NCBI GenBank assembly: GCA_034096865.1
Contig: JAWQFJ010000517.1
Coordinates: 62,001 to 126,000 of the forward strand
Direction of reading: 5' to 3'
DNA from: Theodoxus fluviatilis
Lineage: Eukaryota > Mollusca > Gastropoda > Cycloneritida > Neritidae
Length of the DNA stretch: 64,000 nt
Shown: positions 1 through 64,000 of the stretch, in pieces
How the letters are laid out: every line of letters begins with the position of its first letter
Numbering within the stretch: position 1 is the first letter of the stretch
Translations under genes and position numbers: made by a program
Notes under the pieces: generated by a model
Told to the model about the DNA's origin: nothing
Databases searched by the model: none
The model's input: the letters and a program-made list of their open reading frames with translations, nothing else

Positions 1-850
1 ATTCTATATGTGTATTTTACATTAACAACCTTGGTATTTGACGAAAAATGTGATTTTATTCAACTTAGTTGGCACTTCGGGTTTGATGAAAAACCCTGCG
101 AACACTGAACTCGATTACCTCCATTATTTTGACACAATATTTCGCATTTTTATTTAAAAACTTGAACAGATGTGTTCTATATAGATTGTTTAAGCATGCA
201 ATGCAACAAAGTAATAGTAGACTTACCGATTCCGCCAGAACATTCACTCACAATCGCAGGATCACACTCGTTGTCTTCGCTCGCCATGTTGAAATGCGCG
301 CGTGCCGGACGATTGAAAACTGCGCGAGTGGGTATACGATTCGATCGACTTGGGTGAAAAGTACACGTAATGAAAACATTAGCCCAGTATCTCATTCAAA
401 CGAGAATGGATTCGTCTTCACTTTTCTGTCAGTTGGGTGGCGAGATATTGCGTATTTATTTCAGAATCGTCGAAAAACTATCATACTTTGCAGAAAAACG
501 GAAGCCACTCGCACATTTTTGCTGAAAACAAATTCATAATAGCACCATTGGAAAGATCGTTCTCTCGTGGTCATTTTGGTACAATTTATAGACGCGTAGC
601 GCACATGTCCTACACACCCAACGCCCACAACGACAAGTACCCTGTAATCGAAAACAGAAATCGCACTCGCGCATCGCGGCCAAAACCGCTGCGGCGGCGT
701 TTCGCATGGTCTGCTAGTTTTATTGCTGTGAGATAAATATTTAATCAATCGAAATAAATCCAACTGCAATCAAAAGAGAAAAGATCATTCTATTATTTGA
801 TCGAAAGTTTAAAAACATCCGTGAACTAGTAGCTGAGATCTGACCTTGGG
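1..850 (-). other. Unassigned AT-rich region with a candidate first coding exon
   Basis: No known protein was recognised here. On the minus strand an ATG at 285-287 opens a short acidic reading frame (MASEDNECDPAIVSECSGGI) that runs into a good donor, GTAAGTC, whose exon would be 227-287. Its next exon is not visible. Around 75-110 the sequence resembles 5600-5640 inside the hAT-like element (a cacttcgg/cacttccgg plus gatgaaa motif), so the stretch may be repeat-derived. A host first exon or a transposon first exon are both possible. Confidence 0.25.
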
Positions 851-914
851 AAAATGACCAAAAATTGGAAAATTTTCACAATGTTGGTCAGATTTCCGGG
901 CACCTGCCGCTACC

Positions 915-1502
915 TACATGTATGTCCACTCTTCACCCTCATACAAATCAATCATGTATGTCCACTCTTCACCCTCATACAAATCAATCATGTATGTCCA
1001 CTCTTCACCCTCATACAAATCAATCTTGTATGTCCACTCTTCACCCTCATACAAAGCAATCATGTCTGTCCGCTCTGTACCCTCATACAAAGCAATAATG
1101 TCTGTCCGCTCTTTACCCTCATACAAAGCAATCATGTCTGTCCGCTCTGTACCCTCATACAAAGCAATCATGTCTGTCCGCTCTGTACCCTCATACAAAG
1201 CAATCATGTCTGTCCGCTCTTTACCCTCATACAAAGCAATCATGTCTGTCCGCTCTGTACCCTCATACAAAGCAATCATGTCTGTCCGCTCTTTACCCTC
1301 ATACAAATCAATCATGTCTGTCCACTCTTTACCCTCATACAAAGCAATCATGTCTGTCCGCTCTGTACCCTCATACAAAGCAATCATGTCTGTCCGCATT
1401 TCACCCTCATACAAAGCAATCATGTCTGTCCAGTCTTTAACCTCATACAAATCAATCATGTCTGTCCGCTCTGTACCCTCATACAAAGCAATCATGTCTG
1501 TC
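915..1502. repeat. 36-bp minisatellite, about 16 copies
   Basis: A 36-bp unit (core tgtccgctctgtaccctc followed by atacaaagcaatca) repeats in near-perfect register. The first four units differ from the rest at shared positions (tatgtccactcttcac instead of tctgtccgctctgtac), giving two subfamilies. The unit is a multiple of 3 with no stop in several frames, which creates long spurious reading frames on both strands. It lies downstream of the last visible IPO4 exon in the gene's orientation, so probably in an intron. Confidence 0.93.
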
Positions 1503-2144
1503 ATCTGTTTCTCTGGTTCAAATGCAAAACGCTCACTTGTTGAATTACTGACACCCATACAAAGAAACCATAACCAAATAACAGTACTGATTTCTGAATA
1601 CTCTACATAGAACACATCAATAGTTCATTTAAATCCCTACATAATTCTAATCAAGATGTGCGTTGGAGTCCACAGAGCAAGCAGACTCGGACCACTGAGG
1701 GAGATAGTGGCTAGACACTCCCAGCACAGCAAGGCATCAAACACTGTCTTCAGAGGAAGAGCCCCATCAAAAGGTGTTTCAGCCCTTTACACTTAGAGAT
1801 ATATGATTACTACACTCTACACTTAGAGATATATGATACTACATGGCTTATCTTGAAGCTGAGAGGTATTAGGAGTTTCACCGTGTGTGAATGCTCCAAT
1901 AAACTTCTAGATCAGAGAAATAGGAACTGTGTGTTTCTGTTACACTGTGCGTGACAGTCTTTACTCACAGCTTCCCAATTATGCTTCAGATCATGAAAAA
2001 TGGCAGTTCTTTCTTTTTCCTCTTCTCCCTGGTCACTGACTGCTCTCTACCATTTTTCTTTTCTTTTTTCTCTTCCATGCCTTCTATTCTGGCACTCCTC
2101 TTTCTTCTTATGCCTCTCCTTTCACCACCCCTTCTTCTACTGAC
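1503..2144. other. IPO4 intron sequence, nothing else recognised
   Basis: Sequence between the 36-bp array and the last visible IPO4 exon. It has a short duplication near 1790-1835 (acacttagagatatatga twice) and a pyrimidine-rich stretch at 2000-2140. No exon for the next expected part of importin-4 was identified. Confidence 0.5.
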
Positions 2145-2258
2145 CTGCAGAGGCAACGGCGCTGATGGCCAGTTCCTTGGATCGAGTGGAGGACTGGCTA
2201 CGCAGCACCTCCAGCAGGTGTTTCATCAGCGTGTCCAGGTAAGGCAGGAACTCTTTCT
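2145..2258 (-). CDS. IPO4: IPO4 exon (last visible)
   Basis: Acceptor ctgcacag and donor gtcagt bound an exon encoding EKEFLPYLDTLMKHLLEVLR and SSTRSKELAISAVASA. The split glutamate codon (G from the previous exon plus AG) matches phase. It corresponds to the HEAT repeat after the FVENLG region of vertebrate importin-4. It ends in phase 1; the next exon was not found to the left. Confidence 0.88.
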
Positions 2259-5200
2259 CTGTGCAGACAGACACACACAGCAGTGTCAGGTAAGTGGTAA
2301 GTAGAATGACCAGGTGATGGGAGTAGAGAACAATGTAGGTTTACCACCACATTCTGCCAGCAATATAAGCCCCATTGATTCAGTCAGGTGGCTCGGAACT
2401 TGTGATTGTATGTGCTGTGCAATTTCACAGTTCAACAGTCATTCGCCAACTAAAGCTGTAAGAGACTTACTGAGTGATCGGATCAGTACATGTACTGGTA
2501 TTAGGAATGTCATTCAAATTATTGTCAACAAACCGTTAACAGCATCACACATCAGCAATGTGAATACCATCGTCAACGTACTTAAATTTCTTTGCTATTT
2601 GAAATTATAAATACGTTGAAACAAAAGAAGAGGAATGGGTCGAGCTAAATATTTTACCAAGGCAATGTATTACATCCTATCTGACTAAATTTTGCTAAAA
2701 AGGCCAAAAGTTTTCAATGAAGGTCTAAATTAAAAATTAAAGCTAATTAACACTGCCCCATTTCTGATGTCTTTGCAAAGTTGTTGATAAAAGTCACCCC
2801 GGCACATAAAGCAAATGCAGCCAATTCCTAGAACTGATCCTAACATCTTCCTTGCCTTCCAAGGTTTTGATGAAGGCCTGCAGAGGACAGTGGCATGACA
2901 CCATCGCAGTCATTATCAACATCATCAACACAAACATAGCTGCAAAGGCTGACATAAATATCTGAAGACACAGGAACACTTCATTATTATCATCCCCTGC
3001 TTCCACATTATCATTATCATTACTTATGAAGTTCTCTAAGGTCGACACTTATTGACCCCCACACTTCCCGACCACTACCACCGCCATCACTGCCTACCGA
3101 GGTTCTCGATGAAGGTTTCCAGGGCGTAGTAGCACCGCATCAGTCCCCGAGGGTTGGTGTCTGCCTCTGTGGTGGCATGGGCCAGGTAGGTGAATAGCAG
3201 TGGCAGCAGCTCTGGTGCGTACTTGGTGATGTCGGGCTGTTGGCGAAAAGAATGTAAAGCGTAAATGGGTGCAAGCTTCAGATCTTGGTGATCAGCAGCT
3301 ATACACATGCTGTGGGTGTAAGTTTGGGTCTTAGTGGACAGCAGCCATGAACATGCTGTGGGTGTAAGTTTGGGTCTTAGTGAGCAGCAGCTATACACAT
3401 GCTGTGGGTGTAAGTTTGAAGTCTTAGTGAACAGCAGCCATAAACATGCTGTGGGTGTAAGTTTGGGTCTTAGTGGACAGCAGCCATAAACATGCTGTGG
3501 GTGTAAGCTTGGATCTTAGTGGACAGCAGCTATACACATGCTGTGGGTGTAAGTTTGGGTCTTAGTGGACAGCAGCCATACACATGCTGTGGGTGTAAGT
3601 TTGGGTCTTAGTGGACAGCAGCCATACACATGCTGTGGGTGTAAGTTTGGGTCTTAGTGAACAGCAGCTATACACATGCTGTGGGTGTAAGCTTGAGGTC
3701 TTAGTGAACAGCAGCTATACACATGCTGTGGGTGTAAGTTTGGGTCTTAGTGGACAGCAGCTATACACAAGCTGTGGGTGTAAGTTTGGGTCTTAGTGAA
3801 CAGCAGCCATAAACATGCTGTGGGTGTAAGTTTGAGGTCTTAGTGGACAGCAGCTATACACAAGCTGTGGGTGTAAGTTTGAGGTCTTAGTGAACAGCGG
3901 CTATACACATGCTGTGGGTGTAAGTTTGGGTCTTAGTGGACAGCAGCTATACACAAGCTGTGGGTGTAAGTTTGAGGTCTTAGTGAACAGCGGCTGTACA
4001 CTTAATACCTTTACACAGCTGAACAGGACACTCTTTCTTGAAAAGATGAAGTAATCCCATGCAGACTTCCCTGTCACAGTACTAATGAGATCTTTTGATA
4101 AAGGGAAGCTCTAGCTTCTTCTTAACATGTGGTGGAAATGCCTAGAATCAAGTCAGCATCAGTGGAAACGAGAGGCACATGCCTGCAGCAATACTTCCAC
4201 ACAACGAGGCTTGTTTGCGTTTTAATACATCCGCCAGTAGTGTGGAGATTTTGTATCACTTCTTCCTCTACACCCCTCACTATCTCTACCCCATGGGCAT
4301 ATCTTGAACTCACCTGCAGGTGTTCTGAGAACTGACCCAGGGCAAAAAGAGCAGCGTTCCTGACCATCTGCTCAGAGTCGTTGAGTCCCTTGTGTACACA
4401 GTGCAGCACTGCCTCCAGATGTCTGCAGAGCACAGAGTGCACCACTAGAGTCAGAACAGGCTACATGAGAAATCAGTCAATCTCTAAACTCTTGCAGGGT
4501 TCGTACAGGTTTTTAGATACAAAATTCCATGACTTTTCCATGACTTTCCATGACCTTCAACAACATTTTCCATGACCTAGCGTACTGTAATACATTACAA
4601 TTTTAAAGAGAAAAGTGTATGGCGCACGACCAAACTCACGCACAATACACCCGTTGTAAAAAAATATAATTCTTTTTATTATTTTTTCAGCAGATTGATT
4701 CAAAAACTGACAAATGCAGAAAATTTTCAAACAAGTACTCCTTAAAATGATGATACTTTTGTCCCAAATTGTCTGGTTCTTCAACGATTAACGCACGCTG
4801 AATGTGGTAATCGAGCACGCGTCTACCCATTGCGGTCTGATGTACACACAAACAGGTGGAAAATTTCCGCCTGTTTTCTCCTTTCAAGCACACAATCCGG
4901 GCGCTAGACAAAAAGTAGATTCATCGTACATTAACATCGAATATAGCGTTGGAAGGGGGAAATCTTGTAGAATCCGAGGGTGTCTGTACGAAATTGATCG
5001 AAAAAGCGGGAGTGAGCAAATTTTAACAAAATGTCCGATGACGTTCGAACTTTCATCCATAACTCGTCTTTCGATTTTCACCGGAAGTTCAAACATACAC
5101 CGAACGAAAGAGCAATCTTTCCTCTAATGAGTAGTAAAATTTCAACTTGATCAAATGAGAAACTTCGACGGACGAGTGTTTAGAAGAGACCAACCCGAGT

Positions 5201-8200
5201 CGCGAAATGCAAACTCCGTTGAGCCACCGCGAGTCGGTAGTGGCGGAGGGTGTTTTTTTTACGTAATCGGCTTGTATGTTCTTAGCGGAAATAAGACGGA
5301 TTAACACAAAACTACACGACACATGTTCTTGAAACCTTCTGCTTCATAAGCAACTTTCATTCTTGTTTTTATTCACAATATTTTGTGGATTGTCCACAAT
5401 TAGCCATGAAAGTGAAGTGGTATTGCCGAGTGCATTTTGGCTAGTACTGTAGTAGCGCAAAGATTTGATACAAATTACCACGGAATCCTACCACTAGTTT
5501 AAAAAAATTAGACAACTCAGAAGACTTTCATCTTTCATGTTACATTGGTATTTTATGTTATTGATATGTGCGAATCCTAGAAAAGGTGGATTCTATCGAA
5601 CCGACGGCCACTTCCGGTCTGATGAAATTTCTTCGAACATCGCGTGCGGCGTCTATTTAGCACTCGCTGAAGGTCCCGAGTTCTACAATACTTTTTCCAA
5701 CATGTGCAAAATATTGCAATAAATATCTTCCTAAATTATTGTTCTAGCATAAACTGAAACAAAAACCCCAATAAACTAACCGATTTCAGCTGATTTGTCC
5801 GTCAAAATCGCATCTGCGCCGTCACGCTCATTGTGTGATTTTGACGGTCATGCTATTTACCAAAATGACGCTAATGTCTTCGAAATGGCTTAGAAATGAG
5901 CATATATATCGTTATCCCCTTCTTGAATATGATATATTTAAGCTATTCTAATTAAACCAGAACTATATTTGACCAAATTACGTTAGAAACAAAACAGCAA
6001 CATTTTGAAACAGATATGCGGTCGCCATTTCGATCCAGCGCCAAATGGTAAATAGCAAAACCGGACATGGATATCCAGCTGTTTCTTCTGAAGTTCAGCA
6101 TTCAGGGACTCATCAAAGAGCAGCACCAGAGAATCAGAAGACCGGGCCTTTGCCTTGAGCATGTCTTAGAAATGTGGCCCCAGACCAAAAGTTGTCAAGT
6201 ACCGGGCTTTGCTTTCACTCAAGGCAAACTTGGAGGCGATGACACTGTCGGGAAACATGCGACGGAACAGCTCGTTCATTCCTTTGGTACTGGAGAATGA
6301 GAAGTGGGAGATGACCATTTTCAAAGTCCACGAAATTTCTGCTTTCAGTGTGTCCTCTGTTGTCAAGAAAATGTCAATCCCAGTAGATCTACTGCCACTG
6401 CCAGTGGGTGCAGGCCTAGTTTCGACCGGCGTAGCAGCGCCAGCTGGAACCACCACCTTTGAAGCACTCTCTGTCTCAGCATTTTTTGTAGTTTGAACAA
6501 AATCTGATATTCGTGTTTGACGTTTGCTCTTTTCTTCTTGGTGTTTTTTAGCACGCGCCTGGTGCGCGACACTTTTCATGTGGCTTTTCAACGCTGCCGC
6601 TCCCATGTTGGATACATCAAAGTCTTTTTCACAAAATCGGCACTTTGCCATCCCATCCACTCTCGCTCGCATGACCCACTCACGGTATTCAGGGTCTCCT
6701 GTCCAAGAGTCTTGAAAGCGACACTTTCCAGGCATGATGATAATCTGATTCTCAAAGAAACACTGCACCACAAACAAAACAAGCTCTTTTCACTCTGTCC
6801 TCGTAACTTGTTTGAACCAACTGACCGGACCGGCGTGGATATGAAACGAGGTCACCTAGCCAAAGAACCAATCAGGAAGCAGAAGGCACACGAGCCTTCA
6901 GAATTAACCAATGGGATGCAAGGGCACGTTTTCCTGACGTGCTCAGCGTTTAAAATTAGATTGAGAGTATCGCGCGAAGCACAGCCTAGAAAACGTCTTT
7001 TTTTTCTTTCTTAAATTCCATGACTTTCCATGACCTAAGTTCAAATTCCATGACTTTCCAGGCCTGGAAAATGAAAAATCAAATTCCATGACTTTCCAGG
7101 TTTTCCATGACCTGTACGAACCCTGTCTTGCCAAAATTCATCTATCCAGAGCATGAGGAAACGCAGACAAAGAAATGTTACAAATGGGACCAAAATCTGT
7201 GGAGAAATCCTGAAAATAGTGTGAGTACTTGATCATTGATGCTTCACTGCAACAACTGGTCTCCAAGTGTGACGGCGTTCGAGAAGTTGAAGAAGAACTT
7301 GATGCACAAATGGAAGGGGAATCTTTCTCACCAAACCTGTAATTTTTCTTCATGGTATGAAACTCCCGCAGCATCACAGCCGTTTGGGAAACTAATATAT
7401 TTAGAGCGTGCTTCTAGACCAAAAAGCAAGCCAACTCATAATTCAATCAGCAGAGGTTGTATATTCTGTTTCAATGCAAAGACCAAACAGGCCCATCCTT
7501 TTCCTTTGCATTGCACAGACAGTTCATGCCACCATCTCATAGACTTGCATCCTTTGTCATTTGCTCAGAGGCTTCTGGCATGATTCAAGGCTTCATAAAC
7601 AGACAGTCCTGCCACAAGAAATGGTGAGTGAGTGACAGGTGTTGACTTTCTGCTTGAGGAGCAGATATATCTGAGTGGTAAATATATTCTTGGTGGTGGA
7701 AAGGGCATTTCGTGTCTAGGTTGATTGCCGGTTGGGCTCAATCGTCCAGCATGATTTGAGAGCAGGGTTGGATCTAAGTGACCTGACACTGTCCAGACAC
7801 CCCCAGCTAGCCTCTATGGTTGCATGGGGCCGCCCCCAGCTACCTACTGGAGCAGGCCCCAACACCCAGGAGTTCCAGATGGTGAGGGGGACATGGAGCA
7901 ACTCCAGCAGTATGTAACTCTTCCAGTGCATGCAACACAGGCAGAACCGACTGCCCACCTGTTCATGATGAAGTCGGCGCATCCCTCGGCAGCTACGGCC
8001 ATGGCCATGTAGCCCCCCCGGCGGTGTGAGGGGTTGTCGCTGGACAGGGCCTTCTCCACCATCTCCATCTGCAGCAGTCAGCAGCACTCACTATGCACAG
8101 GTGAAAGGTCAAAGCATGGTTTTATATAGCAACTTTTCATCCATGCCTGGGCCACCTGATCCATCCTTCACCGGCACCTGAGGACAAACATAGTGACAGA

Positions 8201-9017
8201 CAGATAAGATGCACACTGTCAGGTACCAGCTGTAACTCCACTCCCTGGAGAGCCGTCCAACCTAATATTGGGTCATGGCCTCATACAAGAATTCATCACA
8301 CAACAATGTGCCCTCATAGGTATTTGGTTTCAATCCTGGGTGGGGAGAAACAATTCAAAGTAAGCAGCTTGCTCAAGCATGCAACTCTAGGAAATGAACA
8401 ATTTTGTATGCTGCACCCACTAGCTGCAAACAACTGCAGGTCATGCTAGATAACCACTCGGCCACAGAACCCCACACTAAGCATTATTTATTCATCAATT
8501 TGGGCATGGAGATGGCATCAATACCTGACCGAGTGAATGTCCTGTCTCAGTGTCATCATCAGGTGTCAGTTTAAGATAGAAGCTGTGCTAGCAATGAAAG
8601 CAATGCAACATGAAACATCCTTTTTGTTTGGATTTCAACAATTCAGCAGAAACTGCTCACCAGAAATTTTACTTATATGTGGAAATATCTCTACCCCACC
8701 CCAATATAAAAATGTTTATTGAGCACCTTGCTAAAATGCCTCCCTATGGTCTGCAAGGAAAGTAGGAAAGCAAGCAATACTATGCAAGCAAAGCAGAAAA
8801 CTCAATACTCACCAGAGGTGGGATGACTTTTTCTGGAGGCATGTGCAGCGCCATGACATCAATCACCTACAATCAACAACAGCAACACATCTTAAAATTG
8901 ATTCAATCAATCTTGAGTAAAATACTTCTACAATTGAAAAGTATCATGATTGTTAGAGATTATTTTGCATGGAAAGCAGAAAATCTCTCTCTCTCTTTCA
9001 CACACACACACACACAC

Positions 9018-9048
<31 letters not shown>

Positions 9049-10724
9049 GAGAGCTGCCAAACATTTGGAAACATGATGTTAAAATGAATCTGGACTCATT
9101 ACTTTTTATGATAAATGCAATTCTCTGTCTGCCACTTCACTCTCTCTTCTCTCTCTTTCTGCCTGCCTGTCTGTCTATCTTTCTCTGCCTGACAGTCAGT
9201 CTGTCTTTGTCTCTCGGCTCATTCTGTTTTACAAGCCTAAAAATAAACCAGCAGCTTAAAACTTTCATAAACTACACAGCACAGATTTCTGAGGTGAACT
9301 GTCAGAACCTCCTGCCCCCTCACCTGGCCCGCATACTGAGAAGGAGTGTGGCTTTCAACATCAAGTTCCTCATCATCATCGTCCTCTGCCCCACCCGAGC
9401 ACAGAATGGTGAACAGGATTTGCAGAATGGGCTCCACAGCTTTGTGCTTCATGATGGCCTGCAAATAGATGGTAATCCAGTGCAAACATTTCATTTTACA
9501 TACATGAATTTTGTCCTATACCACCTTTCTCTGCCCTTGCTTCTGTCATGTAACTACCTAGCTGTGAGCCTGTTGTATACAAGGTGATTCCACACATTGC
9601 ACTCATGCTCTCCACACACCTTGTGTGCAGTGCCCATTGCTTGCCCCACACGTAAGTATCAAGGGATGTTGCACAGCAAGTGCATAATGGAATAGAATCT
9701 GTCCTATTTTGCTTCTTGTTGCATCAAGCAACAAAAAAAAAACCCAACACCTCCAATCAGAGAGCAATACAGTAATGATGCTCTTGGGCCATTGGTGGAA
9801 ACCACAATTCCAATGATGGCTGCCACAAAGACAGAAACTGAGCTGAAGAAACTGGCGCAGCTCTACAGACGTCAGGAAATGTCATACATCTGAATGAGGG
9901 AATATTTCAGCCACCATAAGCTGGCAATGTGGATGCTTGTACAAGCAAGCTAGCCTGTCGATGCTGCAAGCGACTGTTCTCTCACCACATCAGAGCAATG
10001 CCTTGAGCTTCAAGTACAACAGCCGAGACTCACTGGAGATGTAGATTTTCCCCTCATCTTCAAGATTTCGTTAATAATATACCCAATGTTATTAACCCTT
10101 ACGCTGCTGAGGTTTCTTTGCATATCGTCATTGCTGCTTGCTGACCTATTTTCCCTAAATTTACTCCAAAAACGGTCACCGTCTTTGAAGCCCATTTTCA
10201 TATTCTTCTTCCCCTCTGATCAAAAAGTGCAAAGAATAAAAGTTGTAGCTGAGAGAATTCTGTACACAGTGGTATGCAGCACTTGAATGAAATTTATCAT
10301 AATACCTGCGTTTTATTCTCAAAATAAAATAAAACAACAACAACAACAAAACAGACCAATGAAATGCCTTTACACTAACTTTATTATCTAATCATAACCT
10401 CCAGCAATTATCAGGCTTGATTTCTGATAGGTTACCTAGTAAAAAGAAGGACAAAAAAGGCCTCAAATCCTTACATGCACCTCAAAAGTCACCACGTACT
10501 TGCTGTGATCATGGAGTAGGGGTGTGGTTGGGAGTGGGGAAGACGCTGATCACAGTGCCTAAAAACAATCACTCTAACCTTGTTGAAAGCAAACGATTCT
10601 CATGAGGAATTATAAGCATAACTATTTACTCATCCACAAAATGACACCAATGGAATATCTACATGTTACTACAGGTACAATGACATACTAATAAAAATGG
10701 CTGAAACTGGAAAATCACACACAC

Positions 10725-10770
<46 letters not shown>

Positions 10771-12761
10771 CTTCTACCCAAGGCAACATGCAGTGTCCAT
10801 AGCAGGTTGAAAACTATCTAGGAAATCAAGCAAAAATCTCTACAGCAGGTTTAAAATCTCCAATCTCGAAACCGTGAGTGAGGCGCGAGTTGGTCGACTG
10901 GATGGGCTGCGAAATATTGCGACGCATACCTGATTGTTTGTTCGGTCATTACATTAGTCCAAATACATCGTCATCGAAGAAGTAAGCGAAAATCTTGTTG
11001 GCATCGTCGCTCTCAGTGTGAACAAGTAGGCCAGACGTCTGACAGAAGGGAGGAAGCTAAGCATCTTCGGAAGCCTGCTGTCGGAAAGAGCGTGATGCGC
11101 TTCCTGATGCACGTCTTGAAGTTGATCTACTTGACGATGCTCGCTCCGATGCACGGTAACGGTTCGAACTTCGACATCTTCCCGCGATCGGAATCGCTGC
11201 AATTCTGCTTCTGCCTCGGCAACATCATCTAGATTGAAAGGCTCGAACTCTTCGTCTGAATCCTCGCCAAACAAAAGCTCTATTACACGCTCATCGATGT
11301 CTTCTGACAAAACTTGACGCAAAAAAAACATCAAACTTCGGAGCGAATTTACTCGAAAAATTTGTAGAGATCGCCCATACAAACTGCACATGCGCAGAAA
11401 GCTCGGGATGTCCGCTTTCCTGCTGTGGTATTTATAGATAGTTGATGTCATTTGCAAGGGAGATAACCGCGTTCAAACTAACCCACCCTCAGCGATCGAG
11501 TGCGGGCGGGAGATCCCGCCGTCCGCACACAGCGGTGAAACCAAGCTCGGCGGGAATTCCCGCCGGCCGCACGCTAAGGGTTAACTAGAATGACCAAGAA
11601 TTTTCTTATGTCTTTTTCTAATAACACACACACAAAAGCATTTCTGAAGAATTTTTTTTTGATCACTCATGTAAATGACATGCATTGGGTAATGTTATCA
11701 AAAATAAGATTTTCAAATGAATTATGTGGAATGCTTTGGGAGGTTGTAACAAGTTTGAAAAACAAAGACAGAATGTGTAATTAGCTTTCAAGTCAAGCCC
11801 CCAAAAAGTACCTCCAAATGACACCCAAAATTTAGCAAAGGAAAAATTTTATTTAAAAAAAATTGCAAAAAAATTTATTTGCTGCAATGCTTTGAGAAGA
11901 ATGTACACAGGTTACGTTATCTTACAAATGTTGACTGACACAGCCTGTTGACTCCTCGCTCAAAATACTTACCTATCCATGGATTATCATTCGAAATCAG
12001 GAATAAACAACTGGATTTGCCCTTCTTTAGATCAGTGAATAAAATATAAGTGGTGGAACCCGTGTTGTAAACAGTCGTGCTACATCTCCAGTGAGTTAAT
12101 CCCCAGCTCCTCTAATGTTTCCTTCCTTTGAAATGTCAGCTCTGCCTGACATGGTTGATTACTTTTGTACAAGGAGTTTGAATAGAAAATATGGAAGACA
12201 TGTATTTGAACAGACATTTTAGAATATTTCACTCTTAAGTCCTTGTAATTATAATGTAAAGTAGATGTACAGTTTATTTGCCTGTCCTGCAAAAAATAAG
12301 AAAAGCAGCCTAAAGTAGGGATACCAGGCAGGAGGAGGAAGGTGGAGGAGGAAGAAGAAGAGAAGGAGAAGGAGGGGGGGGGGGGGGGGGGAGGGAGGTG
12401 GGGGGGGGGGGGGGGGAGAAGAGGCAATAACAAAAGAGAAGAGCTTAATGGAGAGAGAAGTGTACCTTCTTCTTCAGCTTGGCCAGAGTGCAGACGAAGG
12501 AGAGAACTTTGACCCTCACTGGGTCACCCAGGTCTTCATTGGATGCCACCTGTCAAATTGTAATTACCATTAGGCAAAGGGAACACACAGTGCAACAAAT
12601 GCTGAGACTAAATAGTAAATAAAAAGGACAAAACTCAAATGACACATGCAACACATACAGCCCAGCTTGTCTAAAATGTAACTATGAACTACACTGACAA
12701 GCAAATAAAGCTTTTCACTAGGTGTGTGTGCATGTGTGTGCGAGTGTGTGCATGTGTGTGC

Positions 12762-12824
<63 letters not shown>

Positions 12825-15800
12825 ACAGAAAGACAAGAGACAGAGAGAGAGAGATGGGCCGGCAGGCAAGTAGGCAGATAGAGACTGAGACTAACAAATG
12901 AAGAAGGGGAGAGACAGAGGGCAGGAGGTACAATACAATACAATACAACTTTATTTATCCCACAACAGGTAATTCAAGACACACAAACGCACACACACAC
13001 AAACACACCCGCACACACACATGCATGCACTCATGCAAGCACTCATGCACACACACACGCATGCATGCACACACACACACACTCACACAAGCATGCATGC
13101 ACACACACAAACACCCCCACCTGCAGGGCGAAGTCCATGAGGAGTTTGACATGGGGGGCAACGATGGCCACCTCTGTCTCCAGCAGCTCATCAAAGACTT
13201 CCAGGAACTGGCATGCCTTGTCCTGTGTGGAGGAGCACAAGGGCTTGCTTTCAAATGTGACATGTCACGTGTCTGAGGCATGTTCCCTACAATGCCATTG
13301 AGCAGACTTCCCAAGCTAGGTGATAGAAGAAATGTAAGTTGGTATGAAGCTTGGGACAAAACAACTGGCAATGTTGATTTTGTAGACATTATTGTGAGAG
13401 CTGACTGATTTGGTACGGACATTTCATTACAACAATCACTCCCTAACAAACTGGGAGATGCTCTTTGATTTCCTTGGACCAGCTTTGCTACCGATCGATT
13501 GGCTCAGAAATCGTGCCACTATTTCATTCCTAGTCAAAAGGCCATTTCACTGTCATTCAAACACTCTCTGAACACTCCTGGAAGCCTGCGATCAAGAAGT
13601 GGATGACCGAGCCATTGTCATCTCTTGCAATGTCACAGTTGTGCCTGAAAGCTTGACATTTTCTGCATTCAGCATATAACACAACACAACGGAATGCAAT
13701 AGAATACAATGCTACTTCATTCATTTAATCAGGAAATGTTTATGTTTATCGTAAAAGGGAACACAAAAACAAGGCACTGCATGTAAAAACAAACAGTAAA
13801 TACAGGCTATCAGTATCAGTCATACAGGCTATCTATCCCAGTCATACAGGTTATCACAGTCATACAGGCTATCACAGTCATACAGGCTATCTATCCCTGT
13901 CATACAGGCTATCAGATTAAATAGAGGCTATCACGGTCATACAGGCTATCTATCACAGTAATACAGGCTATCACAGTCATACAGGCTAACACAGTCATAC
14001 AGGCTATCACAGTAAATACAGGCTATCACAGTCATACAGGCTATCACATACAGGCTATCACATACAGGCTATCACAGTAAATACAGGCTATTAGTCATAC
14101 AGGCTATCACTGTCATACAGGCTATCACAGTCATACAGGCTATCACAGTCATACAGGCTATCACAGTAAATACAGGCTATCAGTCATACAGGCTATCACA
14201 GTAAATACAGGCTATCACAGTCATACAGGCTATCACAGTAAATACAGGCTATCTCAGTCATACAGGCTATCACAGTCATACAGGCTATCACAGTCATACA
14301 GGCTATCACAGTCATACAGGCTATCACAGTCATACAGGCTATCACAGTCATACAGGCTATCACAGTCATACAGGCTATCAGTCATACAGGCTATCACAGT
14401 CATACAGGTTATCAGTCATACAGGCTATCACATACAGGCTATCACAGTCATACAGGCTATCACATACAGGCTATCACAGTAAATACAGGCTATCACAGTC
14501 ATACAGGCTATCACATACAGGCTATCACAGTCATACAGGCTATCACAGTCATACAGGCTATCAGTCATACAGGCTATCACAGTCATACAGGTTATCAGTC
14601 ATACAGGCTAACACAGTCATACAGGCTATCACGGTCATACAGGCTAACACAGTCATACAGGCTATCACGGTCATACAGGCTATCAGTCATACAGGCTATC
14701 ACAGTCATACAGGTTATCAGTCATACAGGCTAACACAGTCATACAGGCTATCACATACAGGCTATCACAGTAAATACAGGCTATCACAGTCATACAGGCT
14801 ATCACATACAGGCTATCACAGTAAATACAGGCTATCACAGTCATACAGGCTATCACATACAGGCTATCACAGTCATACAGGCTATCACAGTCATACAGGC
14901 TATCTCAGTCATACAGGCTATCTCAGTCATACAGGCTATCACAGTCATACAGGCCATCACAGTCATACAGGCTATCACAGTCATACAGGCTATCACAGTC
15001 ATACAGGTTATCACAGTCATACAGGCTATCACAGTCATACAGGCTATCACAGTCATACAGGCTATCACAGTCATACAGGCTATCACAGTCATACAGGCTA
15101 TCACAGTCATACAGGCTATCACAGTCATACAGGCTATCACAGTCATACAGGCTACCACAGTCATACAGGCTATCAGTCATACAGGCTATCACAGTCATAC
15201 AGGCTATCACAGTCATACAGGTTATCAGTCATACAGGCTAACACAGTCATACAGGCTATCACAGTAAATACAGGCTCAGTCATACAGGCTAACACAGTCA
15301 TACAGGCTATCACAGTAAATACAGGCTATCACAGTCATACAGGCTATCACATACAGGCTATCACATACAGGCTATCACAGTAAATACAGGCTATCACAGT
15401 CATACAGGCTATCACATACAGGCTATCACAGTAAATACAGGCTATCAGTCATACAGGCTATCACAGTCATACAAGCTATCACAGTAAATACAGGCTATCA
15501 CAGTCATACAGGCGATCACGGTCATACAGGCTATCACGGTCATACAGGCTATCACAGTCATACAGGCTATCACAGTCATACAGGCTATCACAGTAAATAC
15601 AGGCTATCACGGTCATACAGGCTATCAGGCATGCTATCACAGTCATAAAATCAAACATCTGCTTCATTTAGATGTGTCAGAGCTGCTGGAAAAATAAGCA
15701 CTGTGAAACTGTATGGGGATGATCTTTGCATTCTAACATTTACATATACACATGCTGGTTGACAGTGGGAAACAGGTTGTCTTTATCAAACATTTCCACA

Positions 15801-18800
15801 GCTTTGAGCTGAGAGGGAAAGCGTCAACAGATTAAAATACAGCAACACTTTCCATACCTCATCCTCTTGTATCATGGCTCCTGCTATCTTCACAATGCGA
15901 GGAATAATATCAGAGACAATTTTCTGAAAAAGAGGGATTAACCAGAATATGTTATTCATCATGTCACCTACAAACCAGAACATGTCTATGTGAGAGGAAA
16001 TACAAAAGCCAATGTCGCTTCATCTGCCATAAAAGCAATACCATTCCTTAAAAACATCATTTCCTATTTACAAAAACTGTAATACATATGCTGATGTGGG
16101 CAATATGTTGTCAGTCTCAATATCAAAATGCTGAGAAGTTCATTGTATCAGAAAAAAATGAACAAGGAAAGATAAACGACTTACCCCATCTTCTTCTCCA
16201 ATGGAATAGGCCATTTCTGTCAGCAGCCTGCAATGTAGCAGAATACATAATTTGCAACAAATCAGCAACATTTTTGTGGTCATTCACTGCAACACTCATA
16301 AAGGAGTCTTTACCATGACAGAAGACATGCCAAGCAAAGGACGTCAATGGACTGCCTGTAAAAACTGCCACAGTTCAACCCTCACTCCCACTGTGTGCAA
16401 CTCTAATCCCTCCACAAAACTGCAGCATACTTTCATTTGTGTCAGCAGCAGCTTTTCATCTTACAACTAGAATGCCTCACATTTGTGTCAGCAACAGCTT
16501 TTCATCTTACAACTAGAATGCCTCACATTTGTGTCAGCAACAGCTTTTCATCTTACAACTAGAATGCCTCACTCTTAGAAAAAAAAGTTGTTGTGGTTAC
16601 GGTAACACAACAACAAAAATTGAATAGGTAGGCCTGAGGTCTAAAACAACAAGAAGGGCAAAGCCCATACGACTCACATGCTTGACCTTGACCTTTACAT
16701 GACCTTGACCTTTACATGACCTTGACCTTCAGGTGTCCTTCAAGGTCAAACAACTAAACCTAGCAATGACATCATACACTAAGAACTGCTTTACACATTT
16801 TTCCTACAAAAATACATGTGACCTTGACCCAAGGTCAAGGTCATCCAAGGTCATGCAACACAAAGCTGTTAATTCAAGACATAGGAAGCACAATGGTGCT
16901 TATTGGCACTTTCTACCATGAGATATGGTCACTTTTAGTGGTTCACTACCCCATTTTGGTCACATTTCATAAGGGTCAAAGTGACCTTGACCTTGATGAC
17001 ATGTGACCAAATGTGTATCATGATGAAAGTATAACATGTGTACTACAATGTTATGAAGTTTGGAAGAGTTATCTTCCATAGTTCAGGGTCAAGGTCACTT
17101 CAAAATATGTATACAATCCAACTTTAAAGAGTTCCTGTGACCTTGACCTTGAAGCAAGGTCAAGTCACTGTGTATGTTTTTGTACGCCTTGTCATCCTAC
17201 ACTATCATGCCAAATTGGGTGTTGATAGACTTAATAGTCTCCGAGAAAAATCCAACGTTAAAGTTTTTTACGGATTAAAGGACGCCCGGACGCCCGGTCT
17301 GCCCGGACGCCCGGACAGACGCCTGGACGCCCGGACGGACAACACAGGTGACCTATTATGAAAGTATAACATGTGTACTACAGTGTTATGAAGTTTGGAA
17401 AAGTTATCTTTCATAGTTCAGGGTCAAGGTCACTTCAAAATATGTATACAATCCAACTTTAAAGAGCTCCTGTGACCTTGACCTTGAAGCAAGGTCAATC
17501 AAACTGATATCAAAAGATAGGGATTACTTTGCCCTATACACCATATATAGGTCAGGTATCCAATCTCAAAAATTTCATAGAAAATTGGGAAAATGTGAAA
17601 AATGGCTGTTTTTTAGACAACATTTATGGCCCCTGCGACCTTGACCTTCAAGCAAGGTCAAGTCACTATGTATGTTATTTGACGCCTTGTCATCATACAC
17701 CATCATGCCAAATTGGGTGTTGATAGACTTAATAGTCTCCGAGAAAAATCCAACGTTAAAGTTTTTCACGGACGCCCGGACGCCCGGACGGACACGGGTG
17801 AGTACATAGACTCACTTTTGCTTCGCATGTGAGTCAAAAATTGAGGCCATATTGAAACTGCTTACAATTGTGTATGTGTGTGTGACTGTGTTTTCTTCCA
17901 TGAAAGAAAAAGTCTAGGGTCAGCAGACAAATATGGTTGGTCATGTTACTGTCAGCACCCCCCCCCCAACCTCCCCCCCCCCCAACCTCCCCCCCCCCCC
18001 TTATCTACTACAGACTTTTGCCTGACCATGCGAACACTGTCTCACACTCTTACCATTCTCAACCACAGAATTTCACTTGACCATGTAGAATTGCAACACA
18101 CCATCAACGTCAACTATGGAATTGTAACTGACTGCGTAGAAGTGCATGCCTGACTGCGTAGAAGTGTGTGCCTGACTGCATAGAAGTGCATACCTGACTG
18201 CGTAGAAGTGTGTGCCTGACTGCGTAGAAGTGCATGCCTGACTGCGTAGAAGTGCATACCTGACTGCACAGAAGAGCATTCCTGACTGCGTAGAAGTGCA
18301 TGCCTGACTGCATAGAAGTGCATACCTGACTGCGTAGAAGTGCATACCTGACTGCGTAGAAGTGTGTGCCTGACTGCATAGAAGTGCATACCTGACTGCA
18401 TAGAAGTGCATACCTGACTGCATAGAAGTGCATACCTGACTGCATAGAAGTGCATACCTGACTGCATAGAAGTGCATACCTGACTGCATAGAAGTGCATA
18501 CCTGACTGTGTAGAAGTGCATACCTGACTGCATAGAAGAGCATACCTGACTGCATAGAAGTGCATACCTGACTGTGTAGAAGTGCATACCTGACTGCATA
18601 GAAGTGCATACCTGACTGCATAGAAGTGCATACCTGACTGTGTAGAAGTGCATACCTGACTGCGTAGAAGAGCATACCTGACTGCATAGAAGTGCATACC
18701 TGACTGCATAGAAGTGCATACCTGACTGCATAGAAGTGCATACCTGACTGCATAGAAGTGCATACCTGACTGCATAGAAGTGCATACCTGACTGCACAGA

Positions 18801-21800
18801 AGAGCATACCTGACTGTGTAGAAGTGCATACCTGACTGCGTAGAAGTGCATACCTGACTGCATAGAAGTGCATACCTGACTGCATAGAAGTGCATACCTG
18901 ACTGCATAGAAGTGCATACCTGACTGTGTAGAAGTGCATACCTGACTGTGTAGAAGTGCATACCTGACTGCATAGAAGTGCATACCTGACTGCATAGAAG
19001 TGCATACCTGACTGTGTAGAAGTGCATACCTGACTGCATAGAAGTGCATACCTGACTGCACAGAAGAGCATACCTGACTGCATAGAAGTGCATACCTGAC
19101 TGTGTAGAAGTGCATACCTGACTGTGTAGAAGTGCATACCTGACTGCATAGAAGTGCATACCTGACTGCATAGAAGTGCATACCTGACTGCACAGAAGAG
19201 CATACCTGACTGCATAGAAGTGCATACCTGACTGCACAGAAGAGCATACCTGACTGTGTAGAAGTGCATACCTGACTGCATAGAAGTGCATACCTGACTG
19301 CACAGAAGAGCATACCTGACTGTGTAGAAGTGCATACCTGACTGCATAGAAGTGCATACCTGACTGCATAGAAGTGCATACCTGACTGCACAGAAGAGCA
19401 TACCTGACTGTGTAGAAGTGCATACCTGACTGTGTAGAAGTGCATACCTGACTGTGTAGAAGTGCATACCTGACTGTGTAGAAGTGCATACCTGACTGTG
19501 TAGAAGTGCATACCTGACTGTGTAGAAGTGCATACCTGACTGTGTAGAAGTGCATACCTGACTGCACAGAAGAGCATACCTGACTGTGTAGAAGTGCATA
19601 CCTGACTGTGTAGAAGTGCATACCTGACTGAGTAGAAGTGCATACCTGACTGTGTAGAAGTGCATACCTGACTGTGTAGAAGTGCATACCTGACTGCGTA
19701 GAAGTGCATACCTGACTGCATAGAAGTGCATACCTGACTGCACTGAAGAGCATACCTGACTGTGTAGAAGTGCATACCTGACTGCGTAGAAGTGCATACC
19801 TGACTGCATAGAAGTGCATACCTGACTGCATAGAAGTGCATACCTGACTGCATAGAAGTGCATACCTGACTGTGTAGAAGTGCATACCTGACTGTGTAGA
19901 AGTGCATACCTGACTGCATAGAAGTGCATACCTGACTGCATAGAAGTGCATACCTGACTGTGTAGAAGTGCATACCTGACTGCATAGAAGTGCATACCTG
20001 ACTGCACAGAAGAGCATACCTGACTGCATAGAAGTGCATACCTGACTGTGTAGAAGTGCATACCTGACTGTGTAGAAGTGCATACCTGACTGCATAGAAG
20101 TGCATACCTGACTGCATAGAAGTGCATACCTGACTGCATAGAAGTGCATACCTGACTGCATAGAAGTGCATACCTGACTGCATAGAAGTGCATACCTGAC
20201 TGTGTAGAAGTGCATACCTGACTGCATAGAAGTGCATACCTGACTGCATAGAAGTGCATACCTGACTGTGTAGAAGTGCATACCTGACTGCATAGAAGTG
20301 CATACCTGACTGCATAGAAGTGCATACCTGACTGCACAGAAGAGCATACCTGACTGTGTAGAAGTGCATACCTGACTGTGTAGAAGTGCATACCTGACTG
20401 CATAGAAGTGCATACCTGACTGCATAGAAGTGCATACCTGACTGCATAGAAGTGCATACCTGACTGCATAGAAGTGCATACCTGACTGTGTAGAAGTGCA
20501 TACCTGACTGTGTAGAAGTGCATACCTGACTGCGTAGAAGTGCATACCTGACTGCATAGAAGTGCATACCTGACTGTGTAGAAGTGCATACCTGACTGCA
20601 TAGAAGTGCATACCTGACTGCATAGAAGTGCATACCTGACTGCATAGAAGTGCATACCTGACTGCATAGAAGTGCATACCTGACTGCATAGAAGTGCATA
20701 CCTGACTGCATAGAAGTGCATACCTGACTGTGTAGAAGTGCATACCTGACTGCATAGAAGTGCATACCTGACTGTGTAGAAGTGCATACCTGACTGCATA
20801 GAAGTGCATACCTGACTGCATAGAAGTGCATACCTGACTGTGTAGAAGTGCATACCTGACTGCATAGAAGTGCATACCTGACTGCGTAGAAGTGCATACC
20901 TGACTGCATAGAAGTGCATACCTGACTGTGTAGAAGTGCATACCTGACTGCGTAGAAGTGCATACCTGACTGCGTAGAAGTGCATGCCTGACTGCATAGA
21001 AGTGCATACCTGACTGTGTAGAAGTGCATACCTGACTGTGTAGAAGTGCATACCTGACTGCGTAGAAGTGCATACCTGACTGCGTAGAAGTGCATACCTG
21101 ACTGCGTAGAAGTGCATACCTGACTGCATAGAAGTGCATACCTGACTGTGTAGAAGTGCATACCTGACTGCATAGAAGTGCATACCTGACTGCATAGAAG
21201 TGCATACCTGACTGCATAGAAGTGCATACCTGACTGCATAGAAGTGCATACCTGACTGCATAGAAGTGCATACCTGACTGCATAGAAGTGCATACCTGAC
21301 TGTGTAGAAGTGCATACCTGACTGCATAGAAGTGCATACCTGACTGCGTAGAAGTGCATACCTGACTGCATAGAAGTGCATACCTGACTGCGTAGAAGTG
21401 CATACCTGACTGCATAGAAGTGCATACCTGACTGCGTAGAAGTGCATACCTGACTGCATAGAAGTGCATACCTGACTGCATAGAAGTGCATACCTGACTG
21501 CATAGAAGTGCATACCTGACTGCATAGAAGTGCATACCTGACTGCATAGAAGTGCATACCTGACTGCGTAGAAGTGCATACCTGACTGCGTAGAAGTGCA
21601 TACCTGACTGCATAGAAGTGCATACCTGACTGCATAGAAGTGCATACCTGACTGCATAGAAGTGCATACCTGACTGCATAGAAGTGCATACCTGACTGCA
21701 TAGAAGTGCATACCTGACTGCATAGAAGTGCATACCTGACTGCATAGAAGTGCATACCTGACTGTATAGAAGTGCATACCTGACTGCGTAGAAGTGCATT

Positions 21801-24800
21801 CCTGACTGCATAGAAGTGCATACCTGACTGCATAGAAGTGCATACCTGACTGCATAGAAGTGCATACCTGACTGCATAGAAGTGCATACCTGACTGCATA
21901 GAAGTGCATACCTGACTGCGTAGAAGTGCATACCTGACTGCGTAGAAGTGCATGCCTGACTGCATAGAAGTGCATACCTGACTGTGTAGAAGTGCATACC
22001 TGACTGCGTAGAAGTGCATACCTGACTGCGTAGAAGTGCATACCTGACTGCATAGAAGTGCATACCTGACTGCGTAGAAGTGCATACCTGACTGCATAGA
22101 AGTGCATACCTGACTGTGTAGAAGTGCATACCTGACTGCATAGAAGTGCATACCTGACTGCATAGAAGTGCATACCTGACTGCATAGAAGTGCATACCTG
22201 ACTGCATAGAAGTGCATACCTGACTGCATAGAAGTGCATACCTGACTGCATAGAAGTGCATACCTGACTGCATAGAAGAGCATACCTGACTGCATAGAAG
22301 TGCATACCTGACTGTGTAGAAGTGCATACCTGACTGCATAGAAGTGCATACCTGACTGCATAGAAGTGCATACCTGACTGCATAGAAGTGCATACCTGAC
22401 TGCATAGAAGTGCATACCTGACTGCATAGAAGTGCATACCTGACTGCATAGAAGTGCATACCTGACTGCATAGAAGAGCATACCTGACTGCATAGAAGTG
22501 CATACCTGACTGCATAGAAGTGCATACCTGACTGCATAGAAGTGCATACCTGACTGCATAGAAGTGCATACCTGACTGCGTAGAAGTGCATACCTGACTG
22601 CATAGAAGTGCATACCTGACTGCACAGAAGAGCATTCCTGACTGCGTAGAAGTGCATTCCTGACTGCATAGAAGTGCATACCTGACTGCACAGAAGAGCA
22701 TTCCTGACTGCGTAGAAGTGCATACCTGACAGCATAGAAGTGCATACCTGACTGCATATAAGTGCATTCCTGACTGCATAGAAGTGCATACCTGACTGCG
22801 TAGAAGTGTGTATCACGGGTGTGCTCCTCATTGAGTGTGCTGGCCACCAGCTGCAGCAGTCCAGTCAGCTCCCCTTCCAGCTGGTCGGGGCACATGGACG
22901 CCACATGGTACATGACGTACATGCCCAGCTGTCAACACAGGCATCCGGTCATCCAGTGGTCATTGACCAGTCTGCTCATATACAGTCTTGAATGCGAAAA
23001 TAACATATAGTCCTGAGGCCAAGCAGCTCTATCAGCCCTAGAAAAAGGAAGTGTGGGCTACAAGTTTATACCAAATAGTTTTGACATATTTTGAAAGAAG
23101 ACACTTAGTACTTGACATTTTGAGATACTCTAACTTTGGGTATAATCTAAATAATGAGATTTTTCTTTTTTGGAAATTCGTTTTTCACGCAAACAGGTAA
23201 AAAGTTTTTAAAAAATTAAAATTGTGTTTTAACTTGTTATTTTCCCCGACTAAAGTAAGTAGGCATGTTCAAATATTACAATAATTCATGTATTGGAGTA
23301 TGTTAGTGATTTAGGTTTAGTAAGCAATTAATTAAGAATAAAAAACTTGTTTGACTCAAATCATTCGAGTTGCCTCCCTTGATGATAGTCAACATACGTA
23401 GCAATGTGCACAGACCACCACCTATTCCTTCTGCACATCTCTTGGTTGCACAATCTCCACACAAACACAATGCTGTTGAAATCATTCCCAGACTGAATCA
23501 ATGGAATCAATATCTCCTTCAAAATACATATCAGTGTCAGAACCACTACTGTCAGTGTCACTTGTGTGGTCCATGTCTTCCTCCACCAACGCCGACTGTT
23601 TGTTCACACACCCAACACATGCACACAGCTGTGTGCATTGCAGAGAGTTGCGGTGGCAGCTGCTAATAAAATATAGTTTTCTGTATAGATTTTTCATTTC
23701 TCTATTTGTTTGCCAAATTTCAGGTTAAACTAATGTTAAGATCATGGTTATTTTGTTTCCAAAAAGATCGTTACTAGCATCCACTTTGGTAAGACGCCAT
23801 TCTAAGATTATCGCCGAAAATCTGGTTAAGAAAATAAAATAAAATATTTGCGAACTCATTATCGCACTAAAACTTATGCGTATTTACCACTTTGTTCATT
23901 TTTCTACGTAAAATCTGTATTCTGGGGATTGTTTGAGCCTAAGATCATGTTCATTTGTTTTGATCATATACCTCCTACCTATACTGACTTTGGACATTAT
24001 TTATTTCCCTAGACTGCCCCTTTAACTTGGTTTTGTGCAACAAGCAACACTATTTTCCTCACATGATTATGGTGTAAATAGAACTCAAATGATCAATCAG
24101 GCAATCAATCAACTAGTTTTTACTAAAATGTAACGAAAGTATAACGTTCAACTTACTTGTACGAATTTTTCTGGAGCTCAAGTCCCTGTCGATTTACTTT
24201 TTTTAGACTTAGTTTTTCTGCACACAATACAGACAGGAGGCAGGGTATGCTCGTTTCTGGTAGTCGATTCTCGGCTGTTCTGTCCTTGTGGTCTCATTTT
24301 TGTCCTCGGTGAAACAGCTCCCGCAGCTTTACCCTTCTCAAAGCGACTCTGCGCCTGTTCGATTCTTCGTTTGTTTGTGAAACGATTGTAACATTACATT
24401 ACAGGTGAAAGCAACGCGTTTCACTTTCAGGCTTTGATTTTAAAGCAAGAAGTTTCTCAGCTATCACACGTTCTTCGCCGTCTAAAGTACTCCACTGCTT
24501 GCTTGACCATATGGTGGTATTCCACTTAATCTGTGTGAAACTCGCTAAATCTAGAGACGTAATGTCTTCGCAGCAGTGAATGCACTTGTTTAGATACGCG
24601 TATGCAAGGGACGCAACTCCGAATCTGGTAGACGTTTTTCATTGAGGTTTTTTTGCCAACTTCTATTAATTATCATACGTTATTTAGATTCATTTGAAAG
24701 TTAGAGTGTACAAAATATCAACAAAGAATATTCCCTTAACCCATGAGAACAAATATTTTTTGGTATGAACAACTATCCGTAGCTTTTGAACGATAGAGCT

Positions 24801-24884
24801 GCTTGGCCTCAGGACTAATAGGAAAGGCAGACAGATAGTGGGACTGACATCGATGAAATGACAGGCAAGCTGAGGAAAAGACCA

Positions 24885-24971
<87 letters not shown>

Positions 24972-25165
24972 TTGAACCTCTTTATTAAGGCCTTAAGTCC
25001 ACACACACACCATACACAGACAGCAGTCCTACCTCCTTCTTGCCCTGCTCAGGGCTGGTGGTGAAGTCATGGAAGAACTCATGCAGTTTGGGCCACTGCT
25101 TGGTGGGCAGGTCATGAGCCGCCATGGTGGCCACGATGTTCACTATGGCCTGTCGCACCGACCGC
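2145..25165 (-). CDS. IPO4: Importin-4, partial gene: 12 internal exons
   Basis: Importin-4 is a HEAT-repeat karyopherin-beta that carries histones and ribosomal proteins through nuclear pores under Ran-GTP control. Exons in transcription order: 25033-25165, 22792-22928, 16185-16227, 15858-15923, 13121-13222, 12466-12549, 9324-9458, 8813-8866, 7959-8068, 4314-4422, 3098-3236, 2145-2258. All borders are GT-AG, phases agree at every junction, and no stop interrupts the 1226 coding bases. The conceptual product aligns without gaps in order to about residues 100-530 of vertebrate importin-4, including the acidic insert (AEDDDDEELD), the VIDVMALHMPPEK segment and the RNAALFALGQFSE HEAT repeat. The acidic loop and its position favour importin-4 over importin-5. 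The first ~90 residues and the C-terminal half are not in the recognisable sequence. Introns are unusually repeat-rich. The coding exons look intact, so I treat it as a working gene. Confidence 0.92.
2259..3097. other. IPO4 intron
   Basis: Intron between the exons at 2145-2258 and 3098-3236. I see no further gene or element in it. Confidence 0.6.
3098..3236 (-). CDS. IPO4: IPO4 exon
   Basis: Bounded by acceptor cgccaacag and donor gtaggc. It encodes PDITKYAPELLPLLFTYL and a C-terminal CYYALETFIENL, a HEAT repeat that aligns with the PHISSYS...CYALENFVENL segment of vertebrate importin-4. It starts in phase 0 after the preceding ...SEHLQ exon and ends in phase 1. Confidence 0.93.
3285..4005. 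repeat. 46-bp minisatellite in an IPO4 intron, about 15 copies
   Basis: Tandem units of about 46 bp share the core catgctgtgggtgtaagttt and gtcttagtg. Variants alternate between gtggacagcagc and gtgaacagcagc, and between ctatacac and ccataaac. On the transcribed (minus) strand each unit carries an acceptor-like ttacacccacag. The array lies about 50 bp upstream, in transcription, of the exon at 3098-3236. Confidence 0.92.
4314..4422 (-). CDS. IPO4: IPO4 exon
   Basis: Acceptor ctctgcag and donor gtgagttc flank an exon encoding HLEAVLHCVHKGLND followed by SEQMVRNAALFALGQFSE. This is the best conserved HEAT repeat of importin-4. The first base completes an arginine codon begun in the exon at 7959-8068, and the exon ends in phase 0. 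Confidence 0.95.
4495..7125 (-). mobile_element. hAT-like DNA transposon, 16-bp TIRs, 5-bp target duplication
   Basis: The ends are the inverted pair CAGGGTTCGTACAGGT (4495) and its complement ending at 7125. They are flanked by TCTTG on both sides (4490-4494 and 7126-7130). Subterminal copies of ttccatgactttcc occur at both ends, a usual feature of hAT elements. The only recognisable coding part is the BED-finger ORF at 6166-6777 (minus), so the copy is non-autonomous. It sits in the IPO4 intron between the exons at 4314-4422 and 7959-8068. hAT elements usually make 8-bp duplications; a 5-bp one fits a hAT5-like group or another superfamily, so assignment rests on the TIR style and the BED-finger ORF. 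Confidence 0.8.
6166..6777 (-). pseudogene. hAT-type transposase N-terminus with BED zinc finger (truncated)
   Basis: The frame encodes a BED-like zinc finger: CRFQDSW, then AKCRFCEKDFDVSNMGAAAL, then KSHMKSVAHQ, giving the C-x2-C and H-x4-H ligands. A charged linker and FALSESKARYLTTFGLGPHF follow before a stop. This is the N-terminal region common to one hAT transposase group (RFQ.SW / ISNMG..AL.SHMKGKKH pattern). The DDE catalytic and dimerisation domains are missing, so it cannot be an active transposase. The likely start is the methionine of MPGKCRFQ at about 6735. It lies inside the TIR-bounded element at 4495-7125. Confidence 0.75.
7131..7958. other. IPO4 intron
   Basis: Intron remainder between the hAT-like element and the exon at 7959-8068. 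I see nothing recognisable in it. Confidence 0.55.
7959..8068 (-). CDS. IPO4: IPO4 exon
   Basis: Acceptor gctgcag and donor gtgggcag. Encodes MEMVEKALSSDNPSHRRGGY then MAMAVAAEGCADFIMN, equal to the MLEEALRSESPYQRKAGLLV segment of vertebrate importin-4. Starts in phase 0 and ends with AG of a split arginine codon, completed by the exon at 4314-4422. Confidence 0.93.
8069..8812. other. IPO4 intron
   Basis: Intron between exons 7959-8068 and 8813-8866. I see no gene or element. Confidence 0.55.
8813..8866 (-). CDS. IPO4: IPO4 exon (54 bp)
   Basis: A small in-phase exon bounded by ttgtag and gtgagtat. It encodes VIDVMALHMPPEKVIPPL, matching VVDMLALHLPPEKLCPQL of vertebrate importin-4. Confidence 0.93.
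8996..9050. repeat. (CA)n microsatellite
   Basis: An interrupted run of ca dinucleotides, with a short tata interruption, in an IPO4 intron. Confidence 0.9.
9324..9458 (-). CDS. IPO4: IPO4 exon with acidic loop
   Basis: Acceptor atttgcag and donor gtgagggg. Encodes AIMKHKAVEPILQILFTILC, the acidic stretch SGGAEDDDDEELDVE, then SHTPSQYAGQ, 45 residues in phase 0 at both ends. The acidic loop is at the same place as in vertebrate importin-4 and is a karyopherin feature often linked to cargo or Ran control. Confidence 0.93.
9459..10091. other. IPO4 intron
   Basis: Intron sequence up to the piggyBac-derived element. A small hairpin (ttgttgcatcaagcaacaa) lies near 9715-9735. Confidence 0.5.
10719..10770. 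repeat. (CA)n microsatellite
   Basis: About 25 ca repeats with one cg interruption, inside the piggyBac-derived element. Confidence 0.92.
10954..11457 (-). pseudogene. piggyBac transposase N-terminal remnant
   Basis: The translated frame has an acidic stretch (ELLFGEDSDEEFEPFNLDD) of the kind that opens PGBD-type transposases, then low-similarity sequence to a stop. No DDD catalytic core is present. It lies within a TTAA-bounded element, which supports the assignment. Confidence 0.5.
11585..12465. other. IPO4 intron with a poly-G tract
   Basis: AT-rich intron ending in a purine-rich stretch at 12330-12420 with runs of 10-18 G broken by a few A. I see no gene. The G runs could form G-quadruplexes on the plus strand (C runs in the transcript). 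Confidence 0.6.
12466..12549 (-). CDS. IPO4: IPO4 exon
   Basis: Acceptor tttgacag and donor gtacactt. Encodes VASNEDLGDPVRVKVLSF then VCTLAKLKKK, matching VARNVALGNAIRVRILCCL of vertebrate importin-4. Phase 0 at both ends. Confidence 0.93.
12729..12860. repeat. (GT)n / (GA)n compound microsatellite
   Basis: A gtgtgtgc-rich stretch passes into about 20 ga repeats and degenerate ga sequence, in an IPO4 intron. It produces long low-complexity reading frames on the minus strand that are not genes. Confidence 0.9.
12975..13110. repeat. Degenerate (CA)n tract next to an IPO4 exon
   Basis: Mixed cacacaca and catgcatgc repeats abut the donor of the exon at 13121-13222. Confidence 0.85.
13121..13222 (-). 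CDS. IPO4: IPO4 exon
   Basis: Acceptor ccacacag and donor gtgggggt. Encodes DKACQFLEVFDELLETEVAI then VAPHVKLLMDFALQ, 34 residues, matching AKACEALEALDELLESEVPV of vertebrate importin-4. Phase 0 at both ends. Confidence 0.95.
13223..13800. other. IPO4 intron
   Basis: Intron sequence before the 18-bp array. I see nothing recognisable. Confidence 0.5.
13805..15640. repeat. 18-bp minisatellite, about 100 copies, with 14/16/19-bp variants
   Basis: The unit acaggctatcacagtcat repeats through 1.8 kb. Length variants are frequent: acaggctatcagtcat (16), acaggctatcacagtaaat (19) and acaggctatcacat (14). A near-pure 18-bp core at 14870-15170 gives spurious open frames (repeat MTVIAC). It lies in the IPO4 intron between exons 15858-15923 and 13121-13222. 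Its many length variants contrast with the indel-free 22-bp array at 18.1-22.8 kb. Confidence 0.95.
15858..15923 (-). CDS. IPO4: IPO4 exon (66 bp)
   Basis: Acceptor ctttttcag and donor gtatgg. Encodes KIVSDIIPRIVKIAGAMIQE plus DE, matching the LVPKLIMAMQTLIPIDE segment of vertebrate importin-4. Phase 0 at both ends. Confidence 0.92.
16185..16227 (-). CDS. IPO4: IPO4 micro-exon (43 bp)
   Basis: Acceptor cattgcag and donor gtaagtcg. The first G completes the arginine codon (AG+G) left open by the exon at 22792-22928; then LLTEMAYSIGEEDG follows. Joined, FYAVR-LLTEMAYS matches FYSLR-TLTTMAPY of vertebrate importin-4, which confirms both the exon and the original donor of the upstream exon. Confidence 0.9.
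16433..16571. repeat. 46-bp tandem triplicate just upstream of an IPO4 exon
   Basis: Three copies of a 46-bp unit (core cagcttttcatcttacaact). On the minus strand each contains gctgctgacacaaatg or a one-base variant, nearly identical to the first 16 bases of the micro-exon 16185-16227 (gctgctgacagaaatg). Confidence 0.85.
16655..17838. mobile_element. Half-site-rich repeat element, copy 1 (internally duplicated)
   Basis: Starts near gggcaaagccc and ends ttcgcatgtgagtcaaaa. Inverted ends share GACTCACATGC. It has no coding capacity. It is packed with gaccttgacc, that is, tcaaggtca on the other strand. A GC-rich gacgcccg cluster sits near the right end. The block from about 17020 (aaagtataacatgtgtact) is repeated from about 17359, so this copy is longer than the one at 55815-56655. 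A miniature non-autonomous DNA transposon is the likely nature. Confidence 0.78.
17960..18001. repeat. Poly-C tracts
   Basis: Three runs of 9-10 C broken by aacct and tt, between copy 1 of the half-site repeat and the 22-bp array. Confidence 0.9.
18127..22806 (-). repeat. 22-bp splice-donor minisatellite, about 213 copies
   Basis: The unit, on the transcribed strand, is GTATG followed by CACTTCTAYGCAGTCAG. The 17-base part equals the last 17 bases of the IPO4 exon 22792-22928, and GTATG is the start of its intron. So the unit is an exon-intron junction in tandem. Register is exact throughout: the same phase recurs at 18361, 19021, 19681, 20341, 21001, 21661 and 22321 (each 660 bp, 30 units), so there is no net insertion or deletion. 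Variants are substitutions, mostly the tgcata/tgcgta/tgtgta classes and a linked class tgcacagaagag. No stop occurs on the minus strand, so all three frames stay open for more than 1560 codons. Confidence 0.97.
22792..22928 (-). CDS. IPO4: IPO4 exon whose 3' end seeded the 22-bp array
   Basis: Acceptor tgttgacag. Encodes LGMYVMYHVASMCPDQLEGE, then LTGLLQLVASTLNEEHTRD and THFYAVR. This matches the MGLLLLSVVVTS...LLFYSLR segment of vertebrate importin-4. It begins in phase 0 after exon 25033-25165. With the first donor, GTATGC at 22786-22791, it ends in AG of a split arginine codon that fits the micro-exon 16185-16227. Use of a later donor would add 22 nt per unit; only every third one keeps the frame, adding 22 residues. 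Confidence 0.92.
23008..24817 (-). mobile_element. DNA transposon with 26-bp perfect TIRs and ATA target duplication
   Basis: The ends begin TAGTCCTGAGGCCAAGCAGC and continue TCTATC; the right end is the exact inverse for 26 bases. ATA flanks both sides (23005-23007 and 24818-24820). The inside has minus-strand coding remnants: VIAEKLLALKSKPESETRC, then RRIEQAQSRFEKGKAAGAVS and LPPVCIVCRKTK, and near 23480-23690 an acidic stretch (DTDSSGSDTDMYFEGD). I do not recognise the family. It looks like a decayed or non-autonomous copy, sitting in the IPO4 intron between exons 25033-25165 and 22792-22928. Confidence 0.82.
24889..24969. repeat. (GA)n microsatellite
   Basis: About 40 uninterrupted ag repeats, 60 bp from an IPO4 exon on its downstream side in transcription. 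Confidence 0.95.
25033..25165 (-). CDS. IPO4: IPO4 exon (first visible)
   Basis: Acceptor ctgcttcag and donor gtaggact. Encodes RSVRQAIVNIVATMAAHDLP, then TKQWPKLHEFFHDFTTSP and EQGKKE. It aligns to the early HEAT repeats of importin-4 (VSLSLAQLSATIF...WPQLLQLL). The first base belongs to a codon opened in an upstream exon that I could not find between here and 64 kb. Confidence 0.85.
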
Positions 25166-25221
25166 CTGAAGCAGGTGGATTGACAGGATTAGATGGGTGA
25201 CTGTGATACCTGATTGGCAGG

Positions 25222-25520
25222 TGCAGTAGTAGTAGTAATAGTAGTAGTACTACTAGTAGTAGTAGTAGTAGTAGTGGTAGTACTAGTAGCAAAAGTAGTA
25301 GTAGTAGTAGTAGTAGGGGTAGTAGTAGCAGTAGTAATAGTAGTAGTAGTAGTAGTAGTGGTGGTAGTAGTAGTAGTGGTAGTAGTAGTAGTAATAGCAG
25401 TAGTAGCAGTACTTAGTACTAGTAGCAGTAGTAGTAGTAGTAGTAGTAGTACTAGTAGTACTAGTAGCAGTAGTAGTACTAGTAGTAGTAGTAGTAGTAG
25501 TAGCAGCAGCAGCAGCAATA
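25222..25520. repeat. (TAG)n / (AGT)n trinucleotide microsatellite
   Basis: About 290 bp of agt repeats with scattered point changes, ending in cag repeats. It makes long Ser, Val, Leu or Thr-only frames on both strands that are not genes. Confidence 0.95.
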
Positions 25521-25919
25521 TTATTGGTATTGTGGCACTTCTAATTTCTGACCTAAATATTAAAGCCTCACGCAAAAGTCTTCTAATGTAACAGAAGAAA
25601 GATGGAAGAATTAAATTCAAAACATCAACATCAGCCCCAAGGACAAAAAAGTAAAATATATATAAAATGTTTAACCTGAAAATGTTCATTCAGCACAGAT
25701 TAACAAATAAACCTTAATACCGTTGCAGTTTTACTTAGTTAAGTTCGGTTCTTGAGCAAATCGACATAGGGTTGCACAAGTCGACTTAGTCGCTCGCTTA
25801 GCTAAGATTTAGGTCAAGTGTGACGTGTGAGTCTATTTTTACCTTCGGCAAGGTCAAATCGTAAACCATCCAATCAGAATTCGCCAAAATAATTCTCCGC
25901 TCGAGAAGCGAAAGGAAAA

Positions 25920-26153
25920 ATGGAGGACAGCAAGAAGAAAACACGAACAGCAAACTGGCGGGATGTGGAAATAAGAGCCTTGTTAGGTCTTGTTGACCAG
26001 CATAAAGAGAGACTGTTTCAGTCTTTTTCTTCTACCTGGACATCGCAGAAGAAGAATAAGCTCTGGGATGAAATCTGCAACCACATTAATGCCAGAGGAG
26101 AAATGCAGCGGACAAGACTGCAGGTAGGCAATGATCGAATCACGAATGAATGA
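25920..26153 (+). CDS. Myb/SANT-like DNA-binding protein of a Harbinger element (N-terminal exon)
   Basis: Starts MEDSKKKTRTANWRDVEIRA and continues with LLGLVDQHKERLFQ, SQKKNKLWDEICNHINA. The pattern W..E...L..L......F.........K...W..I...I is a Myb/SANT-like (trihelix) domain. Harbinger elements encode such a protein to help the transposase reach the nucleus and bind the ends. The recognisable match stops at about RTRLQ, where CTGCAG|GTAGGC offers a donor (exon end near 26123), so the last residues are probably intronic. The rest of this ORF was not found and may be lost. Confidence 0.6.
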   Translation: MEDSKKKTRTANWRDVEIRALLGLVDQHKERLFQSFSSTWTSQKKNKLWDEICNHINARGEMQRTRLQVGNDRITNE

Positions 26154-26229
26154 TGATTGAATGTTTGCTTGATATGTACAGTGTGACTTTATCGTCATAA
26201 ATCGGTAACCCAGACTCGTCTGCAATCTT

Positions 26230-26985
26230 CTAATGATTCTTGTCCGCATCGATGAACGGTGTCAGCAGCCACTCTCTCAGTGGATAGCCACTGTCTCCCA
26301 GCAGGACCCCATCAAGTGGTTTCGGCACTCTTTCAAATGCACGATATAGTGCACTTTCTCGCAAAATACGAGAATCGTGCACCGAACCTGGCCAATTTAC
26401 CACACAGTTTGTTATGACAAGATCTGCGTCACACACAAGCTGAACATTAATGGAATGTTTGCCTTTGCGATTCACGTAGACAACTTCGTTCAATGTTGGG
26501 CGCAGAATCTTCACGTGGGTGCAGTCAATGCAACCCACAACATTGGGAAAATTAGCCATCTGGTAGAATTTCTCGATGGTCTTGGTGGCCTCGTTTCTCC
26601 TTGGTAGCCGCACATACTCGTTGATGCGTGAAGAAAGGGCTCTAGACACGCGCTCGATGACTCTGCTCACAGTCGATTTGTCGATGCCAAAAATGTCGCC
26701 GACCACGATCTGAAAGCAGCCACATGCGTAAAAACGAAGGGCTACCATCACTTGCAGCAGAGCAGGCAGGGAACCGAGGCGCGTGAATGGTCTATCAATG
26801 TCTCCTTGCACAACATCCACAAGATCGATGATATCTTGCCTTCTAAATCGATAGCGCGCATACAGATCTATGTCGTCGTACAGTTCAAATGGATGGGTGC
26901 GATCACGAAAAACTCTTTCTCGGCGCAATTGTCGGCGAAGAGCCAGTCTGTAAACAAGGCGATTGGCAGCCATGTTTGCAGACAA
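26230..26985 (-). CDS. Harbinger transposase (HARBI1-like)
   Basis: 251 residues with no internal stop. Recognisable blocks: FELYDDIDLYARYRFRRQDI, LPALLQVMVALRFYACGCFQ, GIDKSTVSRVIERVSRAL (helix-turn-helix), FPNVVGCIDCTHVKI (first catalytic Asp), GKHSINVQLVCDAD, WPGSVHDSRILRES (second Asp) and LLGDSGYPLREWLLTPF. The DDE_Tnp_4 family usually has about 100 more residues ending in a conserved Glu after the YNR..SRTR..IE motif. Here the frame stops just after LLTPFIDADKNH, so the third acidic residue is missing and this copy is probably inactive, unless another exon supplies it. Confidence 0.85.
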   Translation of the reverse strand: MSANMAANRLVYRLALRRQLRRERVFRDRTHPFELYDDIDLYARYRFRRQDIIDLVDVVQGDIDRPFTRLGSLPALLQVMVALRFYACGCFQIVVGDIFGIDKSTVSRVIERVSRALSSRINEYVRLPRRNEATKTIEKFYQMANFPNVVGCIDCTHVKILRPTLNEVVYVNRKGKHSINVQLVCDADLVITNCVVNWPGSVHDSRILRESALYRAFERVPKPLDGVLLGDSGYPLREWLLTPFIDADKNH

Positions 26986-27203
26986 AGTTACGTGGAGTCT
27001 CGCGAGACTGACGTTAAGTGTGAAATCTCAGCTAAGTGCAGCTTTATGCCAGCCGGGGAGGTGGCATAAAGTTAAGTCTAAGTTTCCTTGCTTAGCGAAG
27101 ATAAGATTGCTCATGCAACCCAAATTTCTCTATCTTAGCGCTAAGTTTGCTTACTTAGAGTTAAGTGTCCTTAGCGGCAAGTTAAGTACGCTCATGCAAC
27201 CGA

Positions 27204-28850
27204 CCCCAGGTCCTTGAGAGTAATTAAGTACAACCTATGAACTATGCGTTATTTCATCAAACACTGTTAATGTGTGACACACAGTTTCCAATTTCATTTG
27301 ATTTATTTTGGCAATACATGCGGTCTTCAATTGAACAGCAATATGCAACATGTAAACTCAGCAGTACCTTTTGGTCTTGCTAAACTCAGAAACTGTTATT
27401 CTGTACATCAAAATGTCTGATTAGATAAAGGCTCTTCTATTATTACTTAAAATGTATTTTATTAGGGAGGAAATGAATGGGATAGCAGGGGACATAAACT
27501 GTTGTGTACATAAATATTTGCAGTTGATAATTTGAGACTTGAAAATACTAGAGATGAAAAATATTTATATTTAGCAAATGGTATTCCTTTACTGCCATGA
27601 CAGAATGTCTTAGAAGACGCAGGTGGACCAGTTTGCAGTTTGCAGTTTCCAATAAGAATCATTGTAGAATTTTAATGAGAATATAACTCGAATTTGATAA
27701 GACAATAAATGCCAATTTAATGAACTAGAAGAAAAAAAGTTTCATTCAAACACAAACACGGGTTTCCCATGATTCGCAAGTTTACCGGTTGATTTGAACC
27801 AATCGCAGCGCATTTCCGCCCTGTTCGTTTTCAGTGCTTTTTCACCTTGTCTAAAAAAAATATTAAAAAAAAAAAATCATGAGTCCTTCTGATATCTCAC
27901 CATGTTTCGTCGTATGCATTGTGTGGTAGACATGCTTGCTATTTCGGTGTTTGTGTCATTGTTGATGCTGGCTCTTCCTTTGTCAAGTGACATTGCGGAT
28001 TCGATTTTTAGCATTTTTCACTCGATACCACATTCTGTGTGCACTGCTTCGATTCTGATATCATTTTCTGACTGGACCCGATCGCTGGTTGCTGAACGGC
28101 GGTCTTTACGATTCATGATTTAGAATGTCACTTTCACTGTGTTTCAGATTCAGATATTCTTAAAATCTCGCGCTGTCTTTTAGTTTTACCTATTTTATGA
28201 TTACAATCTACTCAGATTTGTGTGGTTTATTTGATTAGTTTGGTTCTCTGTATCAGCAGAAGGTCTTCTCAACTTCCCAGTCGACTTGCATGGGGTGAAC
28301 TCAAGGGTTGAATATTGAGGGCGCGCACGCTGTCTGCCTCTCAATTGATCCTTTTGACGATAAATAATTATAATGTCACTGTTTTAAGTGTTTGTTTTAG
28401 TTACGTTTAGTTATATCTTTGTTTTTTCAGTGGGTGCACGTCTCGAGTATCCTGACCTGAATACTGGAAAGAGAAGGCGTCTGCCATCAGCTTTTGCTGT
28501 CTTCTACAGTTGTACCGGTTGTATCCATTTTTGTGTGTTTTCCTGGGTGGGTTTACCTTTTGTACCAATATTTAGTGTTTAACCTGTTGGTTCGTTACAT
28601 CTAGTTGAAGGGTTCGGACTGCTTCTAGATTGTATTTGAGGCACATGTTGTGTATGTTTTATGTCAGGTTGATGACACTTGCTGAACGGTTGAGACCGCT
28701 TCAAGATGTCTGACCCAACATGCTGTATTAAGTTCGGATGCTATGTTGTTTTCTATGTTGAATGACTACTGGTAATCAACTGAACGAACCAGATTTGGCT
28801 AGGCATTGTTTTTCTTGTACTTCAAGGGCCAAGCACTGTTAGATTGGGGG
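27204..28850 (+). other. Unassigned, ends in a polypurine tract before an LTR
   Basis: AT-rich sequence with no recognisable protein. Just before the LTR-like start at 28855 is ttggggggat, the position and composition of a retroelement polypurine tract, so at least the right end may be the 3' internal part of an LTR element. Confidence 0.35.
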
Positions 28851-28854
28851 GATA

Positions 28855-28992
28855 TGTGACCTGGTGAAGTGAAGCCCGAAGTCTTTACATGGACTCCCCC
28901 CCCCCCCCCTCCCCCACCCCCCCCCCCTCCCCCCCCCCCCCCTCTCCCCCCTTGCCTGGCCAAGCACTGGTGCCAGCCAAGCCCACTGTCAT
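28855..28992 (+). mobile_element. LTR (left piece), split by a DIRS element
   Basis: Begins tgtgacctggtgaagtgaag, matching tgtggccgggtgaagtgaag at 34274. It continues through a poly-C tract to cactgtca near 28990, where similarity to the 34-kb copy stops; it resumes at about 31178. The intervening 2.2 kb is a DIRS fragment. Confidence 0.7.
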
Positions 28993-29042
28993 CCTGGATC
29001 CCCCGGACATGCCGACTCGCTGAGCACCTCGGGGACTTGGAC

Positions 29043-29750
29043 GCCAGCAGAGTCCTCCCTTCACATCAATCTCCTAGAAATGATGGCCGTGTCTCGGTCC
29101 CTGATAGCCTTCCAGGGGTATCTCAAGAACAAGTCAGTTCTGTTGTTCACGGACAACACAACTGTCTCTTTCTACCTGAACAAGCAAGGAGGAGCCCGCT
29201 CCCAGTCGCTGTCCCGGGCTGCAGAAGAGACTTTGCTTTGGTGCCAAAGTCAGGGGATCGTCCTCCTGGCTCGGCACATCCCCGGCAAACTGAATATTCT
29301 GGCAGACTCTCTGAGCAGATCGCATTGCGTGCTGCAGACAGAGTGGACTCTGAGTCCCGAAGTCCTCAAGCCGGTATGGCAGATCTGGTACAAGCCCATG
29401 GTCGATTTATTCGCGACCAGGTTCAACTTCAGGCTTCCTGTATACGTCAGTCCGGTGCCAGACCCTCAAGCTCTGGCCATAGATGCCTTTTCCATCTCGT
29501 GGACGGGCATGTGGGGGTATGCCTTCCCCCCTCTTCCGATTCTTCCCAAGGTCATCCGGAAAGCCAGGACGGAGAAAGCTGCCCTAATCCTGGTGGCTCC
29601 CTTCTGGCCCAAGCAACCGTGGTTTCCAGAGCTGTTGGAGCTTTGCCACGAGCAACCGTTGGAGTTGACAGTGCGACCCAGTTCCCTTCGGCAGCCCCGG
29701 TCAGGCATCCGTCACCAGATCCGAGTCTTCTTCGACTTCACGCCTGGAAA
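29043..29750 (+). pseudogene. DIRS pol: RNase H region (5' truncated)
   Basis: The frame encodes HINLLEMMAVSRSLIAFQGY, then VLLFTDNTTVSFYLNKQGG, ARHIPGKLNILADSLSRS and PMVDLFATRFNFRLPVYVS, all hallmarks of the RNase H and following region in DIRS and related pol proteins (TDNTT..Y.NKQGG, HIPG..N..AD.LSR). Reverse transcriptase upstream is absent. The frame stays open to 29883, so it overlaps the recombinase frame by about 130 bases, as is common in DIRS elements. Confidence 0.85.
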
Positions 29751-29752
29751 CT

Positions 29753-30817
29753 GTGCGGGCAGCATTGCGTTCATCTGGATCCTCCGATCGTGTCATAGAG
29801 TTGATTTGTCAGGCCCGTCGCAGCGGTACCGAAGCTGTCTATGGGCACAAGTGGGCCAGGTGGCTGGCTTGGTGCAGGGATAAGAGTGTAGAGCCCACTC
29901 ATCCCTCTTCTGCGGAATTGGCCAATTTCTTGGCCTGGCTGTCGTCAGATCAAGGCCTCTCCGCTAGCACAGTCAGGGGTTATCGGTCTGCCATCTCCAC
30001 CACTGTGCGTCAGTTAGGGGGTACAGGCTTTTCCGAGGATCAGCTCTTACGGGACCTTTCACGTGCCTTACTGCTGAAAGAGTCTCGTTCCCCGCGGAGG
30101 GTCCCAATGTGGGATTTGTTCCTTGTTCTCTCTGTCTTGAAGTCCGCTCCTTTCGAGCCTCTCTCTCAAGCTCCTCTTAAGCTCCTGACTTATAAGACAG
30201 TGTTTCTGCTGACGCTAGCTTCAAGCCGTCGCAGAAGTGAGTTGCACGCCTTAAGTGGCCTGGCAACTGTCGTCGCTTTCGAACCGGATGGTTCTGCGTC
30301 TCTACGCTTTCTCCCAGAGTTCCTTGCGAAGAACCAGACTCCGGGCGTTCCTTCTCCTCTCCTCGGAATCAAACCTCTGCCGCTGGCTGAGGATGATGTG
30401 GATTACAGCCTCTGCCCTGTTCGCGCTCTGAGGCTGTACCTAGAGCGGACCCGCTCTAGACGGGTGGCTCCCCTTCGACGCCTTTTCCTCTCTCTTAATG
30501 AGGATTATCACAAGGACATTTCGGCCGGTACAGTCTCTCGATGGATCTCGGAGACCGTGCTACAAGCATACAAGTCTTCCCTTGCTGAGACCCCAGCTTC
30601 ATCTCCCAGAGCGCATGAGCTGCGGGCGTTGGCGTCTTCTGCCGCATTCCACTCTGCACCTCTTCGTCAAGTGCTTGATGCGGCTTTCTGGCGTTCGGAG
30701 GGTCCCTTCCTACGCCATTACCTGCGGGATCTCCGACGTCAACGTGCAGACGGTTCCTTTGGGATTTCCTTTGTGGCTGCTGGCGCTATACTGCCCTCTC
30801 CAGTCACCTCCGTCTAA
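29753..30817 (+). CDS. DIRS tyrosine recombinase
   Basis: 354-residue open frame without stop. N-terminal SAM-like core-binding part (YGHKWARWLAWCRDKSV, PSSAELANFLAWLSSDQGLS, STVRGYRSAISTTV). The catalytic part has the first Arg in LTLASSRRRSELHALSG, the H-x-x-R motif in RAHELRALASS, and FWRSEGPFLRHYLRDL with a Trp/His-type residue and the candidate nucleophile Tyr. It makes and resolves the circular DNA intermediate during DIRS integration. All catalytic residues I can place are present, although the element around it is truncated. Confidence 0.88.
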   Translation: MRAALRSSGSSDRVIELICQARRSGTEAVYGHKWARWLAWCRDKSVEPTHPSSAELANFLAWLSSDQGLSASTVRGYRSAISTTVRQLGGTGFSEDQLLRDLSRALLLKESRSPRRVPMWDLFLVLSVLKSAPFEPLSQAPLKLLTYKTVFLLTLASSRRRSELHALSGLATVVAFEPDGSASLRFLPEFLAKNQTPGVPSPLLGIKPLPLAEDDVDYSLCPVRALRLYLERTRSRRVAPLRRLFLSLNEDYHKDISAGTVSRWISETVLQAYKSSLAETPASSPRAHELRALASSAAFHSAPLRQVLDAAFWRSEGPFLRHYLRDLRRQRADGSFGISFVAAGAILPSPVTSV

Positions 30818-30829
30818 GTTAAGGTATGT

Positions 30830-31177
30830 GGTTTAAGATTTTTTACCCGCCTCCTTTTCTTTGAAGTCTGCACTTGTGAGATATGGTAAGATATGTGAAG
30901 TTAAAATAGAATTTTTTTATATAAAATTCAGTTTAACAAGCATACTTACCATATCTCACGCCTTAGTCCCTCCCTTCCTCCCCGCTTCTGAGAGTTTCTG
31001 TCTTAAATGGCGGCTCTTTAGAGAAGGTTTATGGGATTGATCATGTGATCAGGGGAGGTGACTGGGGCAGTTGTTTGTCTTGGTTTCGCCGAATTTGCTC
31101 GCGGAGCGAGATTAATGCACTTGTGAGATATGGTAAGTATGCTTGTTAAACTGAATTTTAGATAAAAAATTCTATTT
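30830..31177 (+). repeat. DIRS terminal and internal complementary repeats
   Basis: gtgagatatggtaag at about 30877 and again at 31112, with the inverse cttaccatatctcac at about 30944. A 55-bp stretch around aattcagtttaacaagcata is also inverted (30921-30958 against 31125-31160). The middle part (ggtgactggggcag) is the inverse of the 40990-41040 region, the 5' terminus of a second DIRS copy. Confidence 0.75.
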
Positions 31178-31700
31178 TCCCCTCTCTCCTCCCTCTATCA
31201 TGTATCCTGCGCCTCAGACGACCATGTTATATACGTTGCAAGACCAGCCTACTATGTAGCTTATCTGTCTGGGAGCGTCGCTGAGCCGCCTTCCCTTATC
31301 CTTTGTTACTTGAACTTGACATGTGACCTCGGACAGCTTTCCTCCTATCGTTCGCGCGCTATGCCTAAATTGTTAGAAACAAGAGACAAATTTGATGCTT
31401 TCTCTAAATTAAGGCATCTGATTGCAATGGTGCAATATTCATTCGGTTGACTTTGTTATGCCTATCAAGACAATACCTGGTGTGAATAATTTCGAGTAAG
31501 TATAAGGCAGCAATGAGCCTTTTTCTATCATTAGGAAAACACAACTCAGAAACAGGCTGAGATCTACTACGGCCGATCGCAAGTCTGGCTCCCCTGAGGT
31601 CCGCACATTTATTTGATAAAGAGGGACAGGTCTAGAGAGACACCCACCACCAGTCCCTTGAGAGACCCCCATCCCATCTGGGGGAGAGACCACTGCCACC
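31178..31700 (+). mobile_element. LTR (right piece)
   Basis: Resumes the LTR interrupted at 28992: catgtatcctgcgcctcag, accagcctactatgta, aaggcatctgattgcaat and aagtataaggcagcaatgag all recur in order at 34470-34800. Confidence 0.7.
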
Positions 31701-32845
31701 ATTGTCTTGGGTTTGGTCTAGGCCATTACCATCAGGCCTGGGACCAGCCTGCAGCTCCTATACCCATGGGTAAAAATGAAGTTGTGGAAAGCAGTAGCAA
31801 TTGTCTCATGCCTGGGCCCTTATACTCCACCCCCCCCCCCCCCCCCCCCCCCCCCACCCCCCATCACAAGTAATTCCAAGTATTTTTTATTATTTGTTAA
31901 TTTATTTTTCAAACATGTTTATTATTTGCTTTCAGGTCCGTTACCTATCTTGAGTTGGGAGCAGAGATTCCATGGAATGTGTGCGGAACGTGTACAGCAA
32001 GGTGATGGCTAAAGGTGCAAGCTTGCATTACAACAACAAAGGGAAGAGAGGGAAAAGAACATTCAGCATCTTCACTACCCTGCGAGTGGCGATGATGGGC
32101 AAGTCGCAATCCATTTTGGACTTGCGTTTGTAGCAAAAGTGATTCTATGTACTCACTTAACGTTAAAAACAAAAACAAAAAACACACACACAAAACTGGA
32201 TATTTCTCAAACACTGGGTATGGTGAAAAGGCGTGATTTTCATGCAGGTGATACCATTTTATATCTGTCAAAGTTTTTCTGATCAGTATTTGGTCTGCAG
32301 AAACCTTTGTTTAGGCTTATTAATCTGGTCTGTTGTTGTTTTTTTGTTGTTGTTGCTTATTACATACTCAGACCCCTTGATGTCTGATGTCTTACTCGTT
32401 TGTGTGTTACAGAAGGAATCCTTGCAAAATATCCAGAGCTGTCCGAAAGTACCATCACAGAGATAAGTGCTAAGTGGTTCACCGGGTCAGGCGACAGGGA
32501 TGGGGGAGACAGCATAGGCAGAAACAGAACAGAGGGGGTCAAGACCAGGATCAGAACCCGTAGAGTTGGAGTAGCCCCATGGAAATATTGAAGTTGTTTT
32601 ACAACAATTTAAACCAAAACTATAATTATGAGGTACACTGTTCAGCAGATAACTTGAAAACAGAAAGGGCACCTGCCGGGCCACATTGGGCGATTCAGGT
32701 GGTAAAGGGTTAAGGTGCAAGAGAAATTGCGCACTGATAATGATGAGGGTGCTGAAGGTTTTAATTATACAGCTGAGCTTAATACATGTCCGGCTTAAAA
32801 TGGAAAAAGGAACAACATTTTTGTTTACATGCTATCACCCCCCTC

Positions 32846-32882
<37 letters not shown>

Positions 32883-33090
32883 TGTAACATTGTTTTATTG
32901 TTGTAGTCACACATCTGCTTAATTTGAATGGTGGGTCACACAGATCTGCAATGGGGAGGTGATTAGCTGATTTCAGCTGATTTTGTTCCCACTTTCAGCT
33001 GAATTTATGTCAATTTCAAGGGTGGAATTCCCATCCCTGCAAATTTCTATGGCTGTTTCAGTGGCGAAAAAACAATCCTCTGTATTGTTT
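31700..33090. other. Unassigned; poly-C tracts and one possible exon
   Basis: Contains poly-C runs at about 31830-31862 and 32849-32882. At 32411 an acceptor (gtgtgttacag) opens a frame GILAKYPELSESTITEISAK, then WFTGSGDRDGGDSIGRN, to a stop at 32591. It looks like a last exon but I do not recognise the protein. Confidence 0.35.
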
Positions 33091-33097
33091 TTTGCAG

Positions 33098-33412
33098 GAG
33101 TGGCTTTCCAGGTGTGGTGGGTGCTGTTGATGGTACACATATCGAGATGCTGGCTCTGAAATTACTTCAGGGATTCATACTTCAACAAGAATGGGACAGC
33201 AAGTCTTCAGCTTCAGGTTGTAGCAAACCACAACTTGTTGTTTCTGGACGTCTTTTGCGGCTATCCAGGTTCAGTGCATGACACCAGAGTTTGGAGGAAC
33301 TGCCCCCTGAAGGAAAAGGTGGAAAATGAGTTGCCACGTCAGTTCCACCTTCTTGGAGATTCTGCGTATGGCCTCGAACATTACATGATGACACCCTTCA
33401 GGGTTCCATTGT
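33098..33412 (+). pseudogene. Harbinger transposase fragment
   Basis: GFPGVVGAVDGTHIEM (first catalytic Asp), then after a small frameshift LQLQVVANHNLLFLDVFCGY, PGSVHDTRVWRN and HLLGDSAYGLEHYMMTPF. These are the DDE_Tnp_4 blocks of HARBI1-like transposases. The fragment lacks both ends, is frameshifted, and runs directly into the tandem repeat at 33413. Confidence 0.85.
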
Positions 33413-34265
33413 GTGCAGCCTCTCTACACAATAGCAAAGGAGAACCAAAGTTCCCCCAAGAGAAGGACAGACCTTACAGGCCTGCCCTCTTGGTGAACAG
33501 AGGGGTGGAAGTAAATGTCAGATTTCACCAGACTCCATCATAAGTTACTTTGTCTTCATGAAAAATGGGAATGCCTAAATACAACTACGACACAAAATTT
33601 CAACTCGTAGTTATCTTGTGTACATTCCACAACAATTTTATACAAATTACCTTCCCCCAAACATTCCAGAACCAATGTGATCTAACCTAGCACTGATCCT
33701 AGACCTTTCCTTTCAACTTTCACTGACGTTTTCTGTGAAACTCATTTTGACCATGAAGGTCAAAGAACTTGGAGAGGCTCCTATGTGTGCAGCCTCTCTA
33801 CACAATAGCAAAGGAGAACCAAAGTTCCCCCAAGAGAAGGACAGACCTTACAGGCCTGCTCTCTTGGTGAACAGAGGTGTGGAAGTGAATGTGAATTTTC
33901 ACCAGACTCCATCATAAGCAATTTTGTCTCCATGAAAAATGGCAACTTGCAGTACCTTGTGTACATTTCACAATATTTACAAATACCTTCCCTCAAACTC
34001 TTTCCAGAACCAATGTGCTCCTCCAATCAAGCATGATCCTAGACCCAAAAGAGAGCATGCCTTTCATTTCAACTTACACTGAAGTTTCCAGTGGAAAAAA
34101 CTCATTTTGACCATGAAGGCCAAAGGACGTGGACAGGCTTCTCTGCACAATAACGAAGAACCTAAGTTCCTCCAAGAGAGGGACAGACCTTCCAGGCCTG
34201 CTCCTTCGGATGACACTGGTGTGAAAGTGGATGTGAATTTTCACCAGACTCCATCATTAGTGGGA
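33413..34265 (+). repeat. Tandem repeat of about 360 bp, 3 copies
   Basis: Copies start near 33413, 33783 and 34135. Each contains an open stretch of the type CAASLHNSKGEPKFPQEKDR then PYRPALLVNRGVEVNV and FHQTPS before a stop. The third copy is more diverged. A related piece without this stretch is at 37690-37830. I do not recognise the protein. Confidence 0.8.
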
Positions 34266-34273
34266 ATGCTTAT

Positions 34274-35110
34274 GTGGCCGGGTGAAGTGAAGCCCAAAGT
34301 TTTACTCTCTCTCTCTCTCCCTCTCTCTCTCTCTCCTTCTCTCTTTCTCTCTCTCTCGCCCTCTCTCTCTCTCCTCCCCCTCCTCCCCTCCTCCCTTTTG
34401 CCTTGTCAAAGCGCTGGCCCAAGCCAAGCACTGTCAGCATGTTTCCCCTCTCCCCCTCCCTGTATCCCTGTATCATGTATCCTGCGTCTCAGACGGCCAT
34501 GTTCTATATATGTTGTAAGACCAGCCTACTATGTATCTTATCAGCCTGGGAGGGTCCCAGTGCGCCTCCCCTTATCTGTTTGTTAATTGAACTTGACATG
34601 TGACTTCGGACAGCTCCCCTCTATCGTTTGCGCGGCTATTCATAAATCGTTAGAATCTAGAGACAAATTTGATAATTTCTCTAAATTAAGGCATCTGATT
34701 GCAATGGTGCAATATTCATTCGATTGACTTTGTTATGCCTATCAAGGCAACACTTGGTTTGAATAATTTCGAGTAAGTATAAGGCAGCAATGAGCCTTTT
34801 TATATCACTAGGAAAGCACAACCCCAAGACAGGCTGAAATCCACCACTGCTGATTTCAAGCCTGGCTCCCCTGGGGTCCGCGCGTTGCTTTGATAAGGAG
34901 GGGCTGTCGGCAGGTCGAGAGAGAGCTCACCAGCAGTCTCTACAGAGGCGTTCACCACCAGTCTCTTGGGAGACCACTGTCATCCACGTTTAATAAAGAA
35001 AACTGGAAACGTCACGGGTTTGCCTCCTCCCTGTCTTGAACATCAACGGACCAGGAGCCTGCATCACCAACCAGGCACAACATCACCTTGGCTCCACCAC
35101 ATTCATATAC
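34274..35110 (+). mobile_element. LTR, second copy of the 28.9-kb LTR
   Basis: Starts tgtggccgggtgaagtgaag, has a CT-rich stretch at 34307-34400 where the other copy has poly-C, and a polyadenylation signal tttaataaag near 34990. No polypurine tract or primer site was seen next to it, so it may be a solo LTR. The right end is approximate. Confidence 0.65.
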
Positions 35111-35186
35111 CAGTGATTTGTGACACAAAACGGCGACACAATATCCTCTGGGTACAATCCACAATCAGGCCATGAAACGTTTCCAG

Positions 35187-35445
35187 TAAGACCTACTTCT
35201 GTGCGGAGGTTCTAACAAACCTGAAGATGTCCAGAGCCTTCAAAGTTACATTCCAACTGCTTACTACCATACTTAGATGGCGCATCAGCTGATAATCTTG
35301 AGGTCTGGACAATGTTGACACTGTGCAATATTTGACTGACCTGTTCCTGCAGAGGGTGATTTTTCACGGCTCTACGACTGGCAGTCTGTCTATTCAATGA
35401 GAAGGTGCCCCTCAAGGTCAAGGTCAAACAACTAAACCTAGCACC
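35187..35445. repeat. Interspersed repeat joined to a half-site-repeat fragment
   Basis: The block from ttccagtaagacctactt to ggcagtctgtctattca matches the 288-bp unit at 49.6-51.0 kb. It is followed by gagaaggtgcccctcaaggt, a fragment of the half-site repeat. The same junction occurs near 51030. Confidence 0.8.
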
Positions 35446-35460
35446 ATTCTCCATGCTCTT

Positions 35461-36507
35461 TTGCTCCAGGCTTTGGACAAGATGAAAGAAGCCGGCATGA
35501 AGGTGAAGATTGTGATCGCTGATCAGGGCAGCAACAACCGGCGAGTTCTGGAAAAGCTGTGTGGTGCAACGCAAGAGTCGCCGTTCTTCTACCACAATGG
35601 TGACAGAGTGTTAGTGTTGTACGACCCTCCACATCTCTTGAAGAACATCCGTAACAATTTGAAGAAGTATGGTTTTCAGTACAATGCCAAAGACATAGAG
35701 TGGAGTCATATTGCAGAGATGTTTGCGTTTGATTCTAAGAACAACGTGAAACTAGCTCCGAAACTGACCAGAAAGCACATTTACCTTCCACCATTTGCAT
35801 CGCTCAACGTCAAATACGCTGCGCAGGTGTTATCCCACACTGTGGCAGCTGCCATGTCGACGTTGGTTCGCCTCAATGTGTTGCCGCCTGCAGCACAAGA
35901 AACTGCGATGTTTGTTGAAACGTTTGACAGCCTCTTCAATTGCTTCAACAGCGGCACGTTGCGGTCCACTCAGAAAATGCGGCACGCAGTTAGCGACAAG
36001 TCAGGGCATCAGGCGTTCCTGCTGAAGACACGCGAGTGGCTGAAGCAGTTGAAGTCAGGATCATCACGTGCTCTGCCCTGTCTCAATGGATGGATCATGG
36101 GTATCAACTGTCTACTCCTGCTGTGGGAAGATTTGAGGGTCAATCACAACTTCAAGTTTCTTCTGACTTCTCGCCTCAATCAAGACTGCGTTGAAAATTT
36201 GTTCTCAGTGGTGAGAGGAAAGGGAGGCAATAGGGACAACCCCAACGCCCAGGAGTTTCGACAAGCCTTGAGGACTGCCATGGTTGATGCAATACTCCTC
36301 CACAGCGACAACAGCAACTGCTTGGCAGATTCTGACAAGTTTCTACTCTCTTTGTCGTCTCTGAGCGCTGCAGTCCTAGATGCACCAGTGATTCCACCCG
36401 AGCCACATGCACAAGAAATTCCACCCGAGCCACATGCACAAGAAATTCCACCCGAGCATGTGGCACGAGAAATTCCGCAGGGCAGGAGAGCGAGTTTTTC
36501 TTCTTGA
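35461..36507 (+). pseudogene. P-element/THAP9-type transposase fragment
   Basis: 348 residues without stop. Key blocks: VKIVIADQGSNNRRVLEKLC (catalytic Asp region), VLVLYDPPHLLKNIRNNLKK (second Asp, the DPPHL.KN.RN motif), LLTSRLNQDCVENLFSVVRG and GGNRDNPNAQEFRQALRT (the C-terminal acidic region typical of THAP9 and P transposase). The THAP DNA-binding domain and leucine zipper at the N-terminus are missing; upstream sequence is other repeats. The tail has three copies of an (R/Q)EIPPEPHA-like repeat. It once cut and pasted P-type DNA; this copy cannot bind DNA as it stands. Confidence 0.85.
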
Positions 36508-36539
36508 ATAAACAGCTTGAGGACACGGTACACAGTCTT

Positions 36540-36665
36540 GTGGTTCCCAGCACCGAATCTTAAGGTCTGGACAATGTTGACACTGTGCAGTATTTGACTG
36601 ACCTGTTCCTGCAGAGGGTGATTTTTCACGGCTCTACGGCTGGCAGTCTGTCTATTCAACCAGAA
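36540..36665. repeat. Partial copy of the 288-bp interspersed unit
   Basis: aaggtctggacaatgttgac to ggcagtctgtctattcaa matches the right half of the unit at 49.6-51.0 kb. It ends just before the mariner insertion. Confidence 0.8.
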
Positions 36666-36691
36666 GGAAGTACATGTAACCAGCAAAAGTA

Positions 36692-37660
36692 CAGGGTGAC
36701 ACCATAAAAAGTATCATCACCTAAACTTGAATAACTTTTGAAATATTCAATCAATTCTTTTAATTTTTTTAGATTCATCAAGAAGAAGCCTTGCTCTGTA
36801 AGTGTACACAAGTGGAACTTTGAGATGCCTTGGACCACTGAGCAAAAGACATTTATAGTCGAGGCATATTTTCGGCTGAAGTCTATTCATGCAGCTCAGC
36901 TGCAATTCAGACAACGGTTAGGATGTCGGGAATTTCCTCTCCACAGGACGATCTACAGTTGGGTCAACAAGTTCAGAACCCATGGGACTGTGCTAAACTT
37001 AAATGGTAAAGACACTAACTGACAATCATACTCTGGACGACCAAAATCATCAAGGACACCACCCAACGTTGCTGCAGTCAGAGACTCTGTTGCCCGCAGC
37101 CCAAACAAGTCTGTGCGTCGTCGAAGTCAAGATCTTGGAATCAACCGGGAGTCCGTGAGGAGAATTTTGATCTCAGAACTCCACTTGTATCCTTACAGAA
37201 TACAGATTAAACAAAAGCTTACACCTGCTATGGCAGTGTTTCCCTGACCGACTGATCAGCCGCAGATGTGACCCAGAGTGGTCGCCGCATTCACCGGACT
37301 TGAACCCCCCAGATTTTTATCTGTGGGGATACCTAAAGGACAGGGTGCATGTAAACAACCCCCAGACCATCCCAGACCTGAAGGCAGCAATCACAGCAGC
37401 CATAAGAGCGATATCAAGGGAGGAGTGCGAGAGGCGAACTTTGCACAATGGATCGAAGTGTGTTCGCAGCACCAGGGAGCACACTTGGAGCACATTTTGG
37501 ATCGCCAGTGACACAGAGAGTTTTTGATGTACAGATGTGAAACATTAGGGATGTCTTCTACATAGACTTTACCTAATGTCACCAAAGTTTTGTGTTGATC
37601 TGAGTACAATTTCAAAAGTTATTCGAATTTTGGTGATGATACTTTTTTTGTGTCACCCTG
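36692..37660 (+). mobile_element. Mariner-type element, internally deleted, with TA duplication
   Basis: TIRs of about 30 bp: CAGGGTGACACCATAAAAAG then TATCATCACC at the left, and the inverse (one indel, one change) at the right. TA flanks both ends (36690-36691 and 37661-37662). The transposase has a DUF4817-type helix-turn-helix (MPWTTEQKTFIVEAYF, TIYSWVNKFRTHGTVLN), a stop at about 37020, then RSPNKSVRRRSQDLGI, and after an internal deletion near 37235 the end of the catalytic domain (SPDLNPPDFYLWGYLKDRV). The part with the first two catalytic Asp residues is deleted. Confidence 0.9.
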
Positions 37661-37662
37661 TA

Positions 37663-38227
37663 ACATGCGGACCAGTTCAGCGGGACACATCTGTGAAAGT
37701 GAATGTGAAAAGTGGGAATGCCAGTGACTTGTGACACAAAATGGCAACAATATTATCTTCTGGGTACAAACTATAATCACTTTTAAAAATACCTTCCCCA
37801 AACTCTCTCTGGAACCAATGAGATTCAATAGAACAACTTGTCATCCCAGTGCCGACTCATGTGATACATACATCACAATCCTCTCGTAGGAGTGGATGCA
37901 ATGTGGCTGTTATTTCAGCACTTGCTTGGTAGCACATTAACATTTGAACTTGAAGAACAAACAGATTCATTAATCAATTAATTCACCGACAACGCACCGC
38001 GGTGAGGTGAGCACCGGTTGACGACGCACCGCATCATATGATGCTATGCTTATGTAAATTACTTGTGCGTGCTGTGAGGGGCTCTTAACCAATCGAGGTA
38101 GTCTAGTTCCCTTATGAGATAGTGAGGAACATTGTAGATCGTCTGTGTCACTGAATTTGAAGAGGATAAGGCACTGCCAGACTTTGTTTACACATGTGGC
38201 AAGGGGGCGATTTCAGGCTAAATCACA
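37663..38227. other. Unassigned with a fragment of the 360-bp repeat
   Basis: 37680-37830 resembles the right half of the 33.4-34.3 kb repeat. At 37985-38032 gacaacgcaccgcggtgagg and gacgacgcaccgcatcat form a short direct repeat. A TTAA occurs at 38085-38088, but I could not confirm it as the border of the next piggyBac element. Confidence 0.4.
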
Positions 38228-40925
38228 ATGGCGTCGCAGCAGGACGATGACGAGGATTTTGGTGAAATCGCTATGAAAGAAGGATCAGATGAGGAGGACA
38301 ATGTGCTCCTTTTTTCCGAAGAGGACGAAGATGAATAAGATGCAGTTTTAGAGGAGCAGATCCTAGATATAGTAAGGGAACTGATGACCGAAGAAGAGGA
38401 ATCGGAAACTGATCCATACATGTTGTCAGCTGAGCAAGTCAGCCTCCCTCCAGCTGAAGTACAAACAGGCATGCCAGAGCCAACAGCTGGCCCTAGTGGT
38501 CTCCAGGCTTCTGGTGTTTCATCAGCACAAGAGGAACAAGAAGAAGAAATGACTCTAGATGTGCCTGTGACTGAGCAGGATGTGGAATCTGCTGGTGAAA
38601 GTGAACAGGAACTGCCCATTTACGACACTGAGTGGGTGCGAAATCTGACCAACTTCCCCTGCAAGGGCACTTTCTCTGCAACAACAGGTCTGCAATCTGA
38701 CATGCCAGCCGATGCAAAGCCTGTGCAATTTTACCAGCTCCTTCTTCCCATTACCATCTTGGATCACATGAAGGCAGAAACCAACAGGTATGCATCAAAG
38801 GTGATTGCAAGCGTGAAGCAGAGTGGGCGTGTCCTTCACCACACTCTGTCTACAACACCTGGAAGGCTGCCACCAAGAGGGAATTCCTCAATTTCCTCAT
38901 CATCCTGCTCCACATGGGGATAATGGTGAAGCCTCCACGGTCAGACTACTGGACAAGGGTGCCCTGCCTCTACTCACCATTTGCTGCCTCCCTGCTGCCC
39001 CGAGAACGCTTTCGAGCGATTCTTGGATTCTTCCACCTGAACGACAACAGGACCTATGTGGCAAGAGGCCAGTCTGGCCACGACCCTCTACACAAAGTGC
39101 GGCCACTGATTGATCATCTGAGACAGGTAAGTGTTGTTTTGTAGTACCTTTGCATGCTGCTATGACAGTATGGGGTACTGCTATAGTTTGTGTTTGAAAT
39201 TGTATTCAATATAAGCCTGCACCAATGATTTGCCAAGTCAGGCAAAGTAACTGTACCAGGTGTGTGACAACACTTCATTGATACTGCAATGTCTTTTTTA
39301 TATAGTACTTTTGTTCAGAATGCAAACTTGTGTGCTGATTCATTTATGGACATTTCAATTGTCAAAATGCTTCATCTTTTGAGTGACTGTGTACATTCTC
39401 CACTGTTTTTGATTACCAAGCCAGATTTAGTATTTTAGCCCCACTCCCAGGCAGCCTTCACACACTTTATGCTTGATCATGGCTGTGTCTATACATCCAT
39501 CACCAAGCAGCTGTGTGCCTTCTGAATTTCAGCAGCCAGCAGTTAACCCCAATGAGATGCCACAGCAGACATTTGCTTCCATTGTCCCATCTCCTTCCAC
39601 TGGCCCATGTACTTATACTTATGTCTACCTTCCTGGCCAGAAAGTGTGCATTGATAAAGCCATGTGTCCCTGAAGAGGAAGGTGGGGGTTCAAGCTGTAC
39701 CAACTGTGTGAGAGCGGCAGTGGCCATGTCTGGGACTTTGAGGTAATGTGCCGGATGCCTGGTCTCAGCAATACACCCTATGATGTCTGCCACAGGCTCA
39801 TGGAACCTCTAAGGAAAATGGTCATGTCTTGTATGTAGACAATTACTATTGCAATCCAGCACTGTGCTTTAGCATGTCTGAGGAGAACACTGGGGTTGTT
39901 GGCACTGTTTGAGATTGTTACTGCTGTGGTTGCAGTGTAGTGGTGACCTGTGGGGATAGATTGCTGTGGTTGCAATTGACTGAGGTTGTTAATGCTGTGG
40001 TTGCAGGGTTAGTGGTGACCTACGGGATGTGGGGATAGATTGCTGTAGTTGCAAGTTCTGGCTTTGGAAGTTGGTGGTTTTGTTTGGTTTGTTTTCATTG
40101 TATGCTTTATATTTTGATTGAGTGTTGTTTGTGATTTGATGTTGTTGGTTTGTGGGTGTACTTTATTGATTTGTTGATCAGCCATGCTTAGTAGCTGCGC
40201 AGAGGCATGCTAGTCTTTGTGTTGTTGTATTGGTTTGTATAATAAATTGTATTGGTTATATTTCTTTTCTTGTATTGTTGTATCTTTTGATTGGATGTTG
40301 TTTTTCTCTCTCTGGGAAAAAGTCCCAGTAGAAAGGGACCCGTGACCTGCCCAAAGATTTATACTCTGGAGTGATGAAGAAAGGAGAAAGATTTTAGAAG
40401 ATAGAAGAAGTTTCATGCCCTTCGATGGAGGGACAAACGTGATGTATGCCTCCTCACCACTGAACACCTGCTCAACATGGTGGAGGTGACATCACACACT
40501 GAGAGAAAGATGAAGCCATCTACTGTGGTTGATTACACCCAAAACATGTCTGGGGTGGACCGCAGTGACCAGATGGTTGCATACATGCCACTTCACAAAA
40601 AGACTGAAGTGGTGGAAGAAGCTTTGCTTCCACCTGCTGACCCCGGTCATTGTGCAAGCACTGTCTGTACAACAAGCACCAGCGGTCAAAGGGGAAGCGC
40701 CCACTGAAACTGAGAGATTTTGTCGTCTCAGTCATCACTGCTACGGCTGCAGGTCAAGTACAGGCAGCTGCAGAGGAAGCCACCCCTGGGCCTTCAGGCA
40801 ACACACAGGCTGGCATTCAAACAGTCCAGACACTTCCCTGAACCTGTTCCAGCTGGAGAGGTGAAGTCTAGGACTCAAAGGGTATGTATTGTATGCTATG
40901 CCAGGAGTATCAAGGGGAACAAAGA
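38228..40925 (+). pseudogene. piggyBac transposase (PGBD-like), decayed copy 1
   Basis: In order: an acidic start (MASQQDDDEDFGEIAMKEG, in-frame stop at 38336); WVRNLTNFPCKGTFSATTGL and ITILDHMKAETNRYASKV; after a frameshift near 38835, EFLNFLIILLHMGIMVKPPR and RFRAILGFFHLNDNRTY; then KVCIDKAMCP (first catalytic Asp), MPGLSNTPYDVCHRLMEPL and a frameshifted YVDNYYCNPALC (second Asp) at 39630-39880; then RWRDKRDVCLLTTEHL and QNMSGVDRSDQMVAY (third Asp) at 40410-40600; and the start of the C-terminal cysteine-rich domain (RVCIVCYARSIKG), cut off at about 40925 by a DIRS element. A good donor (CAG|gtaagtg) at 39127 suggests an original intron. About 500 bp of imperfect repeats interrupts 39905-40400. 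Confidence 0.85.
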
Positions 40926-40926
40926 T

Positions 40927-42227
40927 TTAACTTCACATATCTTACCATATCTCACAAGCACATAAATCTTGCTCCACCGAGCAAAATCGGCGAAACCAAA
41001 ACAAACTGCCCCAGTCACCTCCCCTTGATCACGTGATCAATCCCAGAAACCTCCTCTTTTCTCCCTGCCATTTTTTCTTGGTGTGTCGTGAGTATTTCTG
41101 GTGAAACTTTTTCGTTTTTCATGGCTTCTACGAGCAGACTCGTGTCTGCTGACCCTGTCAGTGACATGCCATCGGTTTCGGGAGGCGCTGTCATCGATTC
41201 TGACAGCTTGCAGTCAGGTAGCGGTCCCACTTTATTTGTTGGTTATGCTTCCAGTACTGACAATGCTTACGCCATTGCTCGCATGCAGCCGGCTGGCTGT
41301 ACTGTTAGCAGTGTCAGTGGTAGACCCCAGCCAACTACGGTTGTCTCTGGGGGTTCCACACCTCAGGGACTTGCCTTTGCCACTTCTGTGGATCTGGCGG
41401 CCTCTGTTCCCGCTCCTCCCCCTCTTGGGGGGAATAGTGTTTCCCCTGCCTTTGTGGCATCAGGGGGCACCACCTCTGGCTTGTCTCAGCCAAGCTCTAT
41501 CCACCCTCTGGGGGGTATGGGAGGGGGCTTTGGTGGGTTTCCACCCACCCTTCCCTGGATGTGGGGTACTCCTAGCCCTTCTGGGCCTGGATTCCCCCAA
41601 GGGCAAGGGTTTAATCCATTTGCGGCCATGGCTCAGGGATGCAATCCCTTTTTGCCTTGGGCATGGATGGGACAGCCCCCTGCCTCTCAGGCAGCGGCGG
41701 TTGCGTCTGTTTTCCCTCCAGCAGTTACCTCCTCTGCTGGTGAGGTGAGCTCAAGACGCGTTCCCCCTTCTTCCACTCCTGCTGTTTTTACTTCAGGCAG
41801 TGGTGTTGCCTTCACCGCCCCCCTTCTGGCGGTGAGCGTCTCAGGCGGTACCCCTCCCATTTCTCGTGGTGGTGAGGCAGGTCCCAGCCGCGTTCGCGCT
41901 CAACAAGTGAGGCACCGCTCTCTTGATGCTGACGCTCTCAGCGTTCTTGCTGATGATGAGTCTTTGGACTCTGATTTTGAGGGTGGTTCGGCCTATGTGG
42001 TGGCCGCTCCTGTTCGGGAGTCTGACTCCCACAGAGCGCTCAGTCGGGGCTACGACAGTGATTCTGCCTCCGTAGCCTCATCCGTCGCCAACACCCCTTC
42101 TGATGGTTCTGCCTCCTTGCCTTCCAATCAGGACTTGTTGAAGGTTCTGGAGAAATTTCACCCGGAGGTGGTTGCTTTGCTAACTTTGCTTTTTGTGGTG
42201 ACCTGTACCTGCTCTCCAGTCTGCTAG
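40927..42227 (+). mobile_element. DIRS retroelement, 5' part
   Basis: Begins with ttaacttcacatatcttacc, the inverse of the DIRS terminal region at 30.83-31.17 kb, and continues through the gag-like ORF. The element is cut soon after this ORF, so no pol is present. It truncates the piggyBac copy to its left. Confidence 0.75.
41088..42227 (+). CDS. DIRS gag-like ORF
   Basis: 379 residues, open, rich in Ser, Pro, Gly and Val with low complexity (for example FPPTLPWMWGTPSPSGPGF). An acidic segment follows (DADALSVLADDESLDSDFEG) and FHPEVVALLTLLF near the end. DIRS first ORFs are poorly conserved, and I assign this one from its position after the DIRS terminus. The likely start is MASTSRLVSADPV at 41121 or the upstream Met at 41088. 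Confidence 0.6.
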   Translation: MSISGETFSFFMASTSRLVSADPVSDMPSVSGGAVIDSDSLQSGSGPTLFVGYASSTDNAYAIARMQPAGCTVSSVSGRPQPTTVVSGGSTPQGLAFATSVDLAASVPAPPPLGGNSVSPAFVASGGTTSGLSQPSSIHPLGGMGGGFGGFPPTLPWMWGTPSPSGPGFPQGQGFNPFAAMAQGCNPFLPWAWMGQPPASQAAAVASVFPPAVTSSAGEVSSRRVPPSSTPAVFTSGSGVAFTAPLLAVSVSGGTPPISRGGEAGPSRVRAQQVRHRSLDADALSVLADDESLDSDFEGGSAYVVAAPVRESDSHRALSRGYDSDSASVASSVANTPSDGSASLPSNQDLLKVLEKFHPEVVALLTLLFVVTCTCSPVC

Positions 42228-42229
42228 CA

Positions 42230-42850
42230 GGGGGTCAGCCCAGCTGCCCTGTCCCAGCACTATCTTTATTTTATCATAAACATCCTCTGGGCACTCCCTT
42301 CCATTCCATCTCTGCACCAGACTAGTTGGACACAGATACTTGCGACCACCCTGTCTTATCCTGCTTTTCCCAAATTCTTGGACAGCAGATGCCACATTGG
42401 CTCCTTCCTCCTAGGATTTCCAGCAACTGCACCCGACACCCCTCCCCCAAGGTTTGGCTCCTCTCCCGAACCTGGTTATTCCAGTCAGAGAGGATATTAC
42501 TGGGATGCTTAGGAGTTGAGAGTCGTCAGCTTCAAGATGAGAAACTTCATGTATTTGGTAATTGAATAAAGGCTTACAACCGGACTTGCATTCTGCCATC
42601 ATGTCTTGCCACTCCCGGTCTCACTCCAACCCCCGGCATCACCACCACCCAACCCCCCCCCTCACCCCTCCTCACCCCCCCCCCCCCCCCCCGGGCATCA
42701 CGCACCCCCCACACACACACACCCCGGCCTCATCCCACCTCCTAGACTCACCTCACCCCATAGCCTCAACCCACCCGTGTTCCAACCCATCCACGTCTCC
42801 TCCTACCCCCCATCCCCCCTTCAACCCTCACACAGGAAAACTTTCCCCTA
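42230..42850. other. Unassigned with C-rich low complexity
   Basis: 42630-42840 is a Pro/His-coding CCACC-type low-complexity stretch with a poly-C run at 42676-42692. Before it nothing is recognised. Confidence 0.5.
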
Positions 42851-42857
42851 TCTCTCT

Positions 42858-43102
42858 CATGTTTTGTTTGATATGGTGGGGGAGCTGATTGGGGTGGCAC
42901 AGTCCACCGTCAGCACAACTTTGACAGGGGTGACCAATGCGCTAGCCAAACACGTTGGGATGTGGGTCCGCATGCCGACACAGGAAGAGGCCCGGGTGAC
43001 CAAAGAGAAAGCAATTGATGGAACCCAGGTCCACATACAAGCCCCAACTGCCTACGAACGCGAATTCGTAAATCGGAAAAACTTCCACTCCGTGAATGAA
43101 GT
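42858..43102 (+). pseudogene. Harbinger transposase fragment (different from the 26- and 33-kb ones)
   Basis: LIGVAQSTVSTTLTGVTNAL (helix-turn-helix), KHVGMWVRMPTQEEARVTKE, then after a short deletion AIDGTQVHIQAPTAYEREFV and NRKNFHSVNE. This matches the N-terminal half of a HARBI1-like transposase. The segment with VVGAIDGTHI has lost some residues. It lies 1.4 kb upstream of the Myb/SANT-like gene and could be part of the same original element. Confidence 0.82.
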
Positions 43103-43903
43103 ACGTACAGCACACACATCCAGAATTCATGCTCCTTCCTCCCTGTGCCTTATCGAGTGAAGAAATGCAGCCAGTGTGTTCTCTTGATTTCCCATGTGGA
43201 TCATCTGTGGACTCTGTTTGACAGGGTTTATGACTTTGGCGTTAATTGCCCCGACAGAGTGTTTATTCATGGACTGCTGTACAGGAGTTTGCAGCAATGA
43301 TGTGAGTAACCGACTCATGATTTATGAGCTTTGATTCATGAACTTTTACAGTAATGGACATCCTCAAGATGATGCCCCAGGATATGACGGCACAACATAT
43401 GGATCTAAGTAAGTTGTTTTCAATTTATTGTTAATTACAGGTACACGATCAATTTCAGCGCTGCTGCTTCTGTCAGTTAAACACTTGCAATGAAAAGTTT
43501 AGATGCTCAGGCATCATGGTATCGCGTTTTCCTTTCACAGCCATGAACAGATACAGCAAAAACCAAGTCATGAGCCACAAAAGACATTCATGTTAGCTTC
43601 TCACGAACCATATCACTTATCATTACTAGGCTTTAACACCCTGTGGCGAAACTACACATGTACAGACATAAAAGGAATCTAGATGAAAAGGAATTTCACA
43701 GGACATGAGTAAAAGCCTCTTCTGAAAACAACTGTCACATTGGTAATTCAATATTACGGTTTTCATTATGTTACAGGCGTTTGAGGGAGAAGGGAGGACA
43801 GGGAGTTGTATGGTAGTGGGGTGGAGGAATAAGATGAGGAGGAGTGTAAGGAAGAGGATGAGGATAGTGAAGATGAGACATGTAAGAAGTATGCAATCAA
43901 GCA

Positions 43904-43949
<46 letters not shown>

Positions 43950-44534
43950 GTGAGGTTTAGGGGAGGATATTAGTCTTTTTGGCACTAATAACAGTGAAAA
44001 CATAACCAAAAGGTCATGCACATTAATGTTGACTTCTTGTTCTTCTTTCTTTCACAGCTAGAAGTGGGTATGTAATTTCATACCCCTTCTGCTGGTAATA
44101 AATTTGGTTTGGATAAAACAATATTTATCATGCTTTCTTGCACATCACTGCTGCTTTTTATAAGTGTGATCTTTGCCTTATTGCTTCATTGTTTCATCAA
44201 TTGTGTTCATTTGTGTGTGTGTGCTTGTCTCTTTTATGTTTGTTTATGATTATGAGTTTCACCTTGGTTGTGGTTATATTCTGTCTCTGTTATGTGTTTC
44301 AAGCCTGTTTTCACCTCTCCTAAAGTTCTCATGGAGGGTATATTTTTTGCAGTAACCTGCACATTTTACAGAATGGTTTGAGTACATTACTGAAGATAAT
44401 TGACACAAGTTAATGGATTGCTTGCAACATGAGGTATCCTGTAACAATCATTTTTCTATTACCTTTTTCCTTTTACTTTTTGGAATAGTTATCAGCTGTC
44501 ATACACTCAACTGTAATGCACATTTGACATTGAC
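43103..44534. other. Unassigned; (GT)n tract and a phase-compatible acidic segment
   Basis: A (GT)n microsatellite lies at 43907-43948. At 43833-43881 a frame DEEECKEEDEDSEDET ends at a donor (T|gtaagaag) that would join in phase to 44572, but a TAA lies directly upstream at 43830, so I did not include it in the gene at 44535. Confidence 0.5.
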
Positions 44535-47420
44535 ATGACTGTGCCTGACATAATTAATTCTCTTATTGCAGCTGCAGCACAGTCTGTGGATATTCTGAGA
44601 GGACTGGGCCTGTTTACAACCACAAACAGAGCATCTGAATCAGGTACTTGTCAAAAGTTTATGGCAATTATGTTTATGTATGTATGTATGTATGTATTTT
44701 GGCTATTATATATCGCCAATCTCACACCCAAAGGCATTGTCAATGCTACTATTATGCATTACACTATGACGGATGTACATGATTTCCAGCTTCAACAATG
44801 TGTTTGCATTTACTGATAAATTCCAAATGTACTCTTTCTACTAAGATCTTTAACCTTTACCGTGGTGTCATAAAAACGCTCTGTCTGTCCACCAGTGGTG
44901 CTATAACAGACTTGTTTTTTCAAAAACACCCCTCCGCTTTTCTAATTAACATAGCTCAGAAACTATTAAACATTGACAAACACAATGTGTACAAAAAATG
45001 CTCAGAATTGGACACAAAATGCCACAAAGCAAGCATTTCCTCTGTGTAATGAACATGCATTTATTTATGAATATCTAAAGGGGAAACACGGCAGTGAAAA
45101 TTGATCATTTGGGCTTGCATGGTCAATTTTGAGATTTGTGTGTTTTTTTGCACTCTTTGAACCCTCAACAATGCCAATCTAGTAAGGTTGAGCTTGAAAA
45201 TAGCATCTTTCTGTGCAAAAACCATCAATAAAACAGATTACCCACCATTACAAAAGTGTTGTTGCACAATTTTTGCTCATAAAATGCCAATGTTTGGGCC
45301 TTGGCAACGTATAGAAACTTTGAACAAACCTTTGCATGTTTGGTGTCGATCGAAAGCGCGGAATCTCATTCAACCAGTGCAAGGGAGATAACTGCTCTTG
45401 GCTTCGTGTACAAAGAGCTATATGATCATTTGCAAGGGATAGATTCAAGCCTTTCAGGTCAGCTGACACGAATGAACCAATGAGAGAGCTCCATTCGCTC
45501 CAATGCTTAGAGACAAGATGGCTGCCTTCCGTTCGATTTTGAAGCGCTCTCTCGTACTTTTAACGCTGTTACCAGGCCTAAATAATAGTACCACACTGTA
45601 CATGCCTTCAAAGGAAAGAAAAGTAACCAAAGAAATCGGCAGCTAGCGAAAGCAAGACTTGCAAAGGAGGAAAAGAGTGGCAGCGCAAGTAGAGATCGTT
45701 TGGCAGATCACTCGACATCAGTTGTGCGTTATGATGAGCCCGCACCGATGCATCCTCTTCTCGCACCCAGCTTCCATGTGACCTCTGTTGGCAATCGGCC
45801 TACTTTTGAGCGTTAACAAAGGTCCTATCTTGCTTCACGATCCATCAGGCTATAAATAGAAGGGCCTTGTGCAATGCTGGAATGCCTCCAGTTGAGCGGG
45901 TGTGGCTCGCGAACTAGTCCGCGATAACCACTGGCAGCCAGCAATGCTTATCGCGAACTGGTTCGCGACTACCACGGAAAGGGTTAAAATCACTCTCCTT
46001 GCATTTTTCAGAATTCGAGCAATCTTCAACTCAAGACTACTCACAGGATTTAGAAAACGGGGAAGAGCTTTCTGAAGTTGGAGGAACTGGGAATGGTAAG
46101 CCAAGAGTAAATAAAATTTCCATCATGGAAACAATTGTTCACCCACATATAATTTGAGTGAAGAATCTGCCGTGTATATGCATGACATAGGTTTTGTAAT
46201 CTACAAGTGATATTTCAATGTGTTAAGTATATACAGTGTACATGCAACCCCATTTTTAAATAAAGCCTGTGATTTGTCCACCACAATTCCACTATTCAGC
46301 TGAGTAGCACCCTCATTTGTGGCAATAAATATCATAGCTCTGCCGTTTCATTAAAAGATGAGGTGATATTTGCTACTTGTTCAGTATAAAGACACATCTT
46401 TCCTCAATGTTTCCCACCGGTACTGAATTTGCCAAATGTCACTTGAAAGGTATGCATGTGGCACTTTGATACAAACTTCTCTTCCCTTTGAAATGCACAG
46501 ATAGAATCAGTTGGTGTCACCGTGCAGTACTGCTGTTGGTGGAGTTGTGGCGAAGCAGTCAAGCCCTCTTCACCAACAACTGCATCACGCAGAAGCAAGC
46601 GTGGACAAAAGTTTCAGACCAAATGATTGCCAAGGGGCTCAACTACTCTGGATATGACTGCTGCAAGAAATTCAGGAGCATGAGAGACAGGTTTGTCCAT
46701 CTCGGATTTGTTCAAACATATCAGATTTTTAATAACAGTTGTGACTTCATACAATAATTGGCATCTGTGCTGGAAAATTGGTTTCTTACTTACTTTTGAG
46801 GGTTGAAAGAAAGGAAATCTCATGAAGTAGTTGTGAATAAAGGCTTTCTCCCAGTTCAACAACATTAAATAATGATTAGCTTTGTGTTGTTGCATGGAAT
46901 CTATAACTGTGGCTTAAACAGTGAAGTATGTGTATATGTGTACACTTGTAGGTACAAGCATATCAAAGACCACCAGGGCAAAACAGGACGGGGCAGGAAG
47001 CAGTGGACATACTTCCAGCTGATGGAGGAGCTGCTTGAGAAGGATCCATCAGTGAATCCTGTCAGGCCTGTTTCATCTCTTGCCCTGTCCCTGAGCTCTG
47101 CTATGCAGCTGCAGCAGCCACCTAGTCCTTTAGATGAACAGTCTCCTCCTGCCACTCCATTAACACCAATGTCACAAACAGCACCTTCAGTGCCAAAGAA
47201 GAGAAAGCGTGCTGCACCAACACCTCCTGAGCCTGCCTGGTTTGCGAAATATCGTGAGGAGGAGCAGTCGAGGCATGAGGAAATGATGGAGGTGGAAAAG
47301 AAAAGGATGGAGATGGAAGATAAAAAGATGGAGATGGAGAACATGAGACTGCAGCTGGAAACCAGAAGAGTACAGGCTCTAGAGACCTTGGCAACAACAG
47401 CGCAGAAAGACAAAGCATGA
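44535..47420 (+). CDS. Myb/SANT-like (trihelix) DNA-binding protein, four exons
   Basis: Exons 44535-44643, 46012-46095, 46501-46690 and 46952-47420 have GT-AG borders (gtacttg/tttttcag, gtaagcc/atgcacag, gtttgtc/cttgtag) and matching phases. They sum to 852 bases: 283 codons plus stop, uninterrupted. The start MTVPDIINSLIAAAAQSVDI is the first Met; an alternative upstream exon could splice at 44572. Residues about 68-145 form a Myb/SANT-like domain: AVLLLVELWRSSQALFTNN, AWTKVSDQMIAKGLNYSG, CCKKFRSMRDRYKHIKDHQG, then TGRGRKQWTYFQLMEELLE. A Ser/Pro linker with a KKRKR nuclear signal follows, then a C-terminal coiled coil (MMEVEKKRMEMEDKKMEMEN). The architecture fits a DNA-binding regulator or a Harbinger accessory protein. 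The first intron holds a piggyBac miniature element. Confidence 0.65.
44854..45983. mobile_element. piggyBac miniature element with TTAA duplications
   Basis: TTAA at 44850-44853 and 45984-45987. Ends CCTTTACCGTGGT and, inverted, CCCTTTCCGTGGT. The last ~200 bp (tataaatagaagggcc, tcgcgaactggttcgcga and so on) is the inverse of the left end of the element at 63507, so both belong to one family. No transposase is encoded. It lies inside an intron of the Myb/SANT-like gene. Confidence 0.88.
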
Positions 47421-47930
47421 GTATTGTGCCCTGGGCAGTGCCTCTGTTCAATGACACATCATGACACCTAGTGCTAGGTATCAAAACTGTAATTTGGCAT
47501 GCATTAATTAATTAAGGGGAGACACTATACAAACAGTTTTCACTGTATTTTCTTTTTATTCCTTGGAGGTTTCTCCACCTTCATGGAAAAGTGTATGATA
47601 ATTTCTATTCACCACATTTCACAATTCTATATAATGTGGATGTGTGGTGGGTTGTTAAAAATAGAGTTTGTAGAGTGTTGGAGTGGAGTAACACCAGAAT
47701 GAGTTCTGTGCGGCATTTGCACCCATTTACTTATGATATTTGCGAAATCTATTGTGGCCAAATTATGTTGATTTTCTTGTTATTTTTGTGGTGGGAAATG
47801 ATTTCCCTAATTCTCTTGTGAGTTTTACTTCTTTTATTGCTTGGCAAAGTTCCCCGAGAGGAGTGAATATTTAGAAATAATTTTCAATCATTTCCTGAGT
47901 GTTGTACTTTTCCATCAGTTTCTCATCCTG
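47421..47930. other. Unassigned
   Basis: AT-rich sequence between the Myb/SANT-like gene and a Gypsy remnant. I see nothing recognisable. Confidence 0.5.
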
Positions 47931-49445
47931 TTAGGACATCATGGGGTGGACAAAGCGTACCAGAGAATTCTGACGAATTTCTACTGGCCAGAAGTGAAAG
48001 GTGATGTAGTCAAATACTTTAGAACCTGTCACACCTGCCAAATGGTGGAAAAACCAAATCAGACAATCCCACCCACTCCACTCCAACCAATTCCTGTTGT
48101 GAGCAAACCGTTCGATCGAGTACTGATCGGCTGTGTTGGCCCCTTCTCAAAACCAGCCGAGGGAACTAATACATCTTTACGATGATGTGTTGCTCCACTC
48201 GATTTCCTGAAGCCATCCCTCTCAGGAATATCTCAGCCAAATCAGCAACTTCTGCCCTAGTGAAGTTCTTTACCACTTTTGGTCTTCCACGAGAGATCCA
48301 GTCGGATCATGGTTCCAATTTCATGTCAAACCTATTTGGCAGGTTATGAAAACACTAGGAATCAAACATGTGAAATCGTCAGCATATCACCCGGAGAGTC
48401 AGGGAGTCCTGGAAAGGTTCCACCAATCTCTCAAGCGCATGTTGAAAGCGTGCTGTTTAGAGAATGAGAGACAGTGGGACGAGTGCATCCCTTATGCCAC
48501 CTTTGCTGCTAGAGAGGTCAAGCAGTCGTCACTAGGATTTTTTCCATTTCAACTAGTCTACAGTCACACAGTCAGGGGACCCTTGAAGGTACTGGAAGAA
48601 AGTTGGGGAAAGGAAGCAGACGTGAGTGGGACGAATGTGTTGGCGCATGTCAGCGACATGAGAGAGAAATTGCGCATGATGAGTGAGCTAGCACGAAAGC
48701 ATCTGGGAGTGGCTCAGGAACGCATGAAAGAGCACTATGACAAACATGCTAAAGAGCGCACATTCGATGTAGGAGACAACGTACTTGCCCTACTGCCCAT
48801 GACTGACCGACCACCCACTGAGAGCAAAGTACCATGGTCCATACTTAGTGACGAGAAGACTGAGTGACTCGAACTACGTGATAGCCACCCCTGACAGACG
48901 AAAATCCACCCAGACTTGTCACATAAATATGTTGAGACAATATTTTGATCCCAACACCCGATCCTCGTTGTCGAGAGCCCAACATGACAAGGGACAGACA
49001 GACTTGACAGACGACCCGAGAGAGATGACAGATTCTGGTGCAGAGAGAGAGAAAGTGAGAGAGAAAGGGAGGGAGACGGCCAGAGTGGTCAATCCAGTCT
49101 ATGAATCCGGGAAAGAGATATATTGGAGAAGGGAATGTAAACCGATAGAAATCCCTACTCGCCTCCCAAACTCGGAAATTTTGAGAACCTAGATGAGATG
49201 ATGTCCCACTTGCAAGAGGAGGAGAGAAGTGACATAAGACAACTAATCAAGGACCACAGGGACAGCTTTGGTGATGTCCCCATGCCCTTGATTACTCATG
49301 ACATAGACGTGGGAGACCACAGACCCATCAGACAAGCCCCCTACCGAATGGTTGGTGAAAAGCTTCAAAAGATGAGAAAGCAGATTGAATACCTCCTGGT
49401 CAACGATATCACAGAACATAGTACTAGTGCATGGGCGGAGGCTAT
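47931..49445 (+). pseudogene. Gypsy pol remnant with integrase before reverse transcriptase
   Basis: Integrase: H-H-C-C zinc finger (GHHGVDKAYQRILTNFYWP, RTCHTCQMVEKP), first Asp block altered (FDRVLIGCVGPF, where the usual acidic residue is Gly), IQSDHGSNFMSNLFG (second Asp) and VKSSAYHPESQGVLERFHQS (Glu), with frameshifts near 48180 and 48330. GPY/F-like tail to 48860, then a linker with YVIATPDRRKSTQTCHINML, and at 49198-49440 the N-terminal start of reverse transcriptase (HDIDVGDHRPIRQAPYRM, KQIEYLLVNDITEHSTSAWA). The palm domain (YVDD) is missing. In ordinary Gypsy elements reverse transcriptase precedes integrase; this order is that of Gmr1-like elements. Confidence 0.82.
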
Positions 49446-49597
49446 CTGTTGGGGCAGGCGGCTCTGCTCAGGCATGTTTATATTTAGCGCCGCTATCTAA
49501 ATTGGAGACCTGAAACAGTATCAATTAAGGCAACTGGCCTCATGACTGACAGGCTGTAGAGGCAACAGCCTGTAGAGGTCACGTACTGACTAGAGAT

Positions 49598-51034
49598 GCA
49601 TGCAGACTGGTTAGTGCCTTCAATCAATAGCATTTTAGCCAACCCCTCTAAGGCCTTGAACCATTTCCAGTAAGATCTGCTTTTGTAAGGAGGTTCTAAC
49701 ACAAACCTGATGATGTCTAGATCCTACAAAATTACATTCCAACTGCTTACTACCATACTTAGATGGCGCATCAGCTGATAACCTTAAGGTCTGGACAATG
49801 TTGACACTGTGCAATATTTGACTGACCTGTTCCTGCAGAGGGTGATTTTTCACGACTCTATGACGGGCAGTCTGTCAATTCAGTTGCATGCAGACTGGTT
49901 AGTGCCTTAAATAAATAGCATTTTAGCCAACCTTTCAAAAGCCTTGAACCGCTTCCAGTAAGACCTACTTCTGTACGTAGGTTCTAACACAAACCTGAAG
50001 ATGTCCAGAACCTACAAAGTTACATTCCAAATGCTTACTACCATACTTAGATGGCGCATCAGCTGATAATCTTGAGGTCTGGACAATGTTGACACTGTGC
50101 AATATTTGACTGACCTGTTCCTGCAGAGGGCGATTTTTCACAGCTCTATGACTGGCAGTCTGTCAATTCAGTTGCATGCAGACTGGTTAGTGTAACACTA
50201 TTCGTGTTGACTGTGCTCTGGGTTCGTGTGTGTACACTAACCAGCATGCTGATCATTGGTTGTCACCATTAGATTTTTCTATGCAACGGGAGAGGCCCCC
50301 GTTTTCGACAGCTGATCACCTCGCAACTGCCCCTGCAGCGCTGTACTGATGCCAGGCAGAGGACCATGTCAGTTCAAGGGCAATTACAACTGACCGATGG
50401 CCAAGCAGCGTGACCGAGTGGTGTGCCTGACGATGAAGGCATGACGGTACCAGGAGGGCGGCGCTGATGCGGAGCCATTCTCACCCTCATCCTGATTAAC
50501 AATTATGCTTTGTTTTTGTCACAAAATCGCATTAAATGAAAACCGCACTCTTGTCCATTGGCTACTTAAGAGCCGTTCATGGCAGTAAGAAAGCAGGATC
50601 GAGACTGAGATACACGCTCGTTGTACTTGGGGGAGACGAGGAATCGTTATCCTCATGGGCGTATGTGAAGACGATCACCAGCCAATAAAAAATGTGGTTT
50701 GTCAAAAGGTCGATCAGTGTCTTAGTCTTCGCTTTGAGTTCTGTGTTGTGCTACATTAGTGCCTTAAATCAATAGCCTTTTAACCAACCCCTCTAAGGCC
50801 TTGAACCGTTTCCAGTAAGATCTGCTTCTGTGCGGAGGTTCTAACACAAACCTGAAGATGTCCAGAGCCTACAAAGTTACATTCCAACTGCTTACTACCA
50901 TACTTAGATGGCGCATCAGCTGATTATCTTGAGGTCTGGACAATTTTGACACTGTGCAGTATTTGACTGACCTGTTCCTGCAGAGGGTGATTTTTCACGG
51001 CTCTACGACTGGCAGACTGTCAATTCAATGAGAA
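49598..51034. repeat. 288-bp tandem repeat, three copies, the third split by a solo LTR
   Basis: Copies start at gcatgcagactggttag near 49598, 49886 and 50173. Each has gatggcgcatcagctgat, gacctgttcctgcagaggg and ttttcac(g/a)(g/a)ctcta. On the minus strand they encode a short conserved stretch (VKNHPLQEQVSQILHSVNIV). Partial copies lie at 35187, 36540 and next to the P-element remnant, which suggests a P-like origin, but I could not prove this. Confidence 0.85.
50191..50755 (+). mobile_element. Solo LTR with TTAG target duplication
   Basis: 565 bp, starting TGTAACACTATTCG and ending GTGTTGTGCTACA, flanked by ttag at 50187-50190 and 50756-50759. It contains a polyadenylation signal (caataaaaa) near 50687. 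Removing it and one ttag restores the sequence gactggttagtgcc seen in the other two tandem units, which proves the insertion. Confidence 0.92.
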
Positions 51035-51808
51035 GGTGCCCCTCAAGGTCAAGGTCAAACAACTAAACCTAGCAATGACATCATACACTAAGAAATGCTT
51101 TACACATTTTTTCTACCAAAATACATGATACATGTGACCTTGACCCAAGGTCAAGGTCATCCAAGGTCATGCAACACAAAGCTGTTAATTCAAGACATAG
51201 GAAGCACAATGGTGCTTATTGGCACTTTCTACCATGAGATATAGTCACTTTTATTGGTTCACTACCCCATTTTGGTCACATTTCATAAGGGTCAAAGTGA
51301 CCTTGACCTTGATGATATGTGACCAAATGTGTCTCATGATGAAAGTATAACATGTGTACTACAATGTTATGAAGTTTGGAACAGTTATCTTCCATAGTTC
51401 AGGGGCAAGGTCGCTTCAAAATATGTATACAATCCAACTTTGAAGAGCTCCTGTGACCTTGACCTTGAAGCAAGGTCAACCAAACTGGTATAAAAAGATA
51501 GGGATTACTTTGCCCTATATACCATATATAGGTCAGGTATCCAATCTCAAAAACTTCAGAGAAAATTGAGAAAATGTGAAAAATGGCTGTTTTTTAGACA
51601 ACATTTATGGCCCCTGCGACCTTGACCTTGAAGCAAGGTCAAGTCACTATGTATGTTTTTTGAGGCCTTGTCATCATACACCATCATGCCACATTTGGTA
51701 TTGATAGACTTAATAGTCTCTGAGAAAAATCCAACGTTAAAGTTTTCGGACGCCCGGACGGACGAAACGGGCGAGTACATACTCACTTTTGCTTCGCATG
51801 TGAGTCAA
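51035..51808. mobile_element. Half-site-rich repeat element, copy 2 (left end missing)
   Basis: From gagaaggtgcccctcaaggt to ttcgcatgtgagtcaaaa. Over its length it matches copies at 16.7 and 55.8 kb but lacks the left inverted end. Confidence 0.85.
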
Positions 51809-51894
51809 AAACCAGTTTTGTCAGAATCAATCCAGTTATTTAAGTGTATGTACTAGCCAAGAGTACTCCTTGGTACTAGCTTGTATACCCCACC

Positions 51895-52017
51895 CCTTTC
51901 CCTTCTGTCTCTTTGTATTCCCCACCCCTCTTGTCTGTCTCTGTGTATTCCCCACCCCTCTTGTCTGTGTATTCCCCACCCCTCTTGTCTGTCTCTGTGT
52001 ATTCCCCACCCCTCTCC
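51895..52017. repeat. Short tandem repeat, about 36 bp
   Basis: Three to four imperfect copies of a unit containing ccccacccctcttgtctgtc just upstream of the Gypsy gag frame. Confidence 0.75.
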
Positions 52018-52027
52018 ATTCTGAAAG

Positions 52028-52068
52028 TAAGAAGCTTGAGAGGGAGCAACAGGAGTATGAAGAGAGAC

Positions 52069-52157
<89 letters not shown>

Positions 52158-52895
52158 GAGCATGAGCTTCGTAAGCATCTTTTGATCCAGGAATCTGAGA
52201 AGAAAGCGCGGGGAGAGAGAGAGCGTCACGGTGTGAATGAAGGGACCGATGACGATCATGTTGACCAGGGGTTCCGGCCTTCGATTCCTCTGGTTGATGA
52301 GAGCAAGGAGGACATAGCTACTTGGTTGAAGCGGTTTGAGCGGGTTGCTGCTCTGTGCAAGTGGGATGGGGAAACGTGGGCTACTCGTGTCTCCACTGCG
52401 GAGGTGTACAACTCTCTTGATGAGACTGCCGAAGATTATCAGATCTTGAAAGTTGCGTTGTTGACACGTTATCAGCTCACGGCAGAAACGTACCGGCAGC
52501 GGTTCAGGGCCTGCAAGAGGAGAGAGCATGAGACCTACAGGCAGTTTGGTGCCCGTATCGCAGAGAATTTGACCAAGTGGCATGAGCTCTCAAAGATCTC
52601 GGATCTGAGACAGCTAATTCTGATAGAACAATTCTTACAGACCCTGACCCCAGACATGACCGCTTACGTCAAGGAGAAGAGGCCTCAGACATTGGCTGAA
52701 GGGGTGGAGTCAGCCGAGATCCATTTTGAGGCTCATGGCGGAGATAGTAAGAAGTCTTTCCAGCGTGATAAACCACACGGTGGGCGTTCCAGTGCTGGGG
52801 ACCAGTTCAAGGGAGGAAATTCCAAGGCTCTAGGGCAGACTCGGGTGTTCAGGGGGGCAGGAAGTGTTTCCTCTGCGGTTCCCCCAAGCACTTAG
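52028..52895 (+). pseudogene. Gypsy gag with SCAN-like capsid region
   Basis: A glutamate/arginine-rich coiled stretch opens the frame (KKLEREQQEYEERLER, then about 17 RE dipeptides coded by a pure (GA)n run at 52073-52155). IATWLKRFERVAALCKWD, TRYQLTAETYRQRFRACKRR and LRQLILIEQFLQTLTPDMTA follow, the last typical of SCAN-domain-like capsid regions of these elements. The frame ends at 52895, but the zinc knuckle (KCFLCGSPKHLAKDC, C-x2-C-x4-H-x4-C) is read in another frame at 52865-52915, so a frameshift near 52855 is likely. The real start is not clear because upstream sequence is repetitive. Confidence 0.8.
52073..52155. repeat. (GA)n microsatellite inside a gag frame
   Basis: About 41 uninterrupted ga repeats. 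In the gag frame they code for alternating Arg and Glu, so the length polymorphism would change the coiled stretch in steps of one dipeptide per three repeats. Confidence 0.93.
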
Positions 52896-53018
52896 CTAAG
52901 GACTGTTCTAAGAGGGGTAAGACTGCGGGTGCAGTGTCGAGAGGTCTCGATCAGTCTCTACTACCTATCACTGTCCCGACTCTGTGCTTCCCCTGCAGCA
53001 AGCTAGACTATGACCCCA

Positions 53019-54480
53019 GGTGTCTTGTTGTTGTTGACGGTGTCACTGTGCAAGGGTTGCGTGACACTGGTTCACAAGTCTGTGTCGTGAAGAGATCTCT
53101 CGTTTCATGAGCCGAGAGCTCGAAGTTTCCATGGCTGAGGCGAACATCAAGCGGCGCTATCCAGTGGCTGCTGTTCGGGTAGACTGTCCTTTCTATTCGG
53201 GAGAAGTTGAAGCTGTCGTCATGGACTCGTCTGTTGCCGACTTCATTGTTGGGAATCATGCCCGGCTGGGCGATTCCAATATTCTACCTGTTTACGCGCT
53301 ACCCAAAGCTGTTTCAGTGGTCACGCATGCGCAGGCTACAGCTGAGAGGAAGAGAAAACCCACCTTGCTGCACGTGGCTCCGCCTGGCCTAGGGGAGATG
53401 ACCCAGGGGCAGCTGCACGAGTTACAGCTGGAGGACCCCTCCTTGAAGAGCTGTCGTGAGGCGGCAGAGAGCAAGAGTGTGGTGACATCTAGATGGTCGG
53501 GTGAAGTTGCGTTCGTTTAGAAGAAAGGGATTTTGTATCGCGAGTTTTGCGGCAAGAGCGCTGTTTACACTCAGGCCATCGTTCCCTGCCAGTTGAGGCA
53601 GGGTGTCCTCAAGTTGGCGCACGAGCCGCCCATGGGAGGTCACATGAGTGTGCAGAGGATGCAGGACCGAGTGTGGAAACAGTTTTTCTGGCCAGGGATG
53701 TGTCCCGACATCCGGCGTTTCGTGCTATCCTGCGATCAGTGTCAGAGGGTTTCTCCCAAGCCACGGAAGGTGCCGTTGGGGAGGATGCCGCTCATCGACG
53801 CCATTTGAGCGCGTGGCGATCGACTTGATTGGCCCCATCACCCCTGCTTCTGAGTCTGGGAATCGTTACATCCTGGTCTTGGTGGACAATGCCACCCGTT
53901 ACCCCGAGGCCATTCCCCTGAAGACCATAGAAGCAGTGACGGTTGCCGAGGCGATGTGGCAAGTGTGGTCGCGAGTGGGCATCGCCTCTGAGATCCTGAC
54001 TGACCGGGGGACACAATTCATGACTGACGTGATTAGAGAGGTGGAGAGGTTGTTAGCCATCAAGGGTCTTGCCACCACCCCCTATGACGCTCAAGGGAAT
54101 GGTCTTGTAGAGCGATACAACGGCACTCTCAAGATGATGCTGCGCAAGCTGGTGCAAGAGAAGCCGAGGCAGTGGGATCGCTACATCCCTGCACTCCTCT
54201 TTGCGTACCGTGAGGTTCCGCAGGAGAGCCTCGGTTTCTCCCCTTTCGAGCTGCTGAATGGCAGGACTGTTCGCGGTCCCATGTCAGTGCTCCGTAGTCT
54301 CTGGACAGAAGAGGGGACTGACAAGCAAGTACGGACCACGTCTGAGTATGTGGTCGACTTGAGGAACAGGATCGAGGAGACCTGCAAGCTGGCACGCCAG
54401 AAGCTGGCAGCCGCTTCTCAGCAGCACGCTGAAGGTTTTAACCGCAAGGCAGTTGATCGCCAATTTCGCCCCGGCGACGG
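53019..54480 (+). pseudogene. Gypsy protease and integrase
   Basis: Protease: LRDTGSQVCVVKRSLVS with the active-site DTGS, then a frameshift near 53107 and ANIKRRYPVAAVRVD to ADFIVGNHARLGDSN. Linker PVYALPKAVSVVTHAQAT. Integrase: zinc finger (LAHEPPMGGHMSVQRMQ, FVLSCDQCQRVSPK), FERVAIDLIGPITPASES (Asp), LVDNATRYPEAIPLKT, ILTDRGTQFMTDV (Asp) and TTPYDAQGNGLVERYNGTLK (Glu). The tail YREVPQESLGFSPFELLNGR to HAEGFNRKAVDRQFRPGD ends abruptly. The D-D-E residues are all present, but frameshifts make it a pseudogene. Confidence 0.88.
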
Positions 54481-55035
54481 GAGCGCGCAGACGCCGGAGC
54501 GAGGACCGAGTGGTGTGATTTGCCACGTGTGGTGGTTAGGCGCGGTGCTACGTGCCTTACTTGTAAGGTGTTCACCAGGGGGTCGAACACCCCATTACCC
54601 TCCAGGGGGAGCGGCGTGGACTTGTGGATTACCTGTTGTTTCTCCTGGACTGTGGAGAGTGGACGTTTCGGGACAAGACTCTGGTAAGGCTGTAATCACA
54701 GTTCGAGCCTTTCCTTCTTCCATTTGGGGTGCAACCCTATTCTATGAACCCAAGGGGGTAATCGATTGGATTGTTGCCATTTTCTCACGTGCTTGCAGTG
54801 AGTCTGCGTCTGTTGAGAGCAGTCACTCGCCCCTTTGAAGCTAGTTTTGAGCATTGTTCTTTTGCTCGAGTGTTTCCCTCGTGTGTGTGAGCGAAGGTTG
54901 TTTTATTATTGGGGGATTTTTGGGGAGGGTGTTTGCTTGCTTGTGCTATTAAATATTTTGTTGAATTATCTTTTCGCCTTCAGTGTCCACTTTATTTATT
55001 CGTGTATTTATTGTTTGTACGTCCGTTAGGAGTGT
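54481..55035. other. Unassigned sequence after the Gypsy integrase
   Basis: The expected chromatin-binding tail and reverse transcriptase do not follow. A short frame EHPITLQGERRGLVDYLLFL at 54580-54670 is not recognised. A G-rich stretch (tgggggatttttggggaggg) lies at 54910-54929. Confidence 0.45.
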
Positions 55036-55812
55036 GGCAAAAGGTTTTGTTGAAAACCTGCTGCGTTGCTCTCAGACTAGTTCTAAGGGCAGTGTGGCTA
55101 TAATACCGCGACAAGGACCCAATGGGAAACTTCTACGCTTCAGTGAGGAGTCTGAATCAAGCAACGGGACTGAAGGCGTGAAAGAACGTGCACCACTCAA
55201 AAGCTCAGCTACTGCTTCCTCGCATCTGAGAACAATTGTTGACTTTGATGAGCTGAATGAACTGATTAAACCTTTATTGTGCCCTCAGTGTGGACTTGAG
55301 ACTGTTGAAATTAGATGTGATGGCTCTCAGATCAAAGGTTTGTCCATCCCAATGACCCTGTTCTGCAAGGCGTGTGATGCAGTTATATCAAAGCGGCACA
55401 CAAGCAAGAAACTGACTTCTGGCAAAACCTTCGAGGTAAACAGAAGAGCAGTTATTGCTAGCATGATGTCAGGACTTGGTGCCTACAAGTTCAACAAGTT
55501 CTGCGAATATATGAACTTGCCTGGAATACAACCCAGTGCCTACCACAACCACTGTGACCAACTCTTTGATTCCACGGCAGATCATCAGCATCGTGTGAGA
55601 TCAGAGGCTGTCAAGCGAGTGAGAGAGGCCTACAAAAAACTATCCAGAATTGCAAGAGGATGATACTCTGGACATCTCCATGTCCTTCGATGGATCATGG
55701 CTAACTAGAGGTCAAAGGTAGGGGTGGTGTGTGTTGTGGATCTGCTGACTGGCCTCTGTGTTGACTGGCATGTAATGTCAAAGTACTGCCACAAATGTGC
55801 CACAACAGGAGA
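55036..55812 (+). pseudogene. Mutator-like transposase, N-terminal part
   Basis: Blocks typical of the animal Mutator-like transposase domain: LIKPLLCPQCGLETVEIRCD, LFCKACDAVISKRHTSKK, NRRAVIASMMSGLGAYKFNK and FCEYMNLPGIQPSAYHNHC, then after stop and frameshift near 55660 LDISMSFDGSWLTRGQ-like sequence and DLLTGLCVDWHVMSKYCHKC. The SFDGSW Asp and the YCHKC zinc-binding motif are visible. The frame is cut at about 55812 by the half-site-rich repeat and resumes at 56656. The catalytic remainder is lost. Confidence 0.82.
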
Positions 55813-55814
55813 AA

Positions 55815-56655
55815 CAAGGGCAAAGCCCCTACGACTCACATGATTGACCTTGACCTTTACATGACCTTGACCTTCAGGCGCCCCTCAAGGTCAAGGTCAA
55901 ACAACTAAACATAGCAAAGACATCATACACTAAGAAATGCTTTACACATTTTTCCTACCAGAATACATGTGACCTTGACCCAAGGTCAAGGTCATCAAAG
56001 GTCATGCAACACAAAGCTGTTAATTCAAGACATAGGAAGCACAATGGTGCTTATTGGCACTTCTACCATGAGATATAGTCACTTTTAGTGGTTCACTACC
56101 CCATTTTGGTCACATTTCATAAGGGTCAAAGTGACCTTGACCTTAATGATATGTGACCAAATGTGTCTCATGATGCAAAAGTATAACATGTGTACTACAA
56201 TGTTATGAAGTTTGGAAGAGTTATCTTCCATAGTTCAGGGGCAAGGTCGCTTCAAAATATGTATTCAATCCAACTTTGAAGAGCTCCTGTGACCTTGACC
56301 TTGAAACAAGGTCACCCAAACTGGTATCAAAAGATAGGGCTTACTTTGCCCTATATACCATATATAGGTGAGGTATCCAATCTTAAAAACTTCAGAGAAA
56401 ATTGAGAAAATGTGAAAAATGGCTGTTTTCTAGACAACATTTATGGCCACTGTGACCTTGACCTTTAAGCAATGTCAAGTCACTATGTATGCTTTTTGAG
56501 GTTTTGTCATGATACACCATCATGCCACATTTGGTATTGATAGACTTAATAGTCTCCGAGAAAAATCCAACGTTAAAGTTTTCGGACGCCCGGATGCCCG
56601 GACGGACGAAACGGGTGAGTACATAGACTCACTTTTGCTTCGCATGTGAGTCAAA
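55815..56655. mobile_element. Half-site-rich repeat element, copy 3, inserted in a Mutator-like gene
   Basis: Starts gggcaaagcccctacgactc and ends ttcgcatgtgagtcaaaa. It interrupts the Mutator-like reading frame between YCHKCATTG and AAGPTAFEVWQEDHSKE, so its ends can be read directly from the host sequence. About 840 bp, no coding capacity. Confidence 0.88.
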
Positions 56656-56755
56656 AATGAAAGCTGCAGGCCCCACTGCCTTTGAGGTCTGGCAAGAAGA
56701 TCATTCCAAAGAATGTCAAGCAAACAAGCATAAAGCCAGCGCAGTGCTCTCCCCT
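56656..56755 (+). pseudogene. Mutator-like transposase, continuation
   Basis: KAAGPTAFEVWQEDHSKECQ and ANKHKAS continue the domain interrupted at 55812 (animal relatives have a similar W...H...C.N..GSS stretch before the catalytic Asp). The similarity ends near 56740; nothing further of the transposase is present. Confidence 0.7.
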
Positions 56756-56854
56756 TACTCCTTATAAGCCTGTGCGCTCGGGGCAATACCTCAGTTCACT
56801 TCTTAGCTAGGGTCGAATGGGTTAATTTTTCATGTGATGTAGTATTTTATCCAA

Positions 56855-57556
56855 TTGTGCACATATAACAAATGTATTGACGATCGCTGTTATGGTTCTG
56901 CTGCAGGACACTACTGGAAGCTGCTTGGTACGACAGACCACTACTTGGACTTCTACATTTATGTGGAAAGAATGCACCTCCTGCTGAAGGAAGGGAGCAA
57001 GATGCCAGTACTGCCCTGCAACCCAACTTCCAGCCCCTTTCCTGAAAGCCGATTCCAAGTCAGTGACTGCATTATCGAGTCCCTCATCAATCTACCAGCT
57101 GAGAAAATGGCAGAGGTCAAAATGGTGCTGAAGAAAATCTGTGCAGAGCTAGTGGTTGTGACGGAACGGCAGCTGAACGACTTCCTGCATGGAGGCAGGT
57201 ACAACAATGTTGAAGATAAGGCTCTCCGAGCAAAACTGCAACATTCTCATATCACAAATCTAGTGAGCCAGCAGTGCTTTGCTGACCTTGATTTTTCGCT
57301 CTTCAAGAGGCGGAACACCAGTCTGCATCACCACAGCACCATGAACATGCTGAAGCACAAGAAATCTATCACCGGGTGGCTGTTGAAAAAGGGAGAGGCA
57401 TACCAGACACAGATGCTGAAGATGTCCAGCCGGAAGAGCAAGTCGCTTCGACAAAAGCATGTGCAACTGGAGCTTGCTGCCACCCAAAGAAGGCGCCCGC
57501 TTGATGAAGAGGAGAAAGGTCGGCGTGAAGCAGCAGCAGCCAAGCAACATCAATAG
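56855..57556 (+). pseudogene. Unrecognised protein family, N-terminal part
   Basis: An open frame whose likely exon begins after acceptor ctgctgcag at 56906: GHYWKLLGTTDHYLDFYIYV, ERMHLLLKEGSKMPVLPC, MAEVKMVLKKICAELVVVT, then a Lys/Arg/Glu-rich C-terminus (SRKSKSLRQKHVQLELAATQ). It reads like the end of a coiled-coil or DNA-associated protein. I do not recognise the family. It may form one gene or element with 57935-58659, which is separated from it by several stops. Confidence 0.45.
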
Positions 57557-57934
57557 ATTGCAGAGGTAATTGAGCATCTTCGGCCACACCAGGGTCCTTG
57601 CAACACCAGAGATTAGCTTGAGAGACTGTCAGCCTGAGTTGAGAAAGTTTCAGGACTGAAAGCCAGCAATGTCACACTACAAAAAAGCTGTGAGGCATAG
57701 GATGAGGATGACCCACAAAAGGAAGACTGATCACGTGGAAGGAAGGTTGCAGAGCTGACAGGAAGGTTGGTCTTTTGTTGTAAGAATTAATGCAAGGTTG
57801 TCGGGAAGATCGCCCCATCTAGAAGGACAAATGCCAGTCATACAAGGAACAAGATTCCTGCCTGTTTGTTGGGCAACAAGTCTTAGATGATGGTCCCATC
57901 TGCCTGCTGAAGTCAAGTTTGCTGCATATCTTGC

Positions 57935-58659
57935 ATTTAATCTCCGCACTGCCGCCCAATGTCATTGCCAAGATGTTCTGTGTTCAGCAGTTTTTGAGGA
58001 GGACATTTCTCCCACTCACCTGTGTTCATGGGTCACAAGCATTTTTCGGTTGGTTTTTTTACAGAACAAATGCCAGTCTGAAAGCAGCTCTTCAAGCAGA
58101 GATTCTGTACCGCAAGATCATCTTGGAAATCAAGTCGCCGCATCTCAAAGTGACAGGCATCTCCCTGACTCAGGCAAATTGTCTCCTTGCCTTCTTAGGA
58201 GAGGTTCTGCTGACGCACCTTCCAATCAATGCAGCCAAACACCCTCGTGTGCAGCGAGAGCCAGTCACATCCGACTAAGAATCCTCTAACTCACAGTTCG
58301 AGGCAGAAGACTCTCCAGTGTCTCCAGCAGCATCAGCCTATGAATTTCAAGCTCATGCTTTTGAGCGTGAAGGTGCCATAGTTGCTGTCTATTATGATAC
58401 AGATTATTACATCGGTGAGGTTGTGTCTGTTTATGGACCCCACAGGGCAAAAATCAACTTCATGTCCAGAGCCAAACTGGGCTCCAGAGAAGTGTGGCCT
58501 CATCCACAAGACTGTGCTGATGTGCCCTCCTCCGTCATTTTCCTGGACAACATAGTTCTTGTGCCAGCAGCATCTTCTGGGCGCACATTTGAAGTTGAGA
58601 AAGATGATCTGCGAACCAAATATGAAGCATTCAAGCTTTACTTGAATGAAAATTTGTGA
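57935..58659 (+). pseudogene. Unrecognised protein family, C-terminal part
   Basis: Two frames: ASLKAALQAEILYRKIILEI and HLKVTGISLTQANCLLAFLG (to 58278), then, in another frame, GAIVAVYYDTDYYIGEVVSV, KINFMSRAKLGSREVWPHPQ and VIFLDNIVLVPAASSGRTFE (58318-58659). The second part has the pattern VAV.Y....Y.G.V......V.FM......W......V....F......P....GR, seen in repeated uncharacterised proteins of molluscs and cnidarians, as far as I recall. It looks like a small beta-barrel (Tudor-like) fold, which is inference. Confidence 0.5.
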
Positions 58660-59963
58660 AGATTCCGATGATGACAGTGATGACAATGTAGACTTAGCAA
58701 TTTGAAGAGGCATCCCTGAAGAAAACAACCTGTCTCCCATCGCCCAGGCACCCACTGATCGCGAGATCGGAGACTATGTAAACAATGGCTGGTCGAGGGA
58801 GAGGAGCGAAGTGCTGTGATGCCCCTTCACGGTTGAGTCGAAGCTGTGTGAATTTACCTTCGAACCCAGAGCCCATTGATTTCTTCAAACTGTTCATCGA
58901 TGACTCTATCATAGAAGTGATGGTTGACCAGACCAATCTGTATGCTGAGAAGATCCACACGACCAATCCATCGCTGCACTCTCGACTTCGCAGCGGGAAA
59001 CCTGTCACCAAAGACGAAATGTGCGTGTTCCTTGCAGTCATTTTGAACACTGGACTCGTCATCAAGTCAAGCTTGCCCAATTATTACTCTACAAGTCCAA
59101 TCACTGCTACTCCGTTCTTCGGCCAGACCATGCCTCTGAGAAGATTGGATATATCTAAGTGCCGGGGTCGGTTGTACAGTTACTGAAAAGAAGAGTAGAA
59201 GACAAGCTTGTCTTCTACTCTTCTTTTCTGAGAAGATTGCAAAGCTTGCTGTTGAATTTCCACTTTGCCGACAACTTGTTGGATGACGGAAGCGATGCTC
59301 TCTACAAGATTCGTCCCTTTGTCAACCCCTCCGACAAAAGTTCGTGGATGTGTACTCCCCTGAAGAAAGCCTGAGCTTTGACGAGGGGACATGCCCATGG
59401 AAAGGCAGACTGAAGTTCAAGATGTACAACCCAGCCAAGCCCAACCGATTTGGCATCAAGCTCTATGAGGTGAGTGAGGCAAGTTCTGACTACATCGTGG
59501 GGTTTGATGCCTACCAAGGAGCCACGCCCACCCCAAACTTCAGCGAAGCAGTGGACACTCATGAAGACTTCAACCAAACCACAAAAGTCGTGGTAGTCTG
59601 CTGGCTTACTGTGGGCTTCCCTGCAAAGGTCACAGGGTGTATATGGACAATTTCTACTCCAATCCAGAGCTGTTTGATTTCCTGGAGGTCCACGACACCT
59701 ATGCTTGCGGCACCCTTCGAGTAAACCGAAGAGAGGTTCCAGAAGCCTTGGGGAAAGGCAAGATAAAACTTAGACAAGGCCAAACTGTATTCAGGCAAAG
59801 AGGCAGTCTCCTGGCCCTGAAACACCGAGACAAGAGAGATGTCTCAATGCTGACAAACATCCATGATGCTGTCGAGGTGACCCTTCATCAAAGAAACTTT
59901 GCAGGTGTTCGCACTGTCAAGCCCCTCTGCATAGTGGACTATGGCAGGTTTCACGATAACTGA
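58660..59963 (+). pseudogene. piggyBac transposase, copy 2, first part
   Basis: Acidic start EDSDDDSDDNVDLAI, IPEENNLSPIAQAPTDREI, then PEPIDFFKLFIDDSIIEVMV and DQTNLYAEKI, VFLAVILNTGLVIKSSLPN, LNFHFADNLLDD and ALYKIRPFVN; catalytic region SFDEGTCPWKGRLKFKMYNP (first Asp), YIVGFDAYQGATPTP, frameshift near 59635, YMDNFYSNPELFDFL (second Asp), HRDKRDVSMLTNIHD and KPLCIVDYGRFHDN. A 44-bp palindrome (59185-59228) and several frameshifts break it. The stop at 59961 falls where the third catalytic Asp motif should start. That motif is found 1.9 kb further on at 61880. Confidence 0.87.
59185..59228. repeat. 44-bp perfect palindrome
   Basis: Two 22-base arms with no spacer: gaaaagaagagtagaagaca followed by ag, then its exact complement in reverse. 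It lies inside the piggyBac coding region between GRLYSY and the LNFHFADN block and brings stops in the frame. Confidence 0.97.
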
Positions 59964-61865
59964 GCTCTTGGATGTGTGTAAACTTTGTGTTCAAATTACT
60001 TGTTTACTGTGTTGATTTTCATTATTTTTTCTGTTGTGCACGCATCAGAGTAATAATTGAAATAAAAAATTGAAAATGAAAAAAAAAAAAGTTTGAGCAT
60101 GTGCTTGCGAGAGCGTTTTTTTAAAAGCGATCGTGTGGATCTTGACAGACGGCATTTACTTTCTGTGTCATGACCACATTTCGAAGTTTGAGTGCAGACA
60201 CGAAAACAACACCCAAATTTTATAACAACTGTGTTATTCAATCCAGCTATCATCAATTTAAGTCTCTGAATCAACAAAATAAAAAATAAAAATGAATTAG
60301 AACGTTAAAAGCCCCAATGGAAAATTTTCGCCAATCAGCAGAAGTCGTCTGTCAGAAAAAACGCACGTGCCTTCCCTGCAAGGCAGGCCTATTTTTACAG
60401 ATCGGATGCCTTTTTTACGTTGTTATTTTTGCTTGTTGGTATTATTTCATGGATAATCTGCATCGGAAAGTCGTTATTTCAGCAACAGAATTAAACAGTC
60501 GCAAAAAGGAAGCATTTTCTTCGATCTCTGACCAGCGTCTGTCAGGTGACGCAACGATCAGCAGCTTTCAGTTTATTTCGGAAATTTCCAAGTATTTTAC
60601 CGTACGTGACGAACAAGCACGCGAGATCGTTTGAAAATAAAAGAGAACGAGACACATCGCAGAGAGAAACACGTTTCACCGTTTTTAGTGCCTTTTGGTC
60701 GAGTTTTGCTGTGTCTGTCAGCAACGATCAACAACCAAACGATCGAAACAGTGACACACGCGAACAGATTTCCGTCGTTTGTGGCAGGTAAGTGATGGAT
60801 TCTTGAGTATGTTTGCAGAATTTCGAAAGCAAAAACGTTTTTCTTTTGTCTCCCATACTTGTAATGGTTTACTTTGCACTCGTTATTGTGAAAACCGACA
60901 GTTTGTGGGTACCAGCAGTTAATCCTGGCTATCACTGGCGACGCTGACAGATTGGAATGTCGAACGTACACAGGCGGAGTTGGCGATTGCTGACTAAGCT
61001 TACAATTGGGCTAGTCCACTGTTGCGGCACCCCTCTCGCTCAAGCTATTTTTAGAATGCCGTTGTCTCTCAATCGCTGCTCAGCAGTTTGGAATGCTCTC
61101 GCAGGGGGTGTTGGGTCAAGAGTACGCAGGTGCTGAGCACCTTCATTTGTGTTAAACTCAAAACTTGATTTTTGATGAAGTAGCAAAGGCTGTGTGCCCC
61201 CTTAAAGCTTGCATGTATGCATTTCTGATTGCCTTTCTATGGCCATAAGTTAGGTTGTACTGAAATTGAAGAAGTTTGGGATTGTTTTCCTTGAAGCAAG
61301 TAACTGCGAGTTTGACCCCGTTTTTGAAATTTTTTTGGGGGGTGGGGGGGTTCGTTTGAGTCCATCCATGTCATTGTGATTGAGTCAAATATCTATCTGT
61401 TATGTGGATATGATTTATAGATGTTTGGTTTTCAATTTTAGAATGATTTCTTTATCTAGTGATGACTCCTGAGGTCTACAGGAAACGGAAAAGACGGAAT
61501 TATTCTAAATTTAGCGTCATTTATCTGTCAACCATCCTTCTGATCAATGTTGTCACTTTTATTGCAAGTTTACTACTTTTCTTAAGGTGTACATAGTGTA
61601 TGTTAAAGATGATCGTCATTGGTTGCTTCCAAACAACATTTTGTAGCAGTTATGATGCACTGAAGTTGTAAAAGCATTTTTTGTGGTTTCAGGATATATC
61701 GTCTTTGAACATCAATAACTTTGGAAATAAGTATGTTCATATACATTTTTTTACTGTTTTAGGTAGAAATAAAGTTGAACTTTTTGTGCAAACTGTTTTT
61801 GGGCCCCTGGTTGACTTTTTATTTTTCATGAATGATTGGGTGTATTGGTAAACTGCAGTATGCAA
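59964..61865 (+). other. Unassigned insert between the two halves of a piggyBac gene
   Basis: Begins with what looks like a 3' end: aataaaaaattgaaaatg and a run of 12 A at about 60080-60091. Then 1.8 kb with no recognised protein. A 105-residue frame at 60317-60634 has one hydrophobic segment (LFLQIGCLFYVVIFACWYYF) but no known match. At 60788 is an ideal donor (GGCAG|GTAAGTGATG), so 60.5-60.8 kb could be an untranslated first exon on the plus strand. Confidence 0.4.
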
Positions 61866-63265
61866 TATCGTGAAACCTGCCCTATGTCAAAGACATGAGA
61901 GGGGTGGACTTGTCAGATCAGTTGCTCGCAAACTATTCTGCAGTGAGGAAGACTCTCAAATGGTGGAGGAAGTTGTTTCTTCATCTCTTCATGCTGGCAG
62001 TTTGCAATGCCTACATTCTCCACAAGAAGTTTGGGCTGAGGCAGCTGTCCCACCATGACTTCAGAGAGTCCATCATCAGAGCCCTGATAGAAGAGTCTCC
62101 TGGAGCCCCTCAGCCATCTCCCAGGGGAAGGAAGAATGTTGAGCCTCTCAGAAGGTTGCAGAGCTCTCATGTGCCAGTCCACATTCCAGCCAAGGAAGGT
62201 GCAAAGAAGCAGCGTGTGGCAAGAGACTGTGTGGCATGCAACAAGAAGAAGGCGCAGCGAGAGGGCTTCAAAAGAAAACAGACAACCTACATGTGTGATG
62301 TCTGCCAGGTGCCCCTCTGTGTGACTCCTTGCTTTGAAGCATACCACAAGAGGACTGATTACAAGAGATTCTTGCAGCAGTCTGAAGCAACTGGTGGTCC
62401 CTCCCCCACCCCTTCTACCTCCACTGGTGGTGTCTCTCCCACCCCTTCCACCTCCACTGGTGGTGTCTCCCCCACCCCTTCCACCTCCACTGGTGGTGTC
62501 TCCCCCACCCCTTCCACCTCCACTGGTGATGCTACCACCTCCACTGGTGATCCCTCCCCCACCCCTTCTACTTCCACTGGTGGTGGTCTCCCCCACCCCT
62601 TCCACCTCCACTGGTGGTGTCACCCCCACCCCTTCCACCTCCACTGGTGGTCTCCCCCACCCCTTCCACCTCCACTGGTGGTGCCACCCCCACCCCTTCC
62701 ACCTCCACTGGTGATGCTACCACCTCCACTGGTGATCCCTCCCCCACCCCTTCTACTTCCACTGGTGGTGTCTCCCCCACCCCTTCCACCTCCACTGGTG
62801 GTCTCCCCCACCCCTTCCACCTCCACTGGTGGTGCCACCCCCACCCCTTCCACCTCCACTGGTGATCCCTCCCCCACCCCTTCTACTTCCACTGGTGGTG
62901 TCTCCCCCACCCCTTCCACCTCCACTGGTGGTCTCCCCCACCCCTTCCACCTCCACTGGTGGTGTCTCCCCCACCCCTTCCACCTCCACTGGTGGTCTCC
63001 CCTACCCCTTCCACCTCCACTGGTGGTGCCACCCCCACCCCTTCCACCTCCACTGGTGATGCTACCACCTCCAGGGCTGGAAGAAGGACCTGGCCCTGTG
63101 CAGCAGTCACCTCAGGTGAACAGCATGACTGAAAACTTGTATCATTTGCATCCCCTCCCCCCCCAATCTGAATTTTTTTTCAATGAAACAATCAGATTTT
63201 TAAGAATGAGAATGGTTCAGTCTTCCTTGATACTTACCCTTAGCATTCAAATATTTCTTCTGTAG
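61866..63265 (+). CDS. piggyBac transposase, C-terminal part with expanded repeat tail
   Basis: YVKDMRGVDLSDQLLANYSA carries the third catalytic Asp (GVD.SDQ). RKTLKWWRKLFLHLFMLAVC and NAYILHKKFG complete the transposase core. A cysteine-rich C-terminal domain follows: CVACNKKKAQREGFKRKQTT and YMCDVCQVPLCVTPCFEAYH. From 62392 the frame enters a minisatellite coding (SP)TPSTSTGGV repeats, later shifted to HPFHLHWW and PPPLPPPLV in the same reading frame because of a one-base change in unit phase, to a stop at 63263. The first two catalytic residues are at 59.4-59.7 kb, so the gene is split or these are two copies. Confidence 0.82.
62392..63075. repeat. 33/30-bp minisatellite in the piggyBac tail
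   Basis: Units of the type ccccttccacctccactggt followed by ggtgtctccccca, with variants (ggtggtctccccca, ggtgatgctaccac, ggtgatccctcccc). There is a higher-order block of several units that recurs (about 62520-62700, 62700-62860, 62860-63060). Confidence 0.93.
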
Positions 63266-63502
63266 TTGACTGGACTCTCTCCGATTCTCTTTGGAATCTC
63301 TATATGAGGCTGTTTGTGACAAAATAAACCTTTTCAGTTGATTATTTTTTTTGTTTGAAGTGATACTTTAGTCTTTGATGTACACATTTTTGTAATAAAA
63401 GAATGGTTTGTGCATTTGGGAAATGTGTACTGTTTGATAATATGCCATGATACGCTAATTTTGAGAAAAGCCACATGTGCATCAAAACTGACCACGGTAG
63501 AT
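63266..63502. other. Unassigned AT-rich spacer
   Basis: I see nothing but AT-rich sequence, with aataaa-like signals (aaaataaacc near 63322, taataaaag near 63393) that could serve the piggyBac transcript upstream. Confidence 0.5.
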
Positions 63503-63506
63503 TAAC

Positions 63507-64000
63507 CCTTTCCGTGGTAGTCGCGAACCAGTTCGCGATAAGCATTGCTGGCTGTCAGTGGTTATCGCGGACTAGTTCGCGAGCCACACCCGCTCAACTG
63601 GAGGCATTCCAGCATTGCACACGGCCCTTCTATTTATAGCCTGATGGAGCGTGAAGCAAGATAGGACCTTTGTTAACACTCAAAAGTAGGCCGATTGCCA
63701 ACAGAGGTCACGTGGAAGCTAAATTTAGACATAATTCACGCTATCTCGCGAGAACTGTAGTTCAATATGGCGGGCGTGTTTCAACGATCATGATCGAGGA
63801 ATTTGTTTAGCGATATCGTCTTTGAATCGGACTCAGATAGTGAAGAAGAGATAGATGGAGGCATCAGGCGAGGAATGGTGAATTCCACATTCCAGATACA
63901 ACAAGCGCAACAAGATCGTGAAGTCTGAAATGATAGCGTGAATGGATGGGCGAGACTGAGAGACGCTGACGCACCTGTCAATGCTCCATTTACTGGAGGG
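63507..64000 (+). mobile_element. piggyBac element, left end, running off the window
   Basis: TTAA at 63503-63506, then CCCTTTCCGTGGTAGTCGCG and a palindromic subterminal region (tcgcgaaccagttcgcga; cgcggactagttcgcga). The first ~210 bp is the inverse of the right end of the miniature element at 44854-45983. From 63767 a transposase start is seen (MAGVFQRS, stop, then FSDIVFESDSDSEEEIDGG and, after another stop, RLRDADAPVNAPFTG), the acidic N-terminus of a PGBD protein. Two in-frame stops show decay. Confidence 0.85.

Follow-up and report, generated by a model that had tools for sequence, protein, structure and literature searches.

A 212-unit minisatellite at the donor splice site of an importin-4 exon in Theodoxus fluviatilis resembles amphioxus mirages and the human ABCA7 VNTR

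Introduction

Repeats known as mirages have been reported in amphioxus from Adh3, the globin genes BflGb6 and BflGb9 and troponin C, with similar repeats in PGBD5, and the passages of the two papers drawn on here judge them harmless to regular splicing (PMC3087553, PMC3902484). These citing papers attribute the first description of mirages to Canestro 2002. A second related system is the VNTR in intron 18 of human ABCA7, which has a 25-bp unit and spans 298-10678 bp, or about 12 to 427 copies (PMC5954066). According to the parts of that report used here, one-unit retention amounts to 2 ± 1% independently of length, and exon-19 skipping grows with length. The 2% retention was measured without an NMD block, and such a block raised stop-bearing transcripts. 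Taken together, alternative ABCA7 transcripts, of which exon-19 skipping forms the largest share, outnumbered the canonical one in 90% of samples from frontal cortex (BA10) and 31% of those from hippocampus, and an expanded allele was present in none of the sized brain samples (PMC5954066). Choice between equal donors has been followed under exon definition in five minigenes, each with a pair of identical, strong donors, where, in the sections cited, the upstream donor was used exclusively; when the donors were weakened to MaxEnt -0.5, the two larger constructs skipped the exon, and genome-wide the upstream member of near-equal donor pairs prevailed in just 60% of all events (PMC9225289).

Here we describe a 22-bp tandem array in an importin-4 gene (IPO4) of Theodoxus fluviatilis, which looks like a large example of this rare, already described kind of repeat. 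An earlier note on the same DNA held that no minisatellite born from a splice junction at such a scale had been described; this is wrong in view of the amphioxus mirages and of the ABCA7 VNTR with up to about 427 copies, as given in the cited passages.

Gene model and extent of the array

Coordinates are positions in the window, that is, the whole 64,000-nucleotide stretch analysed, and both the array and the importin-4 gene are read on its minus strand. A 12-exon model was built by hand and is open across 408 residues; the first exons of the gene were not recognised within the window. The main features are as follows.

25033..25165, minus strand: preceding importin-4 exon (exon a), 133 nt, from the hand-built exon model
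22792..22928, minus strand: internal importin-4 exon (exon b), 137 nt, ending in ...CACTTCTACGCAGTCAG and followed by GTATGC; open with the 11 other hand-placed exons, with an ungapped 7unk alignment over the junction
22792..22808, minus strand: the 17 last bases of exon b, parental copy of the exonic part of the unit, 17/17 identical to the unit's CG form
18128..22791, minus strand: array of 212 head-to-tail 22-mers, from TRF and unit-by-unit reading; commonest form GTATGCACTTCTATGCAGTCAG, 113/212
18067..18095, minus strand: possible decayed unit copy just past the array, weak in the shuffle test
16185..16227, minus strand: next exon (exon c), 43 nt, with the acceptor that closes the array-holding intron at its 3' end; hand-built exon model

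The end of exon b aligns without gaps to importin-4 of PDB 7unk (FYAVR/LLTEMA against FYSLR/TLTTMA, the slash marking the junction; E 4.9e-22), and importin-4 homology carries on from exon c onward. This alignment and the open 12-exon model bear out the exon identity and orientation given in the earlier note.

TRF placed the 22-bp array at 18128-22808 with 212.8 copies and 0% indels. Read unit by unit, it comprises 212 full ungapped 22-mers, all in register on the minus strand, running from 22791 down to 18128. The unit consists of the 17 terminal exon bases plus GTATG, the first five bases of the intron, and shares its register with the exon; unit 1 begins at 22791 and the array adjoins exon b without a gap. 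The register and the zero gap confirm what had been claimed for the unit's composition, its orientation and the start of the array at the exon end. The claimed number of about 213 copies stands with 212 full units, whereas the range given for them, 18127..22928, took in the exon and one extra base, the array proper being 18128-22791.

The CG form of the unit matched the window 209 times at up to three mismatches, against 0.01 matches expected from shuffles, and all 209 lie within 18128-22813; at this threshold no copy occurs elsewhere in the window on either strand. No exact match of the unit was found in viral contigs, from which records of the source genome are possibly excluded. When the last 20 exon bases were compared with minus-strand windows of 201 nt, the opening 201 nt of the array scored 34 and no other window more than 22. 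Beyond the distal end, the score of 18060-18127 was reached by 0/500 shuffles and that of 17990-18127 by 8/500, a weak signal from one of seven stretches tried. Folding of 22660-22808 gave a structure worse than most shuffles (z +1.34; 186/200 at least as stable), and no Rfam family matched 15900-25200 at the gathering threshold.

Donor sites and unit variation

TCAG is kept in 212/212 units, and the following intronic bases begin with GTATG in 198 units, with GC in 8 and with GA in 6. The donor CAG/GTATGC is identical in these 198 units, so that the real donor is the same as 197 others; that every unit keeps CAG/GTATG, as had been stated, is false for the 8 GC and 6 GA units. Donor strength was ranked among the gene's 12 donors using a weight matrix and U1 pairing energy, and the exon b donor came 8th by the former and 10th by the latter (-7.2 kcal/mol). 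Within its own gene the site is middling to weak.

Most unit variation falls on a single CpG (CG 33, TG 131, CA 46, other 2; n=212), which is CG in the exon, and the window as a whole is poor in CpG (observed/expected 0.47). Lost donors are concentrated at both array edges: the outer 21 units hold 11 of the 14 (p 1.5e-10).

22616..22769, minus strand: exon-proximal array edge, units 2-8, with GA replacing GT in 4/7 units
18128..18369, minus strand: distal array edge, units 202-212, with GC or GA replacing GT in 7/11 units

Near the exon the GA units are 2, 5, 7 and 8, which places 4/6 GA units within units 2-8 (hypergeometric p 6e-6 for a region picked after looking). Because donor losses crowd both edges, this cluster is read as an edge effect. 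Mismatches outside the variable CpG are likewise peripheral, 26/53 lying in the outer 30 units, a value reached by 0/20000 shuffles. No selection on donor positions was seen, as 3/9 of them vary against 7/13 of the other positions (p 0.41). The longest repeated block spans 17 units and recurs 43 units further on; in 200 shuffles the longest block averaged 8.5 units, with a maximum of 14.

19756..20129, minus strand: first copy of the 17-unit block, units 122-138
18810..19183, minus strand: second copy of the block, units 165-181, from block comparison

Predicted splicing and alternative readings

The array is probably a junction-spanning minisatellite of the mirage or ABCA7 type, with the exon's own donor mainly used and the array usually leaving with the intron. 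Exon b is flanked by introns of 2104 nt and 6564 nt, the latter holding the array. Since these lengths imply exon definition, the exon's own donor is expected as the main one, and the array would usually be removed with its intron. One-unit extensions at a few percent, leading to a frameshift and a stop, would be a side effect, and skipping of the 43-nt exon c may rise with array length and lower importin-4 output. On paper, skipping exon c alone yields a stop, and skipping b and c jointly removes 180 nt and keeps the frame. The amphioxus mirages, the ABCA7 VNTR and the minigenes with identical donors favour this choice of donor. Against the reading stand the real donor itself, identical to so many others and among the gene's weaker ones, and also the exon skipping from weakened donors and the 60% genome-wide share given with the minigenes (PMC9225289). 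The ABCA7 retention figure, moreover, comes from transcripts measured without an NMD block, and ABCA7 splicing, in the portions cited above, shows that arrays of this type are not necessarily silent; the reading is held less firmly because of the extensive exon skipping there.

It was also proposed that many internal donors are used, the exon growing in 22-nt steps and by 22 residues per three units, which we consider unlikely. The identical donors favour it, as do the three reading frames open through the array (1584, 1579 and 1605 residues stop to stop) and the 12-exon frame, which is kept with 3 or 6 added units. That only every third step is in frame holds for the cases run, and it counts against such use of the donors, 1 or 2 added units (and likewise 212) leading to a stop. 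Openness in all frames is common, being seen in 21% of shuffled units, and the donor positions are no better conserved than the rest. In the cited parts of the two experimental studies, minigenes preferred the upstream donor (PMC9225289) and ABCA7 retained one unit only, at the low level given above (PMC5954066), and a functional series of donors is therefore not borne out.

It is less probable still that the array is a length-tunable regulator of importin-4, in which near decoys (the GA units 2, 5, 7 and 8, read above as an edge effect) were selectively disabled and the remaining units titrate U1 and set the skipping of c, or of b and c, and hence dosage. Clustered U1 sites can shield pre-mRNA from premature polyadenylation, and the array, with 198 potential U1 sites within 4.7 kb, could be kept for this effect. 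We find this very improbable: the sense strand of the array-holding intron contains neither AATAAA nor ATTAAA, the two signals scanned, that would need protection, U1 pairing is weak for the gene, and the donor positions show no sign of selection. Just as little probability attaches to recursive splicing, in which AG/GT of every unit would be a ratchet point. AG directly precedes GT in the 198 intact units, and 9 and 10 of the 17 bases before the unit's two AGs are pyrimidines, compared with 8-13 for the gene's 12 real acceptors, a crude count that fails to tell real acceptors from other sites and is weak either way; further AGs, however, lie within 25 nt upstream and a long pyrimidine tract is absent. 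By this count the acceptor half of the unit looks unremarkable. Translation of the array through intron retention, giving truncated importin-4 plus about 1560 repeat residues, is highly improbable although the frame of exon b stays open for 1604 codons up to a stop at 18116, as importin-4 homology resumes in exon c and open frames are common in such units.

Origin of the array

The conserved exon end and the unit made of exon end and intron start support the proposed origin from the splice junction. The exon is taken as the older part because its end aligns gap-free to importin-4 of 7unk. The array would have begun when a short stretch spanning the donor was duplicated in tandem, and would then have grown by slippage or unequal exchange; CpG decay would have produced most unit variants, and homogenisation would have acted in the centre and been absent at the edges. 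The reverse course, with an existing satellite captured and the exon end recruited out of it, is extremely improbable and is rejected on the gap-free importin-4 alignment, even though the exon's last 22 bases agree at 20/22 with three units of the distal edge (GCACACACTTC...), against 19/22 with the CG form of the unit; the absence of further unit copies in the window (up to three mismatches) and of an exact viral-contig match also speaks against it.

The array did not supply the 3' end of its intron, because its acceptor, at 16228, lies 1.9 kb past the array and does not copy the unit; nor is the exon c acceptor among the unit's four best-scoring junctions.

Five intronic arrays were compared with 24 junction sides each (120 comparisons, 200 shuffles each), and two pairs reached 0/200 shuffles: the 22-bp array with the donor side of exon b (exon part only), and three copies of a 46-bp unit with the donor-side window of exon c. 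The next best pair was an 18-bp array with the acceptor side of exon b (4/200). In the 46-bp array (16434-16572), 15/16 bases match, starting at the first base of exon c; the match was reached in 19/4000 shuffles for exon c, 11/4000 for its first 20 bases and 108/4000 with 25 upstream bases. Equal scores occur in 8/635 windows; the array itself accounts for three, and the remaining five fall at three further places. A junction repeat of exon c may be suggested by this match, as a weak lead.

Comparison with known systems

With 197 donors identical to the real one, the locus is a natural case that would allow a direct test of spliceosome choice among equal sites. Its origin from conserved coding sequence is directly readable, in a gene outside those named in the cited portions of the papers. 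If such arrays are common, they would contribute to variation in splicing and to errors in gene models.

Intron gain by AGGT tandem duplication also gives tandem AG/GT copies, as outlined in the passages cited (PMC3087553; see also PMC4974935); the importin-4 case differs in that the acceptor lies outside the array, so that only one of the two splice sites belongs to a unit. The ABCA7 VNTR, as described in the parts cited, directly flanks its exon, and its first GT is the exon's donor (PMC5954066), just as the first GT of the importin-4 array, at 22791, is the donor of exon b. This likeness is one of position at the donor, the cited text not stating whether the ABCA7 unit copies the exon end. 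The two differ in sequence, gene and unit length, and ABCA7 splicing effects were measured, whereas the importin-4 array is known from DNA alone.

Amphioxus mirages are minisatellite-like tandem copies that straddle the boundary between an exon and an intron; in BflGb9 they lie on the donor side (PMC3087553, PMC3902484). In the accounts cited, the Adh3 unit measures 10-72 bp, against 22 bp here, and the BflGb6 haplotypes carry 6 and 3 units, against 212. The genes also differ, and splicing was checked for mirages, the present array being described at the genomic level. The importin-4 unit holds both exonic and intronic junction bases (17 + 5), the array abuts its exon, and AG/GT is found in 198/212 units, as it is kept in many mirage units. 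Its homogenised centre and divergent edges likewise recall BflGb6, where the cited passages report that the cluster edges escape homogenisation (PMC3087553, PMC3902484).

Importin-4 gene and tandem array

The following features of the gene and its array were used.
25033-25165, minus strand: exon a, preceding the array's own exon
22792-22928, minus strand: exon b, the array's own exon (137 nt), with flanking introns of 2104 and 6564 nt
18128-22791, minus strand: array of 22-bp units, the basic unit being the last 17 bases of exon b plus GTATG
16185-16227, minus strand: exon c, the next exon (43 nt)

The 161-residue translation of exon b and its neighbours matched importin-4 of PDB 7unk, presumably the human protein, with an E value of 4.9e-22 and a gapless alignment (residues 22-160 against 113-251), which bears out the earlier note's assignment of the exon. 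Importin-5 and Kap123 were the next, far weaker matches, the Pfam family was 'IPO5-like, TPR repeats', and the hand-built 12-exon model is open over 408 residues. The junction residues of exon b are FYAVR|LLTEMA, against FYSLRTLTTMA in 7unk; judged from this likeness, the end of exon b is old coding sequence, from which the array derives.

Tandem Repeats Finder placed the 22-bp array at 18128-22808 and counted 212.8 copies, close to the 213 estimated earlier, with indels at 0%. On the minus strand, 212 complete 22-mers run without gaps from 22791 down to 18128 (copy number as assembled), the most frequent form being GTATGCACTTCTATGCAGTCAG (113/212). The last 17 bases of exon b (22792-22808) agree at every position with the CG form, the variant with CG at unit positions 14-15, as the earlier note had read the exonic part. 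With up to 3 mismatches, the CG form had 209 matches in the window against 0.01 expected, so that chance is excluded. The earlier note had raised the case of the unit recurring elsewhere as an unrelated satellite; within the window, all 209 matches fall within 18128-22813. Its statement that every unit keeps CAG|GTATG holds for the exonic half, TCAG being present in 212/212 units, but GTATG follows in only 198, with GC in 8 and GA in 6. Folding of the array RNA was no better than that of shuffles.

Array evolution

Most variation lies at unit positions 14-15 (TG 131, CA 46, CG 33, others 2), where exon b has CG. Decay of a CpG yields either TG or CA, and these variants fit methylated germline DNA. 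CpG observed/expected was 0.47 in the window, 0.40 in exons and 0.54 in sampled non-array introns. Almost half of the remaining mismatches (26/53) are in the outer 30 units, as many being found in 0 of 20000 shuffles. Lost donors occur at the exon-proximal edge, where units 2-8 include 4 of the 6 GA units, and at the distal edge (GC or GA in 7 of the last 11 units). A 17-unit block reappears 43 units further, the longest repeat in 200 shuffles being 14. All this amounts to the usual turnover of a minisatellite, homogenised in its central units. Past its distal end there may perhaps be a decayed unit copy.

Splicing

The donor of exon b ranks 8th of 12 in the gene by a weight matrix, and 10th by U1 pairing. 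Published cases provide the expectation. When two identical strong donors competed in minigenes whose introns were of exon-definition length, all five constructs spliced exclusively at the upstream one; with both donors weakened, the exon was preferentially skipped in the two larger constructs. Across the genome, where two donors are near-equal the upstream one wins 60% of all events, and it is preferred where both introns are long (PMC9225289). In the human ABCA7 VNTR the first GT is the donor of its exon, and one-unit retention (2 +/- 1%) is unchanged with length. Skipping of the next exon grows with VNTR length (4.1-fold on an expanded allele), and total expression falls. In frontal cortex (BA10) skipping reached 45 +/- 10%, and in 90% of cases the canonical transcript was outweighed there by the alternative ones combined (PMC5954066). 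Regular splicing was judged undisturbed by the amphioxus 'mirages' (PMC3087553, PMC3902484). By analogy with these cases, exon b's own donor would be mainly used, with few slipped donors, and skipping of exon c is possible.

In the 12-exon model, the frame survives the addition of 3 or 6 units but runs into a stop with 1 or 2, as the earlier note had reckoned in allowing only every third step. Skipping of exon c leads to a stop, and joint skipping of exons b and c (180 nt) keeps the frame.

Three alternative roles of the units are possible but not favoured. As to a ladder in which many internal donors are used, donor positions are no better conserved than others (3/9 versus 7/13 variable, p 0.41). 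As to shielding by U1 at the clustered donors, AATAAA/ATTAAA is absent from the sense strand of the array's intron. As to recursive splicing at the units, the acceptor half of the ratchet point is unremarkable. The array is open in all three frames; 21% of shuffled units are equally open, and its openness therefore does not speak for coding.

Other repeats and mobile elements

16434-16572: 46-bp x3 array, 207 bp upstream of exon c
13817-15627: 18-bp minisatellite, in an intron between modelled importin-4 exons
3266-4001: 46-bp minisatellite, likewise in an intron between modelled exons
917-1502: 36-bp minisatellite, past the last modelled exon
25225-25503: AGT trinucleotide tract, ~93 copies, ending 60 bp before the exon a acceptor
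26236-27027, minus strand: transposase-like open frame (DDE_Tnp_4, E 7.7e-24), upstream of exon a
28873-63262: mobile-element remains

In its last unit, the 16434-16572 array agrees with exon c at 15 of the exon's first 16 bases, starting exactly at the exon start; three other sites in the window score at least as high. This array is possibly an acceptor-side twin of the main one. The minisatellite at 3266-4001 stops 30 bp before exon k, another modelled exon, and its units carry an acceptor-like CCACAG; comparison with the exon k junction gave no significant match (31/200 shuffles).

Nine further open frames were scanned, all but one of them within 28873-63262, and Pfam domains were matched in seven: RNase H-like and integrase SAM-like (both below the curated cut-off), TNP-like domains, Mutator, SCAN, rve integrase, and a DDE_Tnp_1_7 plus zinc finger frame running into a repeat at 62390-63058. 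The frames 48211-48864 and 6169-6789 (the latter outside this region) had no Pfam match.

Comparison with known systems

The earlier note knew of no splice-junction minisatellite at such a scale; this does not stand, since there are precedents. Mirages in the amphioxus Adh3, globin and troponin C genes straddle exon-intron boundaries, and PGBD5 has similar repeats, also across such boundaries (PMC3087553, PMC3902484). The ABCA7 VNTR reaches a maximum of ~427 copies, or 10.7 kb (PMC5954066). Importin-4 is not among the genes that the excerpts of these papers name for mirages or the ABCA7 VNTR (PMC3087553, PMC3902484, PMC5954066). The present case adds an array of 212 copies for which the conserved protein sequence shows the exonic origin.
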